NCBI GenBank assembly: GCA_003153935.1
Contig: PMCA01000031.1
Location: 1 to 41,684, forward strand
Direction of reading: 5' to 3'
Source: Elusimicrobiota bacterium
GTDB lineage: Bacteria > CAYTYR01 > UBA6262
Length of the DNA: 41,684 bases
In this document: positions 1 to 41,684 of the stretch, in pieces
Layout: each line of letters starts with the position of its first letter
How positions within the stretch are numbered: the stretch's first letter is position 1
Position numbers and translations under genes: made by a program
Notes under the pieces: model-generated
What the model was told of the DNA's origin: nothing
Seen by the model: the letters and a program-made list of their open reading frames with translations, nothing else
The model's database searches: none

Positions 1-87
1 GTCAAGAGGGCCCTTGAGCTGATCCCCGCGGAAAAGGTACTTGGCCTTGTCCTGAACAGGGACAGGAGACCGGTGAAGGTGTATTAG
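1..87 (+). CDS. C-terminal end of a P-loop ATPase, probably CpsD/CapB-like tyrosine kinase (partial)
   Basis: The first 28 codons are open and end with TAG at 85-87; the gene starts outside the window. The visible tail runs through PAEKVLGLVLNR and ends in VKVY. A helix followed by a GxVLN strand matches the last part of the ParA/MinD-fold ATPase domain in bacterial tyrosine kinases (CpsD, CapB, Wzc C-terminus), where the protein often ends with a tyrosine-containing tail. The family call is inference from this short tail. It is the only gene on the plus strand in this part of the window and converges on the deacetylase gene that ends at 204. Confidence 0.45.
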   Translation, partial: VKRALELIPAEKVLGLVLNRDRRPVKVY

Positions 88-100
88 CAACCATAAATGC

Positions 101-130
101 AGTTTTGAGTTTTGAATGTTGAGTTTTGAG
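101..130 (+). repeat. 30-nt heptad repeat array A (four AGTTNNN units plus AG)
   Basis: Read on the plus strand, this is four 7-nt units built on AGTTTTG (one diverged copy starts AATGTTG) plus the two bases AG, exactly 30 nt. It begins 13 nt after the TAG of the partial plus-strand gene, in the same sense as that gene. A TGA recurs every 7 nt, so all three frames are stopped. It faces array B at 167-196 across a 36-nt AT-rich spacer, and the two arrays are partly complementary, so they could also fold as a long imperfect hairpin between convergent genes. Confidence 0.8.
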
Positions 131-166
131 TTTAGGTAGATATTATAATATTTCTCTTCTCATTAA

Positions 167-196
167 TTCAAAACTTATAACTTATAACTTAAAACT
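167..196 (-). repeat. 30-nt heptad repeat array B (four AGTTNNN units plus two bases)
   Basis: Read on the minus strand, this is AGTTTTA, AGTTATA twice and AGTTTTG plus two bases, exactly 30 nt. It starts 7 nt after the stop codon of the minus-strand deacetylase (stop at 204-206), in the same sense as that gene. TAA or TGA recurs every 7 nt. It shares unit length, copy number and sense orientation with the arrays at 101-130, 21261-21290 and 29364-29393. Confidence 0.8.
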
Positions 197-203
197 TTCT
201 TTT

Positions 204-1004
204 CTAAAGTCTGTTCCTTCCGCCTCTTATCTGTAAATAGTAATCATACATATTCTCATCGCCTCTAACAGTGATGCGTTTCAGGGCGAAATAATCTTCA
301 TGGCCGCGCACGTTGATGGCCTGCCTGATGCCTACCGCCAGGATATACCCGGCCGGCTTGACCAGCTGCTTAATCGCGGGGTTGTAAGCTCCCGCGCCGT
401 ATGGGTAGGCGAAAATATCCACTTTATTGCCGAAGGCCTGTTCCAATACTACTTTGCTTTTAGTGATCTGGATACTGGCGTCATCAATATTCAGGTCGTT
501 GAGGTTAAGATGACTCAAAGTGTGCGAACCAAACTCCATGCCCGTTTGCCGCATTTCTTTGATCTGATCCAGGCTCAGCATTTTCTGGTGCGGCTCAGTA
601 GCCGGATTATGCCATTTATTAATTATGCCGATAGTGTCGGAAACAATAAAAAAACAGGCCCTTAAGCCGTACTTTTTCAGCACAGGAAAGGCCTCGGTAT
701 AATTATCCTCATAACCGTCGTCAAAGGTCAGGATCACGGCCTTATCCGGAACAGTTTTAGTTTGCAGCATCTGGTAATATTCGCCAAAGCTTATTACCGG
801 GATATTGTGCTCTTTGAGATAGCGCATCTGCCGGTCGAACTTATCCGGAGTGACCCAGAGGTTACTTAATTTGGAGTTTTCCGGCGGCTGGCCGATCTTG
901 TGATACATCAGGATGGCTACGCCTTTTTTGGAAGGTCGCCACCAGTTCCAGCGGGCGCTAGCTCCTAGAAAAATCAACCCCGCTAGTATTAATAATATTT
1001 TCAC
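204..1004 (-). CDS. polysaccharide deacetylase (NodB domain, IcaB/PgaB-like)
   Basis: Predicted membrane-anchored or exported carbohydrate esterase 4 enzyme that removes acetyl groups from an N-acetylated surface polysaccharide. The GTG start at 1004 is preferred over the TTG six codons upstream because AGGAGGAG lies 5 nt before it. The N-terminus is then a signal or anchor helix (KILLILAGLIFLGA). Next come the MYHKIG strand typical of the IcaB/PgaB branch, the metal-binding TFDDGY motif at about residues 93-98 and SHTLSH at about 160-165. It is 266 aa, normal for a single NodB domain. It is the last gene of the run starting at 7753 and lies 26 nt after the nuclease gene. The two glycosyltransferases upstream suggest envelope polysaccharide work; the exact substrate is unknown. 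Confidence 0.85.
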   Translation of the reverse strand: MKILLILAGLIFLGASARWNWWRPSKKGVAILMYHKIGQPPENSKLSNLWVTPDKFDRQMRYLKEHNIPVISFGEYYQMLQTKTVPDKAVILTFDDGYEDNYTEAFPVLKKYGLRACFFIVSDTIGIINKWHNPATEPHQKMLSLDQIKEMRQTGMEFGSHTLSHLNLNDLNIDDASIQITKSKVVLEQAFGNKVDIFAYPYGAGAYNPAIKQLVKPAGYILAVGIRQAINVRGHEDYFALKRITVRGDENMYDYYLQIRGGRNRL

Positions 1005-1030
1005 TGTTCTCCTCCTCGCCAAATTAACAC

Positions 1031-2230
1031 CTACTCCTCTTCGTATTCGTCAAGTTCCGACAGGTACACGCTGGAAGTTCTTTCTTCAGTGGCGAATTCC
1101 CTGACCTTGGCTATAAGTTCCTTTTCCCAATTACTCTGCTGGCAGAGCTTGTTCAGACTGGCGGTGTTGAGATCTGCCGTCTCTGGCCATTTGCCTGCCG
1201 CCATCAGCAGGTTATCCAGAGCCGCCCGTTCCAGGGTATCCTTGGCCGGGAATTTTATCCGGGTCCCGGTCTTGACCCGCACTTTATGGTTATTGCCTTT
1301 AATTATCTCCAACGCCTCATTTTTGGCGTATTGCACTATTTGTTCCTTAAGCACGTTAATCTTTTCTTCGACTTTTTCTTTTTCCACGGATAACTGCGCG
1401 TATTTATTCACCAGTTCCACGCCTTTATCCTGGAAATAACTGTTGGTCTCCAGGTTTTCCACGATGAAGAAATGTTTCCGTTTAGGACAGAGGTCGGGAT
1501 ATTCGCACCAGTTGCATAAACCGCTCTCCACTGCCGGGAACTCCCGGGCGCTTTCTATCTGGTCGATAAGTCCGATGGTCTGCTTTTTCAGGTTTTCCAG
1601 CTGCTCCGGTTTCCGGGAAGAGACCATTTCCATATCAAAAGCCAGGTAATGCCAGATCAGCTTCACCTCTTTGACTTCCGGCCACATTTTCTGGATAGCG
1701 ATCTGGTAGAAAGCCAGTTGCCGGTCATTGTCCAGATATTTTTGCGCCGGCAAGGAGGAACCGCTCTTATAATCATGGGCCTCATAAACGCCGTTGACAT
1801 GGGCAATGCGATCAATGAAACCGGTGATCTTGTATTTACCTGCGTCATCCAGATCGAAATTCACCTTGGTTTCAATGCCTACGGTCACGGACTGGTTGAA
1901 CGGCTGATAATGATTAAAATAATTCTCCAAGCATTTCTTACCGAACTGATAGTAATGCTCGCGGTTATATTTGCGGCGAACGATGGTGATGTTATCGTTC
2001 CAGTTCTCTTTCCACAGCCGGTCATAGCTGCTCAGCAGATCCCCGAGAGTGTTAGTTTTGGTAAGCAAGCTCTCCTGGTACAACTTCTCCAGTACTTCAT
2101 GGACGCGTTTGCCGACAAAGGCTTCGATGCTCTCCGCCTCTTCACGCTTGATCTTGTCCAGGTAACGGAGCTTGAACTTGAACGGGCAGTTCTCATAAGC
2201 TGACAAACGGGAATGCGAATATACTGTCAC
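1031..2230 (-). CDS. PD-(D/E)XK nuclease with Cas4/AddB-type iron-sulfur cysteines
   Basis: A RecB-family nuclease domain is visible: H44, D140 in GFIDR, D153-x-K155 in HDYKSG and Q171 match the catalytic core. C15 together with C239-x2-C242-x5-C248 matches the one-plus-three cysteine layout that holds a 4Fe-4S cluster in AddB and Cas4. Residues from about 255 add a charged, probably helical extension not found in minimal Cas4. The length of 399 aa is too short for AddB and no helicase is attached. The start is GTG, whose G is the last base of the upstream TAG (TAGTG), with GGAAGGA about 10 nt before it, so translation is coupled to the MFS gene. There is no CRISPR array or cas gene here. Likely DNA-end processing or repair; partner unknown. 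Confidence 0.8.
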   Translation of the reverse strand: MTVYSHSRLSAYENCPFKFKLRYLDKIKREEAESIEAFVGKRVHEVLEKLYQESLLTKTNTLGDLLSSYDRLWKENWNDNITIVRRKYNREHYYQFGKKCLENYFNHYQPFNQSVTVGIETKVNFDLDDAGKYKITGFIDRIAHVNGVYEAHDYKSGSSLPAQKYLDNDRQLAFYQIAIQKMWPEVKEVKLIWHYLAFDMEMVSSRKPEQLENLKKQTIGLIDQIESAREFPAVESGLCNWCEYPDLCPKRKHFFIVENLETNSYFQDKGVELVNKYAQLSVEKEKVEEKINVLKEQIVQYAKNEALEIIKGNNHKVRVKTGTRIKFPAKDTLERAALDNLLMAAGKWPETADLNTASLNKLCQQSNWEKELIAKVREFATEERTSSVYLSELDEYEEE

Positions 2231-3522
2231 TAATCTTTCCTTCCTAAAATGACGCTATAGAATAATTCACTGGAGGTAATGGACTTAACTTGCCTTACTT
2301 CATGTATGCGCGGCGCCATGACAATGGCGATCAGGGCCCGGACGATACCCGACAGCAGGAAGATGGTCAGGACTTGGTAGCCGAAATAGGCCGGCACTAT
2401 CTTGATGAGATAGCCGCCCAATAGCGCGCCGGCGAACATGCCGAAACCATTGATCACATTAAAATAACTGATGCAACGGGTGCGCTTCTCAGGGCTGACC
2501 GCGTCATAGATGAAATTGATCGAACACAGATTGAACCCCGCCCAGAAAAAGCCGCCAAATACCTGTATCACTAATAAGTACCAGAGGCTGTGGCTGAACA
2601 GCCAAACCACCGGCACAAAGGGTATAAAAATGCTGGTCAGGCGCAGGACCTTCACGTTCCCTACTATATCCGCCTGCTGTCCCCAGGCCTTCATCATCAG
2701 CAGCATCACCAGCGGCGAAGTGATGATCACCAGGGTATAGGATAAATAGTTCATGCCCAGGTTCCGCAGCATGTACAGCGCAAAAAACGGTCCCGCTATA
2801 TAGGTGCCGAAGTTGATACCAGCAACAAAAACCACAAATTTAACGAAATTACTCTGCCGCCAGCGGCGGATGAACATCCAAAAGGAAAAATAATCTTCTT
2901 CCTCGATCGCCAGCCGCGGCTCATACATCTGTCGCAAACACCACCAGGAAGCGAAGCGGCAAACCATGGCCAGGGACAAGATAACGGTAAACCCGAGCCA
3001 GAGCTTGGTTTTGAACAGGTACAAAACCATCCCGGCGATAAAGCTGGCGCCCAGGCCAATCAATCCCAGGGAGCGGTTACGCCAGGAAAAGTAATTACCG
3101 CGTATATGGGCCGGGACCAGGTCGCTCATCAGGCTGCTCCAGGGGCTGTTGGCAAATATGCCGAAGGAAGCCAGCGCGATAACGAACACGATCAGCAGAC
3201 TGACGCTGTCGTTCCGGGCCAGGAATGGCACCATGATAACCGCACCCCACGTACAGGCCTGCAGGAAAACAAAGAACGTAATTATCGGTACCCGCGCGCC
3301 TTTCCTCTCTGCGATATCGGGCGCTTTAACCTGGAGCAGGCTGCCTACCAGGTTGGGTAAGCTGGTCAGTAGAGCCAGCTGGGGAGCGGTAGCGTGCAGG
3401 AAGATGGCAAAAGGCGCCAGGTAGTTATCATAAACGCCCTGCATGACGCTGGCGAACGTTCCATCCCACCAGGAAAATCTTAAACTCCTGTTTACTTTTT
3501 CGTCGGGTGATACTTTAACCAT
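2230..3522 (-). CDS. major facilitator superfamily permease
   Basis: A 430-aa hydrophobic protein with about 12 predicted membrane helices, split into two halves by a charged loop around residues 205-225 (EEEDYFSFW, RRWRQ). The loop after helix 2 contains DIAERKGARVP, the place of the MFS signature. An uncharged segment with NSPWSSLMSDLVP follows in the first half. The substrate cannot be read from sequence. The ATG at 3522 lies inside the upstream glycosyltransferase gene, giving a 31-nt overlap, and no good ribosome binding site precedes it. No in-frame ATG or GTG nearby is better. The gene may rely on ribosomes arriving from upstream. It is followed by the nuclease gene with a 1-nt stop/start overlap. 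Confidence 0.85.
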   Translation of the reverse strand: MVKVSPDEKVNRSLRFSWWDGTFASVMQGVYDNYLAPFAIFLHATAPQLALLTSLPNLVGSLLQVKAPDIAERKGARVPIITFFVFLQACTWGAVIMVPFLARNDSVSLLIVFVIALASFGIFANSPWSSLMSDLVPAHIRGNYFSWRNRSLGLIGLGASFIAGMVLYLFKTKLWLGFTVILSLAMVCRFASWWCLRQMYEPRLAIEEEDYFSFWMFIRRWRQSNFVKFVVFVAGINFGTYIAGPFFALYMLRNLGMNYLSYTLVIITSPLVMLLMMKAWGQQADIVGNVKVLRLTSIFIPFVPVVWLFSHSLWYLLVIQVFGGFFWAGFNLCSINFIYDAVSPEKRTRCISYFNVINGFGMFAGALLGGYLIKIVPAYFGYQVLTIFLLSGIVRALIAIVMAPRIHEVRQVKSITSSELFYSVILGRKD

Positions 3523-4247
3523 AATTTTTTATATTTGACCAGGACATATAACGATGAATTCCAGGCGTAAATTAAGCCAGCCTGGCCATCCAGAAACCCT
3601 AGGAATAATATATACCGGCGGAAGAACTCCCAGGGGAAGGCCAGGAAATTGAGAATATTGGGTCTCTTGCCCCGTTCATACATCAGATCCGCGGCCAGGG
3701 AAGTATATATCTCAAATTTATTCAGGTAATCTTCCATATTCTTATAGCTATGGTGAATGATAGGGTTCTTCAACAGGCCTATCTCACCATCTACGGACAT
3801 GTTTTCATGCACCTTGGTCTGGTCATACTTGGCCTGGTTCCGGCGGAAGAGCCGTAAATGTTTTTCTCCGCCGCAGCCACCGTAACGCATGCGGTGCTTG
3901 AGGAAGTAAAATATGAACGGTATCTCGTAGCCGTTAACGCCTAACTTACCCCTCTCGGTCACGTAGCGGATCTCCGTGGCCAACTCCGTGGTAACTCTCT
4001 CATCGGCGTCTATATTCAGGGCCCAGTCAGTATGCAGGTTTTCCAAAGCGAATTGTTTTTGTTTGCCATAGCCGCGCCATTCAGACTGGATGATCTGGCA
4101 GTTATATTCTTTGGCGATGGCAATGGTGCGGTCGCTGGAGAAGTCATCCACCAGGACTATCTCTTCGGCCCACTTCACGCTCTCCAGGCACGCGCCGATA
4201 TTCTCTTCTTCATTCTTGGTGATAATGTAAACGCCAATGGTCTGCAT
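3492..4247 (-). CDS. family 2 glycosyltransferase, WaaE/KdtX-like
   Basis: Cytoplasmic GT-A-fold transferase acting on lipid-linked sugar. The ATG at 4247 is chosen over the far upstream ATG at 4349 because AGAGG sits 5 nt before it and the fold begins at once (TIGVYIITKNEEENI). ESVKWAEEIVLVDDFSSD and NIDADER are the nucleotide-sugar and metal-binding segments. The C-terminal RRYILFLGFLDGQAG stretch is typical of the WaaE group, which adds sugars to lipopolysaccharide inner core. The length of 251 aa fits that family. The open frame upstream to 4349 runs through a hairpin and is not conserved-looking. The stop lies 31 nt inside the MFS gene. Confidence 0.85.
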   Translation of the reverse strand: MQTIGVYIITKNEEENIGACLESVKWAEEIVLVDDFSSDRTIAIAKEYNCQIIQSEWRGYGKQKQFALENLHTDWALNIDADERVTTELATEIRYVTERGKLGVNGYEIPFIFYFLKHRMRYGGCGGEKHLRLFRRNQAKYDQTKVHENMSVDGEIGLLKNPIIHHSYKNMEDYLNKFEIYTSLAADLMYERGKRPNILNFLAFPWEFFRRYILFLGFLDGQAGLIYAWNSSLYVLVKYKKLWLKYHPTKK

Positions 4248-4257
4248 AGAACCTCTT

Positions 4258-4281
4258 GCGCGGGTCCAGGAGACCCTGCGC
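4258..4281 (-). promoter_or_regulatory. stem-loop immediately upstream of the GT2 ribosome binding site
   Basis: On the minus strand GCGCAGGGTC pairs with GACCCGCGC: a 9-bp GC-rich stem with one bulged A and a 5-nt loop. The stem ends two bases before AAGAGG, the Shine-Dalgarno element of the GT2 gene at 4247, so it could modulate access or protect the transcript 5' end. Regulatory function is inference. Confidence 0.4.
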
Positions 4282-4328
4282 CACCCCCGCAGGATATAAG
4301 CGGCGTGTTGAGTGGTTGATTTCGCCGA

Positions 4329-4383
4329 GACATTTACTTTTCGAACCAAGGCTCTTGACGCTTATTTCGAAAAGTATAATGTC
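4329..4383 (-). promoter_or_regulatory. long inverted repeat in the gap between the GT4 and GT2 genes
   Basis: Arms at 4329-4345 and 4366-4383 are complementary over 17 bp with a single bulged base, around a 20-nt loop; the inner core is ACTTTTCGAA/TTCGAAAAGT. There is no T-run after it in the minus direction, so it does not look like a standard terminator. Candidates are an RNA hairpin that attenuates or stabilises the downstream message, or a DNA operator. It starts 8 nt after the GT4 stop. Confidence 0.55.
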
Positions 4384-4390
4384 CAAGAAA

Positions 4391-5500
4391 TCAATCCGAA
4401 ACACGATCCGCTAAGTTGCTATATACTGCGATGTTTCCCTGTATCATTTTATCAGTACTGAAATTCTGGACTATATCCAGACTCGCCTGCCCCATCTTTT
4501 TCCTCAGCTCCGGCTTCTCCAGCAATCCGCTTATAGCTTTCGCCAGCGCCGGCGCGTTCCGTGTCGGCACCAGCAGGCCGTTGACGCCGTTCTGCACTAT
4601 CTCCGGAATACCGCCGGTATTAGTGGCGACTATCGGCAATCCTGCCACCATCGCCTCTAGAGTGCTTGACCCCAAACCTTCCAGGTATGAAGAAACCGCG
4701 AATATGTCCAGTATGGTCAATATCTGCGGCACATCTTCCCGGAACCCGGCAAAAACCACATTTTTCATAATGCCCAATTTCCTGGCCAACTGTTTCAGCT
4801 CCTGGTCCAGTTTTCCTTCACCCACGATCAGGAACTGCGCCTGGGGGAAATCCTGCAGTACTATCTTAGCCGCCTCCAGCAGATTTTGCTGGTGCTTATG
4901 CGGCGCCAGCGCGGCAACATTGCCGATAACCGGCTGTTCCGGATTTAATACTAATGCCTGGTATAAATTGGTGGCCTTATCCCGGCAGGCGAAGTTTCCC
5001 GTTTCCGTGCCGTCATGGACAACCGCGATACGGGCCGGATCCAGGCCATCCTCAACCAAAACCTTTTTAACGCCATCGCTGACGGCAATGATCCGGTCAA
5101 CTTTATTGTTGTATTTTATCTTGCTCAGGGGATTCTTGCCCATATGGAAGTCTACCCGCCGGGTCACTACCAACCGGCAGTTTTTCATACCCCAGGTGGC
5201 CAGCCAGCCGATAGCGTGCGCGTGGCTGGAATGGCAATGCAGGATATCGGCTTTCAGGTTCTTTATCAGTCTCCTGACCTGCAGGGCCGCAGTAAGATCC
5301 CATTCACCTTTGATGGGTACGGGGAAGAGAGTCAGTCCTTCCTGTTGCGCCCGCGCGCACAGCGCGGAATCGGGCGGACAAGCCAAGGAGGAGATAATAC
5401 CGGCTTTCCGTAATCCGTTCAGCAAGTATAGCAGTTGTTGTTCCCCGCCGCGCCAGGACAGCTCACTGTCCAGGTGCAGGATGATTTTCGAGGTTGTCAT
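4391..5500 (-). CDS. family 4 glycosyltransferase (GT-B fold)
   Basis: Retaining GT-B glycosyltransferase, expected in the cytoplasm or at the inner membrane, building lipopolysaccharide or another surface glycan. The N-terminal domain begins with ILHLDSELSWRGGEQQLLYLLNGL, where the glycine-rich loop (RGGEQ) is typical of GT4. The C-terminal domain carries the EGLGSSTLE motif (EX7E) followed by GLPIVATNTGGIPEIV, the nucleotide-sugar binding region. Length 369 aa is normal. AGGAG precedes the ATG and the upstream epimerase stops 2 nt earlier, so the two are co-translated. The acceptor and sugar cannot be assigned. Confidence 0.88.
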   Translation of the reverse strand: MTTSKIILHLDSELSWRGGEQQLLYLLNGLRKAGIISSLACPPDSALCARAQQEGLTLFPVPIKGEWDLTAALQVRRLIKNLKADILHCHSSHAHAIGWLATWGMKNCRLVVTRRVDFHMGKNPLSKIKYNNKVDRIIAVSDGVKKVLVEDGLDPARIAVVHDGTETGNFACRDKATNLYQALVLNPEQPVIGNVAALAPHKHQQNLLEAAKIVLQDFPQAQFLIVGEGKLDQELKQLARKLGIMKNVVFAGFREDVPQILTILDIFAVSSYLEGLGSSTLEAMVAGLPIVATNTGGIPEIVQNGVNGLLVPTRNAPALAKAISGLLEKPELRKKMGQASLDIVQNFSTDKMIQGNIAVYSNLADRVSD

Positions 5501-5502
5501 TA

Positions 5503-6348
5503 TTAAACTCCTGCCTGTTTCAATATCTTTTGTGCCATCTGCCTTGAAACTTTCAGGACTTCCTCAGGTTTGCGATTAACAGCCTCACCCAGTATTTCCT
5601 GCAGGAAGACGCCGTTAAACTGGACCTCTTTTAATTTCTTGGCGATCTTGACAAAATCCAGCATACCTTCGCCCGGGATAAGATGGTCGTCCATCTTGCC
5701 ATGGTTGTCGCTGATATGCACGGCAATAATCCGGGTATTAAAAGTTTTAATTAATTTATCCAGCTCTTTGCAGAGCGAAGCATGGGAAACGTCAATGCAC
5801 ACCCCCACCACATCCTTATCCAGGGCCCCGACTATCTTCTCCAGCTGCCAGGCTTCCCCGGCCACCATGCCGCCCAGCATGTTCTCTACCGCTAAGCGGA
5901 CATTTTTCTTGCGGGCGGTTTCGCTGATGATCTTCAGGCTTTCGATGCTGGTAGCGATACGACGATCCTTTTCAGCGCCGTCCTGGCCATTAGTCAGTAT
6001 GTTACCAGGATGGGTAATAACTATTTTCGCCCCTACCTTGGCTGCTGTTTCTACTGCCAGGATCATTTCTTCAATGGCTTTTTTCCGGGCTTTATCATCA
6101 GGAACCGATATATCACAATTCGTGCCAAAAGGTCCATGCAGGGTCAAACCCCGTACCTGGTTATTCCACAATGCGTCCTGCAGCGCTTTGACTTGTTTAG
6201 CGTTGTGATGATCAAAATGGGTCGCGGCGCCCCATTCTTTGCCGCCGTCCCAGATCTCCACTACATCGAAGCCGGCCTTTTTTATCAAAGGCAGCAGCTC
6301 GGATATTTCATGTTTATAAAAAAGTCCAGTCGATATACCTATCTCCAT
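5503..6348 (-). CDS. sugar phosphate isomerase/epimerase (xylose isomerase-like TIM barrel)
   Basis: AP-endonuclease-2 type TIM barrel. Strand ends carry the metal ligands expected of the family: LHGPFG and ITHPGN, AVENM (Glu), CIDVSHA (Asp and His), HISDNHGKMDDHLIPGEG (His, Asp) and FLQEI (Glu). At 281 aa it has the usual single-domain length. The family includes sugar epimerases, IolE/IolI-type enzymes and endonuclease IV. The GEG loop with no DNA-binding insertions favours a sugar enzyme, but the substrate is unknown. GGAG lies 4 nt before the ATG and the tldD stop is one base upstream. Placement directly before two glycosyltransferases suggests it supplies or edits a sugar precursor (inference). 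Confidence 0.8.
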   Translation of the reverse strand: MEIGISTGLFYKHEISELLPLIKKAGFDVVEIWDGGKEWGAATHFDHHNAKQVKALQDALWNNQVRGLTLHGPFGTNCDISVPDDKARKKAIEEMILAVETAAKVGAKIVITHPGNILTNGQDGAEKDRRIATSIESLKIISETARKKNVRLAVENMLGGMVAGEAWQLEKIVGALDKDVVGVCIDVSHASLCKELDKLIKTFNTRIIAVHISDNHGKMDDHLIPGEGMLDFVKIAKKLKEVQFNGVFLQEILGEAVNRKPEEVLKVSRQMAQKILKQAGV

Positions 6349-6349
6349 T

Positions 6350-7753
6350 TTACTCCGTTCCTCCTACGACTATTTCCGGTATCCTCAAGGTCGGTTGCCC
6401 GTCGCTAACCGGCACATGCTGGCCGTCTTTGCCGCAGGTGCCTATCTCAAAGCCGATATCTTTGCCGACCATATCTATCGATCTTAAGACCGCCGGTCCG
6501 TTACCGGTGAGTATCGCTCCGCGTACCGGATGGCCGATATCGCCATTGTTAATCTCATAAGCTTCGGTGACCTCAAATACAAAATCTCCGGTCGCCGTAT
6601 TAACCTGCCCGCCGCCCATTTTCTTGACATACAGTCCCTTAGATACCGATTTTATTATCAGCGCCGGTTCATGTTCACCGGGAACGATCATGGTATTGGT
6701 CATGCGCGGTATCGGCTTAAAATGATATGATTCCCGGCGGCCGTTGCCAGTAGATTTCTTGCCGTCTTTCCTGGCGGTCATTAAGTCATAAAGATAATTT
6801 CTCAGGATGCCCTTTTCCACCAGCATGGTCCTCTGGCTGGGCGTGCCCTCGTCGTCAAAGGCAAAGGACCCGCGCCGGTTCGGCAAGGTGGCGTCATCCA
6901 CCACGCTGATCAGCGGTGATGCTATCTTCTCCCCGATCTTGCCATCATAAACGGGCGAGATGCCTTTCTGTACGGCATCGGCTTCCAGGCTGTGCCCGAT
7001 GGCCTCATGGATCATCGTGCCGCCGGCAGTGCTGTCCAGAACCACGGCCATTTTACCGCTGGGCGCGCTCTTGGCTGACAGCATCGCCAGTGCCCGTTTG
7101 GTGGCCTCGTCCGTCACTTTGTCCACTGCCGGTCCGTTAAATAATTCAAAACCCGCCAACCCTCCCAGCACTTCACGCCCGGTCTGTATCAAAGTGCCGC
7201 TTTGGGCGATAACGTTCAGGACCAGGACCGAATATATCCTTCTCTCCCTGCCGAAATATCCCAGGGAATTAGCCAGCAGTATCTCTTTGGTCTTATCAGC
7301 GTAGCTAACCTCAACCTGGCAGATCCGGCCGTCTTTTTTCCAGGCAGCGCTATTTACCTTATTTACCAGGTCTATTTTCTCAGCGAAATCCACCGTGCCG
7401 GGATCCCGCTTGATCTCGTGGACGACCTGGCTGGTACTGGCCGTCATCTGCCACCGGACGCTTTCCCCGGGAGCTTTAGACCGCACCTGGCTCAGCTTCC
7501 GTGCCAGCTCCATTATTTCACTCTTAGCGATGGAGTTAATCGAGGCGTAGTAAGTTTCTTCACCCCGGATCAATCTCAAACCGAGGCCCAGGTCCACGCC
7601 GCTGGCGATGGACTCTATCTTATTTTCTTCGCAGGAAACGCTTTGCAGGGTGCTTTTTTCCACAAAAACTTCGGCAAAATCACCGCCTTGGTTCAATAGA
7701 GCAGCTACCACTTCATTGAGCGTATCCTGGTTCAATTCATCTAGTATTCGCAT
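6350..7753 (-). CDS. tldD: TldD metalloprotease subunit
   Basis: TldD/PmbA-family zinc metalloprotease. The active-site motif HEAIGHSLEAD begins at H249 (HExxxH), which identifies the catalytic TldD subunit rather than PmbA. DDEGTPSQRT, RESYHFKPIPRMTNT and GGGQVNTATGDFVFEVTEAY are further family blocks, and 467 aa is the usual length. In characterised systems TldD works with PmbA (TldE) to trim unfolded or ribosomally made peptides; the likely partner here is at 29398-30738, 22 kb away. No Shine-Dalgarno element precedes the ATG. The region upstream holds the AAA gene's terminator and a weak TATGAT, so initiation here may use a very short leader. Confidence 0.93.
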   Translation of the reverse strand: MRILDELNQDTLNEVVAALLNQGGDFAEVFVEKSTLQSVSCEENKIESIASGVDLGLGLRLIRGEETYYASINSIAKSEIMELARKLSQVRSKAPGESVRWQMTASTSQVVHEIKRDPGTVDFAEKIDLVNKVNSAAWKKDGRICQVEVSYADKTKEILLANSLGYFGRERRIYSVLVLNVIAQSGTLIQTGREVLGGLAGFELFNGPAVDKVTDEATKRALAMLSAKSAPSGKMAVVLDSTAGGTMIHEAIGHSLEADAVQKGISPVYDGKIGEKIASPLISVVDDATLPNRRGSFAFDDEGTPSQRTMLVEKGILRNYLYDLMTARKDGKKSTGNGRRESYHFKPIPRMTNTMIVPGEHEPALIIKSVSKGLYVKKMGGGQVNTATGDFVFEVTEAYEINNGDIGHPVRGAILTGNGPAVLRSIDMVGKDIGFEIGTCGKDGQHVPVSDGQPTLRIPEIVVGGTE

Positions 7754-7791
7754 ATTTTATAAGTTTATCATAAATCGACCCTATAAGCAAT

Positions 7792-7823
7792 AAAAAATTA
7801 CAGGGTTTTGAATGCCCTGTAAT
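7792..7823 (-). terminator. intrinsic terminator of the AAA ATPase gene
   Basis: A 9-bp stem (ATTACAGGG with CCCTGTAAT), 9-nt loop and a T6 run on the minus strand. It lies 30 nt past the stop at 7854, separating the ATPase from tldD. Confidence 0.85.
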
Positions 7824-7853
7824 CAGTATTTTTGCTTATTTTTCAATAGGAAA

Positions 7854-8753
7854 CTAAAAATCGTCTATCTGGGTCATTTCACTGATTTTCTTGATCAGAC
7901 TGACCTTGCCGCCTATCTGTTTATCGTATAAAGTGGCGCAGACCTGCTGTAACTCATAGGGGTTGCCTTCGGTATGGCTGATGACCCGCTTGATCACTTC
8001 ATCTTCAAAGATAACGCCGGTTTCATCCAGGGTGGTCTGGATCATCTTTTTCATATCGGTTTTATTGAGCTTTTGCAGGGTCAGGCGTGGTGAAAAATAA
8101 CGGCCGATGGGATGGTTCTTGGCCTGGAATTTCTCCCAGCCGGAAGGTATGCTGGCCAGCACGAACAGGAACTTGGTCTCTTTTACTATCTGCTCGTCGG
8201 TCAGGACATTTTTAAGAATGGTAAAGATGCCGCTGATGGGCAGGAAATTCTGCACGTCATCCAGCAGGATCACCCCGGCTTCGCTCTCCGACTTGATGTC
8301 TTGCCATAAGGCCAGCAGTATATCGGTCAGCAAAGTCTGGGGATGGATACCCTCCACTTTTTTGGAGAAATTCAGCCCGCGCCCCAGGATCTTGACATCC
8401 AGGGCGTGCATCAGTTTGGTGAAATTCTTGAGTTCGGATATCTCTACAGGGAATTTGCGGGGTATCTGTTCTATCAGGTATTTGATGCCGTCATGGTCGG
8501 TGTTTTTCTTGTGGAATTCGTTGACGCTGACCAGGGAGGTGAAAATATTCAGTCCCTGGGCGATATCCTTGAAGCGTCTCAGCAGCGAGGTCTTGCCCAT
8601 GCCCCAGTCGCCGAGGATGACGAAGTGGTCGCAGCGGCCCCTTCTCGCTTCATAGAGCTTGCGGGAAAAAAATTCCAGCTCGGAATCCCGCCCGACGATA
8701 ACTTTGGGCTCCCAGCCGGTCTTAGGGGTAAATGGATTAGGTGCGGGTATCAT
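7854..8753 (-). CDS. AAA/STAND-type ATPase, archaeal-ATPase/Cdc6-like, function unknown
   Basis: A 299-aa P-loop ATPase. Residues 19-27 (IVGRDSELE) are the box preceding Walker A in ORC/Cdc6 and STAND-like proteins. Walker A is GDWGMGKTS (48-56), Walker B VILLDDVQ (161-168), and LFVLASIPSG (196-205) looks like sensor 1. A helical C-terminus with TEGNPYELQQVC resembles the lid domain of the archaeal ATPase family. No DNA-binding winged helix, effector or protease domain follows, so it is an isolated motor or switch. It is monocistronic, with its own promoter (8763-8791) and terminator (7792-7823), and is divergent from the gcvR-like gene. The start codon lies only 9 nt from the -10 box with no clear ribosome binding site, suggesting leaderless translation. 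Confidence 0.75.
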   Translation of the reverse strand: MIPAPNPFTPKTGWEPKVIVGRDSELEFFSRKLYEARRGRCDHFVILGDWGMGKTSLLRRFKDIAQGLNIFTSLVSVNEFHKKNTDHDGIKYLIEQIPRKFPVEISELKNFTKLMHALDVKILGRGLNFSKKVEGIHPQTLLTDILLALWQDIKSESEAGVILLDDVQNFLPISGIFTILKNVLTDEQIVKETKFLFVLASIPSGWEKFQAKNHPIGRYFSPRLTLQKLNKTDMKKMIQTTLDETGVIFEDEVIKRVISHTEGNPYELQQVCATLYDKQIGGKVSLIKKISEMTQIDDF

Positions 8754-8762
8754 GTCACTTTA

Positions 8763-8791
8763 ACTATACTACAACTTCTTCTCTTTTTCAA
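8763..8791 (-). promoter_or_regulatory. sigma70-type promoter for the AAA ATPase gene
   Basis: On the minus strand TTGAAA (8786-8791), 17-nt spacer, TATAGT (8763-8768). The ATG is at 8753, so transcription would start 0-3 nt before the start codon. It lies back to back with the plus-strand promoter at 8802-8830, only 10 nt apart. Confidence 0.65.
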
Positions 8792-8801
8792 GATAATTAT
8801 A

Positions 8802-8830
8802 TTGACAATGAATACGGATATTTCTATAAT
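8802..8830 (+). promoter_or_regulatory. consensus sigma70-type promoter for the gcvR-like and def genes
   Basis: Perfect hexamers TTGACA (8802-8807) and TATAAT (8825-8830) with a 17-nt spacer. The leader is about 30 nt and contains AAAGGTGA (8858-8865) ahead of the ATG at 8869. It is the best promoter in the window and implies steady high transcription. Confidence 0.9.
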
Positions 8831-8868
8831 GTTTTCTACGCAACAAAATACTAACTTAAAGGTGACCT

Positions 8869-9417
8869 ATGAAAAAAATAATTATACTGACGGCTATCGG
8901 CAAGGACCGGCCGGGGATCGTGGCCGGAGTTTCCAAAGTCCTGTATGAGACCGGCTGTAACATCGAGGATTCCAGCATGACCCGCTTGGGCAATGATTTC
9001 GCCATGATACTGATGGTGCAGTTGTCCACCAAAACCTCACCGGAAGCCCTGGACAAGAAACTGCAACCGCTGAGAAAAAAGCTAGGACTTTCTATTACCT
9101 TGCGTGTATTAAGCGCGGCAGAATTAAAGGAAGAGACTACGGTCAATGTCATCCCCCACATGCTCTCCGTCTACGGTTCCGACAAACCCGGTATCGTTTT
9201 CCAGATAGCCAAATTCCTGGCTGCTAACAAGATAAATATTACTGATGTGCAAACAAAGATCGCCCATCCCAAACTAAACCCGGTCTACATTATGATGCTG
9301 GAAGTCGATGTTCCCAAAGCCGTTAACCTGGCCAAGATAACCAGGGAGCTGGCCGACCTGGCCCAGGAACTGTCAATAGATGTTAATCTTAAACCGATCG
9401 AGAGTTATCAACTTTAA
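8869..9417 (+). CDS. tandem ACT-domain protein, GcvR-like
   Basis: Two ACT domains are visible. The first is at residues 2-75 (IILTAIGKDRPGIVAGVSKVLYETGCNI in the family pattern) and the second at about 95-170 (YGSDKPGIVFQIAKFLAANKINI). Both hold the DRPG or DKPG turn that binds small ligands such as amino acids. The length of 182 aa matches GcvR, the accessory repressor of glycine cleavage in Escherichia coli, and related regulators. No DNA-binding domain is present, so it would act through a partner or as an amino-acid sensor. No gcv gene lies here. The deformylase gene starts 2 nt after its stop, so the two form an operon. Ligand and target are unknown. Confidence 0.82.
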   Translation: MKKIIILTAIGKDRPGIVAGVSKVLYETGCNIEDSSMTRLGNDFAMILMVQLSTKTSPEALDKKLQPLRKKLGLSITLRVLSAAELKEETTVNVIPHMLSVYGSDKPGIVFQIAKFLAANKINITDVQTKIAHPKLNPVYIMMLEVDVPKAVNLAKITRELADLAQELSIDVNLKPIESYQL

Positions 9418-9419
9418 AT

Positions 9420-9920
9420 ATGTCTATAATCAGTATTATCCAGTATCCCAATCCTCTCTTAAAATCCACTTGTGAGCCTATCGCAAGCGAGCTTCCCACT
9501 TTGCCTGTCCTTATCAAAGACCTGCAGGATACTTTGCAGGCACATCCCTACTGCGTGGGCCTGGCCGCGTCGCAGATCGGGGTTTTGTACCGGGTCATCG
9601 CTATCGACTGCTCCCGCAGCCGGAAACCCTGCAAGAACCACGGCCCGCTGGTACTGATAAATCCGGTGATTACCCACACCGCCGGAGAACAGGTCATGCG
9701 CGAAGGCTGCTTGAGCCTGCCTGATTACACCGGTAACGTCAAACGCTACCAGGAGATCACGGTAGAGGCCATCGACAGCGAAGAAATACCGACCAAGATA
9801 ATTGCTGTGGGGTTTGAAGCAGTGGTTTTACAGCACGAAATCGACCACTTGGACGGTGTCCTCTTTTTAGACCGCGTCTCTTCCCTCAAAACCGACGTTT
9901 TCCGCCGTAAAAGCTATTAA
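9420..9920 (+). CDS. def: peptide deformylase
   Basis: Removes the formyl group from the initiator methionine of new proteins in the cytosol. All three signature blocks are present: GLAASQIG at about 47-54, EGCLSLP at 95-101 (C97 is a metal ligand) and HEIDH at 139-143 (the other ligands plus catalytic E140). The length of 166 aa is typical. The start is 2 nt after the ACT-protein stop with no strong ribosome binding site, so translation is probably coupled. Its TAA overlaps, on the opposite strand, the TAA of mltG (shared TTAA at 9917-9920), so the two transcripts run into one another with no terminator between. Confidence 0.95.
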   Translation: MSIISIIQYPNPLLKSTCEPIASELPTLPVLIKDLQDTLQAHPYCVGLAASQIGVLYRVIAIDCSRSRKPCKNHGPLVLINPVITHTAGEQVMREGCLSLPDYTGNVKRYQEITVEAIDSEEIPTKIIAVGFEAVVLQHEIDHLDGVLFLDRVSSLKTDVFRRKSY

Positions 9921-10858
9921 CTTTTCTTATGTAATCTTGATTTTTCCTGCAGGTGTTCGCGATAATACTTGGAGAATTTATGGGTCCCGTCTCCCTCAGC
10001 GATAAAGAACAGTTTATCGGAGGAGGCCGGGTATAAAGCGGCCTTGATGGAACTGCTGCTGGGGTTGCAGATAGGCCCCGGCGGTAAACCGGGATGGATG
10101 TAGGTATTATAAGGCGACCTGATCTTCAGGTCATTGTAGCTCAAGGTCTGTTTGTTCTTTCCTAAGGCGTATTGAACGGTGGCGCATGATTCCAACAGCC
10201 ATTTTTTCTGCAGGCGGTTATGGAAGACAGCCGAAATCTCCGGCTTTTCCCCTTCCAGCTTGGCTTCGCGCTCGATGAGCGAGGCCAGGGTCAGCACCTG
10301 ACGCTGGGTCATATTTAACTTCTGGCTACGCTTCAGTAAGTCATCGCCGAATACGTTATTGAACTTCTCCACCATCATCTGCACTATTTCTTCCGCCCGG
10401 GCACCGGGCACGACCGCGTAGGTGGCCGGATAGAGATAACCTTCCAGGTCCTTTTCCCGTACCAGGCGCAGGAAAACGTTCTTATTGACCAACCGTCTGT
10501 TGGCCAGCAGATTGGCTATTTGCCAGCTGTTAAAACCTTCGGGTATGGTCACTTTTACCCCGTAGGTATCACCCCGGCTTATTTTTTCAAGCATACCGCC
10601 CCAACCCATGTTGGTATTCAGGTCGTAACAGCCGGGACGGAGCTTTCCGGCGTCATCCTTTAACGCGGCGTAGGCCATGAACAGGTAAGGAGAACTGATA
10701 AGCTGGTCTTCCTTAAGCAGATAGGCTATCTCCTTGGTATTCATACCCTGCTCGATGATGATGATGCGTTCGTTGAAAGGCCTCTGGTAAACGCTGCCGA
10801 CCAGGAACACCAGCAAAAACAGTAAAGTCAGGTTCAGTAATAGTTTTCTTTTATTCAT
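9917..10858 (-). CDS. mltG: endolytic murein transglycosylase MltG
   Basis: Cleaves nascent peptidoglycan strands in the periplasm and sets glycan length. Residues 7-22 form a single inner-membrane anchor. The LysM-like subdomain follows and the YceG domain contains SLIEREA with the catalytic Glu at 196. PGLPPGPICNPSSSSIKAALYPA is the conserved distal region (LPPGPI, N-P, S-I-x-AAL-P). Length 313 aa is normal. The ATG overlaps the ruvX stop as ATGA. This pairing of ruvX and mltG is common in many bacteria. It is the last gene of the operon and runs into def head-on. Confidence 0.94.
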   Translation of the reverse strand: MNKRKLLLNLTLLFLLVFLVGSVYQRPFNERIIIIEQGMNTKEIAYLLKEDQLISSPYLFMAYAALKDDAGKLRPGCYDLNTNMGWGGMLEKISRGDTYGVKVTIPEGFNSWQIANLLANRRLVNKNVFLRLVREKDLEGYLYPATYAVVPGARAEEIVQMMVEKFNNVFGDDLLKRSQKLNMTQRQVLTLASLIEREAKLEGEKPEISAVFHNRLQKKWLLESCATVQYALGKNKQTLSYNDLKIRSPYNTYIHPGLPPGPICNPSSSSIKAALYPASSDKLFFIAEGDGTHKFSKYYREHLQEKSRLHKKS

Positions 10859-11280
10859 TTCCGCCCCATTTTTTTATAGTCCAAATAACCCTGCAAAATA
10901 AAAACAGCGGCTAACTTATCGATAACCTTTTTCCGCTTTTGCCGGCTCACATCGGCATCAATGAGCATGCGTTGCATAGCCTGGGTGCTTAAACGCTCAT
11001 CCCAGCTAACCACGGGCAAATTTATCTCTGCTGTTAACTTGTCTTTAAATAATAACACGGATTTGGAATTTTCGCTACTAGTTCCGCTCATATTTATCGG
11101 ATTACCGAGGACAATTTCCCCGATATCGTATTCGCAAATTATGGTTTTCAGGCGCTCCAGGTCCTTCACCAGGCTGGTCCGGTGAATGGTCTCCAGCGGC
11201 TGGGCCATCATGTTAAGCGGGTCAGTAATGGCCACGCCTATGGTCTTGCTTCCCAGATCCAGTCCCATTATTCTGGTCAA
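10855..11280 (-). CDS. ruvX: putative pre-16S rRNA nuclease RuvX/YqgF
   Basis: RNase H-fold protein of the YqgF family, involved in 16S rRNA 5'-end processing and earlier described as a Holliday-junction resolvase. The N-terminal MGLDLGSKTIGVAITD carries the first catalytic Asp (D8). IVLGNPINMSGT and VSWDERLSTQAMQRML hold the second and third acidic segments, and KLAAVFILQGYLD is the C-terminal helix. Length 141 aa is typical. The TTG at 11280 overlaps the TGA of the upstream deacetylase (TTGA) and gives an N-terminus like that of other family members. An ATG four codons later is possible, but neither has a strong ribosome binding site. Confidence 0.93.
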   Translation of the reverse strand: MTRIMGLDLGSKTIGVAITDPLNMMAQPLETIHRTSLVKDLERLKTIICEYDIGEIVLGNPINMSGTSSENSKSVLLFKDKLTAEINLPVVSWDERLSTQAMQRMLIDADVSRQKRKKVIDKLAAVFILQGYLDYKKMGRK

Positions 11281-11984
11281 GATTTAGGACCGCCTTCATC
11301 AAGCTCCGATAAGGTCACTAAACTGAAACCTTTCTTTTTCAATTCCCTGATCAGGATCGGTAATGCTTCCAGCGTTTGCTGTACCCCGCTGTGCATCAGG
11401 ATGATGCTCTTGTTCTCTACATTCAGCAAAACGCGTTTGCAAATATAATCTACTGTCGGCCGGTCAGTATCATTAGAAGTAATCGACCATAAAGCCATAT
11501 CTTCTCCGTCTTCCCTGGCAATATCCACTACATTGGCGTTATAGTGCCCGCCCGGTGGACGGAAGTACCGGGGATCCATACCGGTTACCTGTTTTATCAG
11601 CACTTCATTGCTTTTTATTTCCTCTTGCACTTCTTGCGGGCTCAGGGTGGTTAAATTAAGATGATGATACGTATGATTGCCGATTTCATTACCGCTGGCC
11701 GCGATATCCTTGAGCAGATCCGGAAAAAGCTTCACTTGCTTGCCTACCACGAAAAACGTGGCTTTGGCGCCGGCCGCCTTGAGGATGGCCAGTATTTCCT
11801 GAGTAAATATCTGATGCGGACCGTCATCGAAAGTCAGTGCTACACAGGGCTTGTTAAGATACTCCTTAAAATTGAAATTACTGAAATCCGTGGTGCCGGC
11901 CGTCGAGAACGAACTCATTTGTACTTGCAGGAGAATTACTAAAAATACGACCCCTAGAACCAATCTAAGGATGTTTTTGGTCAT
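11277..11984 (-). CDS. polysaccharide deacetylase (NodB domain, PdaA/peptidoglycan-deacetylase-like)
   Basis: Second carbohydrate esterase 4 enzyme of the window, of a different subtype from the one at 204-1004. Residues 4-22 are a signal or anchor helix. The NodB domain shows all metal and catalytic motifs: TFDDGP (51-56), GNHTYHH with H104 and H108, RPPGG (142-146) and ILMHS near residue 198. This canonical set fits removal of N-acetyl groups from peptidoglycan GlcNAc or MurNAc. It is encoded directly before ruvX and mltG, the latter also a peptidoglycan enzyme, which supports a cell-wall role. The ATG follows the thpR TAA directly, with GGAAAGG upstream. Confidence 0.88.
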   Translation of the reverse strand: MTKNILRLVLGVVFLVILLQVQMSSFSTAGTTDFSNFNFKEYLNKPCVALTFDDGPHQIFTQEILAILKAAGAKATFFVVGKQVKLFPDLLKDIAASGNEIGNHTYHHLNLTTLSPQEVQEEIKSNEVLIKQVTGMDPRYFRPPGGHYNANVVDIAREDGEDMALWSITSNDTDRPTVDYICKRVLLNVENKSIILMHSGVQQTLEALPILIRELKKKGFSLVTLSELDEGGPKS

Positions 11985-12560
11985 TTAGGCCTTTCCACCT
12001 CCCTCCGCTAATTTTATTTCTTCTATAACCCGGTAAGTGGGCCCGGTCGGTCCCAGCCTGCTTTCCAATACCAGCAACCGGTCCACGGTCTGTTCGCCGA
12101 AATCCAGGTTGGCCAGCTTGTGCAACTGCGTGATCAGCACGCCGATATTCTTATCGCTCTTGATCCGCCCGATGGTCAGGTGCGGCGCCATGTCCTTTTT
12201 TTCGGTATTACCGGCTATCATCATCAGGTGCCGCTTGGTCACCTCGATCAGGGTGATGGCCTCTTCGCGGCCCTTCTCCACCCCGGTCCAGATCACCCGC
12301 GGATCGCCGTAGGGCGGGAAACTGCCCAGGTATTTGATCTCCAGTACAAAAGGAGTAAACTCGCTAGCGATACCTTTGCAGGTCTTGATAATATCCTGCA
12401 CTTTTTTCTCGCTGACCTCGCCGCAAAAATGCAGGGTCAGGTGAAAGTTCTCCATAGCCACCCAGCGTACGTCGGCCGAGGTTAATTTCAGCTGGGCCTG
12501 CGCTTCAGCTACCCGATTTTTTATTTTCTCTTCTACCCCGATACCGACAAACACCCTCAC
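11985..12560 (-). CDS. thpR: RNA 2',3'-cyclic phosphodiesterase (LigT/ThpR)
   Basis: 2H phosphoesterase that opens 2',3'-cyclic phosphates at RNA ends. The two HxTx motifs are HLTL at 40-43 and HLTI at 127-130, separated as expected for the family, and the length (191 aa) is typical. The GTG start gives MRVFVGIGVEE, the usual family N-terminus. Its G is the last base of the upstream TAG (TAGTG), with GGAAGGG about 10 nt before it. It is co-translated with the AI-2E-type permease. Confidence 0.93.
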   Translation of the reverse strand: MRVFVGIGVEEKIKNRVAEAQAQLKLTSADVRWVAMENFHLTLHFCGEVSEKKVQDIIKTCKGIASEFTPFVLEIKYLGSFPPYGDPRVIWTGVEKGREEAITLIEVTKRHLMMIAGNTEKKDMAPHLTIGRIKSDKNIGVLITQLHKLANLDFGEQTVDRLLVLESRLGPTGPTYRVIEEIKLAEGGGKA

Positions 12561-13606
12561 TAATTTATCCCTTCCTGGACCCGCATTTTATCACGGTAAT
12601 CATGATAGAGTATCTGGGTCACTACTTTGATCATGCTGAATACCGGCACTGATAGAATAACTCCCATCACCCCGTAAAGTTCCGCTCCTACCATAATGGC
12701 GAAAAGTACCAGGACAAAATGCAAGTTCACGCTGGTAGCCAGATAATATGTGGATAGAACCGTGTTGTCAAAAGCATGGATGAGCAGAAAGAAAATCACC
12801 AGTTTTACTGCCAGCACCATGTTGCCACTGATCACGACCAGCAATATCGGCGGAATGGCACCTATCCAGGCCCCCAAGACCGGTACCATATTAAAAACTC
12901 CGGTCAGTAACCCGAATACCAGGGCAAAATTCACGCCAAAATATATTAACCCCAAAGTGGTGATGATGGTCAGCCAAAAAATGCGCATTAAATGCCCCTG
13001 CAGGAAACCGCTCATGACCTGGTTGATCTCCGAAATTATACTAAGAACCGTTTCAGTGTACCGGCTGGGGAAGATGGAAAAGATCCAATCGGCCATGCGG
13101 TCAGCATCCAGTAACAGGGCAAAAGTGATGAACGGTATCAGCACGGTCAGGTATAGCCAGCCTAACAAATTCCCCAGCATGGCCGGAACGTGTGCCGGCA
13201 GTGATGTCGCCAGCTCCGTCAATTTCTTGCCTACCAGGTCAGGCAGGCTTTGTGCGCGCAGGGGCGGGTATATTTTCTCCAAACTTGGCTGGATCCTCAC
13301 TAAAAACGCCTTGACCTGCCCGGTTATGCTCGGCAAAGTATCCTTCATTATCGTAACTTCTTCGACTAATCTGGGTACCAGGAAAACAGCCAGTTCCACC
13401 GCCAGCAGGATCCCGATCAAGAACATGACCGTGATGATCAACCATTTCTTGTAACCCTGGGCCGTGAAATGATTGACTAGCGGCTTGAACAGGTAAGCCA
13501 AAAGCACGGATATAAGGAACGGGTAGAGCGCCACCCGCACTTGGTAAGCGAACCAGAAAACGAATAATAGACCCGCCATGAGCCAGACATACTTATTGCG
13601 CGTCAT
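12560..13606 (-). CDS. AI-2E family transporter (UPF0118, PerM/TqsA-like)
   Basis: Inner-membrane protein of 348 aa with about eight hydrophobic helices. It has the family layout: two N-terminal hairpins, a soluble segment at about 70-150, and the conserved C-terminal block with GVFNMVPVLGAWIGAIPPILL and LSVPVFSMIKV. Members export autoinducer-2 or act as Na+/H+ antiporters; the substrate here is unknown. The start follows a GGTGAGGG stretch. It lies between a cyclic-nucleotide-binding protein and thpR, in one operon. Confidence 0.87.
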   Translation of the reverse strand: MTRNKYVWLMAGLLFVFWFAYQVRVALYPFLISVLLAYLFKPLVNHFTAQGYKKWLIITVMFLIGILLAVELAVFLVPRLVEEVTIMKDTLPSITGQVKAFLVRIQPSLEKIYPPLRAQSLPDLVGKKLTELATSLPAHVPAMLGNLLGWLYLTVLIPFITFALLLDADRMADWIFSIFPSRYTETVLSIISEINQVMSGFLQGHLMRIFWLTIITTLGLIYFGVNFALVFGLLTGVFNMVPVLGAWIGAIPPILLVVISGNMVLAVKLVIFFLLIHAFDNTVLSTYYLATSVNLHFVLVLFAIMVGAELYGVMGVILSVPVFSMIKVVTQILYHDYRDKMRVQEGIN

Positions 13607-13626
13607 TCCCTCACCATCCCCTGCTT

Positions 13627-14115
13627 TTAACTAAGCTGTCCCATGATCCCTCGCAGGCGCGCCGAAATGACCACGGCGATATTTCTGATCACCTTCACGC
13701 CGATACGGGGGTTTTTCTCTATCATGCCGTCAAAATTTGCTTTGTAGATTATATATATCTCGCAAGTGCTCATTGCTTTGGCCGTGCCGGACCGTGGTTT
13801 TTCTTCCAGCAGGGACATCTCGCCGAAGAAATCACCGCTTTTCATCCGGGTGATAACTTTTTCTTCCTTGAGCAGGCCCGCCTTGCGGGAAATTACCACT
13901 TCCCCGTCCATGATAATAAAAAGCGCCTTGCCTATTTCGTGCTCCGGGCAGATAACTTCCCCGGGTTCATAGGTGCGCCGGTACATGGCTGTGACCAGGA
14001 CCCCTACGTCATAATTACTCAGTCCTTTGAAGATGTTTATCTTCCGGAAAAAATCAATTTTGTTCTTCATTTCTTTATCCAGGTAAATATTTTCCAGCCA
14101 TTGTTTGAAGCTCAC
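13627..14115 (-). CDS. stand-alone cyclic-nucleotide-binding domain protein
   Basis: Residues 22-140 form one cNMP-binding beta roll. INIFKGLSNYDVGVLV is the entry helix, YEPGEVIC and LFIIMDGEVVI are roll strands, and SGDFFGEMSLLEEKPRSGTAKA is the phosphate-binding cassette with its Glu and Arg. A final helix is present but no Crp-type helix-turn-helix, kinase or channel domain. It therefore probably acts by binding a partner protein. The start is GTG with AGGAGA 5 nt before it. Gene neighbours (cinA and a permease) do not name a partner. The cAMP-versus-cGMP preference cannot be read safely. Confidence 0.85.
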   Translation of the reverse strand: MSFKQWLENIYLDKEMKNKIDFFRKINIFKGLSNYDVGVLVTAMYRRTYEPGEVICPEHEIGKALFIIMDGEVVISRKAGLLKEEKVITRMKSGDFFGEMSLLEEKPRSGTAKAMSTCEIYIIYKANFDGMIEKNPRIGVKVIRNIAVVISARLRGIMGQLS

Positions 14116-14134
14116 TTTATTCTCCTGTCACTTT

Positions 14135-15400
14135 TTATCCAAGCAACGCCTGGCGCAGGCTATCCAAGGCGAACATCGCCGCCTTTTCCCGGATGCCGCG
14201 CCGGTTCCCGGAAAAGTTCTGGGTAAAAACCTGATCCAGTTTATCCCCGCTTAACGCTATATGGACCAGCCCTACCGGTTTTTCCGCTGTTCCGCCACCC
14301 GGACCGGCTATCCCGGTAATAGCGATACCCAGGTTGCTTTTTAACAGCTTACGGATATTTACGGCCATTTCCCGGGCGCACTCCGCGCTCACAGCGCCGT
14401 ATTTGTCCAGGGTGGCCTGGCTTACTCCCAGCACATCTCTCTTAATTAAATTATTATAAGCCACCAGGGCCCCCTTAAAGTACAGCGAAGAACCCGAAGC
14501 ATCGGTGATCATCTTTCCCAGCAGTCCGCCGGTGCAACTCTCCGCCAACGCCAGGGTCTGCTTATTTTTGCCGAGCAACTGTCCCACCACTTGAGGCAGG
14601 GCCTGATCATTTTCCCCGAAAATATGGTTACCCAGCTTCTCTTTCAATTCGTTCTTGGCCTTGGCCATGAAGCTGTCGATCAGCATTTCGTTCTTACCTG
14701 ACCCGATTATCACAATATCCACCACTCCGGGATGAGCCACCAGGGCGAAGCGCAAGTCGCCGCCCTCCAGCCTTCTTTCCACGCCGACGATGTCCTTGAT
14801 CTCCTCGTCCACTTTGCTTTCGCCGATCCCCGAAACATGCAGGACCAGTAATTTGGTTATGCCCCGGCCGTACTTTTCCTTAAGGTACGGCAGGACGGTT
14901 TTGTTCATCATCAGTTCTATTTCAAACTGCGGACCCGGCAATAATATTATCGTCTCGGCCTTGAAACCAGGGTGCCCCTGCAATTCAATGATCTGTCCCG
15001 GAGCGGTACCAATCTCGTTGGGTATGATTCTGGCCCCTTCCACGATCTGGGCCTGGACCTCGTTCTTTTTGGGCATCTCCAGGTCGCGTTTGGCGAAAAA
15101 AGCGGCGACCGCCTGCATCGCCTCACGGTTAAAGATCAGTTTCTTTTCCAGAACCCCGGCCACCACCTCGCGGGTCAGGTCATCGAAAGTCGGTCCCAAC
15201 CCCCCGGTTACGAAAATTATCCCTGAGCGGGTGAAAGACTGTTTCAGTATTTCGGCTATATCCTTAGAGCTATCGCCCACGGTGGTCTCATATGTAAAAT
15301 TAAGACCAATGCTCGCCAGCTTCTCGCTTAAATAGCTCACATTGGTATTAACCTTGCCCATTAATAGTTCGGTGCCGATGCACACAATTTCCGACTGCAA
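14135..15400 (-). CDS. cinA: CinA-family nicotinamide mononucleotide deamidase / ADP-ribose pyrophosphatase
   Basis: Two-domain CinA of normal length (421 aa). The N-terminal MoCF-like domain (residues 1-170) starts IVCIGTELLMGKVNTNVSYLSEKL and holds FVTGGLGPTFDDLT. The C-terminal PncC domain (about 265-421) has ALAESCTGGLLGKMITDASGSS and GIAGPGGGTAEKPVGLV, the NMN deamidase active-site region. The pair recycles NAD breakdown products. The start is TTG with GGAGG 5 nt upstream. It follows the phosphoesterase gene by 15 nt. Confidence 0.94.
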   Translation of the reverse strand: MQSEIVCIGTELLMGKVNTNVSYLSEKLASIGLNFTYETTVGDSSKDIAEILKQSFTRSGIIFVTGGLGPTFDDLTREVVAGVLEKKLIFNREAMQAVAAFFAKRDLEMPKKNEVQAQIVEGARIIPNEIGTAPGQIIELQGHPGFKAETIILLPGPQFEIELMMNKTVLPYLKEKYGRGITKLLVLHVSGIGESKVDEEIKDIVGVERRLEGGDLRFALVAHPGVVDIVIIGSGKNEMLIDSFMAKAKNELKEKLGNHIFGENDQALPQVVGQLLGKNKQTLALAESCTGGLLGKMITDASGSSLYFKGALVAYNNLIKRDVLGVSQATLDKYGAVSAECAREMAVNIRKLLKSNLGIAITGIAGPGGGTAEKPVGLVHIALSGDKLDQVFTQNFSGNRRGIREKAAMFALDSLRQALLG

Positions 15401-15415
15401 AAAACCCTCCCTGTC

Positions 15416-15967
15416 TCACCTCATGACAATATTGCCGGTATCGATGTTGAATATTTCTATATTGGTTTCAGTGTCAGTTATGTCCATGGTGGCCGCGGTC
15501 GGGCTGCCCTTGGGCAGCGCCGGACTGCCGGGATTCAACAGGATCATCTTTTCCAGGCGCTCCAGCTTAGGCAAATGGGTGTGGCCGACTACGAAAATGT
15601 CAATATTGAGCCTTTTGGCCAACTGCTCTTTCTCTTCATCGGAAAGCTTATGCCCGTGGTTCACCAGTATTTTTTTACCGCCGGCATAGACGTAAGCGTA
15701 CGGGGACAGCATAGGCACATTCAGCACCGTCTGGTCGATCTCGCTATCGCAATTCCCCCGGGCGATGATCATCGGGATGGTCAACGCGTTGATCATTTTC
15801 GCCAATTCTCCCGGCGCGTAACCCTCAGGTAACGGGTTCCGCGGACCGAAATTGAATACATCGCCGGCATTTAATATCAATTCAACATTTTTAGTCTTAA
15901 ACAGGTTAGCTATTTTTTCAAAAGCCTTCAAGCTGCCATGCAAATCACTGACCACACCGATCTTCAC
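15416..15967 (-). CDS. YfcE/MJ0936-type metallophosphodiesterase
   Basis: Calcineurin-like phosphoesterase of the short YfcE group (183 aa). All metal-ligand motifs are present in order: SDLHG near residue 7, NAGDVFNFG, ARGNCDSE, VNHGH and VVGHTH. Members hydrolyse phosphodiesters; the physiological substrate is unknown. The GTG at 15967 is preferred to the TTG at 15991 because AGGAGG lies 6 nt before it and VKIGVVSDLHG is the canonical N-terminus. It is the first gene of an eight-gene operon with a promoter at 16012-16041. Confidence 0.9.
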   Translation of the reverse strand: MKIGVVSDLHGSLKAFEKIANLFKTKNVELILNAGDVFNFGPRNPLPEGYAPGELAKMINALTIPMIIARGNCDSEIDQTVLNVPMLSPYAYVYAGGKKILVNHGHKLSDEEKEQLAKRLNIDIFVVGHTHLPKLERLEKMILLNPGSPALPKGSPTAATMDITDTETNIEIFNIDTGNIVMR

Positions 15968-16011
15968 CCTGCGCCTCCTCATCGATTTCAATCACGGGTG
16001 TTCTCGTCTAT

Positions 16012-16041
16012 CTTATACTACCTATACTGATTTTTTGTCAA
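16012..16041 (-). promoter_or_regulatory. sigma70-type promoter for the phosphoesterase-to-mltG operon
   Basis: TTGACA (16036-16041), 18-nt spacer, TATAAG (16012-16017) on the minus strand. Predicted leader is about 38 nt with AGGAGG before the GTG at 15967. The -35 box abuts the T-tract of the pckG terminator. Confidence 0.75.
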
Positions 16042-16042
16042 T

Positions 16043-16080
16043 AAAAAAAACCCATAAAGAAAACTCTTTATGGGTTTTAA
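16043..16080 (-). terminator. strong intrinsic terminator after pckG
   Basis: A 14-bp perfect stem (16047-16060 with 16065-16078), a 4-nt loop and a run of eight T on the minus strand. It closes the 20-kb collinear gene series 28 nt after the pckG stop. Confidence 0.93.
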
Positions 16081-16107
16081 TTTCAGCGACCGGGAAAATA
16101 ACGGTCA

Positions 16108-17889
16108 TTAAGGCCGTTCCAGCCTGGTTTTCAGGCTTTCATATTCATGCCAGATCTCCTTGGGCAACCTATCCCCGAATTGCTCAAAGAATTCCTTATG
16201 CCCTTTCAGTTCCTCCAGCCAGTCTTCCCGTTTTACCGAGAGTAATTTCTCCATGGTTTTATCCGGCAGTTTGATCCCGGTCATGTCAATGTCATTAGTA
16301 TTGGGTACATAGCCGATCGGCGTTTCCTGGGCGGTTATTTCCCCGCGGCAACGCGCCATTATCCATTCCAGCACGCGCAGGTTCTCGCCGTATCCCGGCC
16401 ACATGAATTTACCGTCGTCATCCACGCGGAACCAGTTGACGTTGAATATTTTCGGTTTCTTTTCCATCTTCTTACCCATAGCCAGCCAGTGGCCGAAATA
16501 ATCAGCCATATTATACCCGCAAAAAGGCAGCATGGCCATCGGATCGCGCCGGACCTCTCCCTGTTTTCCGAACTGCGCCGCGGTGCGTTCACTGGCCATG
16601 GTCGCACCCACGTACACCCCGTGCTGCCAGCTGTATGATTCATAAACCAGCGGCGCCAGGTGCGCACGGCGTCCGCCAAAAACTATAGCTGAGATCGGTA
16701 CGCCGTGATGCTGTTCCAGGCGGTAAGATATCGATGGGCATTGCAGTGCCGGTACGGTAAAACGGCTGTTGGCATGGGCTCCTTTAATAACCTGGCCCTT
16801 CTCGTCCTTCTGGCCGGGTTTCCACGGCCGACCCATCCAGTCAATTCCTTCATCTGGTAACGGGCCGTCTCCTTCTTCCCACCATACCGTGCCGTCCATA
16901 CGCAGCAGGACGTTAGTATAAATAGTGTTCTTTTTTATAGCTGTAATCATATTGGGATTGCTTTTGGAATTGGTCCCCGGAGCTACGCCGAAGAAACCGG
17001 ATTCCGGGTTGATCGCCCATAATGAACCGTCGGTATCGACACGCATCCAGGCGATATCGTCGCCCACGGTCCAGATCTTGTAACCTTTGCTCTTCAGTCC
17101 CTCCGGGGGGATCAGCATCGCCAGGTTGGTTTTACCGCAGGCGCTGGGAAAAGCCGCGGCGATATACTCTATGCGGCCGCTGGGTTCTTCGATGCCCATG
17201 ATCAACATATGCTCGGCTAGCCACGATTCCCGGTGAGCAATATGGCTGGCAATGCGCAAGCTGAGGCATTTCTTGCCCAACAGCACATTGCCGCCGTAAC
17301 CGCTGCCCACGCTCCAGATGGTGTTATCTTCCGGAAAATGCAGGATCAGCCTTTTGGCGATATCCAGCTGCGCTTTGCTGTGCAGGCACTTGGTAAATTC
17401 ACCGTCTTTGCCCAAGTGTTCCAGCACCTTGGTCCCGATCCTGGTCATAATACGCATATTGAGAACAACATAAATGCTGTCGGTAACTTCCACGCCTATC
17501 TTGCTGAAAGGTGACCCGACCGGCCCCATGGAAAAAGGAATCACGTACATGGTGCGTCCATGCATGGCTCCCTGGAAGATCTTGCGCGCCCGGCTATATC
17601 CGTCTTTCGGCGACATCCAATTATTGGTCGGACCGGCGTCATCTTTAACGCTCGTGCAGATAAAAGTCAGGTCCTCGGTACGGGCCACGTCATTAGGCGC
17701 AGTGCGATGGTACAGGCATCCCGGCAGTATTTCCTGGTTCAACCTGATAACTTCACCCGTATCAACGGCCTGCTGTTCCAGCTTAGCTTTCTCCTCTTCG
17801 GAGCCATCGATCCATACCACCTTATCCGGCTGGCACATCTTGGCGCACTCATCAACCCATTTTTTCAGTCTTTTATGTTCGCTCACCAT
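16108..17889 (-). CDS. pckG: phosphoenolpyruvate carboxykinase (GTP)
   Basis: Converts oxaloacetate and GTP to PEP, CO2 and GDP, or the reverse in fermentative anaerobes. The P-loop FPSACGKTNLAM contains the reactive cysteine typical of the GTP-dependent type. GDDIAWM is the second metal-binding motif, NPESGFFGVAPGTN the nucleotide-binding segment, and VFGGRRAHLAPLVYES is also typical. At 593 aa it has the usual length, longer than ATP-type PckA. The ATG at 17889 is chosen because AAGGAG lies 5 nt before it; the GTG two codons earlier would sit on the ribosome binding site. It is last in the long series, 32 nt after the lipoprotein gene. Confidence 0.96.
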   Translation of the reverse strand: MVSEHKRLKKWVDECAKMCQPDKVVWIDGSEEEKAKLEQQAVDTGEVIRLNQEILPGCLYHRTAPNDVARTEDLTFICTSVKDDAGPTNNWMSPKDGYSRARKIFQGAMHGRTMYVIPFSMGPVGSPFSKIGVEVTDSIYVVLNMRIMTRIGTKVLEHLGKDGEFTKCLHSKAQLDIAKRLILHFPEDNTIWSVGSGYGGNVLLGKKCLSLRIASHIAHRESWLAEHMLIMGIEEPSGRIEYIAAAFPSACGKTNLAMLIPPEGLKSKGYKIWTVGDDIAWMRVDTDGSLWAINPESGFFGVAPGTNSKSNPNMITAIKKNTIYTNVLLRMDGTVWWEEGDGPLPDEGIDWMGRPWKPGQKDEKGQVIKGAHANSRFTVPALQCPSISYRLEQHHGVPISAIVFGGRRAHLAPLVYESYSWQHGVYVGATMASERTAAQFGKQGEVRRDPMAMLPFCGYNMADYFGHWLAMGKKMEKKPKIFNVNWFRVDDDGKFMWPGYGENLRVLEWIMARCRGEITAQETPIGYVPNTNDIDMTGIKLPDKTMEKLLSVKREDWLEELKGHKEFFEQFGDRLPKEIWHEYESLKTRLERP

Positions 17890-17921
17890 CTTCACTCCTT
17901 ATGTTGTTTTTATGTTTAAGC

Positions 17922-19073
17922 TTATTTAAGTTTTTGGATCTTACCGCCGGAGATCCCCAGGAATAATATTTGTTTTTCGGCGTCGCGGCCGTTGTTAAAG
18001 CTGGTTTTACCGGTAATGCCGGGGAAATCCTTAACGCGGGACATTTCTTCCTTCAGGCTTTCCGTGGTGAATCCGCCGGCGTACAGGCATTGCGCTATTA
18101 ACCGCACCGCATCGGCATTATGAGCGGCGATACGGTCGGGCGTTGCTCCGTATTTAGCCTTATAGCCCGAAACAAATGAACTCACCGTATTATCATGACT
18201 GTCTACGTAAAAACTGGTGGTATAAACCGCCCCGTCCAGGAATTCCAAGCCGCGGCTTACTTTACCATCATCGGTCCAGGACTCGATCCCGGCCAGCGTA
18301 CCCCGAACACCCTGTTGGTACGCCAACTGGGCGATACCCAGGAGTTCAGAAGAATAGCACGGCACAAATATCGCCTGGGGACCGGCCTCACGCACTATCC
18401 CGATAGCTTCGGCAAAATTATAACTGCCGGCGGCGTAGGATTCTTTGGCTAATAGCATGCCGCCCAACTCCCTGGTCCGGCGCTGAAAAACCTCAGCCAT
18501 ATTAGCGCCAAAATCATCGTAAGGGAAAATCACGGCAAAATTACGTTTGTTCTCCGCCTGGAACAGGTATTCACAAAGCATGGTAGTATTTCTGGCATAA
18601 CTGATCCGGTTACGGAATACATAGGGACCGATCTCCGGCAGGCCCGTAGCCCCGGCGCCGGTAATTAAGAACAGGACTTTCTTGCGGTTAGACTGGATAG
18701 CGGCTGTGAAAGCCGTGCTGTCCAGCAAGCCGCCGATGATGGCCATGACGTGTCCCTGGTCGATAAGTTCGTTAACTCTCTGGGCCGACAGGGTCGGTTC
18801 TCCCTGGTCATCAACGATAATGGTCCTGATGGTCGTGCCGCGGATACCACCCATCTTGTTTATCTCCGCGACGGCGTAATCGATCCCCAGCCGGGCGCTT
18901 TGGCCCACGGCGCCGAAAGGACCGCTTTGCGGCAGGACCGCGCCTATCAATATTTCCTTAGGGGTATAGGTATCCGTGATTTTCTTATCCGGCTGGCAGC
19001 CGGCCAACCCGGCCAGCATCAAGCCAGCCAGGACTATAACGCGAGACCATCTCCATCGGGATATCTGTGTCAT
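17922..19073 (-). CDS. substrate-binding lipoprotein, LivJ-like (Peripla_BP_6), orphan
   Basis: Signal sequence with lipobox LAGC, lipidated Cys at 26. It is followed by a two-lobe type 1 periplasmic binding fold that begins ILIGAVLPQSGPFGAVGQSARLGIDYAVAEIN, the classic LivJ/LivK start. Length 383 aa is typical. Members bind branched-chain amino acids, amides, urea or other small molecules. No permease or ATPase gene lies nearby, so it may be a stray transporter part or a sensor-linked binder. Its ATG overlaps the thiC TGA (ATGA), so its synthesis is coupled to thiC. That coupling invites a thiamine-related ligand, but the fold is not that of ThiY or ThiB, so this is only a hypothesis. Confidence 0.85.
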   Translation of the reverse strand: MTQISRWRWSRVIVLAGLMLAGLAGCQPDKKITDTYTPKEILIGAVLPQSGPFGAVGQSARLGIDYAVAEINKMGGIRGTTIRTIIVDDQGEPTLSAQRVNELIDQGHVMAIIGGLLDSTAFTAAIQSNRKKVLFLITGAGATGLPEIGPYVFRNRISYARNTTMLCEYLFQAENKRNFAVIFPYDDFGANMAEVFQRRTRELGGMLLAKESYAAGSYNFAEAIGIVREAGPQAIFVPCYSSELLGIAQLAYQQGVRGTLAGIESWTDDGKVSRGLEFLDGAVYTTSFYVDSHDNTVSSFVSGYKAKYGATPDRIAAHNADAVRLIAQCLYAGGFTTESLKEEMSRVKDFPGITGKTSFNNGRDAEKQILFLGISGGKIQKLK

Positions 19074-20353
19074 ATGAATTTATCCATTTCTTTCATGGCG
19101 CAAAATTCTCCGCACATGGTGCAGCCTTGATTATTGCGCAGCTTGCTTTTCTTCCGCACTGCCCGGAATTTTTCCGGGTCCAGGGCCAATTTTCCTTGCG
19201 CCCGCCAATCCAGCGCTTTGCGCGCCACGGACATTTTCCGGTCCCACTGTCTGGCGCCCTTGACGTCCTTGACGAGATCGGCGGCGTGCGCGGCGATCCG
19301 GGAAGCGATCACCCCGTCATGCACATCATGCTGGTCCGGCAGGCTTAAATGCTCGGCCGGGGTAACGTAACACAGGAAATCGGCGCCATAGCTGGCCGCC
19401 AGCGCCCCGCCGATGGCGCAGGTGATATGATCATAACCCGGAGCCACATCGGTCACTAATGGTCCCAGAACATAGAACGGCGCCTGGTGGCATACCTTCT
19501 TTTGCCGAACAATATTTTCTTTTATCTGGTTGAGCGGGACATGTCCCGGCCCTTCAACCATGATCTGGACATTTCTTTTCCAGGCCCGGCGCGTTAATTC
19601 ACCTAATACGTCCAGCTCGGCAAACTGCGCCTGGTCGGAAGCGTCGGCGCCGCAACCCGGCCTTAATCCGTCACCCAAACTCAGCACCAGGTCATATTTA
19701 ACGGCTATATCCAGCAGGCGGTCGTAATATTCATAAAGAGGGTTTTCCCGGTCATTACCGACTATCCATTCCGCCAGAAAAGTACCGCCCCGGCTGACCA
19801 TACCCATGATCCGTTTTTTCTTTTTCAATATCTCCGTTATTTTCCGGGTAACGCCGCAATGGACGGTGACAAAATCAACGCCGTCGGCGGCCTGGGCCTC
19901 TATCACCCCGAAAAGATCGTCAATCCGCAGGTCCAGCACGCTTTTTTTCTGCCGGGCGGTATTGATGATGGCTTCATACATTGGCACAGTGCCTAAGGGT
20001 ACCGTACATTCACCCAGGATCGTGCGGCGGATATGCGGCAAGTCTCCGCCAGTGGACAGGTCCATGATAGCGTCCGCTCCAGCTTTGAGGGCCGCGGCCA
20101 GCTTTCTTCTCTCCTGGGATAATGAATTCTGGTTCGGGCTGGTGCCGATATTGGCATTCACCTTAGTGCGCAAACCGCGTCCCACCCCGATCACTTTTAC
20201 ACCCTTGTCCCGTCGGGCGATATTTTTCAAAATTGCTATTTGTCCCCGGGCTACACCGCTCCTGATATATTCAGAGGGTAATTGCTCGTCCCGGGCTACA
20301 GCCCGCATTTCCGGGGTTATTTTCCCGGCCCGAGCCTCTTTCATTTGCGTCAT
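19070..20353 (-). CDS. thiC: phosphomethylpyrimidine synthase ThiC
   Basis: Radical SAM enzyme that converts aminoimidazole ribotide to HMP phosphate in thiamine synthesis. VNANIGTS is the early signature; VDFVTVHCGV, MVEGPGHVPL and PFYVLGPLVTDVAPGYDHI are conserved barrel segments. The C-terminal cluster is C411-x2-C414-x3-C418, one residue tighter than the CX2CX4C of the E. coli type. At 427 aa it is the short form lacking the extra N-terminal domain. The ATG follows the thiD2 TAG with no gap. No TPP riboswitch was recognised upstream. Confidence 0.95.
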   Translation of the reverse strand: MTQMKEARAGKITPEMRAVARDEQLPSEYIRSGVARGQIAILKNIARRDKGVKVIGVGRGLRTKVNANIGTSPNQNSLSQERRKLAAALKAGADAIMDLSTGGDLPHIRRTILGECTVPLGTVPMYEAIINTARQKKSVLDLRIDDLFGVIEAQAADGVDFVTVHCGVTRKITEILKKKKRIMGMVSRGGTFLAEWIVGNDRENPLYEYYDRLLDIAVKYDLVLSLGDGLRPGCGADASDQAQFAELDVLGELTRRAWKRNVQIMVEGPGHVPLNQIKENIVRQKKVCHQAPFYVLGPLVTDVAPGYDHITCAIGGALAASYGADFLCYVTPAEHLSLPDQHDVHDGVIASRIAAHAADLVKDVKGARQWDRKMSVARKALDWRAQGKLALDPEKFRAVRKKSKLRNNQGCTMCGEFCAMKEMDKFI

Positions 20354-20764
20354 CTATTTTTCCTTCTGCTTAGAAAATTCTTTTTCCGCGGCGTAAATTT
20401 CGAAGCGTATCTTCTTGAATTTCTTGCCGGCGCGCTCGCTGAAAAGTTTGGAGAATTCTTCCAGCACCCGCATGGCCTCTTCCACTCTCTTAAAATTAGC
20501 GATAATCAGCCCGGACAGGTCCTTCCTTTTCCCTTCGTTAAAACCGCGCCCTTCATCACTGCCGGTATCCCGGGCGGCAATAAGCTGCGGGTAACTTTCG
20601 CGCACGGCCGTATCCAGGCGATGCCGGCTGCGGCGTATGGTCAGGGTCAGCGCCGAATGGTTAAGAATAAATCGTGCCACGTCTTCCAAAACCCTCAGTC
20701 CCTCGCGGGCACGATTGATATTGGCGTCCAAAACCCGATATATATCCTGGTTATTTTGTTCCAT
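20354..20764 (-). CDS. ThiD2-family HMP-phosphate kinase domain protein, stand-alone
   Basis: The 136-aa protein begins YRVLDANINRAREGLRVLEDVARFIL, which I recognise as the ThiD2 domain. That domain is usually fused to the N-terminus of ThiE, and in studied cases it is a strictly monofunctional HMP-P kinase (HMP-P to HMP-PP). FKRVEEAMRVLEEFSKL near residue 95 is the second hallmark helix. Here it is not fused to ThiE and directly precedes thiC, the enzyme making its substrate, which supports the assignment. The gene overlaps the end of the rfaE2-like gene by 14 nt. Function is by family, not by visible catalytic residues. Confidence 0.75.
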   Translation of the reverse strand: MEQNNQDIYRVLDANINRAREGLRVLEDVARFILNHSALTLTIRRSRHRLDTAVRESYPQLIAARDTGSDEGRGFNEGKRKDLSGLIIANFKRVEEAMRVLEEFSKLFSERAGKKFKKIRFEIYAAEKEFSKQKEK

Positions 20765-21245
20765 ATTTATCCACTACATCCTGAACGATGCGGGAAGTAG
20801 AATAGTTTCTCGCCAGGGGGATGCGGTAAAGTTTCCCGCCGGTGCGCTTGATAAAATCATTGCCGACTATATCCCGGGCACGATAATCCGCTCCTTTTAC
20901 CAAAATCCCCGGCTTCAGCTCATTGATGATCTCGAACGGCGTACCTTCGTCAAAATAAGTGACAAAGTCCACGGCGGCCAGCGCGCTTAATATCTCCGCC
21001 CGTTCGGCCTGGGGAATTATCGGCCGGCTGTCGCCTTTTATTTTTCGCACCGAGCGGTCGGTGTTGACCGCCACTACCAGCACGTCACCCTTTTGCCTGG
21101 CCTCGTTCAGGTACCGAACGTGTCCCACGTGCAGCAGATCAAAACAACCGTTAGTAAAAACGACCCTTTTCCCCTGACGGCGCAACCGGGCCAATAACTT
21201 AGCCAGTTTCTTTCGTTCTATTATTTTATCTTTGGCTTTTAACAT
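20751..21245 (-). CDS. rfaE2: D-glycero-beta-D-manno-heptose 1-phosphate adenylyltransferase (RfaE2/HldE C-terminal domain)
   Basis: Makes ADP-heptose for lipopolysaccharide inner core. The nucleotidyltransferase signature FTNGCFDLLHVGH (HxGH) is at residues 30-42. IKGDSRPIIPQAERAEIL and LVKGADYRARDIVGND are family motifs. The kinase half of HldE is absent, so this is the separate RfaE2 form (164 aa); the kinase must be elsewhere. The ATG has no good ribosome binding site and is preceded by the heptad array at 21261-21290. It follows gmhA, another enzyme of the same pathway. Confidence 0.92.
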   Translation of the reverse strand: MLKAKDKIIERKKLAKLLARLRRQGKRVVFTNGCFDLLHVGHVRYLNEARQKGDVLVVAVNTDRSVRKIKGDSRPIIPQAERAEILSALAAVDFVTYFDEGTPFEIINELKPGILVKGADYRARDIVGNDFIKRTGGKLYRIPLARNYSTSRIVQDVVDKYGTK

Positions 21246-21260
21246 ATTTTTTAGTCTCTT

Positions 21261-21290
21261 CTATCAACGATCAACTATTAACTATCAACT
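21261..21290 (-). repeat. 30-nt heptad repeat array C (four AGTTGAT-type units plus AG)
   Basis: On the minus strand AGTTGAT occurs twice, with one-base variants AGTTAAT and CGTTGAT, plus AG: exactly 30 nt. The gmhA stop codon (TGA, 21285-21287) lies inside the first unit. It fills most of the spacer before the rfaE2 ATG and is followed by the stretch GTTGATAGAAGAGA, close to the end of array D. TGA, TAG or TAA occurs in every unit. Confidence 0.85.
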
Positions 21291-21860
21291 GCTTTTCGCC
21301 AGTTCCTCTTCAACTAACTCGCAAATAATATGTCCGGCCACCATGTGCATTTCCTGGATATGCATGGTGGTGTCACTGGGCGCAATGAAATTAATTTTAG
21401 CTATTTTAGCCAGCTTACCGCCGTCACCACCGCTAAAGCCAATGGTCAGGGCGCCGATGCGGTTTGCTAATGAGATAGCTTTTACGACATTTTCCGAATT
21501 GCCGCTGGTACTGATCCCGACCACTACATCCTTATTGTCGGTAAAAGCCTCCACTTGCCGGGAGAAAACGGTTTCATATCCGTAATCATTCCCCTGAGCG
21601 GTAATCGTGCTGGTATTGGTATTCAGGGCCAAGGCCGGTAAAGCTTTGCGTTCCATCTTCAAACGGCAGACCAGTTCCGTCGCCAGGTGCTGGGCGTCAG
21701 CCGCGCTGCCGCCGTTACCCATAAAAATGGCTTTACCTCCTTCACGATAACAGTTCACCAGGGCTTTAGCGATCTTTTCGATCTCCGGAATGCTGTCCCT
21801 TTGCACTTTTTTGAATGCTTCCGCGTGCTTCTCCAGACTATTGGCAATTCTTTGTTTCAT
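21285..21860 (-). CDS. gmhA: sedoheptulose-7-phosphate isomerase (SIS domain)
   Basis: First step of ADP-heptose synthesis. The SIS domain has FMGNGGSAADAQHLATEL near residues 46-63 (the GmhA signature) and GISTSGNSENVVKAI near 114-128, which binds the sugar phosphate. SDTTMHIQEMHMVAGHIICE near 165-185 carries the His and Glu of the active site. Length 191 aa is typical. GGAG precedes the ATG by 5 nt. Its stop codon is inside repeat array C. Confidence 0.94.
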   Translation of the reverse strand: MKQRIANSLEKHAEAFKKVQRDSIPEIEKIAKALVNCYREGGKAIFMGNGGSAADAQHLATELVCRLKMERKALPALALNTNTSTITAQGNDYGYETVFSRQVEAFTDNKDVVVGISTSGNSENVVKAISLANRIGALTIGFSGGDGGKLAKIAKINFIAPSDTTMHIQEMHMVAGHIICELVEEELAKSS

Positions 21861-21869
21861 CGCTGCTCC

Positions 21870-23231
21870 TTATTGTTTAGAGGATGTTTCCTCGATAATC
21901 CGTTTCTGGATAAAATTGGTGAACACTTCTCCCTTTTTGAAATATTGGTTGGCCAGGATCTTCTGGTGGAACGGGATAGTTGTTTTCACCCCTTCAATGA
22001 CGAATTCGGAGAGAGCTCTCTGCATGCGGATAATGGCTTCCTCCCGGTCATGTCCGTAACTAAGTATCTTGGCGATCATGGAATCGTAATACGGCGGTAT
22101 GGTATACCCTTGGTACACATGGGTATCCACCCTGATCCCGGGTCCGCCGGGAACGATGAACTTGGTGATCTTGCCGGGAGACGGTATAAAATCCTTGTCG
22201 CTGTCTTCGGCGTTGATACGGCACTCGATGGCGTGCCCTTTTACTTCTATTTCATCCTGGTCCACGTCCAGCCTTTCGCCAGCCGCTAACCTGATCTGTT
22301 CCTTGACCAGGTCGATACCGGTTACCAGCTCGCTGACCGGATGTTCCACCTGGATGCGCGTGTTCATTTCCATGAAAAAATAATCCCCGTCCTTATCGAC
22401 CAGGAATTCCACCGTGCCTACGGTCACATATTTAACTGCGCGGGCCGCCCGGCAGGCGGCTTTGCCCATTTTCTTGCGTAACTTATCGCTGATGACGGTC
22501 GAGGGGGATTCTTCCAGTAATTTCTGGTAGCGCCGCTGGATCGAGCAATCCCTTTCCGGCAGGTAAACGACATCGCCTCGGGCGTCAGCCATTATCTGGA
22601 ACTCGATGTGGCGAGGTTCCTCCACGTACTTCTCGATATATACTTCCGGGTTGCCGAAGGCTCTTTTGGCTTCGTTCTGCGCGGTCAGGATGGCGTTCTT
22701 CAGGGCTTCTTCATTCTGCACGATGCGCATACCTTTGCCCCCGCCGCCTCCGGCCGCCTTGACGATGACCGGATACTTGATCTTGCGCACCAGCTTAACG
22801 GCCTCTTCCGCGGTGGAGATAACGCCTACGCTGCCGGGAATGATCGGCACTCCGGCTTTGTCCATGATGGCGCGGGCCTGGACCTTGTCGCCCATTTTTA
22901 GGATGGCTTCCTTGGACGGCCCGATAAATTTGATATTACAGCTCTGCAGCACTTCCGCAAAATAGGAATTCTCCGCCAGGAAACCGTAGCCCGGATGGAC
23001 CGCGTCCGCTCCGGTGATCTCGGCGGCGCTGATTATATTGGGGATGTTCAAATAACTTTCCGATGACTGGGCGGGACCGATGCAGACGCTTTCATCGGCT
23101 ACTTTCACATGCAGCGATTCCCGGTCCTCTTCAGAATGGACCGCTACCGTGCGAATACCCATTTCCTTGCAGGCGCGGATTATTCTTAAGGCGATCTCTC
23201 CGCGGTTGGCGATCAGAATTTTTTTAAACAT
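21870..23231 (-). CDS. accC: acetyl-CoA carboxylase, biotin carboxylase subunit
   Basis: ATP-grasp enzyme that carboxylates biotin on AccB, the first half of the acetyl-CoA carboxylase reaction. The N-terminus FKKILIANRGEIALRIIRACKEMG, the ATP-binding loop KAAGGGGGKGMRIV and the EMNTRIQVEHPVSE active-site motif are all intact. The C-terminal domain ends with MRRALSEFVIEGVKTT-like text. At 453 aa the length is canonical. It follows accB by 10 nt with GGAG upstream. The carboxyltransferase genes accA and accD are not in the window. Confidence 0.97.
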   Translation of the reverse strand: MFKKILIANRGEIALRIIRACKEMGIRTVAVHSEEDRESLHVKVADESVCIGPAQSSESYLNIPNIISAAEITGADAVHPGYGFLAENSYFAEVLQSCNIKFIGPSKEAILKMGDKVQARAIMDKAGVPIIPGSVGVISTAEEAVKLVRKIKYPVIVKAAGGGGGKGMRIVQNEEALKNAILTAQNEAKRAFGNPEVYIEKYVEEPRHIEFQIMADARGDVVYLPERDCSIQRRYQKLLEESPSTVISDKLRKKMGKAACRAARAVKYVTVGTVEFLVDKDGDYFFMEMNTRIQVEHPVSELVTGIDLVKEQIRLAAGERLDVDQDEIEVKGHAIECRINAEDSDKDFIPSPGKITKFIVPGGPGIRVDTHVYQGYTIPPYYDSMIAKILSYGHDREEAIIRMQRALSEFVIEGVKTTIPFHQKILANQYFKKGEVFTNFIQKRIIEETSSKQ

Positions 23232-23241
23232 GTATGCTCCT

Positions 23242-23706
23242 TTAGCTTTCTACGTTAGGCGCGATCACGAATATCGGCTGCCCGTATTCCACATGATGGC
23301 CGTTCTCCACCATGATCTTGATGATCTTCCCATCCATATCGGAGACCACTTCCTTCATGATCTTCATGGCTTCGATCACGGCGATCTTCTGGCCCTTTTT
23401 AACTTTGGAGCCTTCCTGGATATAAGGCGGGGAATCGGGTGTCGGAGCGGTAAAAAAAGTCCCGACCATGATTGACTTCAGCGTGTGGTTAGTGGACGCC
23501 GCTTTACCTTCGGCCGCCGTGATCTTGCCGTTAGTATCGTTGGCCGGAACGCTCTCCGCGGCCGCTGGTTCACTGACCACCACGGTCCTGACCGCCCCTT
23601 CTTTTTTGCGGAACCCTATATGCTGGCCGTCTTTCTCCCAGTTAAGTTCCACAATATCGGTATCCTCGATCAACTCCAGAAACTTCTTGATATCTTTGGG
23701 ATCCAT
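23242..23706 (-). CDS. accB: acetyl-CoA carboxylase biotin carboxyl carrier protein
   Basis: The N-terminal helix (MDPKDIKKFLELIEDTDIVEL) is typical of AccB, followed by an alanine-rich linker and the biotinyl domain from about residue 80. EAMKIMKEV holds the lysine that is biotinylated; the usual form is EAMKMMNE. Length 154 aa is normal. GGAGG precedes the ATG by 4 nt. It lies between efp and accC, an arrangement frequent in bacteria. Confidence 0.96.
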   Translation of the reverse strand: MDPKDIKKFLELIEDTDIVELNWEKDGQHIGFRKKEGAVRTVVVSEPAAAESVPANDTNGKITAAEGKAASTNHTLKSIMVGTFFTAPTPDSPPYIQEGSKVKKGQKIAVIEAMKIMKEVVSDMDGKIIKIMVENGHHVEYGQPIFVIAPNVES

Positions 23707-23718
23707 GTAACCTCCGTG

Positions 23719-24276
23719 TTACGCTCTAGACTGGTATTCTCCGGTCCTGGTATCTATAATAATATCGTCACCGATCTTGATGAATAAAGGAACCTGTATG
23801 GTCGCGCCGGTTTCCAGCGTGGCCGGTTTATAAGTGGAAGAAACCGTATCCCCTTTCAAGCCCGGCTCAGTATAAGTGACCTTCAATTCTATGGTTATGG
23901 GCAGGTCTATGCCGATTATCTCTCCGGAAAACTTGATCACGCTGACCTGCAAACCTTCTTTTAAGAACTTGGCGTTCTCTCCCAGGTGATCATCGCCGAT
24001 CTCTATCTGCTCGTAGGTTTCCTGATCCATAAAAGCGTATTTATCGCCCTGTTTGTAGAGAAATTGCATTTTCTGCATGTCCAAGCTTACGTCTTCGATC
24101 TTCTCATCCGGGCGGAAAGACCTTTCCAGCACCCCTCCGGTCTTCACATTCTTGATCTTGGAGCGCATGAACGCCCGGCCTTTACCCGGTTTATGGTGCT
24201 GGAATTCTATGACCCGGTAAAGTGCACCGTCATACTTAAAAACCAATCCGTTCCTGAAATCCCCTGCAGTTATCAT
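23719..24276 (-). CDS. efp: translation elongation factor P
   Basis: Relieves ribosome stalling at proline runs. All three beta-barrel domains are present in 185 aa. The loop HHKPGKGRAF has Lys32 at the tip, the residue modified in lysylated EF-P types; no modification gene is in the window. TYTEPGLKGDTVSSTYKPATLETGA is the C-terminal signature. The nearest GGAG is 13 nt from the ATG, a poor spacing. It follows pepP by 17 nt. Confidence 0.96.
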   Translation of the reverse strand: MITAGDFRNGLVFKYDGALYRVIEFQHHKPGKGRAFMRSKIKNVKTGGVLERSFRPDEKIEDVSLDMQKMQFLYKQGDKYAFMDQETYEQIEIGDDHLGENAKFLKEGLQVSVIKFSGEIIGIDLPITIELKVTYTEPGLKGDTVSSTYKPATLETGATIQVPLFIKIGDDIIIDTRTGEYQSRA

Positions 24277-24293
24277 TTAACTAGGTTCACTCC

Positions 24294-25334
24294 TTATTTT
24301 TTAGATCGGCTCAACACTTGGCAGCCATTTTCTGTTACCAGTACTACATCTTCTATGCGTATACCGCCCCAACCGGGTATATATACGCCCGGTTCAACGG
24401 TAACGACCATACCGGCCGCCAGTTTTTTTGTCTCCTGGGTGCTAAGGCGAGGACCTTCGTGGACTTCCAGCCCAACGCCGTGACCGGTAGTATGGGTGAA
24501 AAACCTGCCGGCACCGGCTTGGGCGATGACCTGGCGCGCCGCGGCGTCTATGCTCTTAGCGGTAACTCCCGGTTTTATCCGCTTAATGGCCGCCGCTTGC
24601 GCCTTTTTGACCAGCTCGTAATTTTGGGAGAATTTCTTATTAATAGTACCCAAAAATACCGTCCTTGTCAAGTCGGAATGGTACCCCCCGAACCTGGCCC
24701 CGAAATCCATCATTACCAGCTCACCGTTCCGCAACTTTTTGGCGCTGGTAATATGATGCGGGCTGGCGGCCGCTGACCCACTGGCAACTATCGTTTTGAA
24801 TCCCGGCTCGGCCCCTTCTTTTCTCATCCACTCATCTATCTTGCCAGCCAGCGCTTGTTCCGTTAATCCCGGTTTCAATATACCGCTGACTTGTTCATAT
24901 ATCCGGTCGGTTATAGCTATGGCTTTTCTCAGGACTCTCAGCTCGGCAGCCGTTTTAACCAGCCGCTCCTCCTCCACCAGGTTACTTGTTTCCGTAAGTT
25001 TAGCCTGGAGGCAGATACGGCGCCAGGTCCGGAAACCGCTTAAGGTCAAGGCGTTAGCTTCCACCCCGATCCGCAACAAACCGTTGGTTTTTATATATTC
25101 CCTCATATTTATCGCGGTCAACGGACGGCAACCGGTAATCACTTTTCGCACTTCCGGGAAATTAAGCGTCGGTGCGAAAATGCGCCAACCCTTTTTAGAG
25201 ATCAGCGCTGCGGTGCCTTCCTCTCCGTAACCGAAGAGATAGAACAGGTTCTCCGCTTTGGTGACCAGCAGGGCGTCAATTCTATTGGTTTTAAGCTGCC
25301 GTCGTACTTGCCCTATACCCTTTAAATTGATCAT
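24294..25334 (-). CDS. Xaa-Pro aminopeptidase/dipeptidase (M24 family)
   Basis: Pita-bread-fold metallopeptidase that removes residues ahead of proline. The creatinase-like N-terminal domain covers residues 1-125. The catalytic domain has metal ligands in [19 protein letters not shown] (two Asp), [15 protein letters not shown] (His), VVTVEPGVY (Glu) and GGIRIEDVV (Glu). The length (346 aa) fits the short PepP/PepQ-like forms found next to efp in many bacteria. The ATG overlaps the aroQ stop as ATGA. Confidence 0.92.
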
Positions 25335-25771
25335 TTATTTTTCAGTAACGCGACCGCCGCGTCCAGACCCAGGATATAGCTGTTGAGTCCAAAGCCTGAT
25401 ATCTGCCCGGCCGCCGCGGGTGCGATCAGGGATTTATGACGGAATTCCTCGCGTTTATAAATATTGGATAAATGCACTTCCACCGTGGGTATGTCTATCG
25501 CCAGCAGCGCGTCTCTTATCGCTACGCTGGTATGGGTATAAGCAGCGGGATTAATGACGATGGCATCGGCCCAGTCTCCGGCTTTACCGATGGCGTCTAC
25601 GATCTCGCCTTCATGGGCTGACTGGAAAAATTTAACTTCCACTTTTTCCTTTTTCGCTTCCTTGGCCAGAGCCTCATTTATTTTCTTTAAAGTGATCTTG
25701 CCGTAAACTTCCGGTTCCCTTTTGCCCAGCAGATTCAGGTTCGGACCATGGATCACCAGTATTTTCTTCAT
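25331..25771 (-). CDS. aroQ: type II 3-dehydroquinate dehydratase
   Basis: Third step of the shikimate pathway. The family motifs [32 protein letters not shown] and [14 protein letters not shown] are all present, including the catalytic Tyr of the flexible loop and the His in EVHLSN. Length 146 aa is standard. GGAG stands 6 nt before the ATG. It follows aroB by 10 nt. Confidence 0.97.
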
Positions 25772-25781
25772 TGTTCGCTCC

Positions 25782-26867
25782 TTAGGATAATTCTGCTATT
25801 GCCTGTCTTATTACCTGGAGGGGCACGCTGTCCTCCACCGTCACTTTACCGATAGCCAGCGGCAGTATGAACCGTATCCGCTCATTGATCACTTTTTTAT
25901 CCTTCTGCATGAATCCCAGAAGCTTTTTCCACGCCAGGCCCTGGCCTTTCGCGCTTACCGGCAATCCCGCCCGTACCAGCAGGCTGCTCAATTTCTTCTC
26001 CAGATTACTATCTGCTAATCCTACATTATTGGCTATTATGGCCGCGCCCACCATACCCACGGCCACAGCCTCACCGTGGGTAAAACCTTTATAAGCGGCG
26101 GCTCCTTCCAGCGCATGGCCGATGGTGTGGCCGAAATTAAGGATAGCTCTAAGATTTTTTTCCCTCTCGTCTTTGGTTACTACCAGGGCTTTGATAGCGC
26201 AGGAGCGGGTTACTACTTTCTCTAAAATATCGGCCTGCCTGTTCTTGATCTTAGTCATGTTCTTTTCCAGGAAAGCAAAGAAATGTTTATCATAGATCAT
26301 GCCGTACTTAATGACCTCCGCCAAACCGTTGGCAAATTCCCGGGCCGGCAGGGTCTTTAGGACTTTTAAATCGATATAAACCAACTTGGGCTGGTAAAAA
26401 GCGCCGATCAGGTTCTTGCCGCCCGGCAGGTTAATGCCCACTTTACCGCCTACGCTGGAATCAACTTGCGCCAATAAAGTGGTCGGCACCTGCACAAAAT
26501 TTATCCCGCGCAGGTAACTGGAAGCGGCAAAGCCGGCCAAGTCCCCGATAACTCCGCCACCCAGCGCCAGTATGGTACTGTTGCGGTCCAAGCCGTAGCG
26601 CAGGCATTGCTGGTAGATCCGGTTAGCTGATACCTGTGATTTAAATCTCTCGCCTTCCGATATCACCGTCTTAAAAACAACGAACCCGGCCGCTTTCAGG
26701 CTTAGCCCTATTTGACCGGAGTATAACTTATCCACCCGGGGATTAGTAACGATCATGATCCTACCGGACAAGGACACTGTTCTAAGCGCCTTACCGATAT
26801 CCCCCAGATCGACGCCGATCAGGATCCGGTAGCTTCTGGAACCTAAATTTACTTTAACGCTTTTCAT
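25782..26867 (-). CDS. aroB: 3-dehydroquinate synthase
   Basis: Second step of the shikimate pathway, NAD- and metal-dependent. [52 protein letters not shown] and [12 protein letters not shown] (metal-binding His) are intact. Length 361 aa is normal. The ATG overlaps the aroK stop by 4 nt (ATGA). Confidence 0.97.
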
Positions 26868-27370
26868 ATTCCCTCAATGTAAGCGGCTATTCTGGCCACT
26901 ACTTCGTCTATGGATAAACCTGAAGTATCCACCATCTGGTCACAGTCCCGGTAAAATGGTTCACGCTGGGCCAGCAATTCTTTTATACGGCCCAATTTAT
27001 CCTGTTCGTTGGCAAGCAAGGGCCTGGTCTTGGCATCGCCTACCCTTTTGAGTATCGCTTCAGGCGTGGCCGCGAGATAGATTATTTTTCCCTGTTGCCT
27101 CAGCTCCTTCAAGTTTTCTTTACGCAGGACCGCCCCGCCGCCGGTAGCTATGACGTAATTATCCAACAGGGCAAAAGCCTGGATGGCTTTGCTCTCCAGG
27201 TCGCGAAAGGCGGGTTCACCCATTTTTTCAAATATTTTGGCAATAGGCATTCCCGTATCTTTTTCGATCTTTTCATCTATATCCAGGTATTTTAGCCCCA
27301 GTTTTTTCGCCAGGTTCCTCCCGACTGCCGTCTTGCCACTGGCCATAAAACCGGTTAACACTATATTCAT
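26864..27370 (-). CDS. aroK: shikimate kinase
   Basis: Phosphorylates shikimate at the 3-position. Walker A is FMASGKTAVGRNLA near residue 8, the shikimate-binding DIDEKIE follows near 32, and VIATGGGAVLR near 75 and TRPLL near 115 complete the family pattern. Length 168 aa. The ATG shares one base with the aroC TAA (TAATG). Confidence 0.96.
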   Translation of the reverse strand: MNIVLTGFMASGKTAVGRNLAKKLGLKYLDIDEKIEKDTGMPIAKIFEKMGEPAFRDLESKAIQAFALLDNYVIATGGGAVLRKENLKELRQQGKIIYLAATPEAILKRVGDAKTRPLLANEQDKLGRIKELLAQREPFYRDCDQMVDTSGLSIDEVVARIAAYIEGI

Positions 27371-28500
27371 TAAAACCTCTTAATTTGTTCCATATATCCA
27401 TGGAAATTACGTTTCATTTCAGTCAGGCTGTCGCCGCCCAGTTTTCCCTGCAGGGCGCGGGCCAGTTCAAAGGCGACCGCGTTCTCGGCTATCACGCCTA
27501 CCGCCGGTACCGCGCAGACATCCGACCTCTCGACTGTCGCTTTAACATGCTTCTTGGATCTGATATCCACGCTGGACAACGGCTTCAACAGAGTCGCGAT
27601 CGGTTTCATGGTAATCCGCAAAACAATATTCTCGCCATTGCTCATGCCGCCTTCGATACCGCCGGCATGGTTTGAGCTGCGGCCAAACCCTTTTTTATCA
27701 TAGTTAATGGCATCATGAACACGGCTGCCCGGTAATTCTCCTACTTTTGTTCCCAGGCCTATCTCCACCGCTTTAATTGCCTGGATGCTCATTAAAGATT
27801 GTGCCAAACAGCTGCAAAGTTTCAGGTCCCACTGGGTGTAACTGCCTAATCCGGCCGGCACACCGACAGCAACTATCTCTAACACACCGCCCAGGGTATC
27901 GCCTGCTTTTTTAGCGTGGTCGATCAATTTGATCATTTCCCCTTCCGCCTTTTTGCTGAGACAGCGAACAGAAGAGTTCTCTATAAGCTGCCATTCTTTG
28001 CCGGTCAGTTCCCAGACTGAAGCATCTTTGACCTGGCCGATCTGCACCGTGCGGCTGAAAACAGCGATCTGGAATTCCGCCAGCAGTTCTTTACAAATGG
28101 CACCTACCGCTACCCGGGCCGCCGTTTCACGGGCGCTGGCGCGCTCTAGGACATCCCGGATATCGCTAAATCCGTACTTCAACGCTCCGGCCAGGTCGGC
28201 ATGACCCGGACGCGGCGCGGTTACCGGAGCGATTTCCTTGTTCTGCCAATTCTCCCAATCCCGGTTATTGATCATTAAACCAATAGGTGAAGCGATCGTC
28301 CGGCCATGGCGCAATCCGGATATTATCTGCACCCGGTCCTTCTCGATCTGCATGCGCTGGCCGCGTCCATAGCCGACCTGTCTCCGGCTAAGTTCAACGT
28401 TGATATCTTCCTCCGTGACTTTCAAGCCCGCCGGCATGCCGTCCAAGATAGCCATCAGGGCCTGGCCGTGCGATTCACCGCTGGTTAAAAATCTTAACAT
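27370..28500 (-). CDS. aroC: chorismate synthase
   Basis: FMN-dependent last step of the shikimate pathway. LRFLTSGESHGQAL is the N-terminal signature; RRQVGYGRGQRM, RPGHADLAGALKYG, RASARETAARVAVGAI and SNHAGGIEGGMSNGENIVLRI are the conserved flavin and substrate segments. Length 376 aa is normal. GGAG precedes the ATG by 7 nt. Confidence 0.97.
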   Translation of the reverse strand: MLRFLTSGESHGQALMAILDGMPAGLKVTEEDINVELSRRQVGYGRGQRMQIEKDRVQIISGLRHGRTIASPIGLMINNRDWENWQNKEIAPVTAPRPGHADLAGALKYGFSDIRDVLERASARETAARVAVGAICKELLAEFQIAVFSRTVQIGQVKDASVWELTGKEWQLIENSSVRCLSKKAEGEMIKLIDHAKKAGDTLGGVLEIVAVGVPAGLGSYTQWDLKLCSCLAQSLMSIQAIKAVEIGLGTKVGELPGSRVHDAINYDKKGFGRSSNHAGGIEGGMSNGENIVLRITMKPIATLLKPLSSVDIRSKKHVKATVERSDVCAVPAVGVIAENAVAFELARALQGKLGGDSLTEMKRNFHGYMEQIKRF

Positions 28501-28512
28501 TTTTGGTCTCCA

Positions 28513-29349
28513 TTATTTGTTTATGGCCTGGCGCATAACTGCCACCGGGGCTTTCTTGCCTGTCCAGAGCTCAAAGGCAATGGCGCCCTGGTTGATCAGC
28601 ATACCCAGCCCATTGGCATGTTTTATTTTACGATGGGCCGCTTCTTTCAGCAACGCAGTCTGGCGATTATAGACTATGTCATAAATAAAAAGTTTTTTCG
28701 TCAATAGTTCCGGTTCCACTACGCAGGGGTCATGCTCTTTCATGCCCACCGGGGTGGCGTTGATAAGTATATCCGCGTCCTTTAATACCTGACCGATCTG
28801 CTCCCGTTCTATCTTCTCGACCTTGGTAGAGGTAGCTATCTTAGCCAGGTCGGATGCTAATCCAAGTGTTTTCTCCTGAACTACGTCATACAGGAAGACG
28901 CTCTTGACGCGCTGGCCCAGCAGACTTACGCCGATGGCCCGCGCCGCCCCGCCCGCGCCCAGCAATAATATTTTCTTGCCCGCCAGGGTTTCCTTGCTCT
29001 CCTCCGCCAGGCTGCGGATAAAACCGCGGCCATCCGTGTTATCCCCGATCAACCGCCCGTGAACATTCACGATGGTATTGACCGCGCCGATGTTCCTGGC
29101 CTCGGGGCTCAGGTCATCCAGCAGGCCGATGACTTTTTCCTTGTGCGGGACAGTGATATTCACGCCGGCAATATTCAGGGCCCGCAGGGCCTTGATTCCC
29201 GTCGCCAGGTCCTCCGGGGCGATGTTGAAAGCCAGGTAGACCATGTCCAGCCCCAGTTCCTTGAAGGCCGCGTTATGCATATCAGGCGATAGTGAATGTT
29301 CCACCGGCCAGCCAAAAATGCCGCATAATTTCGTTTTCGCACTGATCAT
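28513..29349 (-). CDS. aroE: shikimate dehydrogenase
   Basis: NADPH-dependent reduction of 3-dehydroshikimate. FGWPVEHSLSPDMHN binds shikimate, NITVPHKEKVI holds the catalytic Lys, DNTDGRGF the catalytic Asp, and LLGAGGAARAI is the nucleotide-binding loop. The ATG at 29349 is chosen because AGAGGA lies 4 nt upstream. The TTG at 29370 would place the start inside repeat array D. With this start the protein is 278 aa, typical. It leads the aro set in the order aroE, aroC, aroK, aroB, aroQ; aroA and the DAHP synthase gene are not in the window. Confidence 0.96.
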   Translation of the reverse strand: MISAKTKLCGIFGWPVEHSLSPDMHNAAFKELGLDMVYLAFNIAPEDLATGIKALRALNIAGVNITVPHKEKVIGLLDDLSPEARNIGAVNTIVNVHGRLIGDNTDGRGFIRSLAEESKETLAGKKILLLGAGGAARAIGVSLLGQRVKSVFLYDVVQEKTLGLASDLAKIATSTKVEKIEREQIGQVLKDADILINATPVGMKEHDPCVVEPELLTKKLFIYDIVYNRQTALLKEAAHRKIKHANGLGMLINQGAIAFELWTGKKAPVAVMRQAINK

Positions 29350-29363
29350 ACGTTCCTCTTTTT

Positions 29364-29393
29364 CTATCAACTACCAACAATCAACTATCAACT
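29364..29393 (-). repeat. 30-nt heptad repeat array D (four AGTTGAT-type units plus AG)
   Basis: On the minus strand AGTTGAT occurs three times with one variant TGTTGGT, plus AG: exactly 30 nt, the same size and consensus as array C. It starts 4 nt after the pmbA TAA and ends shortly before the aroE ribosome binding site (GATAGAAAAAGAGGA). Every unit contributes TGA or TAG. Confidence 0.85.
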
Positions 29394-29397
29394 TTCA

Positions 29398-30738
29398 TTA
29401 CTCTCCGCTGATCATAACTTCTTTTATTTTTAAGGTCGGACAGCCGACGTTACCGTAAAACCTCAGGTCATTGCCTATCTGCTCTATATTCTGCAGCAGG
29501 TCCAATACGTTACCGGCCATAGCCACTCCCTGCACCGGATAAGACATCCGGCCGTTCTCCACCCACAACCCGCTCACGCCTACGCTGAAATCCCCGCTGA
29601 TCGGATCAACGGTATGCATACCCATAACTTCCATTACGTACAATCCTTCTTTTACCGACCCTAAAAGAGCTTCCCGCGAAATAGTGCCCGGCTCGAGAAA
29701 GAAATTATTTACGCCTACTCCCGGCGCGCCCATGAATGAGCCCCGGCTGGCGTTGCCGGTGCTGGCGACTTTGTCCCGGCACGCGGAATAGCTGTCGTAT
29801 AAAAAGGCCTTCAGGACGCCCTTATCTACCACCATCGTTTTACGGGTGGGTACGCCTTCGTCGTCAAAGGGACTGGTTCCTAAACCGCCGGGCTTGGTGC
29901 CGTCATCCACGATACTGATGAAACCCGGAGCGATCATTTTATCCATTTTACCGCTGAACGGCGATTTTTTCCGTTGGATGTTATCCGCGCAGATCCCGCT
30001 GGCCAGCACGGCCAGGAATTCACTGCCGACATAGGGATCGAGAAACACCGGAATCTTCCGGGTCGGGATGGACCTGGCCCCCAGCATGCTGACGGTGCGG
30101 AATACCGCCTGGCTGATCAGGTCCTTGAAATCAAGCTCCCGGAAATATCTTTTAGTCTGGCTTTCCCCGCCAACCTGTATTTTAGTGTCTTGTTCGGCCT
30201 TTAGCTCCACTAGGGTGGAAAAAAAAGTTTCCCTCCAGCTTACATCGACACCGTTGGTGTTCATAATCGTCTGCTCGAACAGGCTGTCGGTATAGGAAGC
30301 GGCCAACACTTTGGTTATGCGCTTGTCAGGAGTCATGGCGTCCGCAGCCAGGGAGAATACCCGGTCCATTTTTTCCGACCCTTCCATTGTCTCGATCACC
30401 GGGTCAAAGACCGCCAGCTTATCCATAGCCAAGGCCGCCGGGGAGTTTCCCTGCGGCAGGCAGTTGAACTCATCCCGGACGTTGAACTCCGCGTTACGCA
30501 GAGCCAACTTTATGAACTCATCCGCGTCCAGGCCAGCCTGGGTGCTGTAAGCCAGCCCCCATTTCTTATCCTTCAGTAACCTGATCCCGATGCCGATATC
30601 GCCAAAGAGATTAAATTTCTCGCAACGGGAGTCGCTTACCTCTATGTTGATACCTTTGCTCTCCGACAGGAATACCTCGCCTTCCAGCCGGTATTTATTC
30701 CGCAGCAGGCCTATTAAGTTTTTGGCTAATTCCTTCAT
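29398..30738 (-). CDS. pmbA: PmbA/TldE-type subunit of the TldD-PmbA protease
   Basis: A 446-aa TldD/PmbA-family protein lacking the HExxxH motif of TldD, so it is the non-catalytic PmbA (TldE) side. SPFDDEGVPTRKTMVVDKG, the SRGSFMGAPGVGVNNFFLEPG region and GDFSVGVSGLWVENGRMSYPVQG match the C-terminal half of the family. It should pair with TldD at 6350-7753 to form the barrel-like heterodimer. GAGG lies 5 nt before the ATG. It follows the small membrane protein by 7 nt. Confidence 0.9.
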   Translation of the reverse strand: MKELAKNLIGLLRNKYRLEGEVFLSESKGINIEVSDSRCEKFNLFGDIGIGIRLLKDKKWGLAYSTQAGLDADEFIKLALRNAEFNVRDEFNCLPQGNSPAALAMDKLAVFDPVIETMEGSEKMDRVFSLAADAMTPDKRITKVLAASYTDSLFEQTIMNTNGVDVSWRETFFSTLVELKAEQDTKIQVGGESQTKRYFRELDFKDLISQAVFRTVSMLGARSIPTRKIPVFLDPYVGSEFLAVLASGICADNIQRKKSPFSGKMDKMIAPGFISIVDDGTKPGGLGTSPFDDEGVPTRKTMVVDKGVLKAFLYDSYSACRDKVASTGNASRGSFMGAPGVGVNNFFLEPGTISREALLGSVKEGLYVMEVMGMHTVDPISGDFSVGVSGLWVENGRMSYPVQGVAMAGNVLDLLQNIEQIGNDLRFYGNVGCPTLKIKEVMISGE

Positions 30739-30745
30739 CTGGTCC

Positions 30746-30955
30746 TCATTTGGAAGAAAAACTCATAAACAAAGCGATAAAAGCCAGTACCAAGAAAAAA
30801 ACTCCTATCATCCGGCGGTGCTTCAAAATATATTTATCGTTAAAAACGAATTGCCGGCCCCAATCATTCACTTTGATGACCAGGTCAGGGCGGAACAGGT
30901 AGCCGATACTGAACATCAGGGTGACCATGCCGACCAAAAATTTCAGGATCTTCAT
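30746..30955 (-). CDS. small membrane protein with two helices, function unknown
   Basis: A 69-aa protein: helix 1 at residues 4-22 (FLVGMVTLMFSIGYLF), a polar middle with KYILKHRRM, and helix 2 at 48-66 (MIGVFFLVLAFIALFM). The ATG overlaps the stop of the TPR-protein gene as ATGA, which supports it as a real gene. It belongs to the block with the ABC-2 exporter and TPR protein. I do not recognise the family. Confidence 0.7.
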   Translation of the reverse strand: MKILKFLVGMVTLMFSIGYLFRPDLVIKVNDWGRQFVFNDKYILKHRRMIGVFFLVLAFIALFMSFSSK

Positions 30956-31674
30956 TTGGACCCTATCTTAACCGCTAAGGCGGCCATTTTATTCCGAACC
31001 TGCCCGGCCTGAGAGGGGAAACGCCGTCCGATCACTTCCCACAGGGTATAGGCTTTACGGTAGTCATTATTCTTCTCGTAAGTATTTGCCAGCACGCGCA
31101 GCAGGATCATGGGGCTTTCTTCATAATCTACTACATTCTGCAGCATGTTGATGACATGCGCGTAATCCTTGACTTTATCATAACCAAGAGCGGCCAACGC
31201 GTAATTCAGGCGCCAATAATGGATATCTTTAGGATTATAGTTCCAGACAATACCCTCTTTAAGTAAAATCACGGCTTCATCGTATCGCTCCTGGACAAAA
31301 CCTATCGAGGCGCTGCCGATGTTGTAAACATGAGTAAAATACGGATCCAGCCAGACCGCGCGTTCGCACAACGGGAAGAGCTGCTGGTAAGCCCATTGCT
31401 CCGAGTCGTGCTCATATTCCGCCCCGGGCATTTCCGGCTCGCCTTCCGTGGGACCGCCGTAGTACTGCAAGGTCTTGACCCACACCACATCAGCGGCCAG
31501 GCTTCTCAGGCCTAGGAAAAGACCGCCCAACTCCAGGTACGGGTTATCGCTGACAAAATGCATGGTCGCCAGCGGCGGGAAGGGATAAATATATTCACTG
31601 TCTATGGCCGCTCGCAGACGCCATAATGCTACCAGCAGAATCAGGAGTACCAATACCACTAATACCTTACGCAC
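30952..31674 (-). CDS. membrane-anchored TPR-like protein in the ABC-2 exporter operon
   Basis: Residues 3-20 form a single N-terminal anchor. A region with NPYLELGGLFLGLRSLAADVVWVKTLQYYG follows, then helical repeats from about residue 95 (WAYQQLFPLCERAVWLDPYFTHVYNIGS, YDEAVILLKEGIVWNYNP, NDYRKAYTLWEVIGRRFP) that look like three or four TPR units facing the periplasm. The GTG start has GGAG 7 nt upstream and lies one base after the permease stop. The tight linkage suggests it is an accessory to the exporter. Its own family is not known to me beyond the TPR fold. Confidence 0.7.
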   Translation of the reverse strand: MRKVLVVLVLLILLVALWRLRAAIDSEYIYPFPPLATMHFVSDNPYLELGGLFLGLRSLAADVVWVKTLQYYGGPTEGEPEMPGAEYEHDSEQWAYQQLFPLCERAVWLDPYFTHVYNIGSASIGFVQERYDEAVILLKEGIVWNYNPKDIHYWRLNYALAALGYDKVKDYAHVINMLQNVVDYEESPMILLRVLANTYEKNNDYRKAYTLWEVIGRRFPSQAGQVRNKMAALAVKIGSK

Positions 31675-31675
31675 C

Positions 31676-32440
31676 TTAAAACTCCTTACGGGAGAATAGC
31701 AGGTTCCCGATGAACAGGACGATCGCGGTATAAACCAGGCTGTACAATAATACCAGCGCGATGATGTGCATGGGCATTACTTCGGGTATATACAATTTAT
31801 CCTTCAGGTTCAAATACTGAAAATTCGGCACCAGGTAATACAAGGCTGACAAAAAGACCTTGGTAACCGGCGCGGTCACCTTATCGGACAGTATCCTCAG
31901 CTCATTGGAAAAATGGCCGATGATCCAGACCATAAAGCTGAAAGCGATCGCCGTAACCGTGGAGGTGAAGACCAGACTGGCAGTCAGGGCCACTGATACG
32001 ATAATGATCAGCTTGAAAAAGATGGTTATCACGCTCCAGAACAGCATAGCGTCCCATTGCCAGTTACTGGCGAATTTTAGCAATAAGACCAGTACGGAAA
32101 GCATCAGTAATATGTTAATGAATAGTATAACCAGCACTCCCAGGTAACGCCCCAGGATATATTCCCACCGGTGCAGGGGCCTGGTCATCAGCAGGTAGAT
32201 GGTCCGGTTCTCGATCTCCTGCAGGACCAGGTTGACCGCGGCGAAAATACCCGCCATGAAACTGAAAAGCTCAATGCAGGCCAAACCGATATCGGTGATG
32301 ACCCGCGCCTCCGTGTCGGGTGAAAGGGAGGAAAATACCAGTGCCGCCCCCACCATGACCAGGATGAACATCAACAGGATGTAAAAGATCTTGCCGCGGA
32401 TATTTTCTTTGACCGTGTATTCGGCGATAGGCAGGATCAT
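31676..32440 (-). CDS. ABC-2 type transporter permease
   Basis: A 254-aa membrane protein with about six helices. The cytoplasmic start YTVKENIRGKIFYILLM and the first loop motif NLVLQEIENRTIYLLMTRPLHRWEYILGRYLG are the ABC-2 permease signature. The ATG overlaps the ATPase stop (ATGA). With the ATPase at 32437-33186 it forms a complete exporter. The cargo is unknown. Confidence 0.88.
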   Translation of the reverse strand: MILPIAEYTVKENIRGKIFYILLMFILVMVGAALVFSSLSPDTEARVITDIGLACIELFSFMAGIFAAVNLVLQEIENRTIYLLMTRPLHRWEYILGRYLGVLVILFINILLMLSVLVLLLKFASNWQWDAMLFWSVITIFFKLIIIVSVALTASLVFTSTVTAIAFSFMVWIIGHFSNELRILSDKVTAPVTKVFLSALYYLVPNFQYLNLKDKLYIPEVMPMHIIALVLLYSLVYTAIVLFIGNLLFSRKEF

Positions 32441-33186
32441 GCGGCCACCTCCGCGGGCATCACCAGCTTCAGGAATATCTGTTCCAGCTCGTCGCCCTTG
32501 CTGGTTAAGTCGGCCAGGTTCACGATCCTGGCTAGCTTTCCTTCTACGATTATACCTACCCGGTCGCAGACTTTGACCACTTCGCTGATAATATGCGAGC
32601 TTAAGATAATAGTTTTTTTTCTTTCTTTCAAGCGCAGTATCAAAGCGCGCATTTCGGTGATGCCTACAGGATCCAGGCCGGTGATCAACTCATCAAAGAA
32701 CAGGACTTTCGGGTCATGGATCAGGGCCTGGGCGATACCCACCCGTTGCAGCATGCCCTTGGAAAACTCGCTTAATCTTTTATGGCGGTTGGCCGTCAAG
32801 TTGACCAGCTCCAGTATTTCTTCGATCTTCTCTCCCCGCACCCGGTCGGGCACGCCGCTGACTTTCCCGTAGAAATCTATGATCTCCTGGGCGGTCAGGT
32901 AACGGTAGAAATATGGTGATTCTGGCAGATAGCCCACCAGGTCGCTGGCGGCGCGCGCCGGGACCTTGTGGCCGTAAATAAAACAATTGCCGCTATCAGG
33001 CCGCAACAGGCCCAGTAACAATTTAATGGTCGTGGTTTTACCCGCCCCGTTCAGGCCCAGCAAACCGAAAGTTTCACCCTCGTTTATTTCCAGGTTCAGG
33101 TCCTTCACGCCAATGCTCTGCTTGGTTTTAAGCAGGTATCTTTTCTTGTAGATCTTGGTAACGTTCTCGATCTTAACCGCCAGCAT
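32437..33186 (-). CDS. ABC transporter ATP-binding protein (ABC-2 exporter type)
   Basis: Energises the adjacent permease. Walker A is GLNGAGKTTT near residues 44-53, the signature motif is LSEFSKGMLQRVGIAQAL near 136-153, and Walker B is VLFFDELITGLDP near 158-170; an H-loop (LSSH) follows. In the signature motif, SKGM in place of SGGQ is common in this export subfamily. Walker B has an extra Ile (ELITGLDP where EPTSGLDP is usual). The ATG at 33186 is used, not the one at 33258: GGAGGG lies upstream and it shares one base with the acetyltransferase stop (TAATG). Confidence 0.92.
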   Translation of the reverse strand: MLAVKIENVTKIYKKRYLLKTKQSIGVKDLNLEINEGETFGLLGLNGAGKTTTIKLLLGLLRPDSGNCFIYGHKVPARAASDLVGYLPESPYFYRYLTAQEIIDFYGKVSGVPDRVRGEKIEEILELVNLTANRHKRLSEFSKGMLQRVGIAQALIHDPKVLFFDELITGLDPVGITEMRALILRLKERKKTIILSSHIISEVVKVCDRVGIIVEGKLARIVNLADLTSKGDELEQIFLKLVMPAEVAA

Positions 33187-33650
33187 TATTTCTTCCCTCC
33201 GGGCATATAGACCAGGCAGATTTCGTCGCAGTTTGGGAACTTGGGGCATTTTATGCATTCGTTCCAGATCTTATGCGGCAGTTCGTTCTTATCTATAACG
33301 GCAAACCCGTGCTTGGAAAAAAATTCCGGTTTATAGGTCAGCGCGAATACTTTCTTGATACCCAGCTGCTTAGCTTCTTTGAGACAGGCCGTCAATATCT
33401 TGGAGCCCAGGCCCAGCTTCTGGTAGTTCTTGTCCACGGCAAAACCCTTAACCTCCGCCAGGTCCTCCCAGTCAATATGCAAGGCGCCGCAGGCCACCAC
33501 TTTGCCTTTATCCTCGATCACAAAGAAGTCGCGCAGATTCTCATAGAGTTCGTTCAGGGCGCGGGGCAGCATTTCTCCCCGGTTGGCAAAGAAGTTGATC
33601 ACTTTTTGTATTTCCGCGACATCTTTAATTTTAGCTTTACGCAGTTTCAT
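33186..33650 (-). CDS. N-acetyltransferase, short ArgA-like (probable amino-acid N-acetyltransferase)
   Basis: GNAT fold of 154 aa. VKGFAVDKNYQKLGLGSKILTACLKEA is the acetyl-CoA binding loop. The C-terminal FFSKHGFAVIDKNELPHKIWNECIKCPKFPNC is a block I associate with the short N-acetylglutamate synthase-like proteins of arginine synthesis, with three Cys that may bind a metal. GGAG precedes the ATG by 6 nt. It lies between the gamma subunit of the oxidoreductase and the ABC transporter. The glutamate substrate is inference. Confidence 0.78.
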   Translation of the reverse strand: MKLRKAKIKDVAEIQKVINFFANRGEMLPRALNELYENLRDFFVIEDKGKVVACGALHIDWEDLAEVKGFAVDKNYQKLGLGSKILTACLKEAKQLGIKKVFALTYKPEFFSKHGFAVIDKNELPHKIWNECIKCPKFPNCDEICLVYMPGGKK

Positions 33651-33659
33651 TCTCTGCTC

Positions 33660-34199
33660 CTATTTACTGAATTCGTATCCGGCTTTTATGGCTTTCTTGT
33701 TTATTTCCTGCAGGCCGGCTTTCTTACCTGTTAACAGGGTGGCTAAGGCTTCATTTACCGAACTTAACTTTACCACCGGCTTTATTTTCAAGTAAGTTCC
33801 CAGCGCCACCATATTGGCCACCCGTATGTTACCCAGCTGTTCGGCTATTTCCGACGCCGGTACTTGAGAAACACCCTGGACGATATTTTTAAGCGCTTCC
33901 GGCTGCACCAGGGTGGAATTTACGACTAGTTGCCCTTCCTTCTTCAGTTTGCGGTGGAACCGGTCCAGCGAAGGCTGGTTCAAGATGATCAATGTATCGG
34001 GAGCGCTGACCAGCGGAGAACCGATCTCTTCATCGCTGATGATAACGCTGGCATTGGCCGTGCCACCCCTGACTTCCGCGCCATAGGCGGGAAAGAAAGT
34101 GACGAACTTGCCTTCCAGCATAGCGGCCTGGGCCAGCAGCGTCCCGGTAAACATGACTCCCTGTCCGCCGAAACCGGCGACGATCAATTCCTCACGCAT
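33660..34199 (-). CDS. korC: 2-oxoacid:ferredoxin oxidoreductase, gamma subunit
   Basis: The 179-aa gamma chain of a CoA-dependent 2-oxoacid oxidoreductase. ELIVAGFGGQGVMFTGTLLAQAAM is the start seen in all gamma chains, followed by YGAEVRGGTANASVIIS. It overlaps the beta-subunit gene by 8 nt with AAGGA 5 nt before the ATG. It completes the four-gene set that starts at 36196. Confidence 0.88.
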   Translation of the reverse strand: MREELIVAGFGGQGVMFTGTLLAQAAMLEGKFVTFFPAYGAEVRGGTANASVIISDEEIGSPLVSAPDTLIILNQPSLDRFHRKLKKEGQLVVNSTLVQPEALKNIVQGVSQVPASEIAEQLGNIRVANMVALGTYLKIKPVVKLSSVNEALATLLTGKKAGLQEINKKAIKAGYEFSK

Positions 34200-34932
34200 A
34201 AATATCCTTTATGACGCCCAGCGGGAACTGTTTAGTCATATCTTCCTGCACGAATTTCAGTGATTCCTTCAGCGACAGGCCCCAGTTAGGCGGACATTGT
34301 GATAAAACCTCTATCAGCGAATAGCCCTTATTTTCTTTCTGCATCTCGAAAGCTTTCTTTATAGCCTTTTTGGTATTGATTATGTTCTTAACATTATTCA
34401 CCGCGCATCTTTCCAGATAGGCCGTGCCTGCCAGCGTAGCCAGTAATTCGCAGACCTTAATGGGATAGCCGGCCAGGTTTTTATCACGTCCAAAAGGCGT
34501 GGTAGTAGTCTTCATTCCTAACAATGTCGTAGGCGCCATCTGCCCGGTGGTCATGCCGTATATGGCGTTATTGATAAAGATAACGGTTATATTTTCGCCG
34601 CGGTTAGCCGCATGAACTGTTTCCGCCATACCGATGGCCGCCAGGTCGCCATCGCCCTGGTAGGTAAATACTATCCGGTCCGGCAGGACCCTCTTGATCC
34701 CGGTAGCCACGGCCGGCGGGCGTCCATGCGGAGCTTCGGTCACATCAAAATTCCAGTAATCGTAGGCGAATACCGCGCAGCCAACAGGCGCAATGCCGAT
34801 GGTCCTCTCTCTGACTCCCAGTTCGTCTATGACCTCCGCTACCAGCCGGTGTACAAGTCCATGCCCGCAGCCTGGGCAATATTTATGTTCGATATCGGTC
34901 ATGCTTTCTGGTTTGCAGTAAACTTTTTTCAT
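34192..34932 (-). CDS. korB: 2-oxoacid:ferredoxin oxidoreductase, beta subunit (TPP-binding)
   Basis: Binds thiamine diphosphate and a 4Fe-4S cluster. YCPGCGHGLVHRL near residue 18 carries cluster cysteines. The TPP and Mg2+ motif is GDGDLAAIGMAETVH followed by NNAIYGMTTGQMAPTT near 119. Length 246 aa matches the small beta chains of Kor/Vor enzymes. The ATG overlaps the alpha-subunit stop (ATGA). It needs thiamine diphosphate, and the same gene series encodes thiC and thiD2. Confidence 0.88.
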   Translation of the reverse strand: MKKVYCKPESMTDIEHKYCPGCGHGLVHRLVAEVIDELGVRERTIGIAPVGCAVFAYDYWNFDVTEAPHGRPPAVATGIKRVLPDRIVFTYQGDGDLAAIGMAETVHAANRGENITVIFINNAIYGMTTGQMAPTTLLGMKTTTTPFGRDKNLAGYPIKVCELLATLAGTAYLERCAVNNVKNIINTKKAIKKAFEMQKENKGYSLIEVLSQCPPNWGLSLKESLKFVQEDMTKQFPLGVIKDIYA

Positions 34933-35969
34933 ATCTTCTCAATTTCCTTTAAAATTTCTTCTTCGGTCGGCATACCGCCGCCCGCCCGGCCGTAAAAATG
35001 TACCGGCTTACGGCCATTAACCGCCAGTTTCACATCCTCTACCATCTGACCCGCGCTCATCTCCACCGTCAGGAAAGCTTTAGCCGTCCCAGTCAATTCT
35101 GCAATCGCTTTTACCGGGAATGGCCATAAGGTCAGCGGTCTTAACAGCCCCACGCTCAGGCCTTTTTTCCTCGCTGCCAGCATGGCGGAATAACAAACAC
35201 GTGCGCTGGTACCGTAGGCGACCAGTATAATGTCAGCTTTTTCCGTGTTCTGCTTCTGGCATCGTTGTTCCTGTTCTTTTATTACTTTATATTTCTTCTG
35301 CAGTTTTATATTATGCTCTTCCAGTGCCCCTTCTTCCATCAACAATGATCTTATTTTGCGTGGTGCCCGGCCTTGGCAGCCATCCAGCACCCAGCTCCGG
35401 TCGCCGTGATAGGTAGAATCAACTTTAACTTCCTCCATCGGCTCCAGGATCTGCCCGACTACGCCATCAGCCAGGATCATCACCGGATTGCGGTATTTCT
35501 CGGCCAGGGCGAACGCCTGCGCCGGCATCTCGAACATCTCCTGCACTGATGACGGCGCCAGGACGATCAAATGGTAATCGCCATGCCCGCCACCCTTGGT
35601 GGCCTGGAAATAGTCCGCCTGTGAACCGGCAATATTTCCCAGACCGGGACCGCCGCGCTGGACATTGACGATAAGAGCGGGCAGTTCACATCCGGCCATA
35701 TAGGACAGGCCTTCCTGTTTAAGGCTGATACCGGGGGAAGACGAGGAGGTCATGGCCTTGACGCCGGCGGCGCTGGCTCCCAGCACCATATTAATGGCGG
35801 CCAATTCGCTCTCGGACTGGAGAAAAACCCTCTTTTCTTCCAGCATCCGTTTAGACATATATTCGGTCAACTCGTTCTGCGGGGTTATGGGGTAGCCAAA
35901 ATAGGCGGCGCAGCCGGCTTTGATCGCGCCTTCACCCAGGGCCTCATTACCCTTCATTAGTTTTTTCAC
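34929..35969 (-). CDS. korA: 2-oxoacid:ferredoxin oxidoreductase, alpha subunit (VorB/KorA type)
   Basis: A 346-aa alpha chain starting KLMKGNEALGEGAIKAGCAAYFGYPITPQNELTEYMS, the pyrimidine-binding domain. It is followed by SSSSPGISLKQEGLSYMAGCELP and GGGHGDYHLIVLAPSSVQEM, both highly conserved in chains annotated as VorB (3-methyl-2-oxobutanoate) and KorA (2-oxoglutarate). The sequence alone does not separate these substrates. The GTG start shares one base with the ferredoxin TAG (TAGTG), with GGAAGGA 6 nt before it. Confidence 0.87.
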   Translation of the reverse strand: MKKLMKGNEALGEGAIKAGCAAYFGYPITPQNELTEYMSKRMLEEKRVFLQSESELAAINMVLGASAAGVKAMTSSSSPGISLKQEGLSYMAGCELPALIVNVQRGGPGLGNIAGSQADYFQATKGGGHGDYHLIVLAPSSVQEMFEMPAQAFALAEKYRNPVMILADGVVGQILEPMEEVKVDSTYHGDRSWVLDGCQGRAPRKIRSLLMEEGALEEHNIKLQKKYKVIKEQEQRCQKQNTEKADIILVAYGTSARVCYSAMLAARKKGLSVGLLRPLTLWPFPVKAIAELTGTAKAFLTVEMSAGQMVEDVKLAVNGRKPVHFYGRAGGGMPTEEEILKEIEKI

Positions 35970-36196
35970 TATTTATCCTTCCAGATCTCGATCGCTACAT
36001 CCGGGCAAACCTGGTAGCACAGGCCGCAGGAATTGCACTTTTCCAGGTCCACGATCTCTATATAATGATACCCTTTTTTGTTGATCTTTTGGCCCAGGCG
36101 CAGGTTCTTTTTCGGGCAGGTAATAACGCATAATTCACAGCCCTTGCACTTTTGCTCGTAAATCACGATTTTAGGCATGGATTCTTTAGGTTTCAT
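35969..36196 (-). CDS. korD: 2-oxoacid oxidoreductase ferredoxin-type subunit (two 4Fe-4S clusters)
   Basis: A 75-aa ferredoxin with two CX2CX2CX3CP motifs: CKGCELCVITCP near residues 17-28 and CNSCGLCYQVCP near 53-64. It carries electrons from the oxidoreductase to free ferredoxin. It is the first gene of the long series. The ATG at 36196 lies 8 nt from a perfect -10 box and has no ribosome binding site, so it may be leaderless. The alternative is the ATG six codons in (36178), with only a weak AAAGAA upstream. Confidence 0.87.
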   Translation of the reverse strand: MKPKESMPKIVIYEQKCKGCELCVITCPKKNLRLGQKINKKGYHYIEIVDLEKCNSCGLCYQVCPDVAIEIWKDK

Positions 36197-36204
36197 AATT
36201 AATA

Positions 36205-36234
36205 ATTATACCAATTTTAAGAGGAGAGTGTCAA
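36205..36234 (-). promoter_or_regulatory. consensus sigma70-type promoter of the korD-to-pckG series
   Basis: Perfect hexamers TTGACA (36229-36234) and TATAAT (36205-36210) with an 18-nt spacer on the minus strand. The korD ATG starts 8 nt later, so transcription is predicted to begin at or next to the start codon. Confidence 0.88.
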
Positions 36235-36251
36235 TTGAAAATAAGGGAGGT

Positions 36252-37946
36252 TTAGGACTTGTGGCTAGGGGCTTGCTTAAGGAGTTCGGCGGCGTGTTTC
36301 AGGCTGATACCGGTAAGGGTTTCCCCACCCAGCATCCTGGCCAATTCGGTAACCCTGTCTTTTGGCCCCAGTTTCCTGATCTGGGTAACGGTCCGGTCAT
36401 TTTTGGCTTCCTTGCTGACCTGCAGGTGATAATCAGCCAGTCCGGCTATCTGCGGCCAGTGGGTAACACAAATGATCTGGTGCCGGCGGGATAGCGCGGA
36501 CATCTTCCGGCCCACCACTTCCGCCATATTGCCGCCGATACCGGTATCTATCTCATCGAAAATAAGCACTGGTATCTTATCGCCGCTGGCCAGCACCGTC
36601 TTCAGGGCCAGCATGATCCTGGACATCTCGCCGCCGGAAGCGATCCGCGACAAGGGCTGGAGCTCTTCTCCTAAATTGGGACTGATCAGGAACTCTATCT
36701 TCTCAGTGCCGGTGGGACCGATCAAGGGTTCTTTATTTTCATCAACCTCAGGGACCAGGCTGACCTTGAACTTTAACTTAGGCAATCCCAGGTCTTTCAA
36801 CTCCTGTTCAGACTTATGCTCCAGCTTGGTCGCCTGTTGGCGGCGGGATTCAGCCAGTTGTAAGGCAATTCGCAGGGCTTTCTTCAGGGAAACCTCTATC
36901 TTGCCGGTTAAAGCCTCCCGGTTCTCCGCCAGATTGGTCAGCTTGGATAGTTCTTTCTCGATCTTCTCCCGGTAATTTATGATATCTTTGACCGTAGCGC
37001 CATATTTGCTTTTAAGCCGGCTGATCATCTCTTTCCGTTCGATCAGCTTATCCAGCCGGGCCGGATCAAAAGAAATTTTCTCTTTATAGTTACGTACCGC
37101 GTTGTTAACTTCCTCCAGGTCCACTATCCCTTCGGCCAACAGGGCCAGGCACGGTTTCAGGTCCTCGTCATATTCCTGCAGTAGCTGCAGATGGTGCTTG
37201 CTCTTGGTCAGCTGGGATAACACTGAGTTTTCCTGGTCGTAAAGCGACTGATAGACTTCATTGGCCAGGCCAAAGATCTTTTCCGCGTTGTTCAGCAGTT
37301 TTATCTCTTTATCCAGTTCCTCATCTTCATTTTCCTGCAGATGAGCGTCCCGGATCTCTTTGGCCTGGAACTGGTACAAGTCGATAAAATGCGCCCTTTC
37401 CTTATCGCTGTTCAGCAGGTCGTTGTACTCGCGTTTAAGGCCGGAATATTCTTCATAGGCCGCGGTCATCTTTTCCCGCAGTTCCAGTAAGCCGCCGAAA
37501 TCGTCCAGTATGTTCAATTGTTCCCGCGGCAGCAGGATCGCCTGGTGCTCATGCTGGCCATGCAGGTCCACCAGCAACCCGCCGATGCTCTCCAGCATGC
37601 CCAGGGTTATCAGCTGGTCATTAGCCAGGCATTTGTTCTTGCCGTTGTGGCTGATCTCCCGCGATAATAGCAGGCTATCCTCGCCGACGGAGATTCCTTG
37701 CTCTTTCAGCAGCCGGTGCAGGGGCTTATTATCCCTGACCGCGAAGGAGGCTTTGATAACGCAGGAGTCACTGCCTTTGCGGATAATACTGCTTTGCGCC
37801 CGGTCGCCGAGTATCAGGCCCAGCGCGCCGATGATAATGGATTTGCCGGCGCCGGTCTCCCCGGTCAGGACATTGAACCCCTCCGCAAAGTCAACATGCA
37901 GATCTTCTATTAACGCATAATTTTTTATACTTAATCTTTCGAGCAT
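36252..37946 (-). CDS. recN: DNA repair protein RecN
   Basis: SMC-like ATPase acting on double-strand breaks. The N-terminal MLERLSIKNYALIEDLHVDF and Walker A in LTGETGAGKSIIIGAL are canonical. A central coiled coil covers about residues 150-350. SRIASGGEMSRIMLALK is the ABC signature and PVLIFDEIDTGIGG is Walker B. The ATG at 37946 (564 aa) is chosen because GAGG lies 7 nt upstream and family members begin here; the ATG at 37985 would lie inside nadK. Confidence 0.95.
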   Translation of the reverse strand: MLERLSIKNYALIEDLHVDFAEGFNVLTGETGAGKSIIIGALGLILGDRAQSSIIRKGSDSCVIKASFAVRDNKPLHRLLKEQGISVGEDSLLLSREISHNGKNKCLANDQLITLGMLESIGGLLVDLHGQHEHQAILLPREQLNILDDFGGLLELREKMTAAYEEYSGLKREYNDLLNSDKERAHFIDLYQFQAKEIRDAHLQENEDEELDKEIKLLNNAEKIFGLANEVYQSLYDQENSVLSQLTKSKHHLQLLQEYDEDLKPCLALLAEGIVDLEEVNNAVRNYKEKISFDPARLDKLIERKEMISRLKSKYGATVKDIINYREKIEKELSKLTNLAENREALTGKIEVSLKKALRIALQLAESRRQQATKLEHKSEQELKDLGLPKLKFKVSLVPEVDENKEPLIGPTGTEKIEFLISPNLGEELQPLSRIASGGEMSRIMLALKTVLASGDKIPVLIFDEIDTGIGGNMAEVVGRKMSALSRRHQIICVTHWPQIAGLADYHLQVSKEAKNDRTVTQIRKLGPKDRVTELARMLGGETLTGISLKHAAELLKQAPSHKS

Positions 37947-37966
37947 TAATTTTCCTCTAAACGGTT

Positions 37967-38785
37967 TTAAGCCCTTTCGCTCCATTTAAGTTTGGTGCGC
38001 AGAACTTCAAAATAATTCTTATAGGGATTGGTGATCAAATGCAGCTCTTCCTCCGCCGCCCTGATCCTGATAGTGTCATTGGCTCTTACCTTGACAGCGA
38101 CTTGCCCGTCCATAGTCAGGTTGCCTTCTTTGTGGTCTGATTTTAGGGTAACAGTTACGGTTTTCCGGGCGGGGACGATCAAGGGCCGCAGGGTCAGCAT
38201 ATGCGGGCAGATCGGCGCTATCACCAGCACCTTCATATCCGGGTAGACGATGGGACCGCCAGCCGACAGGTTATAGGCAGTAGAGCCGGTGGGCGTGGCA
38301 ATTATCAACCCGTCGGCAATATAATTGGCGACCAGCTTATTATCTACCTCCAGGTCCAGGCTGATCACTCTGGCTTCCCTGCTCATATTCACCACGACGT
38401 CATTCAGGGCCAGGTATTCACCGCGCTTGTGTCCACCCCGCCAGATCTCCGCCTTCAGCATCATTCTCTTTTCCGTGGTTACCTTACCGCTAACTATTTT
38501 GGTTAAGGTCTTGTAAAGTTCCTCCATGGTCACTTCCGTCAGGAAACCCAGACCGCCTAAATTAACTCCTAAAACCGGCACATTATATTCCGCCACCGCC
38601 CTGGCCACGCGCAGGATAGTACCATCTCCGCCCAGGGCGACTACCAGGTCATCCGGGCCCAATCTACCTTTTAGACGAGGCGAACTAATGACCGTGACCC
38701 GGTGGTTACGGAAAAACTTTTTGAGACCGCTCAAGGCGGCCAGCGCTTTCACTTTATTGGGATTGTAAGCTAACCAGACTTTCAT
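37967..38785 (-). CDS. nadK: NAD kinase
   Basis: Makes NADP from NAD with ATP or polyphosphate. DDLVVALGGDGTILRVAR holds the GGDG catalytic motif near residues 53-56. GVNLGGLGFLTEV, ALNDVVVNM and DGLIIATPTGSTAYNLSAGGPIV are further family blocks. Length 272 aa. It overlaps rsmD by 4 nt and precedes recN, a common bacterial pairing. Confidence 0.96.
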   Translation of the reverse strand: MKVWLAYNPNKVKALAALSGLKKFFRNHRVTVISSPRLKGRLGPDDLVVALGGDGTILRVARAVAEYNVPVLGVNLGGLGFLTEVTMEELYKTLTKIVSGKVTTEKRMMLKAEIWRGGHKRGEYLALNDVVVNMSREARVISLDLEVDNKLVANYIADGLIIATPTGSTAYNLSAGGPIVYPDMKVLVIAPICPHMLTLRPLIVPARKTVTVTLKSDHKEGNLTMDGQVAVKVRANDTIRIRAAEEELHLITNPYKNYFEVLRTKLKWSERA

Positions 38786-39330
38786 GATTTTATTCTCCGG
38801 TAAAAACTCAGGCGGGTATCGCCGTATTTTTCCTGCCGGAACATTTCCAGGTTGCCGGCTAAGATGGTGGTAGGTTCTTTATGGTGATGCTGGGCGATGA
38901 TCCAGCCCTCCTGTTCCAGCAGATCGTTCTGGGAAATAGCCTTAATGGTATCCATGGTTACGCCCAATTTATACGGCGGACCGACAAAGATCAGGTCAAA
39001 CTTCTGACCCAGGTTCCTGATCATATCAAAAACATTTCCCGGCAACACCTGGCCGCGGACGGCCAGCCCGGTCATCGTTAAATTATCCCGGATTATCTTG
39101 ACCGCTTCCGGCGCTTTTTCCACAAAAACAGCCTTGGCCGCGCCACGGCTAAGCGCTTCGATACCCACCGCGCCGGTGCCGGCGTAGAGATCAAGAAAAC
39201 GGCTGTTGCCGGTTCTTAACATTAAAATGTCGAATAGGGATTTTTTGATACGGGCTAGGATAGGACGAGTAGCTAAACCTGGCAGAGATTTTAATTTACG
39301 GCCTTTGGCGCTGCCGGCAATAATCTGCAC
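38782..39330 (-). CDS. rsmD: 16S rRNA (guanine-N2)-methyltransferase RsmD family, with altered motif IV
   Basis: SAM-dependent methylation of G966 in 16S rRNA by family. IIAGSAKGRKLKSLPG and RIKKSLFDIL are the N-terminal signature, and FLDLYAGTGAVGIEALSRGA is the SAM-binding motif I. Motif IV, normally DPPY or NPPY, reads GPPY here (Gly117, codon GGT at 38980-38982), so a key active-site acidic or amide side chain is missing; a single-base change from GAT would explain it. The rest of the fold looks intact at 182 aa. It precedes nadK. Confidence 0.88.
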   Translation of the reverse strand: MQIIAGSAKGRKLKSLPGLATRPILARIKKSLFDILMLRTGNSRFLDLYAGTGAVGIEALSRGAAKAVFVEKAPEAVKIIRDNLTMTGLAVRGQVLPGNVFDMIRNLGQKFDLIFVGPPYKLGVTMDTIKAISQNDLLEQEGWIIAQHHHKEPTTILAGNLEMFRQEKYGDTRLSFYRRIKS

Positions 39331-39333
39331 AAA

Positions 39334-39753
39334 TTATTCTCCGATGATTTGCATGACTACTTTACGTGAACGGGGATGCAGGTCGAAATCCACTAAAGCT
39401 ATCTGCTGCCAGGTGCCTAGCAGCAGTTTTTTGTGCTGGAACGGGACGGTCAACGAGGAGCCGATCAAGGAAGCGCGTATGTGGGAATGGCCGTTGCCGT
39501 CATGCCAGCGCATATTGTGAGCGTACTCGATCCCCTGCGGGATCATTTTCTCCATGGCCTTTTTGAAATCGGATACCAGGCCGGGTTCATGTTCTATGGT
39601 TATCAAGCCGCCGGTGGAACCGGGTATGAACAGGACTACGATGCCGTTTTTCACTTTGACATCCGACAACTCACCCTGCACTTCGGTGGTGATGTCGACC
39701 ATATCGGTTTCGCCTTTGGTCCAGAAACTCAATTCTTTCGTTACAACCGTCAT
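39334..39753 (-). CDS. YjbQ/UPF0047 family protein (secondary thiamine-phosphate synthase)
   Basis: A 139-aa single-domain protein with the UPF0047 signature: GIVVLFIPGSTGGLITIE, then HNMRWHDGNGHSHIRASLIGSS with three conserved His, and GTWQQIALVDFDLHPRSR. Members can have weak thiamine-phosphate synthase activity and bind a metal; the true role is unsettled. The window also has thiC and thiD2 but no thiE, so this protein could matter for thiamine here (inference). GGGAAGG lies just before the ATG. It follows tRNA-Ala by 31 nt. Confidence 0.9.
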   Translation of the reverse strand: MTVVTKELSFWTKGETDMVDITTEVQGELSDVKVKNGIVVLFIPGSTGGLITIEHEPGLVSDFKKAMEKMIPQGIEYAHNMRWHDGNGHSHIRASLIGSSLTVPFQHKKLLLGTWQQIALVDFDLHPRSRKVVMQIIGE

Positions 39754-39784
39754 TGCCTTCCCTTCTCTTTCTTTTCTTTAAAAA

Positions 39785-39857
39785 TGGAGGTGGGGGGATT
39801 TGAACCCCCGACCTTCTCCACGCCAAGGAGACGCTCTCCCAGCTGAGCTACACCCCC
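39785..39857 (-). tRNA. tRNA-Ala(GGC)
   Basis: A full cloverleaf of 73 nt without CCA. The acceptor GGGGGTG pairs with CACCTCC and has G3-U70, the alanine identity element. D-arm, 5-bp anticodon stem and T-arm are perfect. The anticodon loop TTGGCGT gives GGC with G at position 37, where alanine tRNAs usually have A. A73 is followed by a run of T. CCA must be added after transcription. Confidence 0.92.
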
Positions 39858-39875
39858 AACTCGCTACGCTCGTTT

Positions 39876-39907
39876 TCACAGGGGAAACTCTTTGTTTCCC
39901 CTAGTGA
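39876..39907. other. 13-bp stem-loop upstream of tRNA-Ala
   Basis: TCAC plus AGGGGAAAC pairs with GTTTCCCCT plus GTGA (one bulged base), with loop TCTTT. There is no T-run on either strand, so a processing signal or mobile palindrome is as likely as a terminator. It lies 18 nt before the tRNA 5' end. Confidence 0.5.
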
Positions 39908-39962
39908 CATTCGTCTGGACAATATGGCCTTTTTCTCTTTACTATATTGGCCAGTCCTCATT

Positions 39963-39991
39963 GTTACCCCTTCAGCACTATAACCATCAAA
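39963..39991 (-). other. possible 5' fragment of a 5S rRNA gene
   Basis: The minus-strand segment GGTTATAGTGCTGAAGGGG followed by TAAC resembles the 5' strand of 5S rRNA (GGT, then TATAGCGC, GGGGTAACACC). The match stops after about 29 nt, and no rest of a 5S gene follows. It may be a remnant or chance similarity. Confidence 0.25.
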
Positions 39992-40021
39992 CATATGGGC
40001 AACATGGTCATTCTTAAATAA

Positions 40022-40046
40022 CTATCCGCCTGGCGTAGGCGGATAG
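40022..40046. repeat. palindromic REP-like hairpin
   Basis: CTATCCGCC and GGCGGATAG form a perfect 9-bp stem around a 7-nt loop (TGGCGTA). It lies 25 nt after the stop of the coiled-coil gene and is followed on the minus strand by TTATTTAAG, so weak terminator use is possible. Such GGCGGAT palindromes are often dispersed REP-type elements. Confidence 0.55.
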
Positions 40047-40070
40047 CGACAGGATCGATTCCCTATATTT

Positions 40071-40394
40071 TTACTTTAATGGGATCTTTTTAAGTTTCCT
40101 TTTTTGTTGCGCGAACGCTGTTTTTTGTTTGCCGATTGACTTATCCATGGCGATTATCTGTTCGCATATGGCGTTCAAGTCTTTTTGTACCAGCTTGCCC
40201 TTTTTATATAAACTGAGGGCCTTAGTTCCCAGCGACATGGTCTTCATCAATTTCTGTCTCTCCAGGTCCAACTCCTGCACTTTGTGTTTACCCATCTGGG
40301 CGCCAATAACCGCGTCTTCTCCCACTACCTTGCTGATCTCCAGTGCTTTCTTCTTAATATTATCGAAGATCGCCTTCATTTCTTCGGTTTTCAT
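40071..40394 (-). CDS. small lysine-rich helical protein, function unknown
   Basis: A 107-aa protein, charged and almost fully helical. IFDNIKKKALEISKVVGEDAVIGAQMGKHKVQELDLERQKL begins it, and a probable coiled coil (ICEQIIAMDKSIGKQKTAFAQQKRKLKK) ends it. It has no signal peptide or cysteine. An ideal AGGAGG lies 5 nt before the ATG, so it is a real gene. It follows the NlpC/P60 gene by 29 nt and is probably cotranscribed with it. I do not recognise the family. Confidence 0.75.
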   Translation of the reverse strand: MKTEEMKAIFDNIKKKALEISKVVGEDAVIGAQMGKHKVQELDLERQKLMKTMSLGTKALSLYKKGKLVQKDLNAICEQIIAMDKSIGKQKTAFAQQKRKLKKIPLK

Positions 40395-40423
40395 TACTGC
40401 CTCCTAAAGTTTTATCGTCTGCT

Positions 40424-41437
40424 TTATTGCGTCTCAGGGGTCATATCCGGAAACATGTAATTCATGACCCGGCACGCGCCTTTGAAACATTTACCCCAAT
40501 AATCTTCGGTCAAATCGCCGATGGTCACTTTATGGTCGATACCAGAGGCATGCACGAATTTGCTGTCGCCGATATATATGCCCACATGGGAAATGCTTTT
40601 CCGGCCCTGTTTATGGAAAAATACCAGGTCCCCGGGCTTAAGATCTTTTATGCTGGTTCTTTGTCCGAAGGAGAACTGCTCCCGGCTGGTGCGTGGCAGG
40701 TCCAGTCCGAAGAAGCCCCACACCCTCCTGACAAAAGCCGAACAATCAATCCCCCACAGGCTTTCACCGCCGTACTTGTAGGGCAACCCCAGGTATTTCA
40801 GGGCAACGTCCACTATCTTCTGGCCGATCAGCTGGGTGGATTCCTGCGGCGATTCATCCGCCATGGTCAGGTTCTCTTTCAAGCTCTCCACTTCCGCTTT
40901 GATCTGGTTTTCATCTATATAAGGTATTTCAATGACTTTATCCCTGATCGAGACCAGCAGGCGCTGGCCCTCTTTGATAAAATCAGTCTTCATGCCGTTC
41001 AAGTGCATTATCTTTTTCTCGGTAGTCCCGTATTTCTTAGCGATCTTAAAGACGCTGTCGCCAGCTTTGACCTTGTAGTAAACCTTGACCTTCATGATCT
41101 TGGTCTGGCCCTTGACGATAAAACTCTTCCCTTCGATATTGATGGGATACCCGCTGGAAATGGATAAAAACGGGTAGGCCTGGGAATTGCTGGAAAAAGC
41201 GGACCATTTCTTGATGTCGATCAACCGCAGAGATTTTTGGGTGTTTTCTTCCAGCTCGGGGACCAGCGATACCTCATGGTTATTCTGTGAATTGAAGACA
41301 GGGCTCTGCGAAGTAAGCACTTCGGAGAACTTCTTCAAGTTGGTAGCTTTGACAATATTAGCCCACAGGTTCCCCGGTAAAAGCAGGAACAAGGAGCACA
41401 ATGCCATTATAAATTTCTTCAGTTTAAACCAATTCAT
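40424..41437 (-). CDS. LysM and NlpC/P60 domain peptidoglycan hydrolase
   Basis: Secreted endopeptidase that cuts peptidoglycan stem peptides. The ATG at 41437 is preferred to the one at 41491 because AGGGG lies 5 nt before it; residues 8-27 then form a signal peptide ending LWA. A LysM repeat (YKVKAGDSVFKIAKKYGTTEKKIMHLNG) lies near residues 120-165. The NlpC/P60 domain from about 205 has the catalytic Cys232 in GIDCSAF, His in SHVGIYIG and a third polar residue near HASG. LKPGDLVFFHK is typical. Length 337 aa. It sits 98 nt after tRNA-Leu. Confidence 0.9.
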   Translation of the reverse strand: MNWFKLKKFIMALCSLFLLLPGNLWANIVKATNLKKFSEVLTSQSPVFNSQNNHEVSLVPELEENTQKSLRLIDIKKWSAFSSNSQAYPFLSISSGYPINIEGKSFIVKGQTKIMKVKVYYKVKAGDSVFKIAKKYGTTEKKIMHLNGMKTDFIKEGQRLLVSIRDKVIEIPYIDENQIKAEVESLKENLTMADESPQESTQLIGQKIVDVALKYLGLPYKYGGESLWGIDCSAFVRRVWGFFGLDLPRTSREQFSFGQRTSIKDLKPGDLVFFHKQGRKSISHVGIYIGDSKFVHASGIDHKVTIGDLTEDYWGKCFKGACRVMNYMFPDMTPETQ

Positions 41438-41478
41438 CAATACCCCTAAAATAGAATAAAACCCCATAACCTTATAGT

Positions 41479-41507
41479 TTTTATCATACAATCGTCGTTC
41501 TTGTCAA
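41479..41507 (-). promoter_or_regulatory. probable promoter of the NlpC/P60 gene
   Basis: A perfect TTGACA (41502-41507) is followed after 17 or 18 nt by ATAAAA/TAAAAA, a weak -10. It lies just after the tRNA-Leu gene and its T-run. Confidence 0.45.
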
Positions 41508-41535
41508 GCGGTAAGAAGAGAAAGGAGAAAAAATA

Positions 41536-41619
41536 TGCCCGAGGTGGGAGTTGAACCCACAAGGTCCTACGACCACTGGTTTTTGAGACCAGCGCGTATA
41601 CCAGTTCCGCCACCTTGGC
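41536..41619 (-). tRNA. tRNA-Leu(CAA) with mismatched acceptor stem
   Basis: An 84-nt class II tRNA. The anticodon stem CTGGT/ACCAG has loop CTCAAAA, giving CAA. A long variable arm (stem GGTC/GACC) and the leucine-type D-arm (TGGCGGAA) are present, and A73 matches leucine identity. The acceptor GCCAAGG against CTCGGGC leaves A4-G69 and A5-C68 unpaired and G6-U67 as wobble, so only four Watson-Crick pairs remain. No CCA is encoded; TATTTTTT follows. Confidence 0.85.
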
Positions 41620-41635
41620 GCAAATTTAAAGAAAG

Positions 41636-41684
41636 TGGAGCTGAGGGGGATTGAACCCCTGACCTCCTGCATGCCATGCAGGCG
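41636..41684 (-). tRNA. tRNA-Ala(GGC), 3' part (cut by the window edge)
   Basis: The visible 49 nt include anticodon stem CCTGC/GCAGG with loop ATGGCAT (anticodon GGC, A37), a T-arm with TTCAATC, and acceptor 3' strand CAGCTCC with U70 and A73. It closely follows the standard alanine GGC pattern. No CCA is encoded. It lies 16 nt before tRNA-Leu, so the two are probably one transcript. Confidence 0.85.

Follow-up and report, generated by a model that had tools for sequence, protein, structure and literature searches.

The window, by which we mean the whole 41,684-nt stretch of DNA that was analysed, raises the question of how translation begins at korD, the first gene of a long minus-strand series, given that a perfect promoter ends only a few bases before an in-frame ATG and no Shine-Dalgarno (SD) sequence lies between them. 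The source organism is a member of a small candidate phylum close to Elusimicrobiota, probably UBA6262 (used as a candidate phylum name in PMC11484514 and PMC9391474). The first-pass annotation had described a TTGACA-18-TATAAT promoter 8 nt from the korD ATG at 36196 with no SD, and each of these elements is seen in the sequence; the span it gave, 36194–36234, runs exactly from the G of the korD ATG through the first T of TTGACA. The features around the start of korD are these:

36229–36234, minus strand: −35 hexamer TTGACA, matching the consensus at 6/6 positions
36205–36210, minus strand: −10 hexamer TATAAT, 6/6, with TGG just before it (an extended −10)
36199 to 36196, minus strand: predicted transcription start, from A 36199 (3-nt leader) to A 36196 (0-nt leader), placed by promoter geometry 6–9 nt past the −10
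36194–36196, minus strand: candidate leaderless korD start ATG, without an SD, which adds MKPKES to the conserved N-terminus
36182–36187, minus strand: AAAGAA, an apparent decayed SD, judged by stacked upstream sequences and energies, in the register of the GGAGAA/GGAGTG SD of relatives in another genus (g2, below)
36176–36178, minus strand: another ATG in the same frame, at the start position that relatives conserve; it has no SD here

The promoter has the features of a sigma-70-type site, with 12/12 hexamer matches and an 18-nt spacer (within 16–19 nt) whose 3' end, TGG, carries the extended −10 motif TGn. It was the sole 12/12 promoter-like site found by our promoter scan in 26000–41684, and perfect TTGACA-N16-19-TATAAT strings occur 17 times in the entire 1.75-Mb genome, compared with three for the reversed pattern. 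Eight bases, TATTAATT, separate TATAAT from the ATG at 36196–36194 (minus strand), and the protein read from it begins MKPKESMPKIVIYEQKC. It should be noted that this ATG is found in a single genome, the sole member of its genus compared, and that we estimate a chance of about 1 in 20 for an accidental in-frame ATG, with an open frame, to arise in this interval.

No SD of at least 4 nt was found upstream of either ATG 36196 or ATG 36178. The duplex energy with the anti-SD is −2.8 kcal/mol at 36196 and −1.0 kcal/mol at 36178, and the median over 356 sampled genes is −6.4 kcal/mol, taking the best candidate start of each. These energies use a generic anti-SD tail (ACCUCCUUU), which was assumed because a search of the assemblies of the window's genome and of two relatives (G001 and G003, below) found no 16S rRNA.

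The genes downstream of the promoter were called with a home-made codon-score predictor and are arranged as follows:

35969–36196, minus strand: korD, a 2×[4Fe-4S] ferredoxin-type delta subunit of a 2-oxoacid:ferredoxin oxidoreductase
34929–35969, minus strand: korA/vorB, with a GTG start, a 1-nt overlap with the korD stop (TAGTG) and the SD AAGGA
33660–34932, minus strand: korB and korC
16108–33650, minus strand: the remainder of the operon, with in its first part a GNAT gene, an ABC transporter pair, a pmbA/tldD-type gene, aroE-aroC-aroK-aroB-aroQ and an M24 peptidase, and in its second part efp, accB, accC, a SIS-domain gene, a nucleotidyltransferase, thiD2, thiC, a periplasmic binding protein and pckG
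16047–16078, minus strand: intrinsic-terminator-like hairpin 30 nt past pckG, with a 14-pair stem, a 4-nt loop and a T-tract

The best NCBIfam matches of KorD, 2-oxoglutarate oxidoreductase delta among others, fall below the curated cut-offs. In all, 25 genes were called on one strand from 36196 to 16108 with gaps of at most 47 nt (two gaps are of this length and become shorter if upstream ATGs are used), and of the 24 genes after korD, 18 show an SD of at least 4 nt at their best candidate start. The order korDABC, GNAT, ABC pair, pmbA/tldD-type gene and aroE is common to two relatives, G003 and G002, within the stretches sampled, and aroC, aroK and aroB also follow aroE in G002. The existence of a single 20-kb, 25-gene operon from korD to pckG is well supported because there is a strong promoter at its head, the gaps are short, a terminator lies at its end and the gene order is conserved. 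The terminator just past pckG agrees with the end point given in the first-pass annotation for its suggested 20-kb operon. A few minus-strand promoter-like sites of 10–11/12 lie inside operon genes, where internal transcription starts are possible, and the promoter at the head may not serve all 20 kb alone. We also note at 21870–23706 the accB–accC pair and the shikimate run aroE-aroC-aroK-aroB-aroQ within the korD unit; shikimate genes, accB–accC, thiC/thiD2 and pckG together make an unusual mix for a single operon.

The window's genome (G000) was compared with four relatives from the phylum, three of which belong to the same family and another genus (G001–G003, together g2) and one to the same class (G004). 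The korD sequence of G003 is identical to that of Elusimicrobia bacterium UBA6262, and that of G001 to that of bacterium STB_115; it is on these matches that we take the phylum to be UBA6262. The g2 genomes are like the window in having a perfect korD promoter (TTGACA-17-TATAAT in all three) and in downstream gene order, but differ in the distance from the −10 to the korD start (108, 91 and 127 nt in G001, G002 and G003), in a folded leader, and in an SD, GGAG, that precedes a start homologous to 36178. These leaders fold better than shuffled sequences (z of −2.0, −3.1 and −3.6 in the same order). G004 also has an SD at this start, and the duplex energies at the 36178 homologue are −6.8, −8.5, −6.4 and −5.9 kcal/mol in G001–G004, far from the window's value. 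An ungapped stacking places the GGAG of the three g2 genomes over AAAG of the window in the same register, and the window species seems to have lost its SD and gained a 5'-proximal AUG. These arrangements, like the promoter, distances, absent SD and operon layout of the window, are observed directly.

The g2 leader is CTAG-rich, is about 85–120 nt long between the perfect promoter and the SD, and may regulate the kor–aro operon; in G002 it has a terminal stem in which the predicted 5' end pairs with bases just before the SD. No riboswitch or known leader was matched in Rfam at gathering thresholds in the five korD loci (the window and the four phylum relatives). We had also considered that the g2 leader might be a dispersed repeat, and dropped this idea when its core motif was found once in a 253-kb g2 sample and not at all in the G000 sample.

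A wider set of korD loci was then used to compare the N-termini, the means by which the first-pass annotation had proposed to decide between ATGs 36196 and 36178. From 110 loci we kept korD matches at E 1e-8 or better and removed copies with an identical 60-nt start, the window itself and loci with less than 60 nt upstream, which left 93, and in 77 of these the start lies within two codons of the 36178 position. The 36178 start is the conserved one, with a strong SD in the four closest genomes, which goes part of the way towards the result that the first-pass annotation named as a refutation; but the SD has been lost in the window and the homologue of 36178 is itself leaderless-like in just over half of the Elusimicrobiota loci compared. 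Seventeen Elusimicrobiota/Endomicrobia loci were picked by record title, omitting L015, whose contig is truncated at korA. In ten of them a promoter of at least 10/12 has its −10 ending 6–12 nt before the ATG (mean 0.26 and maximum 2 in 200 shuffles), and in nine of the ten the distance is 6–9 nt and no SD is present. The leaderless-like ATG in these loci is the homologue of 36178, not the upstream ATG. The same promoter geometry was found at no other korD locus among the 93 (76 others, if all 17 belong to the 93).

We consider it likely that the korD message is leaderless or has a leader of 0–3 nt and is read from AUG 36196, and this is the best reading of a perfect promoter that lies 8 nt away with no SD. 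The first-pass proposal of a leaderless message is nevertheless unproven at korD because the relatives start at 36178 and the choice of AUG 36196 rests on one genome. The place of the transcription start, the reading from AUG 36196, leaderless initiation as such and the order in which the two arrangements arose are all deduced from DNA sequence. Housekeeping sigma-70-type RNA polymerase would initiate 6–9 nt past TATAAT, at 36199–36196, and the resulting korDABC...pckG message would have a 0–3 nt leader. KorD would be translated from the 5'-proximal AUG 36196 by the leaderless route, in which the ribosome with initiator tRNA assembles on a 5'-terminal AUG, and the distal genes would use ordinary SDs, beginning with korA and its GTG overlapping the korD stop. 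This arrangement would have replaced an ancestral one with a longer leader and an SD-led korD start at 36178.

The same promoter and transcription start could instead serve the conserved AUG 36178 behind an unstructured leader of about 18–21 nt with no real SD, leaving ATG 36196 as an accident. The predominance of starts at this position among the korD loci is what one would expect if it were so; folding predicts an unpaired 5' end with the first 19 nt open, and non-SD starts do occur in the genome (in the G000 sample, no candidate start has a 4-nt SD for 20 of 123 first genes). We regard this as rather unlikely, since the duplex at 36178 reaches only −1.0 kcal/mol, compared with −5.9 to −8.5 kcal/mol in the four relatives, and an in-frame 5'-proximal AUG lies 18 nt upstream. 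It is also conceivable that korD is carried mainly on a longer message, either reading in through recN or begun at a different upstream promoter, and that the perfect promoter is minor or inactive. In the window recN ends 55 nt upstream of korD on the same strand, our scan found no minus-strand terminator in the gap between them, and read-through may occur. However, a 12/12 promoter with an extended −10 is present here, all three g2 genomes have a perfect korD promoter of their own 91–127 nt upstream, where korD also appears to head its transcription unit, and in G003 recN shares a contig with korD but is some 8.5 kb upstream of it, all of which make a dominant longer message improbable. We suggest that korD heads its transcription unit because it has its own promoter here and in relatives and because recN is not adjacent in G003.

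From korD, the ATPase gene and possibly tldD, the first-pass annotation had gone on to suggest that leaderless initiation is normal among the first genes of this lineage. We think this very improbable, and the suggestion fails on the counts. The 378-kb G000 sample contains 123 first genes, and for 103 of these an SD of at least 4 nt precedes some candidate start. A duplex energy of −5 kcal/mol is reached by 71% of the 356 G000 genes at the best candidate start and by 27% of a shuffled control that was allowed one start per gene, so that the contrast is somewhat inflated. Promoters of at least 10/12 at 5–10 nt before the start were found for only 4 of 112 first genes in G000 (0.3 expected from shuffles) and 2 of 102 in g2 (shuffled 0.4), and for 7 of 92 in an Endomicrobia sample (shuffled 0.5). 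−10-like hexamers 5–9 nt before the start are hardly commoner in-frame (16) than out-of-frame (9 and 1), although a statistic based on −10 hexamers alone was rejected as too noisy, its peak 0–1 nt before starts being mostly TA-rich chance or misassigned starts. A Deinococcus plasmid, MP1, was tried as a positive control and gave 0/20 first genes, which is uninformative since the thresholds demand a −35.

What does favour a wider role is the presence of several conserved leaderless-type genes and a small excess of ATGs 4–9 nt past perfect promoters in the five phylum genomes (16/89, compared with 12/89 at 12–17 nt). In 16 Elusimicrobiota/Endomicrobia genomes the corresponding counts are 96/527 and 53/527. 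Thirteen of the 17 perfect G000 promoters have a called gene within 400 nt, and three of the 17 have an ATG at 6–8 nt without an SD, namely korD, a radical-SAM gene and an Rrf2-type regulator (the names radical-SAM, Rrf2 and larB-like were given by sequence motifs). In two of these three leaderless-type cases the coding-based start is a later codon, and the ATG at 6 nt was preferred because of homologues. The radical-SAM gene has an ATG 6 nt past TATAAT in G000 and G003, and TATAAT lies exactly 6 nt from the ATG of a larB-like gene in G003 and G001 and of a membrane-protein gene in G003, G002 and G001; the N-termini of these genes and of the Rrf2-type gene are fixed by homology. The 8-nt distance at korD slightly exceeds the 6 nt of these conserved cases. 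In G000 the perfect promoter of the Rrf2-type regulator ends 6 nt before the ATG, but in G001 the spacing is 20 nt and a GAGG SD is present, apparently a second SD/leaderless switch. Leaderless starts therefore seem to be real here and some are conserved between genomes, yet they are a minority and SD initiation dominates.

Two other genes in the window had been offered alongside korD. The ATPase gene has TTGAAA-17-TATAGT 9 nt from ATG 8753 and has a leaderless appearance in both G002 and G003, but in G001 an SD leader precedes it. For tldD (ATG 7753) the TATGAT 13 nt upstream is present as described, but the case is weak, with no convincing −35 found, and we rejected it as a good leaderless example. 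The window also holds a second perfect promoter at 8802–8830 (plus strand), TTGACA-17-TATAAT, for a plus-strand gene at 8869 with an SD leader and 38 nt from the −10 to the start; this gene is divergent from the ATPase gene (7854–8753, minus strand) and a similar divergent pair occurs in G003. At 7753–7880 (minus strand) a hairpin with a T-tract (CAGGG...CCCTG, TTTTTTATT) separates the ATPase gene from the second pmbA/tldD gene, which therefore probably starts its own unit.

That bacterial genes in the first position of operons can be leaderless, with the −10 some 12 bp upstream, is established (PMC3160421, PMC12340547, PMC5397173). The TA-led genes of Zheng et al. 2011 (PMC3160421) resemble korD in having TANNNT as a −10 about 12 bp from the start, no SD, an operon-first position and SD-led distal genes; at korD, TATAAT ends 8 nt before ATG 36196 and there is no SD at this start codon. 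Unlike those genes, korD also has a full −35. The −10 motif that adjoins ORFs in Deinococcus-Thermus, with its −10 box about 6–7 bp upstream and a leaderless mRNA (PMC12340547), is likewise similar to korD, but in D. radiodurans is described for roughly a third of the ORFs, compared with only ~4% of sampled first genes in the window's genome. The main text of the PMC3160421 survey contains none of the strings Elusimicrobi-, TG1 and Endomicrobi-, and among the literature returned by our searches, which paired "leaderless" with Elusimicrobi- or Endomicrobi-, we found no report of the pattern for this group, nor one of leaderless initiation in this candidate phylum.

Since leaderless initiation is already well known in bacteria, korD is another instance of it, and is noteworthy for the apparent switch from SD to leaderless initiation at one operon. 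We tentatively propose that, at this one conserved operon promoter, the window's genus gave up both its SD and a folded leader of about 90–130 nt, was left with no leader at all and took a new upstream AUG into use, and that Elusimicrobiota reached or kept a leaderless korD at the older start. If this is true, korD would be a recurrent site of leaderless initiation, with a natural series of SD-led and leaderless states in sister lineages. With both states, SD-led and leaderless, present in related genomes at a single conserved operon, the change could be traced base by base, and the locus also serves as a warning that gene-start prediction in such lineages can choose the wrong ATG.
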